In this document: piece by piece, positions 1 to 29,362 of the stretch | Layout: each line of letters opens with the position of its first letter | How positions within the stretch are numbered: the first letter of the stretch is position 1 | Virus record (IMG/VR): IMGVR_UViG_3300044701_004080 | Span: 1-29,362 of that record | Length of the DNA: 29,362 nt | Direction: 5' to 3' (one strand) | Origin: a virus | The notes under the pieces: model-generated | The model's database searches: none | Told to the model about the DNA's origin: nothing | What the model saw: the letters and a program-made list of their open reading frames with translations, nothing else | Position numbers and translations under genes: made by a program

Positions 1-733
1 CAGATTCCGTTTTATGAACAACTACTTCTTCCTCTTCACCTAAGAAATGAACTTTTAATAGTTTATTAATTTCTTCTGTGGTTTTGTGTTCAAAGATACT
101 ATCCATTGATTTGAAGCTGTTGTAAACAGCTTCAAGGTCAGTTGCACCTTCTAAGACACTAGGAGACATGAATTTAGACGAGACATAGGTTGGATAACCT
201 CCTTCATTTTGTTCGACTTTAATGCGAAGATTACATCCTTTTTCCGAAAGATCAAATACCTTTGCTCCAAATTCTTCAGAGTCATCTCCACTAATAGCAT
301 CTGTAACAATTTTATTCAATTGTTTACCCATACGAAGAATTTTAACTTGTCCTTGATTCTCTGGAGTTGTAGGATCTTTTACAACATATACATTAACCAA
401 CCAATTTTCATTGCGGCGAATTGGTTGAATACGTTTAATTTCTCCTTCGTTGTTTGTACGATAGATTTTAGAGCGATATTCATCGATAGGACATCTCTCA
501 CCGTAAGTTGTCGGGCAAAGAACAGATACTAATTGATTGGTAACTGCACTTTTCCAAAGGTGATGGTAGTAGTGATAAATTGTTCTTTCTGGAGCTTGAA
601 TATTAGGAATGAGTCTTACAAGATAGGTGTTGCCTATCTCTAATTTCATAAAATCTCTAAATCCGCTTTCAGTTGTAGTTTTTTTATTGAGGGCTTCTTT
701 GATTGATTCGAATAGGTTTGATGTATATTTCAT
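1..733 (-). CDS. 32: Single-stranded DNA-binding protein gp32 (partial, 3' end cut by window)
   Basis: This protein coats single-stranded DNA during replication, recombination and repair, and organises the polymerase, helicase and recombinase. It is read from an ATG at 733; 244 codons are visible before the window edge, so the C-terminal part is missing. The basic N-terminal segment is followed by an OB-fold core. The stretch WLVNVYVVKDP-TPEN-GQV at about residues 107-125 matches the T4 gp32 core (WANILVVKDPAAPENEGKV). A putative zinc site holds His54/57/58, Cys73 and Cys81, but Asp84 stands where T4-type proteins carry the last cysteine. It lies 5 bp after the upstream 226-residue gene, as gene 32 follows gene 59 in T4. 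No Shine-Dalgarno sequence precedes the ATG. The family call is firm; zinc binding is uncertain. Confidence 0.93.
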   Translation of the reverse strand, partial: MKYTSNLFESIKEALNKKTTTESGFRDFMKLEIGNTYLVRLIPNIQAPERTIYHYYHHLWKSAVTNQLVSVLCPTTYGERCPIDEYRSKIYRTNNEGEIKRIQPIRRNENWLVNVYVVKDPTTPENQGQVKILRMGKQLNKIVTDAISGDDSEEFGAKVFDLSEKGCNLRIKVEQNEGGYPTYVSSKFMSPSVLEGATDLEAVYNSFKSMDSIFEHKTTEEINKLLKVHFLGEEEEVVVHKTES

Positions 734-738
734 ATGTT

Positions 739-1419
739 TTAATGTGTTTGTTTGTTTAATATTAAGTTCGAATTAACTTTTGTCAACTCGGATTTAATAA
801 AATCTTTAATTTTTTTGGTTCCTTCTTTAACGTATCGTTGCGTTTGTTCGGAATTGTAATATCGATTTTTATAAGCTGGTAAATTTGTCAATAAACTAGG
901 ACACCACAATTGTAATTCGTCTTTTTCAAAAGTTTGTAATTCCGAAAAATCTGTTAACTCCATAAGACTGTAAATATTGACTCGATGTTCTTTGTAATGT
1001 TGTAGCCAAATAGGCATTTTGCTTATACGGTATGAAGTGTATTGATCTAAAAAGATACTATGCTGTAAACAAAAAGAGGCAATATTATATAAGCTTTCTT
1101 TTATTTTTGGCAATTGTTTCTCAGGAGATTGGTCTTCCAATTGCTTTTGATATAATGTGTATGCTTTGATGGCTGCTCTTGTAGTAAAAAATTGTAAAGG
1201 AGGGGTTTGCTCGTTTGGATGCAATTGTGTTGGGGCATCAAAAAATTCTTGCCAACTAATGTGAGGAAATTTGCTGAAAAAGTTTTTTAATTTGTATAAA
1301 TTAATTGAAGTGTTTGGCGGTAAATTTGAAAAATCTTTACGAGGTTGAAATGGTTTACCTTTTCGTAAGCTTTTTAAATAACAGTTATAAATTGATTGTT
1401 CGGTTTTATTTAGGTTCAA
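739..1419 (-). CDS. Unknown protein in the T4 gene 59 position (candidate helicase loader)
   Basis: I do not recognise this 226-residue protein by sequence. It is Lys/Gln-rich, probably mostly helical, with no membrane segment or signal peptide. It sits directly upstream of gp32 and downstream of a roughly 100-residue gene, which is the T4 arrangement 33-59-32. T4 gp59, which loads the gp41 helicase onto gp32-coated DNA, is 217 residues, so position and length fit a divergent loader. This is a positional inference only. The start is a TTG at 1419: an in-frame TAA lies four codons upstream and no ATG occurs early in the frame. TTGA overlaps the TGA stop of the preceding gene by 4 bp, suggesting translational coupling. 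Confidence 0.75.
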   Translation of the reverse strand: MNLNKTEQSIYNCYLKSLRKGKPFQPRKDFSNLPPNTSINLYKLKNFFSKFPHISWQEFFDAPTQLHPNEQTPPLQFFTTRAAIKAYTLYQKQLEDQSPEKQLPKIKESLYNIASFCLQHSIFLDQYTSYRISKMPIWLQHYKEHRVNIYSLMELTDFSELQTFEKDELQLWCPSLLTNLPAYKNRYYNSEQTQRYVKEGTKKIKDFIKSELTKVNSNLILNKQTH

Positions 1420-1730
1420 GGTTTGTTTTTTAGTTTAGATTGTTTGTTTAATTTTGATCGAAAGATCTTTTTATAAATATTAGGTGTGCTTCCTAAATAT
1501 GCACGTATAATGTTTTGTAAACTTTGCTCTCCTACCAGCGCAAAATATAATTTTTGTGTTTTCTTATCGTCTATCAAAAATTTTAAAAAATTTAAATAAT
1601 TTAACTTTTTTCCTTTTGCTATACAAACGAATGAACCGAACTTTAAAGTTATTTCTTCAAATTCTGCCATGTCAAAAACACTAGAAGGGTTAATAGCGTC
1701 TTCTATTTGTTGAGTTGATGTGATGATCAT
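1416..1730 (-). CDS. Small unknown protein in the T4 gene 33 position
   Basis: This 104-residue protein has no recognised domain. It is acidic at the N-terminus and strongly basic at the C-terminus (KIFRSKLNKQSKLKNKP). ATG at 1730 overlaps the TGA of the upstream DHH gene (ATGA), and its own stop overlaps the TTG start of the next gene, so it is embedded in one translation unit. T4 gene 33, the 112-residue late-transcription coactivator, occupies the same place before 59 and 32. However, the hydrophobic-acidic C-terminus by which T4 gp33 contacts the sliding clamp is absent, and I see no convincing residue match. Coding status is well supported by the overlaps; function is open. Confidence 0.7.
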   Translation of the reverse strand: MIITSTQQIEDAINPSSVFDMAEFEEITLKFGSFVCIAKGKKLNYLNFLKFLIDDKKTQKLYFALVGEQSLQNIIRAYLGSTPNIYKKIFRSKLNKQSKLKNKP

Positions 1731-2617
1731 ATGGGTTTTAAATTTTTAGTTAATTCCATAAACAACGGAGTAATTTTACCTCCTGCTGCATATGTGTGAC
1801 CTCCACCATCACAAATTTTTGACGCAAACTGGTCTAAATCTATAGGATCTGAAGAAGGTGTCTGTCTAATCGATACTTTTTCATTTTTAGTATTAATAAA
1901 AAAGAATATATCTGGTTTATATTTAGTTATTAAAAGATCCATTACTTGAGGCACTATTTTAGGAACCATTGCAGCAAAAACGGTTTTTTGTTTACCTCCT
2001 ATATTTAAATTACCGTAATAAATTGGTACTGACTCAGCTTCTGCAGCTGCTTGTTTTTTAATGTAATTAATAGCTCTTCTTTGCGACTCTGTAAATCCTT
2101 TAAACCCTTTATAGTAGTCTTTAATAAAGTTTGAAAATTTATTACGGTACTCACTCCAAAAAATAATGTTAAGGTCGTAAGAATCTGGGAGTTGAAGCTT
2201 GTACGAATCAAAATCATCTGCAAGGGCTATGAGTAATTTTTGTTCCTGGGAAAGTTCCGGGGAACTAGGTTTAAAAATTTTTCTCATCCATAAAGCATTT
2301 GATGAAAATTCTTGATATAAGACTTTTGCTTTATCGAACTTTTGTAAATATTGTTCGGATGATTTGTGGTGATCTATAATGGTTATATTTTCTTGATTTA
2401 AATCCGGTAAAAATTCATCTCTTAACGCTAAATCCAAAACAAAAGTTGATGGTGAATTGTGGGTATTATTAATTTGAGGTTTTAATTTAGTCGAAATGTC
2501 TAAATTATTTAAAGGAGTATATTCAAAAGACGAATCTGGTCTTGCCCACATTAACACTAAAAGGCTGATAGCGCCGTCTAGATCATTGTGTGTAAAAACG
2601 TGATAACACTTTTGCAT
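1727..2617 (-). CDS. DHH/DHHA1-family phosphoesterase (RecJ/NrnA-like)
   Basis: This predicted Mn-dependent phosphoesterase is 296 residues long. Motif I is HNDLDG (residues 10-15). An Asp in VLDLALRD follows, then DHH in IIDHHKS (about 81-87) and a fourth motif ALADDFDSY (about 131-139). The DHHA1 glycine-rich substrate motif GGGHTYAAGGK lies near the C-terminus. The length and two-domain plan fit NrnA or oligoribonuclease-like enzymes better than full-length RecJ. Members degrade short oligonucleotides or pAp, or act as 5' exonucleases on ssDNA. Lying between the helicase gene and gp32, it probably acts in DNA metabolism, such as primer or short-oligonucleotide turnover; that role is inferred. 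ATG at 2617, 23 bp after gp41. Confidence 0.9.
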   Translation of the reverse strand: MQKCYHVFTHNDLDGAISLLVLMWARPDSSFEYTPLNNLDISTKLKPQINNTHNSPSTFVLDLALRDEFLPDLNQENITIIDHHKSSEQYLQKFDKAKVLYQEFSSNALWMRKIFKPSSPELSQEQKLLIALADDFDSYKLQLPDSYDLNIIFWSEYRNKFSNFIKDYYKGFKGFTESQRRAINYIKKQAAAEAESVPIYYGNLNIGGKQKTVFAAMVPKIVPQVMDLLITKYKPDIFFFINTKNEKVSIRQTPSSDPIDLDQFASKICDGGGHTYAAGGKITPLFMELTKNLKPI

Positions 2618-2640
2618 GTCTCATATTTAATAAAAGGATG

Positions 2641-4023
2641 TCAGTTGTCACTGTCTTCCTGCAATCCTTCAATGATATTCAACGTGTTAGCAATACTTTG
2701 AACCTGACCGGGAATATTTTGTCTTTGGCTTGTAAAAGATTTAGACACATCGTCAGGATCACTTAGAGATAAGGTTGGATAATCTATCTCTAGCACTGTA
2801 TGGCATTGTCTAGGACCAAATCTATTTTTAGTAATTCCTAAATGTATCAACCCTAATTCGAAATCTTCTTCTTCGGTCCATATAGAAAATTGCGCATCTG
2901 CTGTATGTGCTAACCCCATAGACTCGCTTACCGTTTCTAACCCAGGATTATTTTGTTCATAAGCAGATCTGTTGGCCTGTGTAGCTGATATAACCGGACA
3001 ACTAAAATGGTATGACAATGCCCTAACTAATTCTGTTATTTGTTTAATCCCTTCATACGAATTCATACCCCTATCAACAGGAGCCAACAAATTAAGATAA
3101 TCTAAAACGATAGCATCAGGTTTGACACCTTTTCTCGTTAATCTTTCAATATATGCTTTAATTTGTAAAGGGGTAACACTTTTAGGAGGAAACTCTTTAA
3201 TAATCAATTTAGCATCTGAATGCTTTAGTTTATATGTATTAATTTCTTGCTTTAAAGGTTCTATCTGCATGGATAGATCATTCATAGGAATGCGTGATAA
3301 TTGAGCACTTATGCGTTTAGCATATACTTGTTCTGACATTTCTAAAGATATTAAAACAACTGTTTTATTTTGGCTTAGAATGTTCGTTGCTATATTGCCT
3401 AGAAAAATAGATTTACCTACGTTTGTCACACCATAAAACACATATAAAGCTCTACCTTCCGCTAAAAACCCTCCACCGATGCGATCATCTAACCATTTCC
3501 ACCCTGAAGGAACCACCTTAAAAACTTTTTGTAAATCTTCACAATGTTGATCTATAGATTCTAAATAATCCAATCCATAGTTTTCTACAAGATTGATACC
3601 ACAAGCCTTTTCAAAGTCTAATAATATCTTAGCTGTATTGATTTGACCGGATTGAACATCTATTGATGTTTTTAAAACAGTATTATAAACTGCCTTTTCT
3701 TTTAAAAACCTTTCGGTATTGGTGAGTAAAACATCTTTGTCATAGCTTTTATCTATGTCTGCAAATCCTAAAGCGACTTGTTTTAGTGCGTTACGTTTTT
3801 CTGGATCTACTAAATGTAATTTTAACTCTGTAATATTTGGAACTTTACCGTGAACTGAGTAAAACTCGCTCAAACTTTCAAACACTGTTCTAATATTCTG
3901 ATCCTCAAAGTAACTAGGAACTGCATGATCAATAACACTTTCTAGATAAATTGGATCCATCAAGGCATTATATACAATGACCTTTTCTAAAAGATTAGTA
4001 TCCAGTGCAAGAGTTTTAGCCAC
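2641..4023 (-). CDS. 41: Replicative DNA helicase gp41 (DnaB-like)
   Basis: This hexameric 5'-3' helicase unwinds DNA ahead of the fork and in T4 pairs with the gp61 primase. It has 460 residues (T4 gp41 is 475). The N-terminal roughly 150 residues form a helical DnaB-N-like domain. A RecA-like motor follows, with Walker A GVTNVGKS (198-205), an ISLEMS segment (225-230), Walker B AIVLDYL (304-310) and the ATQANRS motif (347-353). The predicted start is a GTG at 4023, with TATATTAATAAG just upstream and no Shine-Dalgarno sequence. No ATG lies close by in frame. It follows queD by 34 bp. No gp61 primase gene is in the window. Confidence 0.95.
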   Translation of the reverse strand: MAKTLALDTNLLEKVIVYNALMDPIYLESVIDHAVPSYFEDQNIRTVFESLSEFYSVHGKVPNITELKLHLVDPEKRNALKQVALGFADIDKSYDKDVLLTNTERFLKEKAVYNTVLKTSIDVQSGQINTAKILLDFEKACGINLVENYGLDYLESIDQHCEDLQKVFKVVPSGWKWLDDRIGGGFLAEGRALYVFYGVTNVGKSIFLGNIATNILSQNKTVVLISLEMSEQVYAKRISAQLSRIPMNDLSMQIEPLKQEINTYKLKHSDAKLIIKEFPPKSVTPLQIKAYIERLTRKGVKPDAIVLDYLNLLAPVDRGMNSYEGIKQITELVRALSYHFSCPVISATQANRSAYEQNNPGLETVSESMGLAHTADAQFSIWTEEEDFELGLIHLGITKNRFGPRQCHTVLEIDYPTLSLSDPDDVSKSFTSQRQNIPGQVQSIANTLNIIEGLQEDSDN

Positions 4024-4057
4024 CTTATTAATATAAAGGATTTTTTGTGAATTTCAA

Positions 4058-4540
4058 TTAAAGAATAACTGGATGATTATAAGATTCTGAAGTTACACTT
4101 GGTAAAGTAGGTTTAATATATTTTGCTGAATTTTTTTCATGCTCCCAAACCTCAATTTGTTCAACCCAAACTCTATTTTCAGTTGCATTCCTAACAAATT
4201 TATCAGAAATATCATAAACCTTTTCTGCAAATTTTTCAATACCTACTCCATCCATAACTATAACCCTAGCTGCATCATTTTTTTCTAATTGATAAAATAA
4301 CTCCAAACAAGGATCATTAGAACTAATAACCAGAGTATGATCAAAAACGTTTTCTAATTCAATTTTTAATTGTTTAAGTCCGCCAAAATCCATAACCCAA
4401 TTGTTTTCATCTAATTTGTTACAAGCAAACCAGATTTTGGATAACAACCTATAACCATGTAAATGACGGCAATGAGATTGTGCTTTTGGTTGTCTAAATG
4501 CGCACGACCCTAATTCAATTATCTTCGTCGATTGATACAT
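4058..4540 (-). CDS. queD: QueD-like 6-carboxytetrahydropterin synthase (divergent subfamily)
   Basis: QueD converts dihydroneopterin triphosphate to 6-carboxy-tetrahydropterin, the step before QueE in 7-deazaguanine synthesis. The T-fold signatures are visible: the HCRHLHGY segment (residues 23-30) with catalytic Cys24, VMDFGGLK (49-56), the catalytic pair FDHT (Asp67-His68), and a substrate-binding Glu around 102. The usual zinc motif CxxLHGH reads CRHLHGY, and the usual upstream zinc His is replaced by Cys13, so the metal site is non-standard. I recall this SCAFRQ...HCR.LHGY form from alphaproteobacterial and phage relatives, so it may be a subfamily trait. The ATG at 4540 lies inside the end of uvsX (26 bp overlap). 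Confidence 0.85.
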   Translation of the reverse strand: MYQSTKIIELGSCAFRQPKAQSHCRHLHGYRLLSKIWFACNKLDENNWVMDFGGLKQLKIELENVFDHTLVISSNDPCLELFYQLEKNDAARVIVMDGVGIEKFAEKVYDISDKFVRNATENRVWVEQIEVWEHEKNSAKYIKPTLPSVTSESYNHPVIL

Positions 4541-5663
4541 TTTCTTCGACCTCTTCTAAAGGTTGTTCTTCTAGTAATTCTTTTTTGTATTTTAATTCTA
4601 CTTGAAGTTTTTTCTCTAATTCTGGTAAAATTTTATTTTCCCATATGTCTTCGTCTTGTCTCCAGGTTTTATAGTATCCTAATTTGGTGCCGTCTGCTAA
4701 TGCAAATGTAGGACCGTTTTGGATGACTATTCCATAACCTAAAGCCATGTCTAAAAGACCAGTATATCTTCCAAGCCCAGATTTAAAATTTAAATACATT
4801 TCTGCTTCTAAAAATGGAGGAGCAAAACGATTTTTAATTGTTAAGGTTCTAACTGTAATACCGTTAATATCTTTAGCTATAGGAGCAATATCTTCTACAG
4901 CATCTCTATTAGAATTCTGCCCACCAGAAGATTTTTCATTTTTAACTGCCATTTGTACTAAGACGGAAGCTAGATACAATGGTCCAGATCCTCCTGATTG
5001 TTGTTTAACAAGAGAAGGATACATATCTGCAGGATTAGCATAGATATGATTTGAAAAGATCACAGGTGTATCAGCTTTAGCTGCTTTTAAAGTTAATACT
5101 CGCATCATGCTTTTCAAACCTTTAGCTCTAGTTCCCATGTCCATAGCTTCTTTACCAGCTGCTACGTCATTCATTTCTTTAGTAGATACTAGATTGCCTA
5201 AAGAATCTATAGCTATAATAAACTTCCCTTTAAGATTTTTTTCTATAACCGAATCTAAAAATGCCGATACTTGATTACGACATTGTTCTACGGTTTCAAC
5301 TGGACAGTATTTTATTTTAGATGCGTCACATCCTAAACCTTCTGCTGTGTCTTTATCTACAGCATTTTCTGTATCAAAAACAACTGCATATCTACCACTT
5401 TTTTGTGCATTAGCTATTATTTTATTAATGATATAGGTTTTGCCGCAAGCTTGTGGTCCGCTAAATCCGGTCAATCTTCCAGAAGGAATACCACCGTACA
5501 ATGAACCACTAATGATAGCATTTAAAGCTAAACACCCAGTATCAATCCAAGAGCTAACTTGAGATAAGGTATTTTGATCTAAAAAAGAAGCATCTGGATT
5601 TAGATCGTCTAATACTTTAAAAGCTGCAGTAATTTCTGCAGATTGTTCTTTATGTTTAGGCAT
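4515..5663 (-). CDS. uvsX: RecA-like recombinase UvsX
   Basis: UvsX forms filaments on ssDNA and drives strand invasion in recombination-dependent replication and repair. It has 382 residues (T4 UvsX about 390). Walker A is GPQACGKT (69-76), the catalytic Glu lies in FDTEN (96-100), and Walker B is FIIAIDS (148-154). The L2-like region around SNHIYANP...QQSGGSGPLY matches UvsX/RecA DNA-binding loops. The C-terminus is acidic (about 365-382), as in T4 UvsX. ATG at 5663 lies 5 bp after the preceding small gene, and its last codons overlap queD. No Shine-Dalgarno sequence is seen. Confidence 0.95.
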   Translation of the reverse strand: MPKHKEQSAEITAAFKVLDDLNPDASFLDQNTLSQVSSWIDTGCLALNAIISGSLYGGIPSGRLTGFSGPQACGKTYIINKIIANAQKSGRYAVVFDTENAVDKDTAEGLGCDASKIKYCPVETVEQCRNQVSAFLDSVIEKNLKGKFIIAIDSLGNLVSTKEMNDVAAGKEAMDMGTRAKGLKSMMRVLTLKAAKADTPVIFSNHIYANPADMYPSLVKQQSGGSGPLYLASVLVQMAVKNEKSSGGQNSNRDAVEDIAPIAKDINGITVRTLTIKNRFAPPFLEAEMYLNFKSGLGRYTGLLDMALGYGIVIQNGPTFALADGTKLGYYKTWRQDEDIWENKILPELEKKLQVELKYKKELLEEQPLEEVEENVSIDEDN

Positions 5664-5668
5664 GAAGA

Positions 5669-6067
5669 TTACTCGTCAAATAGGTTGATTACAGAATTGC
5701 CTGGTTGGTTTGATTGTGCAGCGGCTGGTTGAGCGGCTGGTGGAACAAAAACATTGCTTTTGTTAAACAATTGAGAGTATTGAGCTTGTAAACGGAAATC
5801 TAAAGCATCTGTATAAATTTCTGTGACGTTTTCTTTTTTGTATTCAAAGGTAACATCTCCAGTTTTATCTGCTAAAAATTCTCTAAAAAATAATGGCAGC
5901 AATTGTACTGACATTCTTCCAGATTGATCTTGAGGTACGATATGCAACACAACTGGGTTTTTAATACCCAAAATTTGGTCGTTGGTTTTTTCTTGATTGA
6001 CTTCACCAATAATGGTTCTGCCAACGCTATCTAGGATTGCTGTTATTGTAGTTTTATTTTCACTCAT
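5669..6067 (-). CDS. Conserved T4-like phage protein of unknown function next to uvsX
   Basis: This 132-residue protein begins with an ALLDSVGRTIIGE-like segment (here ITAILDSVGRTIIGEV, residues 8-23) that I associate with a small protein conserved in marine T4-like phages, including cyanophages. Its function is not known to me. The core (about 35-105) looks like mixed alpha/beta. A linker rich in Ala, Pro and Gln (about 107-122) follows, and the protein ends NSVINLFDE. That hydrophobic-acidic tail resembles sliding-clamp-binding peptides; the DNA polymerase in this window also ends with an LFD-containing tail (TDLFDLFS). A replication or recombination accessory role is inferred from this and from the adjacency to uvsX. 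ATG at 6067 follows a TA-only stretch. Confidence 0.8.
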   Translation of the reverse strand: MSENKTTITAILDSVGRTIIGEVNQEKTNDQILGIKNPVVLHIVPQDQSGRMSVQLLPLFFREFLADKTGDVTFEYKKENVTEIYTDALDFRLQAQYSQLFNKSNVFVPPAAQPAAAQSNQPGNSVINLFDE

Positions 6068-6093
6068 ATTTATAATATATATTAAAAACGAAA

Positions 6094-6747
6094 TTATTCA
6101 ACGGGAGAACCCCATTGTAATGCTTTAGAAATGTTAGGAAAATGCTCAACAAATATTTTTTTAATTTGCTCTGCTATTAAACGATGCTCTAATTGAGTGT
6201 CTGGATTTGTTCTTAAATCTATATAATGTATCCAACTCCTTACAGATCCGTTCATATACAGTGTTGATTCTGTGCTCAACGGTAAAATCATTCTTGCACA
6301 TTCCTTAGCTGCTCCTTTATTTAAAAGATTATTATACAACCTAAGACCATCTTGCAAATACTCTTTAATGGAATTTATTTCTTCTTCATTTAAATCCAAA
6401 ATTTCTGTACTTGATTGTCTATTTTTTTCTGCTTGTTTACGAATATCAAATGAATGTATGTTAGTTGCTGCGCTATATCTTTGACTAAATTCTTGAAAAC
6501 TAAAGCTTCTATGTCTTAAAATTTGAGCAGCTATGGCTCTAGAAGTTGTTATTTCAACAGCAACATTTACCATTTCAAAAGGAGACCAGTGTTTATGGTC
6601 TATTAAATATTTTAATAATTTAGGTCCAGTTTCTGTGTTCAACTGGTTTGATGGATTTGATACTCTTGCACAATAACTTATTAAATCTTCTGCATTAAGA
6701 AGTCCTTCAACACATGGTTTGGTAACGCTTATTAATTTTACTGACAT
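6094..6747 (-). CDS. thyX: Flavin-dependent thymidylate synthase ThyX
   Basis: ThyX makes dTMP from dUMP using methylene-tetrahydrofolate, FAD and NAD(P)H, supplying thymidine for phage DNA. The 217-residue length is typical. The diagnostic RHR-x7-S motif is present at residues 78-88 (RHRSFSFQEFS), followed by QRYS. The C-terminal ESTLYMNGSVRSWIHYIDLR segment (about 159-178) matches the conserved RN..R/H..R substrate region. The ATG at 6747 overlaps the end of the DpdA-like gene by 10 bp. Together they occupy the interval between polymerase and uvsX where T4 carries its own nucleotide-modifying genes (42 and beta-gt). Confidence 0.96.
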   Translation of the reverse strand: MSVKLISVTKPCVEGLLNAEDLISYCARVSNPSNQLNTETGPKLLKYLIDHKHWSPFEMVNVAVEITTSRAIAAQILRHRSFSFQEFSQRYSAATNIHSFDIRKQAEKNRQSSTEILDLNEEEINSIKEYLQDGLRLYNNLLNKGAAKECARMILPLSTESTLYMNGSVRSWIHYIDLRTNPDTQLEHRLIAEQIKKIFVEHFPNISKALQWGSPVE

Positions 6748-7601
6748 AGAATATTTTTCTTAAAAAATTTAACATTCGATTCAATAGTAGACCATTGATC
6801 ATTTGATACAGGCTCATCAAAAATATCTACTATTTTTTCAGTTCTTTTGGTTACGGTATTAATTTGATTGTAATAATCAAGGTTAAAGAAACCTGCTACA
6901 ACTGGATGTGAGGTATCGATAGACTCAATAAAAGAATATCGATAACAATCTGGATGTTTACCATAGGTCCAAAATTCAGTAGGTGTACCACATCCTAACA
7001 AATGATGTTTTTTATGATAATCTATAATTCCATCGTCTATAAATTTATTAATTAAATTATACCTTCCCATACTATATGCTTGTGGTTTTCTTTCTGTTTT
7101 AACGTCTAGAGCATTAATTGCTGGATCGTTTTCTAAAAGATCTTGTTCTAATGCTTGTTGCCAAAAATAATCATATCCAAAGCTGATCGCCACCTTATCT
7201 GCCTGGTCTGCCATAAATTTATATGACTCTACTAGCTCTTCATAAGAGGTTCCTTGTATAACACCCACTCTTTTACTAGGTATCATATGAGTAGGAAATG
7301 TGGTTAAAAATTTTTCAAAACTTTCAAAATTCGCATTTTTATCCTGGAAAACGTCTGGAATTATATATTCATCTGGCTGCAATTTCGTAACCCAATCAAA
7401 ATATTTTTCCCAGTCATATGCATGACCCAATTCATAGGTGCTACAATCCATAATGATACGACGACCGTTTTCTTTAGCTTTAAAGAAAAAATCTCTGTAT
7501 GTTTCATTTTCATCCAATAAATGAACCAAACAGTAGTCGTAGTCTGTAATAGACTGAACTTTATCCATTATTTGTAGTGGTGCTTCGTGTGCTATTAACA
7601 T
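6738..7601 (-). CDS. DpdA/tRNA-guanine transglycosylase-superfamily protein
   Basis: This 287-residue predicted TIM-barrel protein resembles tRNA-guanine transglycosylases and the phage/bacterial DpdA enzymes that swap guanine for a 7-deazaguanine in DNA. Supporting segments are IIMDCSTYELG (49-59, candidate catalytic Asp52), PDVFQD (82-87), RVGVIQGTSYEELVESYKF (111-129), VAISFGYD (137-144), LLGCGTPTEF (201-210) and SFIESIDTS (223-231, candidate nucleophile Asp229). The CxCxxC...H zinc site of tRNA-acting TGTs is not present, which favours the DpdA branch over a tRNA enzyme. QueD and QueE nearby support a 7-deazaguanine role. Superfamily membership is fairly secure, the DNA substrate is inferred. 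ATG at 7601. Confidence 0.75.
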   Translation of the reverse strand: MLIAHEAPLQIMDKVQSITDYDYCLVHLLDENETYRDFFFKAKENGRRIIMDCSTYELGHAYDWEKYFDWVTKLQPDEYIIPDVFQDKNANFESFEKFLTTFPTHMIPSKRVGVIQGTSYEELVESYKFMADQADKVAISFGYDYFWQQALEQDLLENDPAINALDVKTERKPQAYSMGRYNLINKFIDDGIIDYHKKHHLLGCGTPTEFWTYGKHPDCYRYSFIESIDTSHPVVAGFFNLDYYNQINTVTKRTEKIVDIFDEPVSNDQWSTIESNVKFFKKNILCQ

Positions 7602-7635
7602 AATTTTTAGAATTTTAAGAAGTTTTTATAGAAAA

Positions 7636-10209
7636 TCAAGAAAATAAATCAAATAAATCGGTTTGAACTTCCATACCGGTTTGTGGCAACCTCCATCCAA
7701 TACAATCATATGTGCGTTCTAGAGGAGGTGCAACTAGTTTATCAAACATCAGCTGGTAGTTTGGATGTAATTTGGTGGTAAATTCTTCTGGAAACCTATC
7801 TATAAAAGCTATACTACGATAATTAAAAGAATTTTTAGACGTGTAAAAATATTTTATCTTAATTCCACTAACAATCGGTTCGTATTTCGTTTCAATATTA
7901 AAATGTTTTAGCAAATGGTTAAAATGTAAAGCACTTCTTACATGAATGGGTGTGCCTTTTCCTATTTCTCCATGATCACCCATTTTATTTTCATATTTTT
8001 CTATATCAGATATCTTACTTCTTAATGCTATATGCTCTACTGGCATTGATTTAAATTTTTCATAAGCATTTCTAAATGCTTCGTTTGATTTATTTTGATC
8101 TAAAGAAAGCATAGATAATTCGATTACGCTGCGAATTAAATCTTTGACAGGCTCTGATACAGAAGATTTTGCTACTTCTACACCAACATATTTGAAAGGC
8201 TTACTTGGTATGTTACCTTCTGATTCTAAAATATGCAAAATGTAACGCTTTTTCTCCATAAACAATGCAACGTCACAAGTGGTTTCATGTTTAAATACAA
8301 ATCTAGGATCTATTGATTTTAATTCTGTTCTACCCCAATCTAAAATTTCTTTATTTAAATGTTTATCTATTTCTTTAATAAGAGATTTTGCCTCTTCTGT
8401 AATTTTTCCTTCATGTAATAAAGATATGTTTAAGTGTGTTAAAATAGGATCTATTGAAAAATAAGTTGAGTCGGTATCACCATACAAATAAATTTTTTCT
8501 TTAGGTCCTGAATACCCTTTACTTTTCGCATATTCATATACAATATCAGCTGCTTGTTTAGCTACATTTTGCCCTGTAAGAGTAATACTTGCCGAGTGAT
8601 CTATATCAAAAAGAGGTGAATATTTTTGTGCGAAAACCCCATAAATCGAATTTAAAACCAATTTAAATACGTTCTGTCTAGTATCTAAATTAAGAATTTC
8701 TTCTTTAATTTTTTGTTTTTCATCCGCGTCTTTGATATCTCTCAAACTCTTTTTTAAAGAATTCATTTTAGTTCGTGTTTCAACTCGCTCTGTATATAAA
8801 CGATCTATCAGATTTGGTATGACTCCCTTAAATTTTTGAGTATATAAAACGTTATATTTTGAAATAGACAATTGTTCTTTTTGTACCAACTTTTCAAATT
8901 TATCTTTAGCTAATGTTACTGTATGTTCGTTTGCCAATTTTAAAACATACTCTTGGTCATTTGAATCTATTATTTTTCCTATTTTAGTTTCTGGTGATAT
9001 GTTCAACGTAATAATAGTGTTTGGATATAGACTATTTGCGTCAAAGCTTACAACGGATTTTGCCAATCCTCTTTCAGGTTCATGCACATAACCTCCTACA
9101 TATTCATCTCTTACGCCGTCATTTTTAAAAGTAGGAATAACATATCCTTGCTTAATAGCCTGGTGTGCAACAGCGCCTGTGATCATTGACACTTTACCTA
9201 AAGATTGCTCAAAAGGAATAAATCCTTTATAAGATAAAGTCCGAATTAATTTAAGAAATTTTAATTTTTCTTCTAATTTAACCAATAATCTTACGTCCTG
9301 GATATTATATTTCACAAAATCAGACCAATTAGTGTCTGATAAAGTCGCTAAACTGGTAGCTCCAATGTTAGTTTTACCTTCTTTTAATTCATATTCTCCG
9401 ATATAACCAAGAGAATATGACTCTCTGTCACCTCTGGAGAATGTTTTATATACCTCCATGTAATCGATGTTGCTTACTCCGCGTATATACCAGCGATTAA
9501 TCATCTTCCCGAATTTATTCATCGCTACGTTTTCTCTATAATAAAGAGTGTGTACTGGAGAAAGTCTAGCAGCATCTTCTTCACCAAAAAGCTTATGTAA
9601 CCGATTCATGATATAAGGAATGTCGAATCCTTCACCATTCCATGTCGCTAAAATATCTGGTGGATCTTGCTCCCAAAACTCCAAAAATTTTTGTAACATC
9701 TCTGTTTCTTTTTTACAATAAAAATATACTTCATCTGATTGTAAAGAAGTATGCGGTTTAGTACCCCATGTATAATACTTTTTATCTAAAGTATTGTATA
9801 GAGTGATAAGATTAATAGGATCTTTTGCTGCTTCCGGGTGTGGAAATTCATTTGGAGAATATGTTTCTATGTCTAGAAAAAAGATTTTTAAAGGATTTTT
9901 AACAAACTCTGGTTTATCTATATCATCTTTGAAAGAGCTTAATAAAAATTCTTGTTCACAACTCAGGTTATGAAATATTCTCTTGATAGGAGTTTCATTA
10001 ACAAATTTATTACGCTCGAATTGATTCTTAAACGATACCTTTTTTAATGGTGTATTAAAAATGCTTACCGCATCTTTTGCTGTTGCAGACTCTACATACA
10101 AACAAGGCTCATAGCTAGATTCTAGCTTAACCCTATTTCCTTGATCATCCCAAGTCCACAAATGTATTACTTGGCGACGCCCATCATAATAGACATTGCG
10201 ATATGACAC
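7636..10209 (-). CDS. 43: B-family DNA polymerase gp43
   Basis: This is the phage replicative polymerase with 3'-5' proofreading, 857 residues (T4 gp43 is 898). Exonuclease motifs: FLDIETYSP (Asp113, Glu115), ATWNGEGFDIPY (Asp196) and YNIQDVRLLVKLE (Asp305). Polymerase motifs: motif A SFDANSLYPN (Asp390), motif B KLVLNSIYG (about 516-524) and motif C YGDTDS (576-581). All catalytic acids are present, so both activities should be intact. The C-terminus TDLFDLFS is a plausible clamp-binding tail. The start is a GTG at 10209, 3 bp after the upstream glycosyltransferase gene, preceded by AATATAAATT and no Shine-Dalgarno sequence. Confidence 0.98.
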   Translation of the reverse strand: MSYRNVYYDGRRQVIHLWTWDDQGNRVKLESSYEPCLYVESATAKDAVSIFNTPLKKVSFKNQFERNKFVNETPIKRIFHNLSCEQEFLLSSFKDDIDKPEFVKNPLKIFFLDIETYSPNEFPHPEAAKDPINLITLYNTLDKKYYTWGTKPHTSLQSDEVYFYCKKETEMLQKFLEFWEQDPPDILATWNGEGFDIPYIMNRLHKLFGEEDAARLSPVHTLYYRENVAMNKFGKMINRWYIRGVSNIDYMEVYKTFSRGDRESYSLGYIGEYELKEGKTNIGATSLATLSDTNWSDFVKYNIQDVRLLVKLEEKLKFLKLIRTLSYKGFIPFEQSLGKVSMITGAVAHQAIKQGYVIPTFKNDGVRDEYVGGYVHEPERGLAKSVVSFDANSLYPNTIITLNISPETKIGKIIDSNDQEYVLKLANEHTVTLAKDKFEKLVQKEQLSISKYNVLYTQKFKGVIPNLIDRLYTERVETRTKMNSLKKSLRDIKDADEKQKIKEEILNLDTRQNVFKLVLNSIYGVFAQKYSPLFDIDHSASITLTGQNVAKQAADIVYEYAKSKGYSGPKEKIYLYGDTDSTYFSIDPILTHLNISLLHEGKITEEAKSLIKEIDKHLNKEILDWGRTELKSIDPRFVFKHETTCDVALFMEKKRYILHILESEGNIPSKPFKYVGVEVAKSSVSEPVKDLIRSVIELSMLSLDQNKSNEAFRNAYEKFKSMPVEHIALRSKISDIEKYENKMGDHGEIGKGTPIHVRSALHFNHLLKHFNIETKYEPIVSGIKIKYFYTSKNSFNYRSIAFIDRFPEEFTTKLHPNYQLMFDKLVAPPLERTYDCIGWRLPQTGMEVQTDLFDLFS

Positions 10210-10212
10210 AAT

Positions 10213-11520
10213 TTATATTTTCTGATCAAGATTGTTGGAAATCAACTTAGGACTTTTATCTGCTCTTTCTTTTGAACCCCACTCTGTAAAATACAAAGCT
10301 TCATATTCATCTAAATGATCTTCTAACCAAAGTGTTTCTGCCCATTTTCTACCTTTATCCGACAATTCCATATATCTATCAAAATCTGAAGTGACGTGTT
10401 CTAATTGATCTATTAGATCATTACCGTTTTTAAATTTAAAATCAGCACCATCATATGTACACATATCTTGAAAAGCACCTGGCATACCTAATGCTGCGGA
10501 TTCAACCATCTTAATATTGCTTTTAGATTTATTAAAAACATTATCTTGTAATGGAGCAAAGACTGCATTGCAATTTGTATCGACAAGACCTTGGGGATAA
10601 TCATGTAAAGAAGACCATTCTATGTATTCCATCTCACCATTGTCTATAAATGGTTTAATTGCCATTGGGAAACATCCTTTCCATACAAACTTAAACTTTT
10701 TGCGAGCTTTGATAATAGCATCAACTACGTGAGCAAAATCATCATTAGAATTGGTACGGTTTAATACATCTATATGAGTTCCAGATCCTGCATACAAGAT
10801 GCGAGGGCGTCTTTTATGTTTGTCATATAATTTTTCAACTTTTTCTCTACTGTAAAATCTATCAAGCCAGAATTTAGGCGGATAATTTGGAATCACTGTA
10901 ATTTTTTTATTGCCAGTTTTATTAATATAATAATCTTTCATATACTGACAAGTAACTGTGATTTCATCCATACTACTCATGATATCTAAAATGCTATCTA
11001 CTATTTTTTGATCTGTAAATGCATCTTTGCATCTGTTATAATCTGGAATATCTTCCCTAAAGACGATGTCATCTACTTCATATAATAGACGATATTTCAT
11101 TTGATCTTTTGCTTTAACCAGTTCTTTTATGAAAGCGTTTTGAACTGGAGTTGCCTGTCTTTGCATTCGAATGGCTTTTAATCCTTGATAAAATCTTAAA
11201 TCAAGAACCATACAGGTTAATCCAGAGATAACTGCTTTTTGATATGCATTTAAACTGAATTCTGGCCAAATCATACGCCAAAAGCCGCAACCACCGTAAT
11301 CAGCATAATAATTTAAAGCTCTCGGTAAATTTGCTTCTGGCATTACAATAGGAGGGGGCGCTGCAAATTTAATAGGTTGAGCAGTTACGTAGCTATATGC
11401 TGGAGGAAGTCCTACCGGGGCATGTGTTGGCAAGTATGGTAAAGGAGCCATTACTGCCCTATACTCATAAACATTTTTATCGGTTACAGATTCTTTAGAA
11501 TCTTTTATTTTTAAAGCCAT
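10213..11520 (-). CDS. GT-B glycosyltransferase next to the polymerase gene
   Basis: This 435-residue protein has a roughly 65-residue Pro/Ala-rich N-terminus, then ADYGGCGFWRMIWPE (73-87) and a GT-B fold. LLYEVDDIVF (144-153) and VIPNYPPKFW lie in the first half, and RILYAGSGTH begins the second domain. FAPLQDN.FNKSKSNIKMVESAALGMP matches the sugar-nucleotide-binding region of GT4-like enzymes (conserved Lys and Glu). I recall very similar proteins near gene 43 in T4-like cyanophages, so it seems an old part of this lineage and not part of the inserted cassette. Its acceptor is unknown: DNA glucosylation is possible by analogy with T4 alpha-gt and beta-gt but unsupported by sequence. ATG at 11520. 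Confidence 0.85.
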   Translation of the reverse strand: MALKIKDSKESVTDKNVYEYRAVMAPLPYLPTHAPVGLPPAYSYVTAQPIKFAAPPPIVMPEANLPRALNYYADYGGCGFWRMIWPEFSLNAYQKAVISGLTCMVLDLRFYQGLKAIRMQRQATPVQNAFIKELVKAKDQMKYRLLYEVDDIVFREDIPDYNRCKDAFTDQKIVDSILDIMSSMDEITVTCQYMKDYYINKTGNKKITVIPNYPPKFWLDRFYSREKVEKLYDKHKRRPRILYAGSGTHIDVLNRTNSNDDFAHVVDAIIKARKKFKFVWKGCFPMAIKPFIDNGEMEYIEWSSLHDYPQGLVDTNCNAVFAPLQDNVFNKSKSNIKMVESAALGMPGAFQDMCTYDGADFKFKNGNDLIDQLEHVTSDFDRYMELSDKGRKWAETLWLEDHLDEYEALYFTEWGSKERADKSPKLISNNLDQKI

Positions 11521-11545
11521 ATTATTGTTTAATTATAAATTGAAA

Positions 11546-12313
11546 CTAGACTTTCAACGCTTTATCCCAAATAACCAATTGCAAACGTGGAGAAAAGTTT
11601 ACATGCATTGCTTTAGCATATTCGGCTACCGCAGCTGCGTTTTCTGAGTGCTCTTGGCGTGAACCACAGCAAGGCATAAACCAAATTCTACTTTTTGGAA
11701 CTCTAATACCGTGTTCATCTTCTACATATTTTCTCCAAATTTCTTCTATATCTCTATCCGATGTAATAACGAATTTAAACCCTGAATTGTTAAATACATG
11801 CCATTTCAAAACATCTGGTTTATAAGTCTTTTCTTCTGGGTCTCCATTTGTTGTTAATTTTGGTGATGTTGTAAAAGATGCTCCTATTTTGGTTATCCAT
11901 TCTGGATCTGGCATAATAGTCGCATTAGTTTCAAAATCTATTATAGGTGTAAATTTATATCTAATCATAAAAGCTTTGATAAACTTCATCAATTGCTTTT
12001 GTTGGATAATAGGTTCTCCACCTGTTAATTTAAAAATAGCACCTGCTTTTAAATGTTCAATATAATTGTTTTCTTCCATCATTTGGAAGATTTCCTCAAA
12101 AGTCATTTTATTTTTAACTGACCAGGAAATATAAGAATCACATCCATTAGGAGAGTCTGGTGAAGACCATGCATTACAAGTCAAATTACACATCGACAAT
12201 CTCATAAACACTGAAGGTTTGCCTACAAATTCACCTTCTCCTTCTATGGTGTAAAAAACTTTATCATCGCTTAAAAACAAGCTTTCTTCTTTAATATCAA
12301 TATCCATATTCAT
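11546..12313 (-). CDS. queE: QueE-like 7-carboxy-7-deazaguanine synthase (radical SAM) with altered cluster motif
   Basis: QueE is a radical-SAM enzyme that contracts 6-carboxy-tetrahydropterin to 7-carboxy-7-deazaguanine. In this 255-residue protein YTIEGEGEFVGKPSVFMRL (21-39) matches the family N-terminal signature, and LTGGEP (about 96-101) is the SAM-binding GGEP motif. The Fe-S cluster cysteines are unusual: Cys42-x3-Cys46-x11-Cys58, where most radical-SAM proteins have CxxxCxxC. The pattern looks like CNLTCNAW...CDS with about nine residues inserted before the last cysteine. The QueE call stands on the rest of the protein and on queD in the same gene string. ATG at 12313, with a second ATG two codons in; a sigma70-like promoter lies just upstream. 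Confidence 0.87.
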   Translation of the reverse strand: MNMDIDIKEESLFLSDDKVFYTIEGEGEFVGKPSVFMRLSMCNLTCNAWSSPDSPNGCDSYISWSVKNKMTFEEIFQMMEENNYIEHLKAGAIFKLTGGEPIIQQKQLMKFIKAFMIRYKFTPIIDFETNATIMPDPEWITKIGASFTTSPKLTTNGDPEEKTYKPDVLKWHVFNNSGFKFVITSDRDIEEIWRKYVEDEHGIRVPKSRIWFMPCCGSRQEHSENAAAVAEYAKAMHVNFSPRLQLVIWDKALKV

Positions 12314-12319
12314 GATTAA

Positions 12320-12347
12320 ATTATATACGATTTGTGTCTCTAGTCAA
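12320..12347 (-). promoter_or_regulatory. Candidate sigma70-type promoter for queE, possibly leaderless
   Basis: On the minus strand TTGACT (12347-12342) and TATAAT (12325-12320) are separated by 16 bp, close to the bacterial housekeeping consensus. The ATG of queE begins 7 bp after TATAAT, so transcription would start at or next to the start codon, giving a leaderless or nearly leaderless message. The -35 element also lies in the gp46 stop region. TATAAT-like strings are common by chance in DNA this AT-rich, and a Bacteroidota host would use different promoter elements, so this is only a candidate. Confidence 0.4.
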
Positions 12348-12352
12348 GAGAC
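12336..12352. other. Small inverted repeat at the gp46/queE junction
   Basis: Arms GTCTCT (12336-12341) and AGAGAC (12347-12352) form a 6-bp stem with a 5-base loop, spanning the gp46 stop codon and overlapping the candidate queE -35 element. There is no T-run after it in the transcribed direction, so it is not a typical terminator. It could be an operator or a chance palindrome. Confidence 0.35.
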
Positions 12353-14158
12353 TAATTCCGTCTTACCATTTATTTTTTGTAATAAAACTACATGGTCTAT
12401 ATCCGCTTTTAAGGTTTCTTTATTATGTGATACTACATATACACATTCTTTATAATTCTCTGTTCTTTCTTTTAAAATTTCTAATATTTTATTAACCCCT
12501 TTTGCATCTAAAGCAGAATCGAATAATTCATCGTACATGCTTAATGAAAACGAGGTTCCTGATTGGTTGCGAAGGATGTCTTGAAACATAAAAAGTATAG
12601 CTAAATCTATGCGTTTTCTTTCTCCACCACTAAAATTAAAATAAGAACATTCTTTACCCTTTTCATTGATTATGGTTTCTTCAAAAGTTTCATTAAAATT
12701 ACAAACACAAGGAGCTTCTAACGTATTTAAATAATGATTAAGCTTTGTGTTTAACAAATTTAACATTTTTTTGATAATAAAAGTCTTAACGCCCTCTTCG
12801 GATACAACAAACTTAACAGTATCTAGGATTGACATATGTTTTTGTATTTCCTGAAGTTCTTTTTCGGTTGCATCTTTTTTTGATTGGGTTTCTTTGAATA
12901 GAACTTCCATAGGATCTATTTCTTCTTCTATATCCTTTTTTTCTTTTTTTAACTCTACCAATCGTTCGTTCAAATGGTCTAAAGATTTTGAATCTGAGTT
13001 TAATTTTTCTATTTGGGTTTTTATTGACTGGATGTCTTTATTTAAAACATTTTGTAATGAAGCAATTTCTCGCTTTTTACCAAATATTTTTTCAAGATTT
13101 GTTGTATATTCTTGTAAAATTTGTTTATTTTTAATTAGTTCATTTTCAATTTGTTCCAATTGTTGTTCTACTTCAACATGGTTATAACCTTCAAAAGGTC
13201 TTTTACACAATGAACATTCACCTTGCTTATTGGATATGTTAGACTTTGTCTGAGTCAAATCTGCAATTTTTGAGGAAATTTCTTGTACACTTTGCTGTTG
13301 GTTCTGTAGTTTAGTTTCTATTTGAGGTAGTATTTCATCTTCTAAATTTTTAAGAGTATTCTCTTTTTTGGTAATATCTTCTTGAAGAATTTTTACACGA
13401 TTTTTAATTTCATCTGTGTCTATTTCTGATATTTCTTTAATTTTATTTTCAATTCCTTTAATTTTTTCTAAAATTGAATTAATTTTGTTTTGCTTAATTA
13501 GTTTGTTTTTTTCTATTTGAGTTTGGTATATTTCTAAATTTTTTTGATATTCTATAAACAAAGAGCTTAATTTGGTATTTTCTGTTTTGACTTCATTATA
13601 ATCTGCTCTGGCTTTTAATAACATTTCACTAAAAATGTTTAATTGTAAAATTCCTTCTATAAATTTTCTTTTATCTACTTTCTTTTGTGCCATGAAAGGC
13701 AGAGTATTATTGGCGGACATTACTACCGCATTTTGAAAAACTTCTTCATTTGCACCAATTAATTCTTTAATATGCTCATCTGTTTTAGGCATTGTAGACA
13801 GAGATATGTCTTCGCCGTTTAATTTTAAACTTAACTTATTTGGTTCTAAGCTTCTCGTTACATTGTATTTTTTAAAAAAATCGCCAGACTCTACAGTAAA
13901 ATCTAAACTTACTACACATTCTTTTTTTGCTTGATTATGTAAAATTTTATCTTTTTTAATGTCTCTTAATGTTTCTCCAAATAATGCCCAGTATATGGAT
14001 TCTATAATTGAACTTTTTCCTACACCATTGCGGCTGTCTTTATCTTTATTTTCTCCGGTTATTACTGAAATGCCGGATTTAAAATCTAATTCAATCCCTG
14101 GATCTCCTATTGAAAGGAAATTTTTAACTTTTAATTTATCAAAGATAACTTTTTTCAC
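12344..14158 (-). CDS. 46: Recombination nuclease subunit gp46 (SbcC/Rad50-like ATPase)
   Basis: This is the SMC-like ATPase partner of gp47 that resects DNA ends for recombination-dependent replication and host DNA breakdown. It has 604 residues (T4 gp46 is 560). The Walker A region has an expanded loop, GENKDKDSRNGVGKSS (35-50). Two long coiled-coil arms (about 190-310 and 325-445) flank the zinc-hook CSLC (315-318). The ABC signature is FSGGERKR (509-516), Walker B MYDELFD (541-547) and the H-loop VVSHNKE (575-581). Its partner gp47 is about 13.5 kb upstream, whereas 47 and 46 are close neighbours in T4. The predicted start is a GTG at 14158. Confidence 0.95.
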   Translation of the reverse strand: MKKVIFDKLKVKNFLSIGDPGIELDFKSGISVITGENKDKDSRNGVGKSSIIESIYWALFGETLRDIKKDKILHNQAKKECVVSLDFTVESGDFFKKYNVTRSLEPNKLSLKLNGEDISLSTMPKTDEHIKELIGANEEVFQNAVVMSANNTLPFMAQKKVDKRKFIEGILQLNIFSEMLLKARADYNEVKTENTKLSSLFIEYQKNLEIYQTQIEKNKLIKQNKINSILEKIKGIENKIKEISEIDTDEIKNRVKILQEDITKKENTLKNLEDEILPQIETKLQNQQQSVQEISSKIADLTQTKSNISNKQGECSLCKRPFEGYNHVEVEQQLEQIENELIKNKQILQEYTTNLEKIFGKKREIASLQNVLNKDIQSIKTQIEKLNSDSKSLDHLNERLVELKKEKKDIEEEIDPMEVLFKETQSKKDATEKELQEIQKHMSILDTVKFVVSEEGVKTFIIKKMLNLLNTKLNHYLNTLEAPCVCNFNETFEETIINEKGKECSYFNFSGGERKRIDLAILFMFQDILRNQSGTSFSLSMYDELFDSALDAKGVNKILEILKERTENYKECVYVVSHNKETLKADIDHVVLLQKINGKTELVS

Positions 14159-14169
14159 AAGTTATTATT

Positions 14170-15735
14170 TTAATATATTTTTGCAAAATGTTCACGCCAG
14201 TAATTATATGTTTTGTAATCGTCTGGAGTACCCCAACAAATATAATTTTTAACTTCAAATACTTTCACATTTAAACCTTTTTTAATGTTTTGATTTAAAA
14301 CATCATCTACATAAAACTCTCCATTAGTAGTAATGTTTTGTTTATAATTTTGTTGTAAACCTTCTATAAAATATTTTGCCTTTCTAAAAAACATAGTTCC
14401 TATAATTGCATGAGTTTTTAATGGATCATCGTATATAAACTTTTTACAAGATACATGATGTATATTATCGTTTTCATCCACATCTAACCAAGCATACATA
14501 TTTGGATTCACTTTACTAGTTTGGTTGTTACGAAAAGACCAAACTATAATATCTACATCCTGATCATCTACCAAAGTCTTGTATTTGTCTGCATCGTAAT
14601 AAGCTCCATTATCACAAGCCGTAATCATTATAGGTTTTTCAAGATCTTGTTTGCTTAATTTTAAAGCAATTTCACAAGTACATGCCTGTCCACGGGTTAC
14701 TTCTTTTATAGGAACTATATTACATCTGTTGTAATATTCGGCTAAAAACATTCCGTGATCTATGTCTTTAAAATGTTCTTCCAAAACCGCAAAAGTGTGA
14801 TGTTCACAAGATGGTAAACATTGCGCAGCTCTAATAACCATAGGTATTCCGTCTACCTCTATTAAAGGTTTAGGTTTATCATATCCTTGTTGTTTAAACC
14901 TATCTCCTCTTCCTGCCATTGGCATAATCATGGTTGTATCAGGAGGGTTTGGAACTATTTTTTGACCTTGTTTTATGTTTTTGAAATAAATTGACCAGCC
15001 TTTATATATTTCCAAGTCATAAGGAGTTCCCCATTGCAACATCTTTTCAATTTCAAAGATACCTACTTTTAATCCATCTCTTACTAAAAGATTATAAACC
15101 ATACTAACATAATATTCGCCTTTTAGGTTTAAATCTAAATCCATCAATTCTTTAAAATATTTTTTTAATATACAACCAGATTTAAAATAATATGTTCCGT
15201 TAGAAGCATATTCATCCATTTTATTATCTGTAAAGGGTTCTTTTTCTTTGATTTGTTCTAGAATGTTATTTGTTTCTTTACAAAATGCATAATTGTCACC
15301 TCCTAACATATGTGGGTGAAATCCTTTGTAACAAGGAATTGCTCCGTCATAATCTTTAACAAATTCTAAAAACTTTTCAAAATTCCAAACAGTACCATAA
15401 TCACAATAACTAACTATAACTTCGGCATCATCTTTTATAATATCTTTAATTTGATAAACCGCATCTACAGGTCCTTTTCGATTTTCATTAGAAACTGTAA
15501 CAATTTTACATTCTGGGCAAAGGGATTTTAATATAGAAACTATATTTGTTTCTTCTACATGCTTTTCATTGCAAATAAAGGTAACGTCTTCAATACCCGG
15601 AAATATATCTAAAACGTGTTTAACAATAGGATAACCATCAACCTCTATTAAAGGTTTAGGATCTTTATAACCTGCTTCTACAAATCGTTTCCCTATTCCA
15701 GACATAGGGATTATTAACTGTATTTTTCTCTGCAT
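14170..15735 (-). CDS. Tandem two-domain sugar-phosphate nucleotidyltransferase
   Basis: This 521-residue protein contains two homologous NTP-transferase domains in tandem (about 1-250 and 265-521). Each starts with the nucleotide-binding loop (PMSGIGKRF at 10-18, PMAGRGDRF at 272-280) followed by KPLIEVDG, and each repeats a GEYYV/GEFYVDDV segment and a WGTP segment near its end. Such enzymes couple a sugar phosphate to a nucleotide, giving an NDP- or CDP-sugar. SYCDYG in domain 1 and TACDNG in domain 2 supply the metal-binding Asp. Both domains could be active with different substrates, or one may be structural. It is the last cassette gene before gp46 and follows the GDPD-like gene by 1 bp. 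Confidence 0.88.
   Translation of the reverse strand: MQRKIQLIIPMSGIGKRFVEAGYKDPKPLIEVDGYPIVKHVLDIFPGIEDVTFICNEKHVEETNIVSILKSLCPECKIVTVSNENRKGPVDAVYQIKDIIKDDAEVIVSYCDYGTVWNFEKFLEFVKDYDGAIPCYKGFHPHMLGGDNYAFCKETNNILEQIKEKEPFTDNKMDEYASNGTYYFKSGCILKKYFKELMDLDLNLKGEYYVSMVYNLLVRDGLKVGIFEIEKMLQWGTPYDLEIYKGWSIYFKNIKQGQKIVPNPPDTTMIMPMAGRGDRFKQQGYDKPKPLIEVDGIPMVIRAAQCLPSCEHHTFAVLEEHFKDIDHGMFLAEYYNRCNIVPIKEVTRGQACTCEIALKLSKQDLEKPIMITACDNGAYYDADKYKTLVDDQDVDIIVWSFRNNQTSKVNPNMYAWLDVDENDNIHHVSCKKFIYDDPLKTHAIIGTMFFRKAKYFIEGLQQNYKQNITTNGEFYVDDVLNQNIKKGLNVKVFEVKNYICWGTPDDYKTYNYWREHFAKIY
14855..15660. repeat. Internal direct repeat marking the nucleotidyltransferase duplication
   Basis: An identical 20-bp string occurs at 14855-14874 and 15641-15660 and encodes KPLIEV in both domains of the two-domain nucleotidyltransferase. 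The matching nucleotides as well as residues suggest that the domains arose by tandem duplication within the gene. Confidence 0.6.
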
Positions 15736-15736
15736 A

Positions 15737-16183
15737 TTAAAATATGCAATAATCAGTACAAACTGCGTACACTTTATCTTTATATAGATTTATATGTTGT
15801 ATATCTTCCAATCCTAATAAAGGAATAATACATCTATCATTTAAATCTAATCTTATATCATGAACCCATATATGTCCTGTGCTCATGATAACATAAGGAT
15901 CTTCAACATGACAAAAATGTTTAATATGTTTTTTATCAGATAAAATTTGAGCTGAAGCTATATCTTTACAATGTAACCACAAATAATCTATTCTTTTTTC
16001 TAACCAATTAAAATCAACAGTATAATCACTTGTGTCATGACCTAATTGAAATAAACCTTTTTCATACCTAACATCAATTTCAACTTCATAACCTAATTGG
16101 ATAGCACTGTCAATATAAGAAGGTCGATTTTCTAAATCTGGTTTACGACCTTTTAAATTACCTCTATGTGATATGAATTTCAT
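15737..16183 (-). CDS. Short GDPD-like (glycerophosphodiester phosphodiesterase fold) protein
   Basis: This 148-residue protein has the active-site pattern of the GDPD/PI-PLC superfamily: FISHRGN (His6, Arg7), then GYEVEIDVR (Glu35, Asp37) and QLGHD (His49). True GDPDs are about 240 residues and form a complete TIM barrel, so this is a minimal or truncated form. Similar short proteins occur in bacterial capsule and surface-polysaccharide loci. It might cleave or transfer a glycerophosphate or related phosphodiester in the cassette; the substrate is not readable. ATG at 16183 overlaps the HAD gene stop (ATGA), so the two are probably translated together. Confidence 0.75.
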   Translation of the reverse strand: MKFISHRGNLKGRKPDLENRPSYIDSAIQLGYEVEIDVRYEKGLFQLGHDTSDYTVDFNWLEKRIDYLWLHCKDIASAQILSDKKHIKHFCHVEDPYVIMSTGHIWVHDIRLDLNDRCIIPLLGLEDIQHINLYKDKVYAVCTDYCIF

Positions 16184-16473
16184 AAATTTTCTATATTAAT
16201 ACTTCTATCATCTATAAACAAATCGTAATAAGGTTTATCCACTCTTAGTTCATGGTGTTTTGCTCCCCATTCATTTAATTGTTTTTTAGTTAAATCATAC
16301 CAATTAATTTGTTTACGACTACCTCGAGCAGTCCAGTAAACAATTGTATGTCCTTGATCATACAATTTATTAATTTTTTCTATGTTTTCCTTAATAGGAA
16401 TTGCATCTTCATACTTGCGAGTAGGTGGAGTTTTGCAAATAGTTTCATCAATATCTACATAATAAACTTTCAT
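16180..16473 (-). CDS. Small HAD-family phosphatase
   Basis: This 97-residue minimal HAD hydrolase has the nucleophile motif DIDET (Asp7, Asp9), motif II in YWTARGS (about 46-52, Thr48) and a C-terminal KPYYDLFIDDRS (about 80-91) supplying the conserved lysine and acidic residues. It has almost no cap domain, so it likely acts on an accessible substrate such as a sugar phosphate or a protein- or lipid-linked phosphate. Small HADs of this type are frequent in capsule loci. ATGA overlaps at both ends tie it to the aldolase-like gene upstream and the GDPD-like gene downstream, which suggests consecutive steps in one pathway. Confidence 0.85.
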   Translation of the reverse strand: MKVYYVDIDETICKTPPTRKYEDAIPIKENIEKINKLYDQGHTIVYWTARGSRKQINWYDLTKKQLNEWGAKHHELRVDKPYYDLFIDDRSINIENL

Positions 16474-17129
16474 AATATTTTTTGTCTATATATTTCTTTT
16501 TTGTCGTTGGCTATTTTTTCAATTTGTTTTTGTGTTAAAACAGAAGGTAAACCTAAAAATTCTGCTCCCATAAGAATTTCTGATGCTTTTTCGCAAATTT
16601 GAGTAGCTATTAAACATTCTTTAAAAGTTTTACCACAACATATTATACCGTGGTTTTTTAATAAAATCAATTTGGGAAATTTATTATATTTGTCTTCAAA
16701 ATTTGTAACATTTTTTTCTATAGCTTTTTTTAATTCTATTCCAGGGTGAGCATATTCAACTAAACATGAAATTTCTCCATTAAAAACTACCTGATCTGGA
16801 AATAAACGATCTCTAACCAATTCTTCTGTATGAACCGAGCATAGTATTTTTAAAGTATTAACTGGATGTGTATGCGCTACAAAATTAATATCTTGTTTTT
16901 GCAAAAGCCAATTATGAAAATTAGTTTCCATACTTGGTTTTTTTGAGAAATTTGTTAACTGTTTACCTTCTTTTAAAGAACACTTAATAAGATCTTTTTT
17001 AGATAAGGTTTTTAATTCTGTTCCACTGGCTTTAATATAAAAATTATCACCAATTTTTTGAGACACATTACCTTCGGTTCCGACAACAAAAGGAGACAGA
17101 AAGTGAGCTAGTTCTAATAAATCTTTCAT
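16470..17129 (-). CDS. Class II aldolase / ribulose-5-phosphate 4-epimerase-family enzyme
   Basis: This 219-residue protein of the zinc-dependent aldolase/adducin family includes GTEGNVSQK (17-25) and KASGTEL (33-39) for phosphate binding, Glu68 as likely catalytic acid, the zinc histidines in AHTHP (His86, His88) and the third one in LKNHGI (His160). This matches the Glu/His/His/His arrangement of fuculose-phosphate aldolase and L-ribulose-5-phosphate 4-epimerase; MtnB-like dehydratases share it. The substrate is presumably a ketose 1- or 5-phosphate. It follows a gene with a phosphoribulokinase-like domain by 1 bp, so the two may work on the same pentulose phosphate; that link is inferred. 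Confidence 0.9.
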   Translation of the reverse strand: MKDLLELAHFLSPFVVGTEGNVSQKIGDNFYIKASGTELKTLSKKDLIKCSLKEGKQLTNFSKKPSMETNFHNWLLQKQDINFVAHTHPVNTLKILCSVHTEELVRDRLFPDQVVFNGEISCLVEYAHPGIELKKAIEKNVTNFEDKYNKFPKLILLKNHGIICCGKTFKECLIATQICEKASEILMGAEFLGLPSVLTQKQIEKIANDKKEIYRQKIL

Positions 17130-17130
17130 A

Positions 17131-18579
17131 CTAACTTAATGATAAAATAAAGAAAATTATATAATCGTAAAAATTATCTTGTTTAAATTTATTTTCTCCT
17201 AATAAATTTGAAGATTGAAATTTTAAGAAATTAACGCAATTAAAATTTTCTTCTTGGCTATAGGTAACAGTATACGGAATGTTATAGGATGTTAATTTAG
17301 CTAACACTTCTGTTAAGCTATATTTTTTATTGATTAACAAATTAAGATGTACATTTGGTTCATTTTCTTCTAAAAAGGATTCATCATTTGTATAAAAATT
17401 TACAATAATGTCTGATTCTTTTCTTTGTGGGTATATATACTCTAAATAATCTTTGCTTCTCTTGTCTATTTGATTCTTTACTTCTTCTACAGAATATCCT
17501 CGATTTGTTGAGTCTCTCAATATTTTCCACCTAGTTTTTAATTTAATATCTGTATCTAAAAATATTTTTAAATTATAAACACCTTCGTGTTTATTATAAA
17601 AACTATGTAAACCGCAAACTATTACGTTATCTGATTTATTAATCTCTTCTGGAGATGTAAATTTACCGTTGTTGTGGTCATAATTAACATGATAAACATT
17701 TTTGCCTATTTTTAAATCAAAAATGTCTTTGTTCATTTTAGATATATAATTTGCTTCTGGGTTTAAATGTGTATAATTTTTCCAATTATCATCATGTCTT
17801 TCCCATTTATGGTATCGGTCACATTCTAAAGTAAAAGAATCTGAAAAATATTTCTTTAAAGATTCACTTAATGTAGTTTTTCCAGACCCAGAATCACCAC
17901 AAATAGCAAATATATTACAAGTAGATAATATTACATTATAATCAAGTTTAATTAATTTATACGAAATTTTATAATCATTTAGATAGTAATATAAAAGAGT
18001 TTCAGATATTGGTGTGTTGTATTTTGTAACTAATCTATTTAAATGCTTATAAATTTCAAAATATAAATCCATGCTATGTGAAGACCCATAAGCAAAAATA
18101 TCACAAATATGAGGATCTGTTTGATTTTTTAATTTTGATCTATCAACTACGCTTTCTTCTGGAATGTATATTTGACCCTTTTCTATTTCAGAAAAAACAT
18201 TTTCTTCTATAATGTTTAAATCTGGTCGGTATTTTATAACTAAGTCATAAACCCCTTTGTGGGTTTCGTTGCATAATTTAATTTGATTCAATTTATAATA
18301 TTTTAACCAAAGGTTGTATAAATTGTTTAACTTTTTGTCTTCGTGGAGGTCTAAATTATCTTCTTCTAAAATGGCTATTGGTTTTAAAATTTCTTTAATT
18401 AATTTAATATCTTCTTCTTCATGAGCTGGATTAAAATATTTGTCGTCTTTTAATTCATTTTTTGTAATGTGTATATACACATCAACAACATCGTATTTGT
18501 CTATTATTTTTTGTTTAATTAAAGGTAAATTTACTTTAAACGATCTTAAATAACCGGATATTATTAGAGCTACTCGCAT
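17131..18579 (-). CDS. Glycosyltransferase-like / phosphoribulokinase-like fusion protein
   Basis: This 482-residue protein is read from ATG 18579, 1 bp after the upstream stop; a TTG three codons earlier is less likely. The N-terminal part (about 1-215) starts MRVALIISGYLRSF and contains IKYRPDL and DIFAYGSSHSMD, features I associate with poorly characterised surface-glycan transferase-like proteins. From about 222 a P-loop kinase follows: GDSGSGKT (228-235), ECDRYHKW, YDHNNGKF, IVCGLHSFY, and WKILRDSTNRGYSVEEV with R...DY.EYI.PQ. This order closely tracks plant/cyanobacterial-type phosphoribulokinase. About 80 unassigned residues follow. It probably phosphorylates a pentulose or a related sugar or nucleoside. 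Uridine kinase is the alternative, but the GLH, WKI.RD and RG motifs favour PRK. Confidence 0.82.
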   Translation of the reverse strand: MRVALIISGYLRSFKVNLPLIKQKIIDKYDVVDVYIHITKNELKDDKYFNPAHEEEDIKLIKEILKPIAILEEDNLDLHEDKKLNNLYNLWLKYYKLNQIKLCNETHKGVYDLVIKYRPDLNIIEENVFSEIEKGQIYIPEESVVDRSKLKNQTDPHICDIFAYGSSHSMDLYFEIYKHLNRLVTKYNTPISETLLYYYLNDYKISYKLIKLDYNVILSTCNIFAICGDSGSGKTTLSESLKKYFSDSFTLECDRYHKWERHDDNWKNYTHLNPEANYISKMNKDIFDLKIGKNVYHVNYDHNNGKFTSPEEINKSDNVIVCGLHSFYNKHEGVYNLKIFLDTDIKLKTRWKILRDSTNRGYSVEEVKNQIDKRSKDYLEYIYPQRKESDIIVNFYTNDESFLEENEPNVHLNLLINKKYSLTEVLAKLTSYNIPYTVTYSQEENFNCVNFLKFQSSNLLGENKFKQDNFYDYIIFFILSLS

Positions 18580-18580
18580 A

Positions 18581-19390
18581 TTACGCAAAATTTCGTGATT
18601 TTTCTAAGAGTTTATATTTAGAAACGATATTTTGGTATTCAACAGAACAATCTTTGTAAGACTGTCCAAATTTTGTTACGGGCTTGTGTGGGTCAAATCT
18701 AACAAAAGCTCTGTGATGGGTAATATGAAAAAATTTATATTCGGATACACATTTAAAATAACCACATTCTTCTAAAGAAGTTTTATATAAATTACATACT
18801 TTTAAATTTTCACAATATTGTTGAACTGGAAGATCTTCCATGTCCCTATAAGAAGTCTCTTTAAAGTTTTCTACCATTTTTGTAAAAGATTTAACATTAG
18901 CTATACACGGATTTACATTATATCGATATGTGGTTACACCTTTTTGTTCACTAATATATAAGGTTTCTATAGCTGGTGTAGTTGTTACATCCCATTTGTT
19001 GATTGGTAGGTATAAATCCACTTTTGTAAATTCTGGACCGTTATGTCCACTTGGCTGTAAATTGATTCTATCTATTTGATTTAATTTGGCATAGTCGACG
19101 AGTTTATTTAAAACTTGTATGTTTTTATTTAATAAAATATCAATTTCATGCGAAAAAAGGATGTAATCACTTTTTATATTAGTTAATGTTTCATAAAGCT
19201 TTGCACCATATTGCTGATTATCTTTATATAATAATATTTGTTCATAATGAGCAGACCATTTTTCTAAATCAATATCTGATTCATTAATGATAAGAATTTT
19301 ATTTTTAAAATCTGTTAAATAATCCGTAGCGATTTCTAAACAATCTAAATTGTCTGTGTGAGAATATACTACGAAAGGTATGGTCAACAT
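18581..19390 (-). CDS. Putative glycosyltransferase (GT-A-like), weakly supported
   Basis: This 269-residue protein is read from ATG 19390, 1 bp after the preceding stop. A longer frame from a TTG at 19399 would overlap that stop. A Rossmann-like start (IPFVVYSHTDN) and the segment DYILFSHEIDILL, with acidic residues where GT-A enzymes keep DXD, suggest a glycosyltransferase-like fold. YRDMEDLPVQQYC and FFHITHHRAFVRFD are other distinctive stretches. I cannot place it in a family. Context within the cassette supports a glycan role. It has no signal peptide or membrane segment, so it would act in the host cytoplasm. Confidence 0.65.
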   Translation of the reverse strand: MLTIPFVVYSHTDNLDCLEIATDYLTDFKNKILIINESDIDLEKWSAHYEQILLYKDNQQYGAKLYETLTNIKSDYILFSHEIDILLNKNIQVLNKLVDYAKLNQIDRINLQPSGHNGPEFTKVDLYLPINKWDVTTTPAIETLYISEQKGVTTYRYNVNPCIANVKSFTKMVENFKETSYRDMEDLPVQQYCENLKVCNLYKTSLEECGYFKCVSEYKFFHITHHRAFVRFDPHKPVTKFGQSYKDCSVEYQNIVSKYKLLEKSRNFA

Positions 19391-19391
19391 A

Positions 19392-20174
19392 TCAATCAAC
19401 TATTGACCAATTCGGTAATTCTTTAGGCATCGTACCAACACATCCGCCTAATCTATCTTCATGGCGATGCTCTTTTTGAATAAAAGGGTATAATTTAACT
19501 AGAACGTTTTGTAAAATACTGTTTTTTGCATCTATTAAGTAACAAAATCTCCCCCATAAAGAATCTATTAAATGTATTTCTTTTGCGTTTTGTAATACTT
19601 TAATAAATTCAAACATATTAGGCGTTATACCACCTATGCTTACCACTTTAAAATCGCTTTGAGGGTTTATTGGTCTTTCTTGAGATTCATGAACTAGAAT
19701 ATAATTTTCTCCATGTTCTTTTATAAAATTATCATAAACTTTTTCTTCTAATTCAAAATCTCTTTCAAATTTGAAACAATCTATTAAAACTTCATAATTT
19801 ATATCATAACCAACAAAAAACGCTTCAACAAAATGTTTTGTTCGGCCTTGAGTAGGAACAAATACTCCTCTATATTTGTCTCCCGGAGTTCGAAGGTTAT
19901 CATAATAACCATGAAATAACAAATCGTATTTTGATAAATCAACCATCTGTAAAATTGCTTGGCTATGTATGTTAGATAAAGGAGTGTATAACACACCCAC
20001 ATTTGGTTTATTGCGACAATAAAAATCCACATATCCACTAGCATCTTCTCTCATTATAACTGTAAGTTTCTCATACATTGGAGCATAATAATCAATCAAA
20101 GACAATTGATTTATAATATCCGTAAATCCTTGATGAAAATACAATAGGCCTTCTTTTTTTTCTGGAGTGTTCAT
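19392..20174 (-). CDS. Unknown protein of the glycan cassette, possible GT-B-like transferase
   Basis: This 260-residue protein has no firm family. The N-terminus (LLYFHQGFTDIINQLSLID) looks like the start of a nucleotide-sugar-type Rossmann domain, and the C-terminal half has YILVHESQERPI and KEIHLIDSLWGRFCYLID, reminiscent of GT-B enzymes of the heptosyltransferase sort, where a conserved serine or threonine region contacts the donor. It lies between the GT61 gene (ATGA overlap) and another transferase-like gene, which is the main argument for a glycan function. A 1-bp gap separates its stop from the next ATG. Confidence 0.6.
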   Translation of the reverse strand: MNTPEKKEGLLYFHQGFTDIINQLSLIDYYAPMYEKLTVIMREDASGYVDFYCRNKPNVGVLYTPLSNIHSQAILQMVDLSKYDLLFHGYYDNLRTPGDKYRGVFVPTQGRTKHFVEAFFVGYDINYEVLIDCFKFERDFELEEKVYDNFIKEHGENYILVHESQERPINPQSDFKVVSIGGITPNMFEFIKVLQNAKEIHLIDSLWGRFCYLIDAKNSILQNVLVKLYPFIQKEHRHEDRLGGCVGTMPKELPNWSIVD

Positions 20175-21385
20175 ATTATTTTTTTAAAATTTTCTAAATC
20201 TAATTTCCAAGCACAATTAAGTCCGTTATCTAATTTTTCGCAATCCTTTTTAGGTATAAATTTCTGATTTAAATTCATTTCACTATTCCACCCTGCAACG
20301 GGTCTCTCGGTATAAGATACAAGTAACAAATCATCTTTTATATCTTGCACTTCTCCTACAATATCTCCTGATTTTACCCTCATATATTTTATCCATTCAC
20401 CAGGTTCTGCATGTTCGCTTTTATCATAATAAACTGTATCTTTACCGATAAAACTGTATTTAAATCTTTCGTGTTTTTCTAAAAATGTAGGAGAAATAAG
20501 AATTTTTAATTTTGCATCTTTGTTACTAAACAAAGCATTAACAACCCCTCCACCTATAGCTCCTATAATGTTTTTAGCCTTACTAAAAGTGAGTAATTTT
20601 TCTTCTGTCGACATTTGTTCTGTAAAAATTTCTGTATAATTTTTACTTTTCAGATATTCAACCAAATCATCTTCGTTTATTAATTTTCTACGAGTAGTAT
20701 AATTGGTGCCTATATTTGAATTGTCGTTGTGTATCCAAGTCCTGCGTGAAATGTATATATTTTCTGGTGTTTCTTTATCTAATTTAATATTTGAAACTAT
20801 TTGTTTATAAAAATTGTATATTTCTTCTCTAGGGGGCAGATTTGAATCTATATCATGGGTATAAGAATTAGATATATAAATTTCGGAATATAAAACTTTT
20901 TTTTCAGCTATTATTATATCTTCTTTACTAATGTTTAGTAATTCTAAAAATTCTAAAACAAATTTATAAAATTCTTGTTTACTTTCATTAGGATAATTCA
21001 TTAATAACTTTAAAGAAGGTATTTTATTTTTTAAATAGCGATACGATATTAAATAAGGCAATGTGTCGTATACAAAATGAAAATAATTGTCTGTGTTATA
21101 TAAAAAGAAAAAAACTGGTGTTGGTTCATCTTTTAAAAAAACAAAGTCATTTTTAAAATCTTCATCATTTAAATTTTGAGAAATCTTATCTAAAGACATT
21201 ATTTTTTCTTTTAAAGGTTTATAAGTAACACCGCCAAACAAATCTCTAATTAACACATTAGGATAATAAGTTGAACTCCCTACTAACACTGCTTCCGAGA
21301 GTTTGTATATATTAATTTCCCTACCATTTAAATCTTTAGCTAAAAATGGTATTTTATTCGGTATTTCTGTTAAATCTTTAACCAT
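20171..21385 (-). CDS. GT61-family glycosyltransferase
   Basis: This 404-residue protein carries the GT61 (DUF563) pattern. NTDNYFHFVYDTLPYL (about 96-111) gives the conserved N..H...D.LP segment. IYISRRTW is followed by RRKLINEDDLVEYL, and the C-terminal half carries TFSKAKNIIGAIGGGVVNALFS, the usual AxxxxxxxGxxxxN signature. GT61 includes transferases for xylose, GlcNAc and arabinose in plants and animals, as well as bacterial capsule enzymes, so the sugar cannot be predicted. About 100 residues after the core (about 310-404) are unassigned. ATG at 21385 overlaps the preceding gene by 8 bp. Confidence 0.82.
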   Translation of the reverse strand: MVKDLTEIPNKIPFLAKDLNGREINIYKLSEAVLVGSSTYYPNVLIRDLFGGVTYKPLKEKIMSLDKISQNLNDEDFKNDFVFLKDEPTPVFFFLYNTDNYFHFVYDTLPYLISYRYLKNKIPSLKLLMNYPNESKQEFYKFVLEFLELLNISKEDIIIAEKKVLYSEIYISNSYTHDIDSNLPPREEIYNFYKQIVSNIKLDKETPENIYISRRTWIHNDNSNIGTNYTTRRKLINEDDLVEYLKSKNYTEIFTEQMSTEEKLLTFSKAKNIIGAIGGGVVNALFSNKDAKLKILISPTFLEKHERFKYSFIGKDTVYYDKSEHAEPGEWIKYMRVKSGDIVGEVQDIKDDLLLVSYTERPVAGWNSEMNLNQKFIPKKDCEKLDNGLNCAWKLDLENFKKII

Positions 21386-22064
21386 TGTGTGTTATACCTA
21401 ATTTTGCTAAATCATTTATCCAATCACCTGTAAATTTATTATCTTCATCAATAGGTTGACCTACAAAATAAATCCCATCTCTATTAAAGCTACGCGCCGA
21501 AGGGAATGAATCCATAGCATGTTCTAAATAATCTCCTTTTACGACTTCATGATAATAATCATATAAAAATCTTTGGTCTATACCTTTAGTATCACTCGCT
21601 TCTTTAACGAATTCTGTCATGGTGTATTTGATATCATTAAATACATTTCCCTTTCCACCCCACATTCCAGCTAAAATAGGGAATTCTGGTGTAAAATGAT
21701 AAGGATGGTCTTTCATTATATGATAGGTTCTATCCGATTGAATCCAAGCATCTACAGCTTCCTTTTCTCGAAATGAAAGTCTTGAATCTGTGTCTCTAGA
21801 TATAAATCTTTCAACCCCTTCTTCACTTAAAGGTAAAAATCTATATAATGTTGAATAAAATCCTCCAGGTTTTGTTATTTTTTTTATTTCTACAGAAGAG
21901 TTTATTTTTTTAAGTTCTTCTTCCATAAAATGATCTTCTTCAAACAAATAGAATCGACAAATCCAATCTGGATAAATCGATTGAGCTTTTTTAAGATTTT
22001 CTATAGCTCCTTTTTGGTACATTGGAGCATTGCCAAATAAACTAAATGTTATTAATTTCTTCAT
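21378..22064 (-). CDS. GT-A-type glycosyltransferase with DTD motif
   Basis: This 228-residue protein starts with a Rossmann strand, KLITFSLFGNAP, and the metal/donor motif lies in FISRDTDSRLSFRE (Asp-Thr-Asp, about residues 90-92). AWIQSDRTYHIMKDHPYHF and ILAGMWGGKG further define a family I know as uncharacterised capsule and phage glycosyltransferase-like proteins. It would use a nucleotide sugar in the cytoplasm. ATG at 22064 sits inside the end of the upstream fucosyltransferase-like gene (23 bp overlap). The donor and acceptor are unknown. Confidence 0.75.
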   Translation of the reverse strand: MKKLITFSLFGNAPMYQKGAIENLKKAQSIYPDWICRFYLFEEDHFMEEELKKINSSVEIKKITKPGGFYSTLYRFLPLSEEGVERFISRDTDSRLSFREKEAVDAWIQSDRTYHIMKDHPYHFTPEFPILAGMWGGKGNVFNDIKYTMTEFVKEASDTKGIDQRFLYDYYHEVVKGDYLEHAMDSFPSARSFNRDGIYFVGQPIDEDNKFTGDWINDLAKLGITHNG

Positions 22065-22863
22065 TATAATTAAGATATTCTTTATTGCTTCTTAAATGAT
22101 ATACATTTTTTAAAGATCCTCTGTATAATACAGGTATTATACCGCCATTTCCTGCATGAGTAAAAATTTTATAGCATTTGGATATTATCCTCATAATTGA
22201 TTCAAAATCAACACTCCATTGAACTCTATTACTTTGAGGAAGAACATAGTTTTCGCTAAAAATCATTTCTTCAAATGTAAAAATATTGGGGTTGTATTTT
22301 TCTAAAAATTTATTTTTAAAGTCCAATTCATCAGTTTGAAATAAAATGCGAGAATCTTTATCTAAAATTTTGTCTGTATATTCTATCCACCAGTCAACAG
22401 GTTGTAATTCTGCTTCACGACCTTTATCTGTTCCTCTGTGAAATACTGCTACTGTATTTTCATAATTTATATTATACTTTTGCTCTAGTTGTGTAACTCT
22501 CTGTTGTACAAAATCTGATGGTTGAAAATACGCATCTTCAACCATTTTAACATCTTCCATTTTTAAAAAAGTAAAAGGTATTGCAGTTGGGCACCAATAT
22601 TCAAAATCAAAATCTTTTTCTTTTAATTTTTCTATATTTTCTTGATTTGATTTATAAAGATAAGGGTACAAATCTTCAGTATACCGATACCAATATAAAG
22701 TGTTTATAAATGAAATTTTTTCTGGATATATCTTATAGTTTAACAATCTGCATAAAGAATTGCGAACTTCGTTTATACATGAATAAAACCCAGATTCATG
22801 ATCACCATATAAAATTTTATTATGCTCATCGTAATGGCAATGGGGTAGATATGGTAATTTCAT
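22042..22863 (-). CDS. Fucosyltransferase-like (GT11/GT23-like) protein
   Basis: This 273-residue protein includes VAVFHRGTDKG (138-148), which resembles the HxRRxDK donor-binding motif of GDP-fucose-dependent transferases (NodZ/FUT8 and relatives). It is followed by WWIEYTDKIL...RILFQTDE, similar to their next motif, and by FTHAGNGGIIPVLYRG near the C-terminus. The canonical second arginine is a glycine here, so the donor may differ from GDP-fucose. ATG at 22863 overlaps the preceding stop as ATGA. A GT-B fold and cytoplasmic action are inferred. Confidence 0.62.
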   Translation of the reverse strand: MKLPYLPHCHYDEHNKILYGDHESGFYSCINEVRNSLCRLLNYKIYPEKISFINTLYWYRYTEDLYPYLYKSNQENIEKLKEKDFDFEYWCPTAIPFTFLKMEDVKMVEDAYFQPSDFVQQRVTQLEQKYNINYENTVAVFHRGTDKGREAELQPVDWWIEYTDKILDKDSRILFQTDELDFKNKFLEKYNPNIFTFEEMIFSENYVLPQSNRVQWSVDFESIMRIISKCYKIFTHAGNGGIIPVLYRGSLKNVYHLRSNKEYLNYNEEINNI

Positions 22864-24134
22864 TTATTTGTGGTCGTTGTATTTTTATCAAAAATATAAT
22901 AATGCAGAATTTTATCTATATGTCTTTCTGTTTTTGCTTTTAAACACAATTCTTTTATCCAATGCCAATCTTCAGCCCAAGATATATCTTTAAATTCAAT
23001 TTGTTTAGCTATTTTTGAATTCCACGCACACATATGAAAAGGTTTGCGATAGATAGGCATTCCTGGCACGTATTCTGTGTTTTCATACTGTAAACCGAAA
23101 TATACTATTACAGGCGCATCGGATCCTATTTTAGCTTCTTGATTAAAAGATATTACATCGACACCCGGACACTCTTCAATACTTGATATAATTTCTTTAA
23201 TATAATCTTCTGATATTAAATCATCGTCGTCTAAAAAAGCTAAAAACTTTCCCTCACATGCATTTATCAAGTCTTGTCTTTTGTGCCCAATAGACCTAGC
23301 TTTATTATCCACAAAAGCTAAAATTTCTACCTTTTCTTGACAGTTATTGTCGTTTATTTGTTTTTGAAGTTTATCAAAAATTTCTTTTAATTTTGAAAAT
23401 CTTTCTGGTATACTTGTTATAAGAATTGAAAACAATTTTTTATTGAGCTTATCTAATTCAAAATTTTTAGATTTTCTTTTTTCGTATGTTTCTTTATCAA
23501 CATTATAATATGCTTCATTTCTAACATATAAAGGATCATAAGTTGTTTTTTGGTATACTGGATGTTGGTGTTCTATGATAATTTGCTCTGATTTGTATAC
23601 CTTTTTTAAAATTTGAGAAACTTCTGTAAATTCATTATCACACCATAAGCTTACATAATCTGGATGGTATATATATCCAAACATATCATAATACTTTTTA
23701 CCCATTATACTGAGAGTGTTGATATGATTTTGACCACCATCGTTATACCACAAGACACCATCTAATCTCTTAAAGAAATCATTCATGTCTTTTTTAATAA
23801 CACTATCATACCCATTTACTACAGGTATCATGTCATCAGAAGCTAATAGCAAAATATCCCACCCAGATACCTTTTCCATGTCGGCATTGACTGCTTGTAT
23901 TTTGGTTTTACTTTCTCCAAAAAAATAAACTAATTTAATTCTTTTTTGATATTCTTTTAATCGATTTAAAACTTCTTCATTATTCATACTGTTATCATCA
24001 GTATCTAATGAAATCAAAAACGCCAAACGGCTTGCGTCTGAAGCTTTATTTATATATTCATCAAGAACATTAAAAAATTTCTCTGGTCTTCCTCTAGTAG
24101 GAAATTTTATTAGTAATCTATAGTCTGGTATCAT
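22860..24134 (-). CDS. Two-domain glycosyltransferase (GT-A plus GT2)
   Basis: This 424-residue protein joins two GT-A-type modules. The N-terminal one (about 1-225) begins LLIKFPTRGRPEKF and has LLLASDDMIPV in the DXD position. The C-terminal one (about 233-424) is a compact GT2 domain: FSILITSIPERF, ARSIGHKRQDLI, FLAFLDDDDLIS (metal-binding acids) and AEDWHWIKEL (catalytic acidic region). The C-terminal module parallels the separate 181-residue GT2 protein encoded next to it (SIGSKRNELL, VFVDDDDMVS), so the two are probably paralogues by local duplication. A bifunctional enzyme adding two sugars is possible. ATG at 24134. Confidence 0.82.
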   Translation of the reverse strand: MIPDYRLLIKFPTRGRPEKFFNVLDEYINKASDASRLAFLISLDTDDNSMNNEEVLNRLKEYQKRIKLVYFFGESKTKIQAVNADMEKVSGWDILLLASDDMIPVVNGYDSVIKKDMNDFFKRLDGVLWYNDGGQNHINTLSIMGKKYYDMFGYIYHPDYVSLWCDNEFTEVSQILKKVYKSEQIIIEHQHPVYQKTTYDPLYVRNEAYYNVDKETYEKRKSKNFELDKLNKKLFSILITSIPERFSKLKEIFDKLQKQINDNNCQEKVEILAFVDNKARSIGHKRQDLINACEGKFLAFLDDDDLISEDYIKEIISSIEECPGVDVISFNQEAKIGSDAPVIVYFGLQYENTEYVPGMPIYRKPFHMCAWNSKIAKQIEFKDISWAEDWHWIKELCLKAKTERHIDKILHYYIFDKNTTTTNK

Positions 24135-24135
24135 A

Positions 24136-24681
24136 TCAATAACCGGATGAGGGGTAATAATAATATATTGGTCCTTTAATAAAAACCTCAGTTTTTAATT
24201 TACCTTTCAATCTTTCCGAAAAATCTTGATCTTCTTTATAGTATAGATCGGGGAATCTTACTTCTAAAGCTATTTCTCTTTTAATAGGATTTAAATGATT
24301 AGGACAACGATAATAAATTTCATCTTTTTCAAACCAATGATCAAATTGAAGAGAATGTATAAATTTTTTAGGTCCTATGTTTTTTTGTGTGATTATACCT
24401 TCTATACCACAACAATCCGGTTTATCTTTAATTGCCATTAATATACTCGCAACATAAAATGGAGAAACCATATCATCATCGTCTACAAAAACCACATATT
24501 CACCTTTTGCAGCTTCGAGTAATTCATTGCGTTTTGAACCTATAGACCTTTCTCCGCTATCTAAACTAGCCAACATTTCCACTTCATTGTTGGATTGTAA
24601 TTTTAATACTCGACCAAGATTTTCAAAAATCTGCCTTCTAGATTCTAAGGTACAAGTTAAAATTGATAATTTTTTTGACAT
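24136..24681 (-). CDS. Compact GT2-family glycosyltransferase
   Basis: This 181-residue single-domain GT2-like protein has KLSILTCTLESRR (3-15) as the first strand, ERSIGSKRNELLEAAKGEYVV with VDDDDM as metal-binding motif (about 68-73), PNHLNPIKRE and YYKEDQDFSERL with the catalytic acid region. At 181 residues it is short for GT2 and ends soon after the catalytic region. It is most similar within this window to the C-terminal domain of the 424-residue neighbour. ATG at 24681 lies 1 bp after the upstream GT gene, just past a strong inverted repeat that may affect its translation. Confidence 0.85.
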   Translation of the reverse strand: MSKKLSILTCTLESRRQIFENLGRVLKLQSNNEVEMLASLDSGERSIGSKRNELLEAAKGEYVVFVDDDDMVSPFYVASILMAIKDKPDCCGIEGIITQKNIGPKKFIHSLQFDHWFEKDEIYYRCPNHLNPIKREIALEVRFPDLYYKEDQDFSERLKGKLKTEVFIKGPIYYYYPSSGY

Positions 24682-24682
24682 A

Positions 24683-26161
24683 TTAAAAGTTTACAAGATA
24701 ATGGGTGACATTATCTTGAGAAGATTTGACTTCTAGATATTTTATTAAACTTTTACATTTATTCAATCCGTCATTTTTGTGATAGTCTTCTCCTAAAATT
24801 CCAGATTCATATTCTCTGAATCTTTTACCGTTAGCTAAATGATACTCATTTTCTTTAGGATCATTTAAACGATGGGCATGCGGTACACTAAAAAATTTAC
24901 CGTAAGGATGTTTATACGGATGTAGGTTTTCCTTGACACATCTTGCATATAAATCGTCGTCTTCTTTACCCCATCCATTAAATTCATTACTATAACCATT
25001 GACTTGTTTATAATGTTCTTTTGTAAAAAGAATAACTCCACCCATTATTCGATCTGGTATATTGATATAATTAAATTGACTACAATGACTGCTTATATGA
25101 GAAGGTTTTATCGGGTAACTGTAATCTGATATTTCTGGTATTAAATCTACATCATGAAAACAAACGTAATCTCCAGAGCTTTGTAAAAATCCTACATTAT
25201 TCAAAAGACCTTTATTGAAGGGGTTTTTATTGTTTTGTTCTACTATAATAATTTCAAAGTTTTCAACTTGTGTTGAAACGTATTTTTGCAAAGCTGGTAT
25301 TAATTGGTTTAAAGCTTGTTCTCTGTCTCTATAAGGCACTATAATAGATAATTTTTTATCTTGGTTAATAATTTTTTTCCTGCTGTAATTTGTTTGCAAA
25401 TGTATTAAAGATAACAATAATTTTTTAAGTCCTACATCCGGGATTTCATTTGTAAATTTACCCCATTTTTGTGTAAAATGAGTTGCAGATTTTTGCCAAT
25501 TTTCTTGATACTTTTCTTTATTGGTTATAGAAGAATTGTCACTACTACCTTCAATATCCGTTAAATAATCTTCACTGTTATAAAGGTCTGGAAAATACCA
25601 AAAGGGAGGCGCTACCTTTTTTTGAATTAAATTATAAGCAAAATCTACATGCTCAAAAGCATTAATATAATTTTCATCAAAGTAACCCAATTTTTTAATC
25701 AATTGAGCATTAATATACATAAATGCTCCTTGAGGATTATGATAAAACCCTATTTTAACTCCGTCTGGTTGTTCATGAACATATTTTAAAGACTTCTCAT
25801 TACCTGCTACTTTCTCATAACACAAATGGTGTATACCAGTTGAATTTGCAGCTTTAATATATTCTTCGAAAACTTTAGGGTTTTTAATAATAATATCATC
25901 TTCTATTAAAAATATATGCTCACATCCTAAATCTCTTAATTTTTCAAGCGCTTTGTTTTTAGATTTTGCAACTCCCAATTGTTTATTATTGTGTATAACA
26001 ATTTCCGCGTCTTTAGGGTCTACATATACATTTTCACCGTCATTGACTATAACAATTTTATCTACACAATCTTTCGGAATAGAATCATAAACTTTTTTAT
26101 AATAATCTGGTCTATTATATGTAATAATCCCTATTCCTATTCTTGATGGTACTGTTTCCAT
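24683..26161 (-). CDS. Glycosyltransferase fusion: GT2-like domain plus GT7 galactosyltransferase-like domain
   Basis: This 492-residue protein has an N-terminal domain (about 1-250) that is GT-A type with RIGIGIITYNRPDYY and IFLIEDDIII (Glu87-Asp88-Asp89), paralogous to the 270-residue neighbour. The C-terminal domain (about 268-470) has the hallmarks of beta-1,4-galactosyltransferases (GT7): VPYRDRE (275-281), FNKGLLNNVGF (315-325), FHDVDLIPE (335-343), a GGV.LF..E.Y..VNGYSNEF segment, GWGKEDDDLYAR (396-407) and a possible metal His in PHAHR. All key acids are present. GT7 enzymes transfer Gal, GalNAc or similar sugars. ATG at 26161 lies in the end of the upstream gene (25 bp overlap). Confidence 0.88.
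   Translation of the reverse strand: METVPSRIGIGIITYNRPDYYKKVYDSIPKDCVDKIVIVNDGENVYVDPKDAEIVIHNNKQLGVAKSKNKALEKLRDLGCEHIFLIEDDIIIKNPKVFEEYIKAANSTGIHHLCYEKVAGNEKSLKYVHEQPDGVKIGFYHNPQGAFMYINAQLIKKLGYFDENYINAFEHVDFAYNLIQKKVAPPFWYFPDLYNSEDYLTDIEGSSDNSSITNKEKYQENWQKSATHFTQKWGKFTNEIPDVGLKKLLLSLIHLQTNYSRKKIINQDKKLSIIVPYRDREQALNQLIPALQKYVSTQVENFEIIIVEQNNKNPFNKGLLNNVGFLQSSGDYVCFHDVDLIPEISDYSYPIKPSHISSHCSQFNYINIPDRIMGGVILFTKEHYKQVNGYSNEFNGWGKEDDDLYARCVKENLHPYKHPYGKFFSVPHAHRLNDPKENEYHLANGKRFREYESGILGEDYHKNDGLNKCKSLIKYLEVKSSQDNVTHYLVNF
24694..24718. other. Perfect 10-bp inverted repeat before a gene junction
   Basis: Arms CAAGATAATG (24694-24703) and CATTATCTTG (24709-24718) pair perfectly around a 5-base loop. 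It forms the last codons of the GT2/GT7 fusion gene, ending 8 bp before its stop and 12 bp before the next ATG. Only a short TTTT follows in the transcribed direction, so it is not a canonical intrinsic terminator. It could damp translation of the next gene, be an RNA-processing or stability element, or serve as an attenuator. Confidence 0.6.
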
Positions 26162-26724
26162 ATAATTTTTAAATTATCTAATACTTCTTGTTCTGTATAA
26201 TTTTTTTCAGTTGGACCGTATCCGTGTACAACTGAAAATTTGTTTTTCTCAATGAAAAGATCCAATGCTTTTTGAAAATTTTTCATAAAGTCTGATTCAT
26301 TTCTAATTTTTGATTGTTGATGGTCTGGGACAGTATCTTTTAAGTATTTGTTTGCCCCGTTTACATCTGCAAACCATCGAAAAGGAGGATGATAACCTTC
26401 TTTAATAATTTGATATGTATGATCTACGTGCTCTAATGCATTATAGAAATTTTCATCCATTAATCCAGCTTTAACAAAAACATCTTTATGATAATAGCTA
26501 AACGCTCCTAAAACATTAGGATATAAATCTATTTTAGTATTATCCGGATAATTTACAGTCTTGCGAATGGTAGGATTACCATAAGAATCAAGATTATGAT
26601 TACCGTGTAAACCGAAATTAAAATGTTTAATGCCCGTTGATTGAGATGCTTTAATATATAAATCAAAAATTTTTTCATCTAATATTTCTATATCATCTTC
26701 CATTAAAAATATATGCTCACATCC
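25893..26724. repeat. Pair of 35-bp near-identical direct repeats in adjacent glycosyltransferase genes
   Basis: The stretches 25893-25927 and 26690-26724 differ at one position out of 35 and encode the CEHIFL(I/M)EDDI segment that carries the metal-binding acids in two neighbouring GT genes. The rest of the genes is more diverged. This points to a fairly recent tandem duplication or to local gene conversion. Confidence 0.7.
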
Positions 26725-26949
26725 GTGGTTTAACAAATAATTTAAAGCTTTATTTTTAGCTTTACCTACACCGCTTTTAGGTTGGTCTGTATCTATTTTA
26801 TCTATCAAAGTCTCAACTTTAGATTCGCCGTCATCTACAACAACTTTAATACAATCAAGTTTGTAAATAGAATCTCCTGATTTTTTAAAAAAATCCGGCC
26901 TATCACAAGTTATTAAACCTAAACCAATTTTATAATTCGGGACGGGCAT
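26137..26949 (-). CDS. GT2-like glycosyltransferase (tandem paralogue 2)
   Basis: This 270-residue GT-A-type protein contains YKIGLGLITCDRPDFF (6-21), VVVDDGES (36-43), SGVGKAKNKALNYL, IFLMEDDIEI (80-89, metal-binding Glu84-Asp85-Asp86) and NALEHVDHTYQI, a likely catalytic-acid region. It is collinear with the N-terminal domain of the next gene (24683-26161) and more distantly with the preceding one. Its acidic residues are intact, so it should be active. The ATG at 26949 overlaps the upstream gene by 20 bp. Donor sugar and acceptor unknown. Confidence 0.82.
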   Translation of the reverse strand: MPVPNYKIGLGLITCDRPDFFKKSGDSIYKLDCIKVVVDDGESKVETLIDKIDTDQPKSGVGKAKNKALNYLLNHGCEHIFLMEDDIEILDEKIFDLYIKASQSTGIKHFNFGLHGNHNLDSYGNPTIRKTVNYPDNTKIDLYPNVLGAFSYYHKDVFVKAGLMDENFYNALEHVDHTYQIIKEGYHPPFRWFADVNGANKYLKDTVPDHQQSKIRNESDFMKNFQKALDLFIEKNKFSVVHGYGPTEKNYTEQEVLDNLKIIWKQYHQE

Positions 26950-27709
26950 AATTTTTTTGTAATTGTTCTATAAATTCTACTAATTTTTCTTTGTCTACAG
27001 GTGCTGGATCGTTTTGACCTGGCAAGTATTTGTGTTTATGATAAAAGTATCCATAAGACAGCTGCACGTCTTTAGGCATATCTCTTGTAATCATATCAAA
27101 AGCATCTATATGATTTTTTTTAAGAATTTGGGAAGGTACAATTTCCAACCCTTCTTGTACTATAGGATTGTAATTGTTTGGAGGATATACTCCTTTGGTT
27201 CTTAACTTTATTATATAATCTAAAACATCTAAATTTTTAGTATTAAAATAACGTTCATCGAAATATCCATTATTTTTAATAATTCCAGAGTATATAAAAA
27301 GGAATGAGGTGTTTAATCCTAAAGAAACGTTTAAAGTAACATTTGCTTCGTCGTCTTCTATAGGTAAAGGAAGAGGAGAAGGCCCTACCATCATCCATGT
27401 TCCAAAAGTTTGAGCGATTTTTATAACTTTTTCAAAAATTGTAGGATCTTTTATTAAAACGTTTGAATCTAGTATGAAATAATATTTTAAATCTTTGATT
27501 CTCATTTGAGAAATAATCCAATTTTTCATAGCAGCTAATGAAATATCGGTTGTATATTTTTTTTGAATAACGTTTTTTGGTAGATTATTGTTACCGACTG
27601 AAGTTATGAAAACATTTTCTTTCAATTCTTCTGGAATTGAGGAATAACATTGGTCTAACAACTCTTGGTTGTATATATCTAGTATACCTATACCTATTTT
27701 GTTTTTCAT
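26930..27709 (-). CDS. Degenerate GT2-like protein (tandem paralogue 1)
   Basis: This 259-residue protein aligns end to end with the next two GT domains: it begins KIGIGILDIYNQELLDQCYSSIP and continues with YYFILDSNVLIKDPTIFEKVIKIAQ where they have IFL.EDDI.I. The metal-binding EDD is DSN here (81-83), and the EHVD catalytic-acid segment reads NLDVLDY. It may therefore be inactive, a structural partner, or an enzyme with altered chemistry. It is the first cassette gene after gp47; its ATG at 27709 overlaps the gp47 stop (ATGA), so the cassette is fused translationally to the recombination gene. Confidence 0.75.
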   Translation of the reverse strand: MKNKIGIGILDIYNQELLDQCYSSIPEELKENVFITSVGNNNLPKNVIQKKYTTDISLAAMKNWIISQMRIKDLKYYFILDSNVLIKDPTIFEKVIKIAQTFGTWMMVGPSPLPLPIEDDEANVTLNVSLGLNTSFLFIYSGIIKNNGYFDERYFNTKNLDVLDYIIKLRTKGVYPPNNYNPIVQEGLEIVPSQILKKNHIDAFDMITRDMPKDVQLSYGYFYHKHKYLPGQNDPAPVDKEKLVEFIEQLQKNYARPEL

Positions 27710-28755
27710 TTGTGAAGGTTATTATAAAGTTGATTTAGATAATTTACCACATCTTCTTTATATTGTACGTCAAGTGTGGATATAAAATCCTCCATACTTT
27801 TGGTGATATCAATTGACGAATAATCTTGATGGGGGTGGTCACTTAATAAGTTGTCTTCTAGCTTATAATCGGTCCGAAATGATTTGGGTTTTAAATTTTG
27901 TATTTTTGAAGAAATTAATAATATTTTTTCAGAAGAAAGGTTTTCATCAATGATTAGGCTTACAATGTTAGAAGGAATATTTTGTTTGAGAAAATTTGCA
28001 TCAATTTTACCTTCTATTAGTTTCTTAATGCTTATTTTGATATGTTTCGGGGATTTATCGTTTTCGTAAAACTTCAATTCAAAATCATCCAAATTTAATG
28101 TATAAACCCCTCTATCTTCACCACAATCGCCAAAATTTTGTTGATAAGGACTTCCTAAATAATAGACAACACCGTTTGTGTATTTTTTAAATGATTTTTT
28201 ATGAAAATGTCCTGATATAATAAAAGGAGATTTTGTCAATAAATCTTCAGAATCAAAACCGTGTTCACAAATTTTATAAGCATTCATATGAAATGAATTG
28301 ATCTCAAAATGACCAAAACATATATCAGATTTAGGCATATCTTTTAATGGAGTAGCCCAAGGCACAAAAGATATTTTTTTATCTTTATATTCAATAGTTA
28401 CTACGTTTTTGTCAATTATATTAATATTATTCCAGTAATTTAATAAAGAAATCGAATTAATATCAGATCTATCTTTATAATAACAGTCATGATTACCTAC
28501 TAAAATGTAAATGTTAAATTCTGAAAGAATTTCAAAAAAAGTTTTTGCTACACTTAATGTGTTAACAGATATTTCACTTCTATTGTGAAATATATCTCCA
28601 GGAATAACTATGTCCTTTATATTTTTTGATTTATATAGAGACTTAACCCACTGCGCAAATTCAATCACACATTCATGCCAAACTGTGCTGTCTTGGCCTA
28701 ATCCTATATGTATATCTGAAAAAACTCCTATTAGATTATGTTTAAAATCTACCAT
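27706..28755 (-). CDS. 47: Recombination nuclease subunit gp47 (SbcD/Mre11-like)
   Basis: This Mn-dependent nuclease works with gp46 on DNA ends. It has 349 residues (T4 gp47 is 339). The metallophosphoesterase motifs are in order: FSDIHIG (Asp14, His16), PGDIFHNR (Asp54), VGNHDCY (Asn88-His89-Asp90), CFGHFE (His149) and ISGHFHKK (His183, His185). All metal ligands are present, so it should be active. A C-terminal region (about 230-349) would bind gp46. The gene starts on ATG 28755, which overlaps the gp55 stop by one base (TAATG). Its partner gene 46 lies beyond the glycan cassette. Confidence 0.95.
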   Translation of the reverse strand: MVDFKHNLIGVFSDIHIGLGQDSTVWHECVIEFAQWVKSLYKSKNIKDIVIPGDIFHNRSEISVNTLSVAKTFFEILSEFNIYILVGNHDCYYKDRSDINSISLLNYWNNINIIDKNVVTIEYKDKKISFVPWATPLKDMPKSDICFGHFEINSFHMNAYKICEHGFDSEDLLTKSPFIISGHFHKKSFKKYTNGVVYYLGSPYQQNFGDCGEDRGVYTLNLDDFELKFYENDKSPKHIKISIKKLIEGKIDANFLKQNIPSNIVSLIIDENLSSEKILLISSKIQNLKPKSFRTDYKLEDNLLSDHPHQDYSSIDITKSMEDFISTLDVQYKEDVVNYLNQLYNNLHK

Positions 28756-29345
28756 TACTGTTTATTCATTCTATCTTTTAATATTTTTGCCTGATTATTA
28801 CGTACTAAAGTATTATAGTTTTCTGAAAAGAGCATCAATTCATTTTGATATTTTTCATGAGTGTCTCTCATATGCTTTTCTTTTTTAATTCTGTTACGAA
28901 AAGCGTTAAAGGCTATTCTAGTAAAATATGAAAAAGGATTTGTTCCCTTTTCTCTATCATATTTTTTTGACATTAAAGCTTTAAACATTCTTATAATACC
29001 GTCTCCCACCATTTCTTCTCGAAAAGTATAATTGATGAAATTGGGAGCATAACTTAATTTATGGGCGATTTTACTAACCATTAAAGCTAACTCATCAGAC
29101 ATTTTTCCGGTTTTATAATAAACTACTATTTGTTCATCAAACTGTTTTGGGTCTACATAAAACTTTTCTTTATCTACCGGTTTTTTACCTCTTTTTTTAA
29201 TTTCTGAAACTGGAATCTCTACTACTACTTCTTCCTCTTCCTCTTCCTCTTCTTCTGTTTCATCTTCTTCTACTAAAAGTTCCTCTTCCTCTGTTATAAA
29301 TTCTTCTTCATACTCTTCTTCAAAAAGATCATCATCTTCATCCAT
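28755..29345 (-). CDS. 55: Late-transcription sigma factor gp55
   Basis: gp55 is the small sigma-like factor that directs host RNA polymerase to phage late promoters. The core at about residues 62-165 aligns well with T4 gp55: FINYTFREEMVGDGIIRMFKA corresponds to the T4 KQEMIADGIEASIKG region, and KGTNPFSYFTRIAFNAFRNRIKKEK to [25 protein letters not shown]. The first about 45 residues are almost entirely Glu/Asp, a feature I do not know from T4. The C-terminus ends NNQAKILKDRMNKQ and lacks the SLDFLYE clamp-binding tail of T4 gp55. The frame is open to the window edge past ATG 29345, so the true start could lie outside. Confidence 0.9.
   Translation of the reverse strand: MDEDDDLFEEEYEEEFITEEEELLVEEDETEEEEEEEEEVVVEIPVSEIKKRGKKPVDKEKFYVDPKQFDEQIVVYYKTGKMSDELALMVSKIAHKLSYAPNFINYTFREEMVGDGIIRMFKALMSKKYDREKGTNPFSYFTRIAFNAFRNRIKKEKHMRDTHEKYQNELMLFSENYNTLVRNNQAKILKDRMNKQ
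29229..29256. repeat. Short CTTCCT-type low-complexity run
   Basis: An imperfect hexanucleotide run encodes the Glu-rich N-terminus of gp55. Slippage here could vary the length of the acidic stretch in steps of two residues without shifting frame. Confidence 0.6.
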
Positions 29346-29362
29346 TAAACCGGATTCTATTT

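Follow-up and report, generated by a model that had tools for sequence, protein, structure and literature searches.

Layout of the gp47–gp46 interval

The window, by which we mean the whole stretch of 29,362 nt that was analysed (IMGVR_UViG_3300044701_004080), carries 15 tightly packed minus-strand ORFs at 14170–27709, between gp47 and gp46; ORF picking accepted none on the opposite strand within this cassette. From gp55 towards gp46 the genes are as follows.

28755..29345, minus strand: gp55, late sigma factor, the left landmark (phrog_234, E 5.7e-29)
27706..28755, minus strand: gp47, SbcD-like, left flank of the locus (phrog_100, E 1.5e-67; Metallophos, E 3.8e-9)
26930..27709, minus strand: i01, predicted GT-A-fold protein, DXD lost (phrog_2456, glycosyltransferase, E 2.4e-5; structure model)
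26137..26949, minus strand: i02, GT2-like glycosyltransferase, homologue of i01 (phrog_2456, E 2.8e-24)
24683..26161, minus strand: i03, two-domain glycosyltransferase, GT2 plus GT7-like (Pfam Glyco_transf_7C, E 8.2e-19; 7N, E 6.5e-18; Glycos_transf_2, E 6.7e-7)
24136..24681, minus strand: i04, GT2-like glycosyltransferase (Pfam Glycos_transf_2, E 1.5e-6; phrog_14775, E 7.1e-33)
22860..24134, minus strand: i05, two-domain glycosyltransferase (Pfam Glycos_transf_2, E 7.6e-6; halves matching phrog_8858, E 4.8e-32, and phrog_14945, E 1.7e-17)
22042..22863, minus strand: i06, no match in Pfam or PHROG; HRGTD-type motif (8 aligned rows)
21378..22064, minus strand: i07, no match in Pfam or PHROG; R-D-x-D invariant in 11 rows
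20171..21385, minus strand: i08, GT61 glycosyltransferase (Pfam Glyco_transf_61, E 1.1e-16)
19392..20174, minus strand: i09, no family match; accompanies the travelling module in L156, L157, L160 and other loci
18581..19399, minus strand: i10, no convincing family match; accompanies the travelling module in many loci
17131..18588, minus strand: i11, two-domain protein with a C-terminal phosphoribulokinase/uridine-kinase-like kinase (Pfam PRK, E 7.4e-34)
16470..17129, minus strand: i12, class II aldolase/pentulose-phosphate epimerase family (Pfam Aldolase_II, E 1.7e-27)
16180..16473, minus strand: i13, small phosphatase of the HAD type, similar to capsule enzymes of the EcbF/BcbF kind (TIGR01689 match under its cut-off, E 3.3e-7)
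15737..16183, minus strand: i14, short GDPD-like protein with an HRGN motif (phrog_34507, unknown function, E 1.1e-43)
14170..15735, minus strand: i15, tandem two-domain sugar-phosphate nucleotidyltransferase abutting gp46 (NTP_transf_3, E 4.3e-12; NTP_transferase, E 1.2e-9)
12344..14158, minus strand: gp46, SbcC-like, right flank of the locus (phrog_77, E 2.4e-102)

The overlap between gp47 and i01 is four bases (ATGA), the 14 junctions within the cassette range from −25 to +1 bp, and i15 lies 11 bp from gp46. Carbohydrate-compatible family or fold evidence was found for 11 of the 15 genes, and i06, i07, i09 and i10 gave no convincing family match; the HRGTD-type motif of i06 presumably recalls GT11/GT23-like enzymes. 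Further matches were obtained for i11 (NF005655, E 1.6e-51, below its cut-off; PDB phosphoribulokinases, best E 2.4e-30), i13 (phrog_1238, named phosphoheptose isomerase, E 6e-29) and i15 (phrog_3980, E 4.8e-112; PDB 4evw, E 1.2e-16), and the i14 profile weakly matched the GDPD 3i10 (E 9.4e-4). No tRNA gene was found in the window, and nothing in the cassette was recognised as a tail-fibre gene. The first-pass annotation, which had described a large carbohydrate cassette separating gp47 from gp46 and joined to the former by an ATGA overlap, is thereby confirmed, and the T4 arrangement that it drew on agrees with the T4 record (55, α-gt, 47, 46.2, 46.1, 46).

Size and exchange of the insert in relatives

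Fifty loci, the window included, were selected by the similarity of their gp46 or gp47 to those of the window; IMG/VR records are mostly fragments, and absences in them are not proofs. The gp47–gp46 interval measures 6–39 bp in five loci, 783–824 bp in seven (one transferase-like gene each) and 3,952–15,622 bp in 38, with the 55-47-[insert]-46 order kept in independently assembled relatives. Representatives of the insert families in these relatives match epimerases, FkbM methyltransferases, GT2/10/11/25/47 and aminotransferases.

Conserved flanks enclose alternative cassettes. Among close backbones (gp46 at least 85% and gp47 at least 80% identical), 34 of 49 pairs have two or fewer insert genes in common. 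Unlike cassettes are found even in near-identical backbones: L135 and L138 agree at 95% in gp46 and 96% in gp47, yet share one insert gene of their 13 and 14. Distant backbones, in turn, can hold a like cassette, L121 and L148 being only 47% and 52% identical in gp46 and gp47 and yet having 15 insert genes in common of 18 and 19, at up to 80% identity. Across 703 pairs, backbone identity correlates with insert sharing (rho 0.35), and part of the content therefore appears to be inherited with the backbone.

The exchange is also polar. Computed locus by locus, the correlation is below zero for 37 of the 38 loci (mean rho −0.62; permutation p 5e-4), with turnover concentrated beside gp46, while i01 and i02 stay beside gp47. 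An interval that spans 6 bp to 15.6 kb, with order kept and content exchanged between backbones, strongly supports the earlier proposal of a hotspot, and we regard it as very likely that the position between 47 and 46 is a serotype-like exchange locus.

A fixed start beside gp47

The gene directly after gp47 is i01 in 69 of 71 IMG/VR loci. Its predicted structure (pLDDT 91.7) shows a GT-A fold (best Z 15.4), and hhalign gives 98.8% for homology with i02. The two differ in their acidic motif: D/E-x-D is absent from 53 of 55 distinct i01 rows, and E-D/E-D is intact in all 21 rows of i02. As modelled, i01 thus keeps the transferase fold but has lost the DXD motif. Some GT-A enzymes function without this motif, and i01 therefore need not be inactive.

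A portable module at the gp46 end

At the opposite end, i15 stands directly before gp46 in two other contigs (L156/L317 and L134/L173), the only two besides the window with the distal module at this position; of the 80 viral i15 loci kept, the remaining 78 showed no gp46 within the fetched flanks. Both i13 and i14 are present in 71 of these 80 loci. The order in L317, i06-i08-i10-i09-i11-i12-i13-i14-i15-gp46, is nearly that of the window, and its i15, i13 and i12 are 82.6%, 72% and 57% identical to ours, while gp46 is only 38.5% identical.

Relatives with 47 and 46 adjacent and the cassette elsewhere had been named in advance as evidence against a hotspot. Such relatives exist: S-SM2, Bellamy and the L318 contig, in which the two genes are nearly adjacent and a related module lies elsewhere. 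The hotspot stands nonetheless, because nearer relatives carry cassettes between 47 and 46; what the three arrangements indicate is that the module is portable rather than bound to this site. A bacterial counterpart was annotated at one locus (L238), where a kinase, HAD protein, aldolase and nucleotidyltransferase lie beside GtrA, PMT, acyltransferase and Wzx-type genes. Only the soluble members of this operon have counterparts in the phage cassette; its membrane genes have none.

Proposed function of the locus

We consider it probable, on balance, that the gp47–gp46 stretch is a site at which cassettes of glycan-biosynthesis genes are exchanged, laid out in the manner of bacterial O-antigen or capsule loci, with a soluble enzyme line and a swapped distal part. 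That the cassette encodes a soluble glycan assembly line is the firmer component and seems quite likely. Going by family assignments, the portable module (i11 kinase, i12 aldolase, i13 phosphatase, i14 GDPD-like protein, i15 nucleotidyltransferase and i08 transferase) would make an activated sugar or polyol, from which, together with host sugar nucleotides, the transferases would build a complex glycan. Family matches support seven transferase domains, spread over i02, i03, i04, i05 and i08, and there are perhaps more in i01, i06, i07, i09 and i10.

The conserved cores gp55–gp47 and gp46–gp43 would permit whole or partial cassette replacement through homologous recombination between co-infecting phages, in which the gp47-proximal i01 and i02 would remain with the backbone and gp46-proximal genes would be swapped. 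The swaps themselves are seen in the comparisons above; homologous recombination as their route is what we infer.

The acceptor of the glycan

A simple hydropathy test finds a single hydrophobic segment above 1.6 in 15 of 554 insert proteins and more than one in none of them. Flippase, initiating phosphoglycosyltransferase and GtrA families (PF01943, PF02397, PF04138) are found in none of 19 records, the window included and mostly fragments; their absence, as far as sequence goes, speaks against phage-encoded O-antigen export. Since the enzymes look soluble and export genes were not found, the glycan would most likely be placed directly on a cytoplasmic acceptor. A virion protein is our leading guess, at somewhat under even chances, with a small chance left for an acceptor other than virion protein, host envelope glycan or DNA. 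A more specific and tentative version is that of phage serotypes: every virion would bear a complex glycan coat, for which i01 would tether the enzyme line to a single conserved virion protein, i02 would add the first sugar, and outer sugars, swapped between 47 and 46, would be selected by adsorption, grazing or binding proteins, as in bacterial O-antigens.

A host envelope glycan, such as the LOS core, is a possible but less favoured acceptor. It would be extended or remodelled during infection, excluding competing phages, and the locus would be of a superinfection-exclusion type. LOS-core assembly in the host cytoplasm likewise uses GT25, GT2 and HAD enzymes of this type, and with its transferases located there a phage flippase would be unneeded. 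The cassette is linked to gp47, and in T4 that recombination gene is expressed earlier than the late ones. Bacterial relatives of i11, i12 and i15 lie in the surface polysaccharide operon at L238, although the membrane genes of that operon lack phage counterparts and the export families are missing from the 19 records; sugar precursors would, moreover, be costly for a host soon to be lysed. For clusters of pelagimyophages and cyanophages, host-surface modification is the reading put forward in PMC7029224 and PMC7824862, in the portions of those reports available to us.

Attachment to phage DNA in the manner of T4 appears improbable. The T4 α-gt gene is near, but on the other side of gp47, so that the link drawn to it in the first-pass annotation is positional only. 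Within the cassette, the sole pointer to DNA glucosylation is a weak match of the N-terminal part of i03 to phrog_842 (beta-glucosyl-HMC-alpha-glucosyltransferase, E 1.4e-4). PF00303 (thymidylate synthase/dCMP hydroxymethylase) matched none of 18 records (window included, five above 175 kb, the rest fragments), whereas the T4 record, as positive control, gave three matches, of which that at 25542–26057 is presumably gene 42; in sequence terms, the absence of a dCMP hydroxymethylase speaks against T4-type DNA glucosylation. The window also encodes queE, queD and a TGT-fold protein, and its DNA may thus carry 7-deazaguanine. However, the contigs of L098, L101, L104 and L115 lack queE and a TGT-like gene near gp43 and still carry cassettes (L145, L146, L148, L150), so the cassette seems independent of that base. 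A 15-gene glycan would, in addition, far exceed the DNA base glycans known to us.

The cassette is very unlikely to be passively accumulated, largely non-functional stuffer DNA at a neutral spot, an idea that the accessible text of PMC3037559 raises for cyanophage LPS clusters and that fast turnover would fit, given that every one of the 15 genes is open, that they are closely packed and 11 of them share a theme, that i13 and i14 accompany i15 in distant phages, and that i01 keeps its place next to gp47. An assembly or binning artefact, conceivable for a single 29 kb virus record that may be a fragment, is hardly credible when 69 of 71 loci show the left junction and two further contigs the i15–gp46 junction, and misassembly at the junctions, earlier named as a refuting case, is accordingly unlikely.

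Significance and comparison with known systems

That T4-like phages can carry large clusters of sugar genes has been known ever since the cyanophage genomes. The exchange locus, with its fixed start, its polar variability towards the other end and its portable module for precursors, offers a handle on what such clusters act on. Inserts of 4–16 kb are, moreover, taken up and replaced inside a conserved recombination operon (55-47-46-43). These results suggest that uncultured T4-like phages of this group make and swap their own sugar coats. One would expect the conserved i01–i02 pair at the acceptor, and phages that share a backbone but differ in cassette provide ready-made natural comparisons. 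Were the acceptor the virion, phage serotypes would evolve by cassette exchange, which bears on adsorption, superinfection and phage recognition.

The T4 α-gt region likewise has a transferase gene between gp55 and gp46, but α-gt is one DNA glucosyltransferase acting on hydroxymethylcytosine, whose synthase was not found in our 18 records. In bacterial O-antigen and capsule loci, rfb lies between fixed flanks. Those loci are likewise swappable glycan cassettes between conserved genes, whereas ours is virus-carried and, across 19 records, without Wzx, initiating transferase or GtrA.

The cyanophage LPS/capsule clusters (P-SSM2, S-SSM7, S-SM2), as described in the sections available of PMC3037559 and PMC7824862, are likewise large groups of transferases and sugar-nucleotide enzymes set within the core of T4-like phages. 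S-SM2 and Bellamy encode homologues of i15, i12, i13, i14 and i08 at 37–65%. Cyanophage clusters, however, sit near hli03, phoH or tRNA genes (PMC3037559, same sections), unlike the cassette between gp47 and gp46; in S-SM2 these two genes are ~250 bp apart and the sugar cluster is more than 30 kb away. The pelagimyophage host recognition cluster is likewise a hypervariable, glycosyltransferase-rich island in a T4-like core, but its place is between vrlC and gp14, alongside tail fibres (PMC7029224, in the part available), whereas our locus has a fixed gp47-side start. Chlorovirus PBCV-1, whose capsid N-glycan has been demonstrated, is a eukaryotic virus, and its likeness to the cassette is one of description (PMC9614988, in the text available): mostly soluble, partly multi-domain transferases, matched here by hydropathy across the 554 insert proteins, are virus-encoded and there produce a complex virion glycan.

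Organisation of the gp47-gp46 region

The window, a virus record of 29,362 bases, is a T4-like replication-recombination region encoded on the minus strand, with the gene order gp55, gp47, fifteen insert genes (i01-i15, numbered from the gp47 side), gp46, queE, a glycosyltransferase-like gene, gp43, a TGT-fold gene, thyX, an unassigned gene, uvsX, queD and a DnaB-like helicase. The insert and its flanking genes are:

27706-28755, minus strand: gp47
14170-27709, minus strand: insert genes i01-i15
12344-14158, minus strand: gp46

Junctions among the fifteen insert ORFs range from -25 to +1 bp; an ATGA overlap joins the insert to gp47, and an 11 bp spacer lies ahead of gp46. Family or fold evidence fitting carbohydrate work was obtained for 11 of the 15 genes (weak for i14) and was absent for i06, i07, i09 and i10. 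Profile searches against the PDB, made with i01, i06, i07 and i09, found nothing at E ≤ 0.1. The GC and GC3 of the insert are indistinct from those of gp47, gp46 and gp55, so that nothing in base composition points to recent import. Neither promoter-like sites (110, against 112.0 in shuffles) nor terminator-like sites (6, against 4.8, s.d. 2.3) were in excess.

The glycosyltransferase-like gene between queE and gp43 (phrog_7162; 10213-11520, minus strand) also occurs in L036 and L108, relatives with no cassette between gp47 and gp46, and is therefore placed outside the cassette. A DHH phosphoesterase (phrog_4771, E = 5.9e-19; 1727-2617, minus strand) lies downstream of the helicase.

The gp47-gp46 interval in relatives

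Isolated phages are distant from the window, their best gp46 and gp47 rows being ~27% identical among the matches listed, and IMG/VR contigs are closer. T4 has two small genes between 47 and 46, and S-PM2 has one. We compared the interval in 50 loci, including the window, after dropping seven redundant ones (L010, L152, L029, L145, L153, L016 and L149). It measures 6-39 bp in five loci, 783-824 bp in seven and 3,952-15,622 bp in 38, counts in which short-gap loci are only partly sampled and L122/L123, L146/L150 and other near-identical pairs are retained. The first-pass annotation had proposed this position as a place where glycosylation genes accumulate, and an interval varying from 6 bp to 15,622 bp among relatives strongly supports this. 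Locus L013 has an empty site (39 bp), yet its gp47 is 58% identical to that of the window, as near as in cassette-bearing relatives.

The seven intermediate loci (L031, L059, L063, L067, L069, L070 and L078) carry a single transferase-like gene of ~0.8 kb, 25-31% identical to i02 or i03, and may show the hotspot at an early stage or after reduction. Some 1.1 kb also parts 55 from 47 in the six of them in which gp55 was found. Homing endonucleases are partially excluded: two sets of proteins representing the insert genes of relatives (96 + 95 = 191) showed none among the 25 commonest Pfam families of each set, out of 65 and 62 families matched.

Exchange of cassette genes

Clustering of 484 insert genes from 45 loci gave 206 families, 116 of them singletons. 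Gene sharing correlates only moderately with gp46 identity (rho 0.35; 703 pairs, 38 loci). Among 49 pairs with close backbones (gp46 ≥ 85% and gp47 ≥ 80% identical; drawn from 20 loci), 34 have two or fewer insert genes in common, and three share at least 80%. L120, the nearest backbone to the window by gp46 (gp46 66%, gp47 65%), has i01-i07 and lacks all of i08-i15. Conversely, L121 and L148 are only 47% identical in gp46 and 52% in gp47, yet have 15 of their 18 and 19 genes in common, 11 of these 15 at 65-80% identity. L317 matches the window at 38.5% in gp46, but at 82.6% in i15, 72% in i13 and 57% in i12, with nearly the same gene order up to gp46; for L134 the values are 39% in gp46 and 64% in i15.

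Polarity of the insert and its gp47-side gene

Family occupancy drops from the gp47 side towards the gp46 side (38 loci, 477 genes), the mean number of loci per family by successive fifths being 22.5, 7.4, 3.7, 3.0 and 2.5. Taken locus by locus, 37 of the 38 show a negative trend (permutation p = 5e-4), and the average is still -0.47 when the first two genes are removed (36 loci). In the nearer clade of 21 loci, i01 and i02 are present in all, i03-i05 in 8-10 and i06-i15 in 0-3.

A scan for i01 recovered 71 loci. gp47 immediately precedes i01 in 69 of them, the other two having a gap of 930 bp, and 68 have an i02/i03-like gene after i01. Adjacency to gp47 is broken only by an extra gene, at 2656-3573 of L142 (305 aa; contig of L373) and in L374. 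The i01 and i02 proteins are homologous (hhalign 98.8%), and the i01 model has a GT-A fold (pLDDT 91.7). At the acidic-motif position all 21 i02 rows read E-D/E-D. Of 55 distinct i01 sequences, 53 are without D/E-x-D; the exceptions, L389 and L390, are two of the 71 loci and the most distant rows (25% identical, EDD intact), and they are possibly i02-like. No protein of the locus is better conserved than i01, which, judged from these alignments and the predicted fold, may be a transferase-fold protein that is non-catalytic or works independently of metal. The fold of i01 resembles that of polypeptide GalNAc-transferases at Z 15.4, in a tie with other GT-A families, and this resemblance is not taken as proof that a protein is glycosylated.

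A portable distal module

The genes near gp46 include i08 (GT61), i11 (PRK-type kinase), i12 (class II aldolase), i13 (small HAD), i14 (GDPD-like) and i15 (tandem nucleotidyltransferase). Alignment of i15 yielded loci in viral contigs (142, of which 80 were kept) and in bacterial genomes (127, of which 80 were kept). Both i13 and i14 accompany it in 71 of the 80 viral loci, with i12 added in 64 of those and i08 or i11 too in 62. gp46 falls within the fetched stretch in only two, L156 (contig of L317) and L173 (contig of L134). In S-SM2, gp47 (108772-109821) and gp46 (110075-111802) lie close together and related module genes at ~144-163 kb; in L318, nothing separates 47 from 46, and the same contig carries the module at another place. 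The arrangement that would count against the first-pass reading therefore exists in these two, whereas nearer relatives carry cassettes between 47 and 46. The distal module is portable.

In the bacterial loci, relatives of i11 and i12 occur together in 38 of 80, i13 in two and i14 in one; given this near-absence, the pairing of i13 with i14 appears to characterise the phage form. A Poseidonibacter operon (L238) combines kinase, a different HAD, aldolase and nucleotidyltransferase genes with GtrA, PMT, acyltransferase, GT2 and Wzx-type genes. Among the bacterial-genome loci, only L275 and L289 have an i13-like gene, and both lie on contigs labelled Planctomycetaceae bacterium TMED10. L275 also carries i08, i12 and i14 in cyanophage order, so that phage DNA may have been placed in a bacterial bin here.

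An S-SM2 gene (L002, 21306-21617) annotated as phosphoheptose isomerase is 64% identical to i13. The i13 profile resembles a small HAD phosphatase, and the S-SM2 annotation may for this reason be wrong; phrog_1238 bears the phosphoheptose isomerase name too.

Putative function and acceptor

Representatives of the relatives' insert families match sugar epimerases, dehydratases, FkbM-type methyltransferases and aminotransferases, as well as GT2, GT10, GT11, GT25 and GT47. In a simple hydropathy test of 554 insert proteins, 15 have one hydrophobic segment above 1.6 and none has more than one. PF01943, PF02397 and PF04138 were unmatched in 19 records (window included; five > 175 kb), as was PF00303 in 18 records, with a positive T4 control. 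The phages thus supply precursor synthesis and transferases without detectable export or a T4-type modified base.

Most simply, the acceptor would be cytoplasmic and reached without export, for example a virion protein before assembly. A known viral case is PBCV-1, whose capsid glycan is made by transferases that are mostly soluble (PMC9614988). Alternatively, the cassette enzymes may modify the host LOS core: such enzymes likewise act in the cytoplasm, and this is near what the authors of PMC7029224 and PMC7824862 propose for related clusters.

7-Deazaguanine is an unlikely acceptor, as cassettes are also present in contigs that lack queE and the TGT-like gene near gp43. The two genes are both present in 10 of 28 loci (some redundant) and both missing from 17, with the TGT-like gene alone in one. 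The TGT-fold protein (287 aa; 6738-7601, minus strand) was unmatched by PF01702, NCBIfam and PDB sequence search, its likeness being found by structure search alone, where all 45 Foldseek PDB matches at E ≤ 0.001 are tRNA-guanine transglycosylases. Together with queE and queD it suggests 7-deazaguanine DNA modification of the DpdA-like kind.

Comparison with known phage sugar clusters

Sugar clusters in phages are already known, and lateral transfer among T4-related genomes has been reviewed (PMC2993671). Our search of titles and abstract openings, which covered few subscription journals, found no report of a glycan insert or exchange locus between gp47 and gp46. Cyanophage LPS clusters are located near hli03 or phoH, with the question raised of function versus stuffer DNA (PMC3037559), and the pelagimyophage island is flanked by vrlC and gp14 (PMC7029224); the cassette of the window, in contrast to both, lies between gp47 and gp46.

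Follow-up and report, generated by a model that had tools for sequence, protein, structure and literature searches.

What do five neighboring genes of an aquatic T4-like phage make together, and for which molecule? The genes lie in a window of 29,362 nucleotides (the whole stretch that was analysed, IMG/VR record IMGVR_UViG_3300044701_004080), where they occupy positions 14170 to 18579 of the minus strand. A preliminary description of this DNA had them as consecutive genes separated by ATGA overlaps or 1-bp gaps. All the ORFs are present at these coordinates, and the junctions, read in gene order from the kinase gene (KIN) to the nucleotidyltransferase gene (NT2), are 1 bp, ATGA overlap, ATGA overlap, and 1 bp. 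The domain assignments proposed earlier stand according to Pfam, NCBIfam, and PDB profiles and, for the phosphodiesterase-like protein, additionally a structure model. The set belongs to a glycan island placed between two T4-like genes, a gp46-like recombination ATPase gene assigned to replication (12344 to 14158, minus strand; called by sequence reading only) and a gp47-like nuclease gene (27706 to 28755, minus strand), which matches Pfam Metallophos and SbcD/gp47 of T4-like phages. The remainder of the island (18581 to 27709, minus strand) contains unassigned ORFs as well as more glycosyltransferase genes, including ones of the GT61, GT2, and GT7 types. The GT61 gene (20171 to 21385, minus strand; Pfam 1e-16) is the most constant neighbor of the set in phages, being found in 48 of 52 viral loci seeded with the kinase, and its product is a candidate user of whatever the five enzymes make. 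queD-like and queE-like genes are also present in the window.

KIN (17131 to 18579, minus strand) begins at the ATG at 18579, where its relatives have their start Met, while the mechanical ORF opens at TTG 18588. It encodes a fused protein consisting of an N-terminal domain of unknown fold (residues 1 to 215), a phosphoribulokinase (PRK)-like kinase (residues 223 to 404), and a small C-terminal domain. The N-terminal domain is separate and conserved; its only profile match is DUF7796 (best 4.5e-5), it has no match in the PDB, and we infer only that it could be glycosyltransferase-like. Profiles and folds group the kinase with PRK, as had been suggested: it matches Pfam PRK with 7e-34, it scores 1.6e-51 with PRK07429 versus 7e-17 with udk, its PDB profile match to the PRK 6hzk has a value of 1e-46 versus 1e-13 for uridine kinase, and Foldseek matches its fold to PRK (2e-21). 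A firm placement among uridine kinases, named in the preliminary description as an outcome that would speak against a pathway, is thus ruled out. In 28 aligned kinases the P-loop Gly/Lys, D257, H260, R264, Y303, H305, K355, and R358 are invariant, and the residues matching the latter seven take part in ribulose 5-phosphate (Ru5P) binding and catalysis (PMC5241800, PMC9978339). KIN has the P-loop fold, the catalytic Asp/His, and the Ru5P-binding residues in common with plant/cyanobacterial and archaeal PRKs (PRK07429; PDB 6hzk, 9qko, and 5b3f), but it differs from them in being fused to other domains, in its phylogenetic position, and in the Walker-B motif. Its family forms a sister clade outside the PRK clade (SH-aLRT 100, 81 versus 12 rows) in a tree sampling only archaeal-type and a few other PRKs. 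The Walker-B Glu of PRK (EGLH) is replaced by C325 in KIN and by Cys in most phage relatives (C in 118 viral ORFs, E in 22), with Ser, Cys, or Thr in many bacterial relatives; the Glu is retained in most kinase-aldolase fusions and in some bacteria, and it is present in the unfused PRK controls having the motif. Its loss may indicate a changed substrate or metal site.

ALD (16470 to 17129, minus strand) encodes a 219-amino-acid enzyme that matches Pfam Aldolase_II (1.7e-27) and FucA-type structures. The metal-site histidines and the catalytic Glu shared with the fuculose-1-phosphate aldolase/ribulose-5-phosphate 4-epimerase superfamily (E68, H86, H88, and H160) are invariant in 25 aligned sequences, whereas the protein lies far under every listed named-subfamily cutoff, including that of AraD (TIGR00760, 33 bits versus 389). 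A Glu at the catalytic position is of the aldolase (FucA) type, and an Asp in that place is characteristic of the 4-epimerase AraD. Since position 68 holds Glu and not the Asp of ribulose-5-phosphate 4-epimerase, the epimerase part of the earlier aldolase/epimerase assignment is not favored over aldolase, although the membership in the class II aldolase superfamily holds.

The 97-amino-acid HAD-superfamily phosphatase (16180 to 16473, minus strand) harbors a DIDET motif and is of the capsule type, with a strong match to the capsule biosynthesis protein PDB 9iqw (7e-18) and a weak one to TIGR01689 (EcbF-BcbF; 3e-7), where it reaches 30 bits versus a curated cutoff of 162. The shortened glycerophosphodiester-phosphodiesterase (GDPD)-like protein (15737 to 16183, minus strand; 148 amino acids) is weakly recognized by sequence (PDB 3i10, 5e-4). 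Its model (pLDDT 94) has GDPDs as best folds, the top Foldseek match being 1zcc (E value of 1.8e-3, TM 0.56); with only 148 residues, the protein may or may not form a complete TIM barrel. The motifs HR-N (H6 and R7), E35/D37, and LGHD (H49 and D50) are invariant. NT2 (14170 to 15735, minus strand; 521 amino acids) encodes a tandem sugar-nucleotidyltransferase matching Pfam NTP_transf_3 (4e-12). Each half has NCBIfam nucleotidyltransferase matches and an NTP-binding signature, which some relatives (L050, L051, and L055) have lost from the N-terminal half. Sister clusters with only the nucleotidyltransferase, GDPD, and HAD genes exist; therefore, these three can function without the kinase and the aldolase.

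About 50 other viral contigs carry the set. Loci seeded with the kinase contain ALD in 48/52 cases and HAD and GDPD in 52/52 each; starting from ALD, HAD and GDPD were each found in 61 of 67 and NT2 in 55 of 67, and starting from GDPD, NT2 was found in 65 of 66 and ALD in 57 of 66. The aldolase was detected in viral contigs by an alignment-based scan, a single-sequence scan having found none. Most of the apparent absences of ALD are not real: 15 viral loci encode kinase and aldolase as a single protein, and because of this fusion the two enzymes probably act in sequence. The genes lying between members of the set differ among phages.

The set is also not confined to phages. Bacteria from many phyla and one Woesearchaeota metagenome-assembled genome (MAG) encode orthologues of the kinase, aldolase, GDPD (E value of 6e-8 to the phage protein), and nucleotidyltransferase, the last being orthologous to NT2 over its full length, together with a different HAD. 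Orthology of the phage and bacterial HADs is unsupported (hhalign probability, 1.5%), and they look like replacements of each other. In cells the kinase is fused to a multi-pass membrane domain, and GT2 and GtrA genes adjoin. Among long cellular loci with such a fused kinase, ALD, NT2, GDPD, and HAD are complete in 31/38, versus 0/21 for unfused PRK-like controls, while GT2 is present in 36/38 and GtrA in 22/38. RefSeq annotation agrees for two plasmids, and the neighborhoods are those of polysaccharide genes. These bacterial loci, for which a search had been proposed, resemble GtrABC-type O-antigen modification clusters in having GtrA, a GT2 protein similar to polyprenyl-phosphate-sugar synthases, and a multi-pass membrane protein. 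However, the membrane protein here forms one polypeptide with a PRK-like kinase, and donor-synthesis genes are part of the cluster itself, whereas the membrane parts are absent from phages, and GtrA, GT2, and the membrane transferase are not in the five-gene phage set. The preliminary idea of a new phage pathway consequently needs amending: a phage-only pathway is excluded by the cellular sets, but the combination was not found described in open-licence PMC papers and is apparently a previously undescribed gene set that recurs widely in viral and cellular genomes, contrary to the lack of co-occurrence that would have argued against it.

Phages with the set but without the kinase are cyanophages. 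psbA was found in 11/11 kinase-less contigs at least 60 kb long (6/6 and 5/5) and in 0/36 kinase-bearing ones (0/23 and 0/13). Cyanophage hosts produce ribulose-1,5-bisphosphate with their own PRK, and the absence of the kinase, which is to be expected if the cyanobacterial enzyme supplies the bisphosphate, fits this compound as an intermediate. On the aldolase tree, the aldolases of sets without the kinase fall into a single clade that requires only one change, so the psbA association counts as one event whatever its numbers and not as many independent ones. Photosynthetic cyanobacteria offer no independent test, because among 292 Cyanobacteriota genomes the cluster nucleotidyltransferase is in 6, with a Photo_RC gene in 0/6. 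Two published cyanophages, S-SM2 and Bellamy, already carry the four non-kinase genes unrecognized; their sugar clusters have NT2, GT61, ALD, HAD, and GDPD in order, as in the set, but are without such a kinase gene; their records do not recognize a pathway.

The genes, families, conserved motifs, co-occurrence, and fusions are direct observations, from which we infer every reaction, the reaction order, and the identity of the sugar. We put at about one in two the probability that the five genes are one module making an activated C5, pentulose-type unit for glycosylation. The PRK-like kinase would convert Ru5P to ribulose 1,5-bisphosphate, on which the class II aldolase would act, most likely by aldol/retro-aldol chemistry altering a stereocenter; the HAD enzyme would then remove a phosphate, the nucleotidyltransferase would transfer an NMP (CTP as the donor is a guess), and the GDPD-like enzyme would cleave or rearrange a phosphodiester in one of the intermediates. 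The users of the product in phages would be cytoplasmic glycosyltransferases (GT61, others, and perhaps the N-terminal domain of KIN), while in bacteria the GT2 enzyme, the GtrA flippase, and the kinase-fused membrane domain would transfer it, by way of a lipid carrier, to a glycan at the surface. Judging from the sequences, the set probably starts from a sugar bisphosphate of the Calvin-cycle type and ends at an activated sugar with which surfaces are decorated. The pentulose-derived nucleotide sugar proposed in the preliminary description gains from the kinase-aldolase fusions, the conserved Ru5P residues, and the missing kinase in cyanophages, its pentulose identity staying provisional.

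A GDPD step is hard to fit into a simple pentulose route, which counts against the preferred reading. The Walker-B replacement, the sister-clade position of the kinase family, the single-event nature of the psbA association, the sister clusters with neither kinase nor aldolase, and the loss of the NTP-binding signature in some relatives of NT2 also weigh against it. A real module in which the kinase acts on another phosphorylated sugar or polyol is a possibility that we hold with perhaps half that confidence; the product would then be some other activated unit, for instance a hexulose derivative or an NDP-alditol, and its transfer would create a phosphodiester, in the manner of CDP-ribitol or CDP-6-glucitol. 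The Walker-B Glu lost in most members, the sister-clade position of the kinase family, the phosphodiesterase-like enzyme in the set, and the capsule precedent of open-chain CDP-6-fructose and CDP-6-glucitol (PMC10918830) are consistent with it. The Ru5P phosphate-binding and catalytic residues are invariant, however, the only phages lacking the kinase have hosts with a PRK of their own, and an NAD(P)-dependent reductase was not recognized within the conserved set. In the CDP-6-D-glucitol pathway of C. jejuni HS:5 (PMC10918830), a nucleotidyltransferase likewise takes a ketose phosphate as substrate in the synthesis of a surface polysaccharide, but its two enzymes are that nucleotidyltransferase and a reductase, with no kinase, aldolase, GDPD, and HAD set.

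Cleavage of the bisphosphate by the aldolase into C3 and C2 parts, with activation of a small glycerol- or glycolaldehyde-like unit, seems unlikely: it agrees with the resemblance of ALD to fuculose-1-phosphate aldolase and with its aldolase-type Glu in place of the Asp of AraD, but with C3 phosphates in ample supply, phosphorylating a C5 sugar only to split it would be a waste of ATP. Kinases participate in some DNA hypermodifications, and the queD-like and queE-like genes could likewise suggest phage DNA or nucleotides, and not glycans, as the target of the pathway; the phage set lies among glycosyltransferases, though, and the bacterial one with GT2, GtrA, and the membrane-fused kinase in polysaccharide neighborhoods, which makes this reading improbable. 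The variable intervening genes would suit unrelated auxiliary genes that are neighbors by chance, an explanation deemed least probable of all and contradicted by co-occurrence from three seeds, by the kinase-aldolase fusion, and by the same set in many bacterial phyla.

A more speculative reading, to which we give a low probability, has the set produce a ketose activated at its anomeric carbon and would assign the GDPD-like enzyme to moving the C1 phosphate of a pentulose to the anomeric C2 via a 1,2-cyclic phosphate. The kinase and HAD would leave the C1 phosphate, a first nucleotidyltransferase step would add NMP, and a second would yield an NDP-2-pentulose, a true glycosyl donor. If true, this would explain both the phosphodiesterase and the two nucleotidyltransferase domains of the set, as well as the origin of glycans that contain xylulofuranose or ribulofuranose. 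The sugars listed for surface polysaccharides of E. coli include xylulose (PMC10072801), and chlorovirus glycans contain xylulofuranose (PMC9614988). A described route to an activated pentulose was not found in the open-licence PMC literature, and the set provides a concrete, testable candidate for one. If the proposal is true, a PRK-type enzyme, and perhaps ribulose 1,5-bisphosphate, would be used outside carbon fixation in phages and many bacterial phyla, and if cyanophages really depend on the host kinase, the substrate of RuBisCO would be diverted into glycans during infection.

By gene content, the window, a virus record of 29.4 kb with nearly all its genes on the minus strand, is part of the genome of an uncultivated T4-like virus. 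According to our analysis, the five-gene layout of the preliminary description is correct: minus-strand genes for a kinase (KIN, 17131-18579), a class II aldolase (ALD, 16470-17129), a HAD protein (16180-16473), a GDPD-like protein (15737-16183) and a tandem nucleotidyltransferase (NT2, 14170-15735) follow one another with overlaps or 1-bp gaps. They occupy one end of a ~13.5-kb glycan island, located between a gp46-like gene (12344-14158) and a gp47-like gene (27706-28755). In T4, gp46 and gp47 work as one complex; here, the island splits their genes apart. Elsewhere in the window, a queD-like gene (4058-4540; TIGR03367, 1e-10, below cut-off), a queE-like radical-SAM gene (11546-12313) and an ORF resembling, by eye, a tRNA-guanine-transglycosylase-type protein (6738-7601) perhaps serve deazaguanine DNA modification; among the three, only queD gave a clear profile match.

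Pfam, NCBIfam, PDB profiles and the predicted fold all agree that the kinase domain of KIN is phosphoribulokinase (PRK)-like, as previously described. Phosphoribulokinases from cyanobacteria and archaea are its top structural matches; uridine kinases score far lower, and a uridine kinase identity was rejected on profiles and folds. Among the PRK positions reported for ribulose 5-phosphate (Ru5P) binding and catalysis (PMC5241800, PMC9978339), D257, H260, R264, Y303, H305, K355 and R358 are invariant in 28 aligned relatives. The Walker-B Glu of the EGLH motif is replaced by Cys in the window. In the kinase-domain tree, a branch with full support separates all pathway kinases from ordinary PRKs. 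Residues 1 to 215 form a second conserved domain, for which we found no solved structural relative and which may be a glycosyltransferase.

ALD retains its metal-site and catalytic residues, and the HAD protein is a predicted small capsule-type phosphatase. The GDPD-like protein is short, with motifs invariant among relatives; its structure was predicted with confidence and matches glycerophosphodiester phosphodiesterases, though the match scores are modest. Each half of NT2 carries an NTP-binding signature in the window copy. In three other phages (L050, L051 and L055), the G-x-G-x-R-F signature is lost from the N-terminal half and kept in the C-terminal half, which suggests a regulatory N-terminal half there.

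Co-occurrence of the set elsewhere was borne out in both viruses and cells. A viral scan seeded with the N-terminal portion of KIN gave 57 loci, and those of at least 12 kb (n = 52) contained HAD (52/52), GDPD (52/52), ALD (48/52), NT2 (44/52) and the neighboring glycosyltransferase gene GT61 (48/52; 20171-21385 in the window). To avoid seed bias, ALD and GDPD were also used as seeds: among the matches listed, ALD loci carried HAD and GDPD (61/67 each), NT2 (55/67) and the kinase (40/67), and GDPD loci carried NT2 (65/66), ALD (57/66), HAD (53/66) and the kinase (39/66). These viral counts are descriptive only, since they were taken among the matches listed and many contigs are near-identical. 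Synechococcus phage S-SCSM2R has a solitary close ALD relative (L063:7998-8660) in the absence of the other set genes. Among the GDPD-seeded matches listed, 15 viral loci encode kinase and aldolase as a single ORF of ~460 to 490 aa (L283:5476-6879, L275, L290, L296, L269, L272, L306 and others); the majority of these fusions retain the Walker-B Glu and adjoin a nucleotidyltransferase of single-domain size.

In cellular genomes, the kinase alignment detected at least 80 loci. Among the 80 listed, 46 encode a kinase with a long hydrophobic stretch fused at its N-terminus; most of the fused proteins examined have about 5 to 11 predicted membrane segments. Among the matches listed, fused-kinase loci of at least 12 kb contained ALD, NT2, GDPD and HAD together in 31/38 and GT2 in 36/38, versus 0/21 with any of these for unfused PRK-like controls subject to the same length threshold. 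The loci listed belong to Bacillota, Pseudomonadota, Bacteroidota, Acidobacteriota, Patescibacteria, Omnitrophota, an Obscuribacterales (Cyanobacteriota) MAG and one Woesearchaeota MAG. In profile comparisons, the phage NT2, kinase domain, ALD and GDPD each have a homologous bacterial counterpart, whereas the HADs come from unrelated subfamilies and presumably share one job. Among 5,426 complete E. coli genomes, two, from human stool and bullfrog, carry a complete bacterial-type cluster on ~33-kb plasmids (NZ_CP145712.1, 6022-13224, L146; NZ_JCAPUP010000005.1), with practically identical sequences; in NZ_CP145712.1, the cluster has an IS26 transposase gene downstream. RefSeq annotation of the set genes on two plasmids agrees with our assignments. 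Sister clusters lacking kinase and aldolase were seen in L062 (S-CAM9), L064 (DSL-LC03), L147 (Rhizobium plasmid) and L316, so a nucleotidyltransferase with a GDPD-like protein and/or HAD may be a more general activation unit.

We interpret the set as a probable nucleotide-sugar pathway that stands out by its combination of enzymes and by its fusions. On the most economical reading, which is a hypothesis, the kinase would convert Ru5P to ribulose 1,5-bisphosphate, which ALD would rearrange; HAD would take off one phosphate, NT2 would activate the product with a nucleotide and GDPD would work on a phosphodiester intermediate. Fusions of this sort usually join consecutive steps, and the single ORF in 15 viral loci supports the predicted order of kinase and aldolase, while the remaining order is drawn from enzyme classes. 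In the open-licence literature, we found nothing relevant on this gene combination and no route to an activated pentulose. A list of E. coli surface sugars includes xylulose (PMC10072801), and chlorovirus N-glycans contain xylulofuranose (PMC9614988).

NT2, GT61, ALD, HAD and GDPD all occur in the published cyanophages S-SM2 and Bellamy, which lack a KIN-type kinase. As a hint about the INTERMEDIATE, we asked whether kinase-less sets are generally cyanophage. On contigs of at least 60 kb, a Photo_RC (psbA/psbD) gene was present in 6/6 kinase-less versus 0/23 kinase-bearing cases, and in a second batch in 5/5 versus 0/13. Cyanobacteria have a PRK of their own that produces ribulose 1,5-bisphosphate, so phages of this kind could do without KIN. 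The kinase-less sequences form a single clade in the aldolase tree, requiring one change; the association with psbA therefore counts as one event, consistent with the Ru5P pathway but no proof of it, and common descent of the cyanophages alone could account for it.

In bacteria, the presence of GT2, GtrA and a membrane domain suggests that the product would reach a glycan at the cell surface by way of a lipid carrier, as in GtrABC systems. In phages, it is more likely that GT61 and its neighbors use the product in the cytoplasm, to decorate either the virion or a host glycan.

Follow-up and report, generated by a model that had tools for sequence, protein, structure and literature searches.

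Enzyme sets that resemble parts of the locus described here are known from several settings. The NDP-heptose pathways (GmhA-HddA-GmhB-HddC) employ a kinase, a HAD phosphatase and a nucleotidyltransferase in that order, with HddA being a GHMP-type kinase. The class II phosphoribulokinases (PRKs) include cyanobacteria-specific enzymes (9qko, 9qkn). In bacteria such as Yersinia, Pseudomonas, Azospirillum and Lachnospiraceae, a protein of ~700 aa labelled ‘phosphoribulokinase/uridine kinase’ is encoded in an operon with an aldolase, a nucleotidyltransferase and a glycerophosphodiester-phosphodiesterase-like (GDPD-like) protein. In haloarchaea, the non-carboxylating pentose bisphosphate pathway uses a ribulose-1,5-bisphosphate (RuBP) 5-phosphatase whose product, ribulose 1-phosphate, goes to a FucA-type aldolase (PMC9700705). 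In the CDP-6-fructose/CDP-glucitol route of Campylobacter HS:5, the ketose phosphate that a nucleotidyltransferase activates for surface-glycan synthesis is non-anomeric (PMC10918830). Viral phosphoribulokinase genes, for their part, have been read in viromes as genes of carbon fixation or photosynthesis (PMC11421388, PMC10732071, PMC13390420). We found no published description, in the open-access literature, of the gene combination reported below.

The window, the whole 29,362-base stretch of viral DNA that was analysed, contains a long minus-strand run of glycan genes flanked by T4-type replication genes (UvsX-like recombinase, DnaB-like helicase, SbcD-like subunit and late sigma factor). 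One gene on this strand encodes a protein of two domains:

17131–18579, minus strand: fusion protein of 482 aa with a GT-A-like domain and a PRK-family kinase (open frame, PF00485, structure, in-frame homologues)
17935–18579, minus strand: residues 1–215, GT-A glycosyltransferase-like domain (VIA-align Z 13.3 to BoGT6a, 4ayl; phrog_13607)
17134–17934, minus strand: residues 216–482, PRK-family kinase domain including a C-terminal PRK-like extension (PF00485, Z 24.1 to 9qko, trees)

The reading frame is free of stops and gives 482 residues from an ATG at 18579; a longer product from a TTG at 18588 is possible. Scanning viral contigs with a single protein returned no matches, and tblastn with the N-terminal domain found none in named phages. 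With a degenerate query derived from an alignment, the scan yielded 75 loci. The phage collection also gave Salmonella matches, which are chromosomal prkB adjoining crp and irrelevant here. The initial annotation had described a fusion of a glycosyltransferase-like and a PRK-like domain and had raised the possibility of a frameshift joining two genes. The same architecture recurs: in 53 of the 75 loci, all from other viral contigs, the two halves share a single open frame (30 fusions after dereplication at ~90%), and a frameshift near 17900 is therefore ruled out. The product is an intact two-domain protein, with the glycosyltransferase-like half first and the kinase half second.

The N-terminal half is poorly represented in family collections. 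Residues 1–215 match no Pfam family, and no Pfam glycosyltransferase family at E values up to 0.1; the sole family match, over residues 1–197, is phrog_13607, whose function is unknown (2e-9). An AlphaFold2 model of the fusion built from 31 homologues has a mean pLDDT of 85. Residues 1–223 of this model superpose on BoGT6a (Z 13.3, 184 residues aligned) and on COLGALT1 (Z 12.5), indicating a predicted GT-A glycosyltransferase fold, in agreement with the initial annotation of this half. The top viral matches are mostly uncharacterised proteins of phages and giant viruses, alongside some annotated glycosyltransferases. For the second half, residues 219–482, the best structural match is the cyanobacteria-specific PRK 9qko (Z 24.1 over 253 residues), compared with Z values of ~19–22 for other class II PRKs and ~17–19, over 188 residues, for uridine kinases.

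Sequence scores place the kinase half nearer to PRK than to uridine kinase, as the initial annotation had proposed. PF00485, the PRK/uridine kinase family, is matched at residues 223–394 (7e-34, 117.7 bits, cutoff 22), and the PRK motifs noted previously are all present: GDSGSGKT, CDRYH, YDHNNGKF, GLHSFY, WKILRDSTNRG and YIYPQ. The best NCBIfam model is the phosphoribulokinase model NF005655, at 175.5 bits, below its cutoff of 236; bacterial relatives score 193–212 bits against it. The uridine kinase models also fall below their cutoffs, with 61.7 bits for TIGR00235 (udk; cutoff 220) and 70.9 bits for NF004018 (PRK05480; cutoff 180). Among relatives of solved structure, the top seven chains, at 88–109 bits, are phosphoribulokinases, one of which is labelled uridine kinase, and the uridine-cytidine kinases reach ~30 bits.

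The branches of PrkB and uridine kinase were long in the first kinase tree, which was therefore rebuilt with 48 kinases, leaving out PrkB and adding a second uridine kinase. In the rebuilt tree, the kinases that belong to the gene cassette described below form one clade (support 100/98) with respect to class II PRKs, the cyanobacteria-specific PRK and its relatives, and the two uridine kinases. This clade stands beside the class II PRKs, outside the uridine kinases but also separate from the true PRKs. In the first tree, the phage fusions form a clade (100/98) inside the phage kinases, and the group nearest to the phage kinases has members from Lachnospiraceae, Melainabacteria and Bdellovibrionales (95/84).

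The active site is of the PRK type. All 53 fusions compared, the window included, share residues D254, H257, R261, H302, K352, R355 and R360, which are also conserved in the PRKs compared; in a Yersinia uridine kinase, the positions of H257, R261, H302 and K352 are occupied by Y, S, Y and R. The spacing of the fusion residues agrees with that of the known PRK residues D42, H45, R49, K165, R168 and R173 (Rhodobacter numbering). Little or no variation is seen across more than 140 proteins at the P-loop lysine, the catalytic Asp254 and the phosphosugar residues. One position departs from both families: the Walker-B-type glutamate of the EGLH motif, present in PRK and uridine kinase, is replaced at C322 by cysteine in 52 of 53 fusions and by serine in the other, and the bacterial relatives mostly have serine or cysteine there. 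As judged from this replacement, the kinase reaction may differ from that of PRK or be weak. Trp259 and Trp266 are specific to the cassette clade. Thus the C-terminal half resembles class II PRKs in its whole fold, P-loop, catalytic aspartate and Ru5P-type residues, but the fusion adds the N-terminal GT-A domain and the two tryptophans, lacks the glutamate, belongs to a separate clade and lies in a glycan cassette.

This cassette consists of the kinase, a class II aldolase, a HAD phosphatase, a GDPD-like protein and a tandem nucleotidyltransferase. Listed with two further neighbours, in the order in which they lie in the window, the genes are as follows; counts refer to the 30 dereplicated fusions and, for the four cassette partners of the kinase, to genes on the same strand within ~8 kb:

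14170–15735, minus strand: tandem sugar-phosphate nucleotidyltransferase (NTP2) with two NTP-transferase halves (PF12804/PF00483); near 28 of 30
15737–16183, minus strand: compact GDPD-like protein (model pLDDT 95, Z 11.2 to 1o1z); near 30 of 30
16180–16473, minus strand: small HAD phosphatase, EcbF/BcbF-like (TIGR01689 3e-7, below cutoff; phrog_1238 6e-29); near 30 of 30
16470–17129, minus strand: class II aldolase of the cassette (PF00596, 1.7e-27); near 28 of 30
17131–18579, minus strand: the fusion
18581–19399, minus strand: frequent neighbour of unknown function with no Pfam match; near 25 of 30
20171–21385, minus strand: GT61 glycosyltransferase associated with the cassette (PF04577, 1e-16); near 29 of 30

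The two fusion loci without a nearby aldolase are L002 and L029, and the replication genes that flank the fusion loci mostly differ from one locus to another. The cassette aldolases are FucA-like and retain the catalytic glutamate and three zinc-binding histidines; Glu68, His86, His88 and His160 are invariant from phage to bacteria. The window aldolase scores 55 bits against the ribulose 1-phosphate aldolase equivalog, whose cutoff is 300. Each half of the nucleotidyltransferase has a GxGxRF motif (residues 9 and 271). The GDPD-like protein has both the GDPD fold and the His-Arg, Glu-x-Asp and His motif, and its residues His6, Arg7, Glu35, Asp37, His49 and Lys73 do not vary between phages and bacteria. 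Based on this conservation of modelled fold and motif, it probably handles a sugar phosphodiester, a role without a clear place in the scheme proposed below. The cyanophages S-SM2 and Bellamy carry NTP2, GT61, aldolase, HAD and GDPD-like genes together, with GT61 adjoining the aldolase; no kinase of this type was identified in these two cassettes.

Elsewhere in the window, a row of glycosyltransferase-like proteins, some with two domains, occupies 22860–26949 and includes a GT7-like protein at 24683–26161. QueD-like and QueE-like genes at 4058–4540 and 11546–12313 suggest 7-deazaguanine synthesis, possibly for DNA modification in this phage. A protein of 287 aa (6738–7601) matches only phrog_19058 and phrog_20335, both of unknown function, and looks DpdA/TGT-like by eye.

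The kinase also occurs in other arrangements. It stands alone in more distant contigs (L051, L054–L059, L061, L062, L064), and among the contigs checked the GT domain was not found beside these stand-alone kinases. In a further group of viral contigs (L065–L074), kinase and class II aldolase are fused in one open reading frame. The GT-A-like domain is found in these loci essentially only as part of the fusion. It is dispensable, as related phages carry the kinase alone in the same cassette.

A homologous enzyme set is present in bacteria. A genome scan for relatives gave 80 loci. Among 63 operon loci counted, the nucleotidyltransferase is found in 57, the aldolase in 52, and the HAD and the GDPD-like protein in 51 each; in 39 of the 63, all five enzymes lie within the fetched stretch. 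Hosts include Lachnospiraceae, Yersinia, Pseudomonas, Lysobacter, Bdellovibrionales, Bacteroidota, Patescibacteria and Chloroflexota. Clustering of the open reading frames shows that the bacterial kinase is the C-terminal part of the ~700 aa protein, whose N-terminal part has ~9 predicted membrane helices and a weak match to ALG3. Kinase, aldolase, nucleotidyltransferase and GDPD-like protein are homologous to those of the phage, a HAD phosphatase is present, and the kinase is likewise joined to a glycosyltransferase-like domain. The operon differs from the phage cassette in the membrane nature of the partner domain, in the HAD, which is of another family than that of the phage (97 aa), and in the addition of GT2 and often GtrA genes. 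Glycosyltransferase-like domains have therefore been joined to the cassette kinase at least twice, in different forms, a GT-A domain in phages and a membrane domain in bacteria.

Several copies of the operon are on plasmids. In E. coli plasmid p5-S1-CAM-01-A (33 kb; L179:3518–15857), the whole operon lies between IS26 transposase genes, one frameshifted and one intact; a second E. coli plasmid, from strain ES3, also matches the operon, and Azospirillum brasilense plasmid p5 has the complete enzyme set. In Yersinia, a gene that follows scores 123.6 bits, against a cutoff of 150, with the model NF046093 (‘cell surface glycopolymer formation protein’). As a separate observation, Yersinia YPTB3726 is a phosphoribulokinase/uridine kinase from an LPS-related screen, with no link to the cassette implied. 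The viral contigs are fragments, and two from IMG/VR, L060 and L076, contain all seven genes of the bacterial operon and may for that reason be host or prophage DNA.

What sugar might this set of enzymes act on? A model of the haloarchaeal RuBP 5-phosphatase is matched by 22 of 23 bacterial cassette HADs, with a best E value of 6e-56; no family scores higher with the HAD of locus L155, whose 168 bits fall short of the cutoff of 330. Nucleotidyltransferase fusions in phages provide further clues. In Bellamy, gp206 (L078:4136–5293) joins a nucleotidyltransferase to an RpiB/LacAB isomerase domain; in the glycan region of Synechococcus phage S-SKS1 (L081:5001–6428), a nucleotidyltransferase domain is joined to DHBP synthase (PF00926, 5e-65); and in cyanophage S-CAM9, a nucleotidyltransferase relative is fused to a HAD phosphatase. 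RpiB and DHBP synthase both use ribulose 5-phosphate (Ru5P). The HAD, the aldolase and the nucleotidyltransferase fusions, each circumstantial, converge on Ru5P chemistry, and we put the chance that the kinase substrate is Ru5P or a near isomer at about even.

The cassette very likely constitutes one glycan-precursor pathway. As the best explanation of the gene itself, we suggest that its product is probably one of five enzymes in a mobile pathway leading to a nucleotide-activated building block of a surface glycan. We infer the following order of steps. With ATP as phosphate donor, the PRK-like domain would convert a sugar phosphate, most likely Ru5P or a close relative, into a bisphosphate. 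The HAD phosphatase would then take off the original phosphate and leave the new one, as in ribulose 1-phosphate, and the class II aldolase would epimerise, cleave or rebuild the ketose 1-phosphate. The remaining phosphate would be activated by the tandem nucleotidyltransferase, and the fused GT-A domain together with neighbouring transferases (GT61 and others) would add the residue to a glycan of the phage or host surface. As the product, we tentatively suggest a nucleotide-activated ketose or ketose-derived phosphate. The haloarchaeal pathway resembles this scheme in its RuBP 5-phosphatase-like HAD and class II aldolase step, but it is catabolic, obtains RuBP from R15P isomerase and has neither nucleotidyltransferase nor glycosyltransferase (PMC9700705); the Campylobacter route lacks the kinase, aldolase and phosphatase steps (PMC10918830).

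The scheme changes how the fusion is read. The initial annotation had pictured a repurposed PRK making an activated precursor for the transferase beside it. Repurposing into a glycan pathway agrees with our results, and the pairing of kinase and transferase is real, but it is not a one-off: it is part of a conserved five-enzyme cassette common to phages and bacteria. Since phosphatase, aldolase and nucleotidyltransferase travel with the kinase, several steps probably separate its reaction from the later formation of the activated donor, and direct hand-over to the fused transferase is therefore unlikely.

The same kind of cassette could instead serve another sugar, a heptulose, hexulose or aldose phosphate, by the logic of GmhA-HddA-GmhB-HddC. 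The order of chemistry is the same (sugar-phosphate enzyme, kinase, HAD phosphatase, nucleotidyltransferase), the EcbF/BcbF-like phage HAD falls in phrog_1238, which is annotated as phosphoheptose isomerase, and S-SM2 and Bellamy have other sugar kinase and nucleotidyltransferase genes nearby. However, the cassette kinase has a PRK-type pocket, and the aldolase and the GDPD-like protein are additional to the NDP-heptose set. The bacterial HADs lean towards RuBP 5-phosphatase and the fusions with RpiB and DHBP synthase suggest Ru5P, so that another sugar seems to us rather unlikely. The loss of the Walker-B-type glutamate, with C322 in nearly all fusions and serine or cysteine in most bacterial relatives, would also fit a catalytically dead kinase domain kept as a binding or regulatory module. 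We consider this improbable, given the near-invariance of the P-loop lysine, Asp254 and the phosphosugar residues, and the retention of the glutamate in nine of the ten kinase-aldolase fusions.

Two further readings follow from family membership. A phosphoribulokinase acting as an auxiliary metabolic gene for the host Calvin cycle would accord with the PRK family match and with the way viral PRK or prkB genes have been read (PMC11421388) or grouped with photosynthesis genes (PMC10732071, PMC13390420). Against it, the kinase sits among glycan enzymes in a clade separate from PRKs, relatives occur in heterotrophs such as Lachnospiraceae and Yersinia, and no RuBisCO_large or Photo_RC (psbA-type) match was found in 20 related phage contigs of 59–385 kb, which are possibly incomplete; we hold this role to be very improbable. 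Still harder to sustain is a uridine kinase or nucleoside-salvage enzyme, which the shared Pfam superfamily and the annotation of some relatives as uridine kinase might suggest. The scores (62–71 bits for uridine kinase models, 175 for PRK), the four substituted positions in the Yersinia uridine kinase and a tree in which the cassette clade excludes the two uridine kinases used make it extremely improbable.

We return to the glycan-precursor pathway and its implications. A glycan cassette is the setting of at least one large class of PRK-like genes in phages, and the virome genes of the cited papers may be of other clades; the neighbours of phage PRK-like genes should be checked before such genes are read as carbon fixation. 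The occurrence of the enzyme set in bacteria, including the IS26-flanked copy on the E. coli plasmid, suggests that a surface-sugar pathway of this kind is widespread. It is conceivable, if somewhat short of an even chance, that phages and many bacterial phyla share a pathway, also plasmid-borne, that would lead from Ru5P to a nucleotide-activated ketose phosphate or ketose-derived phosphate, and so to a glycan residue without known biosynthesis. Phages carrying a whole precursor pathway, and not transferases alone, would bring their own sugar for modification of the virion or host surface.
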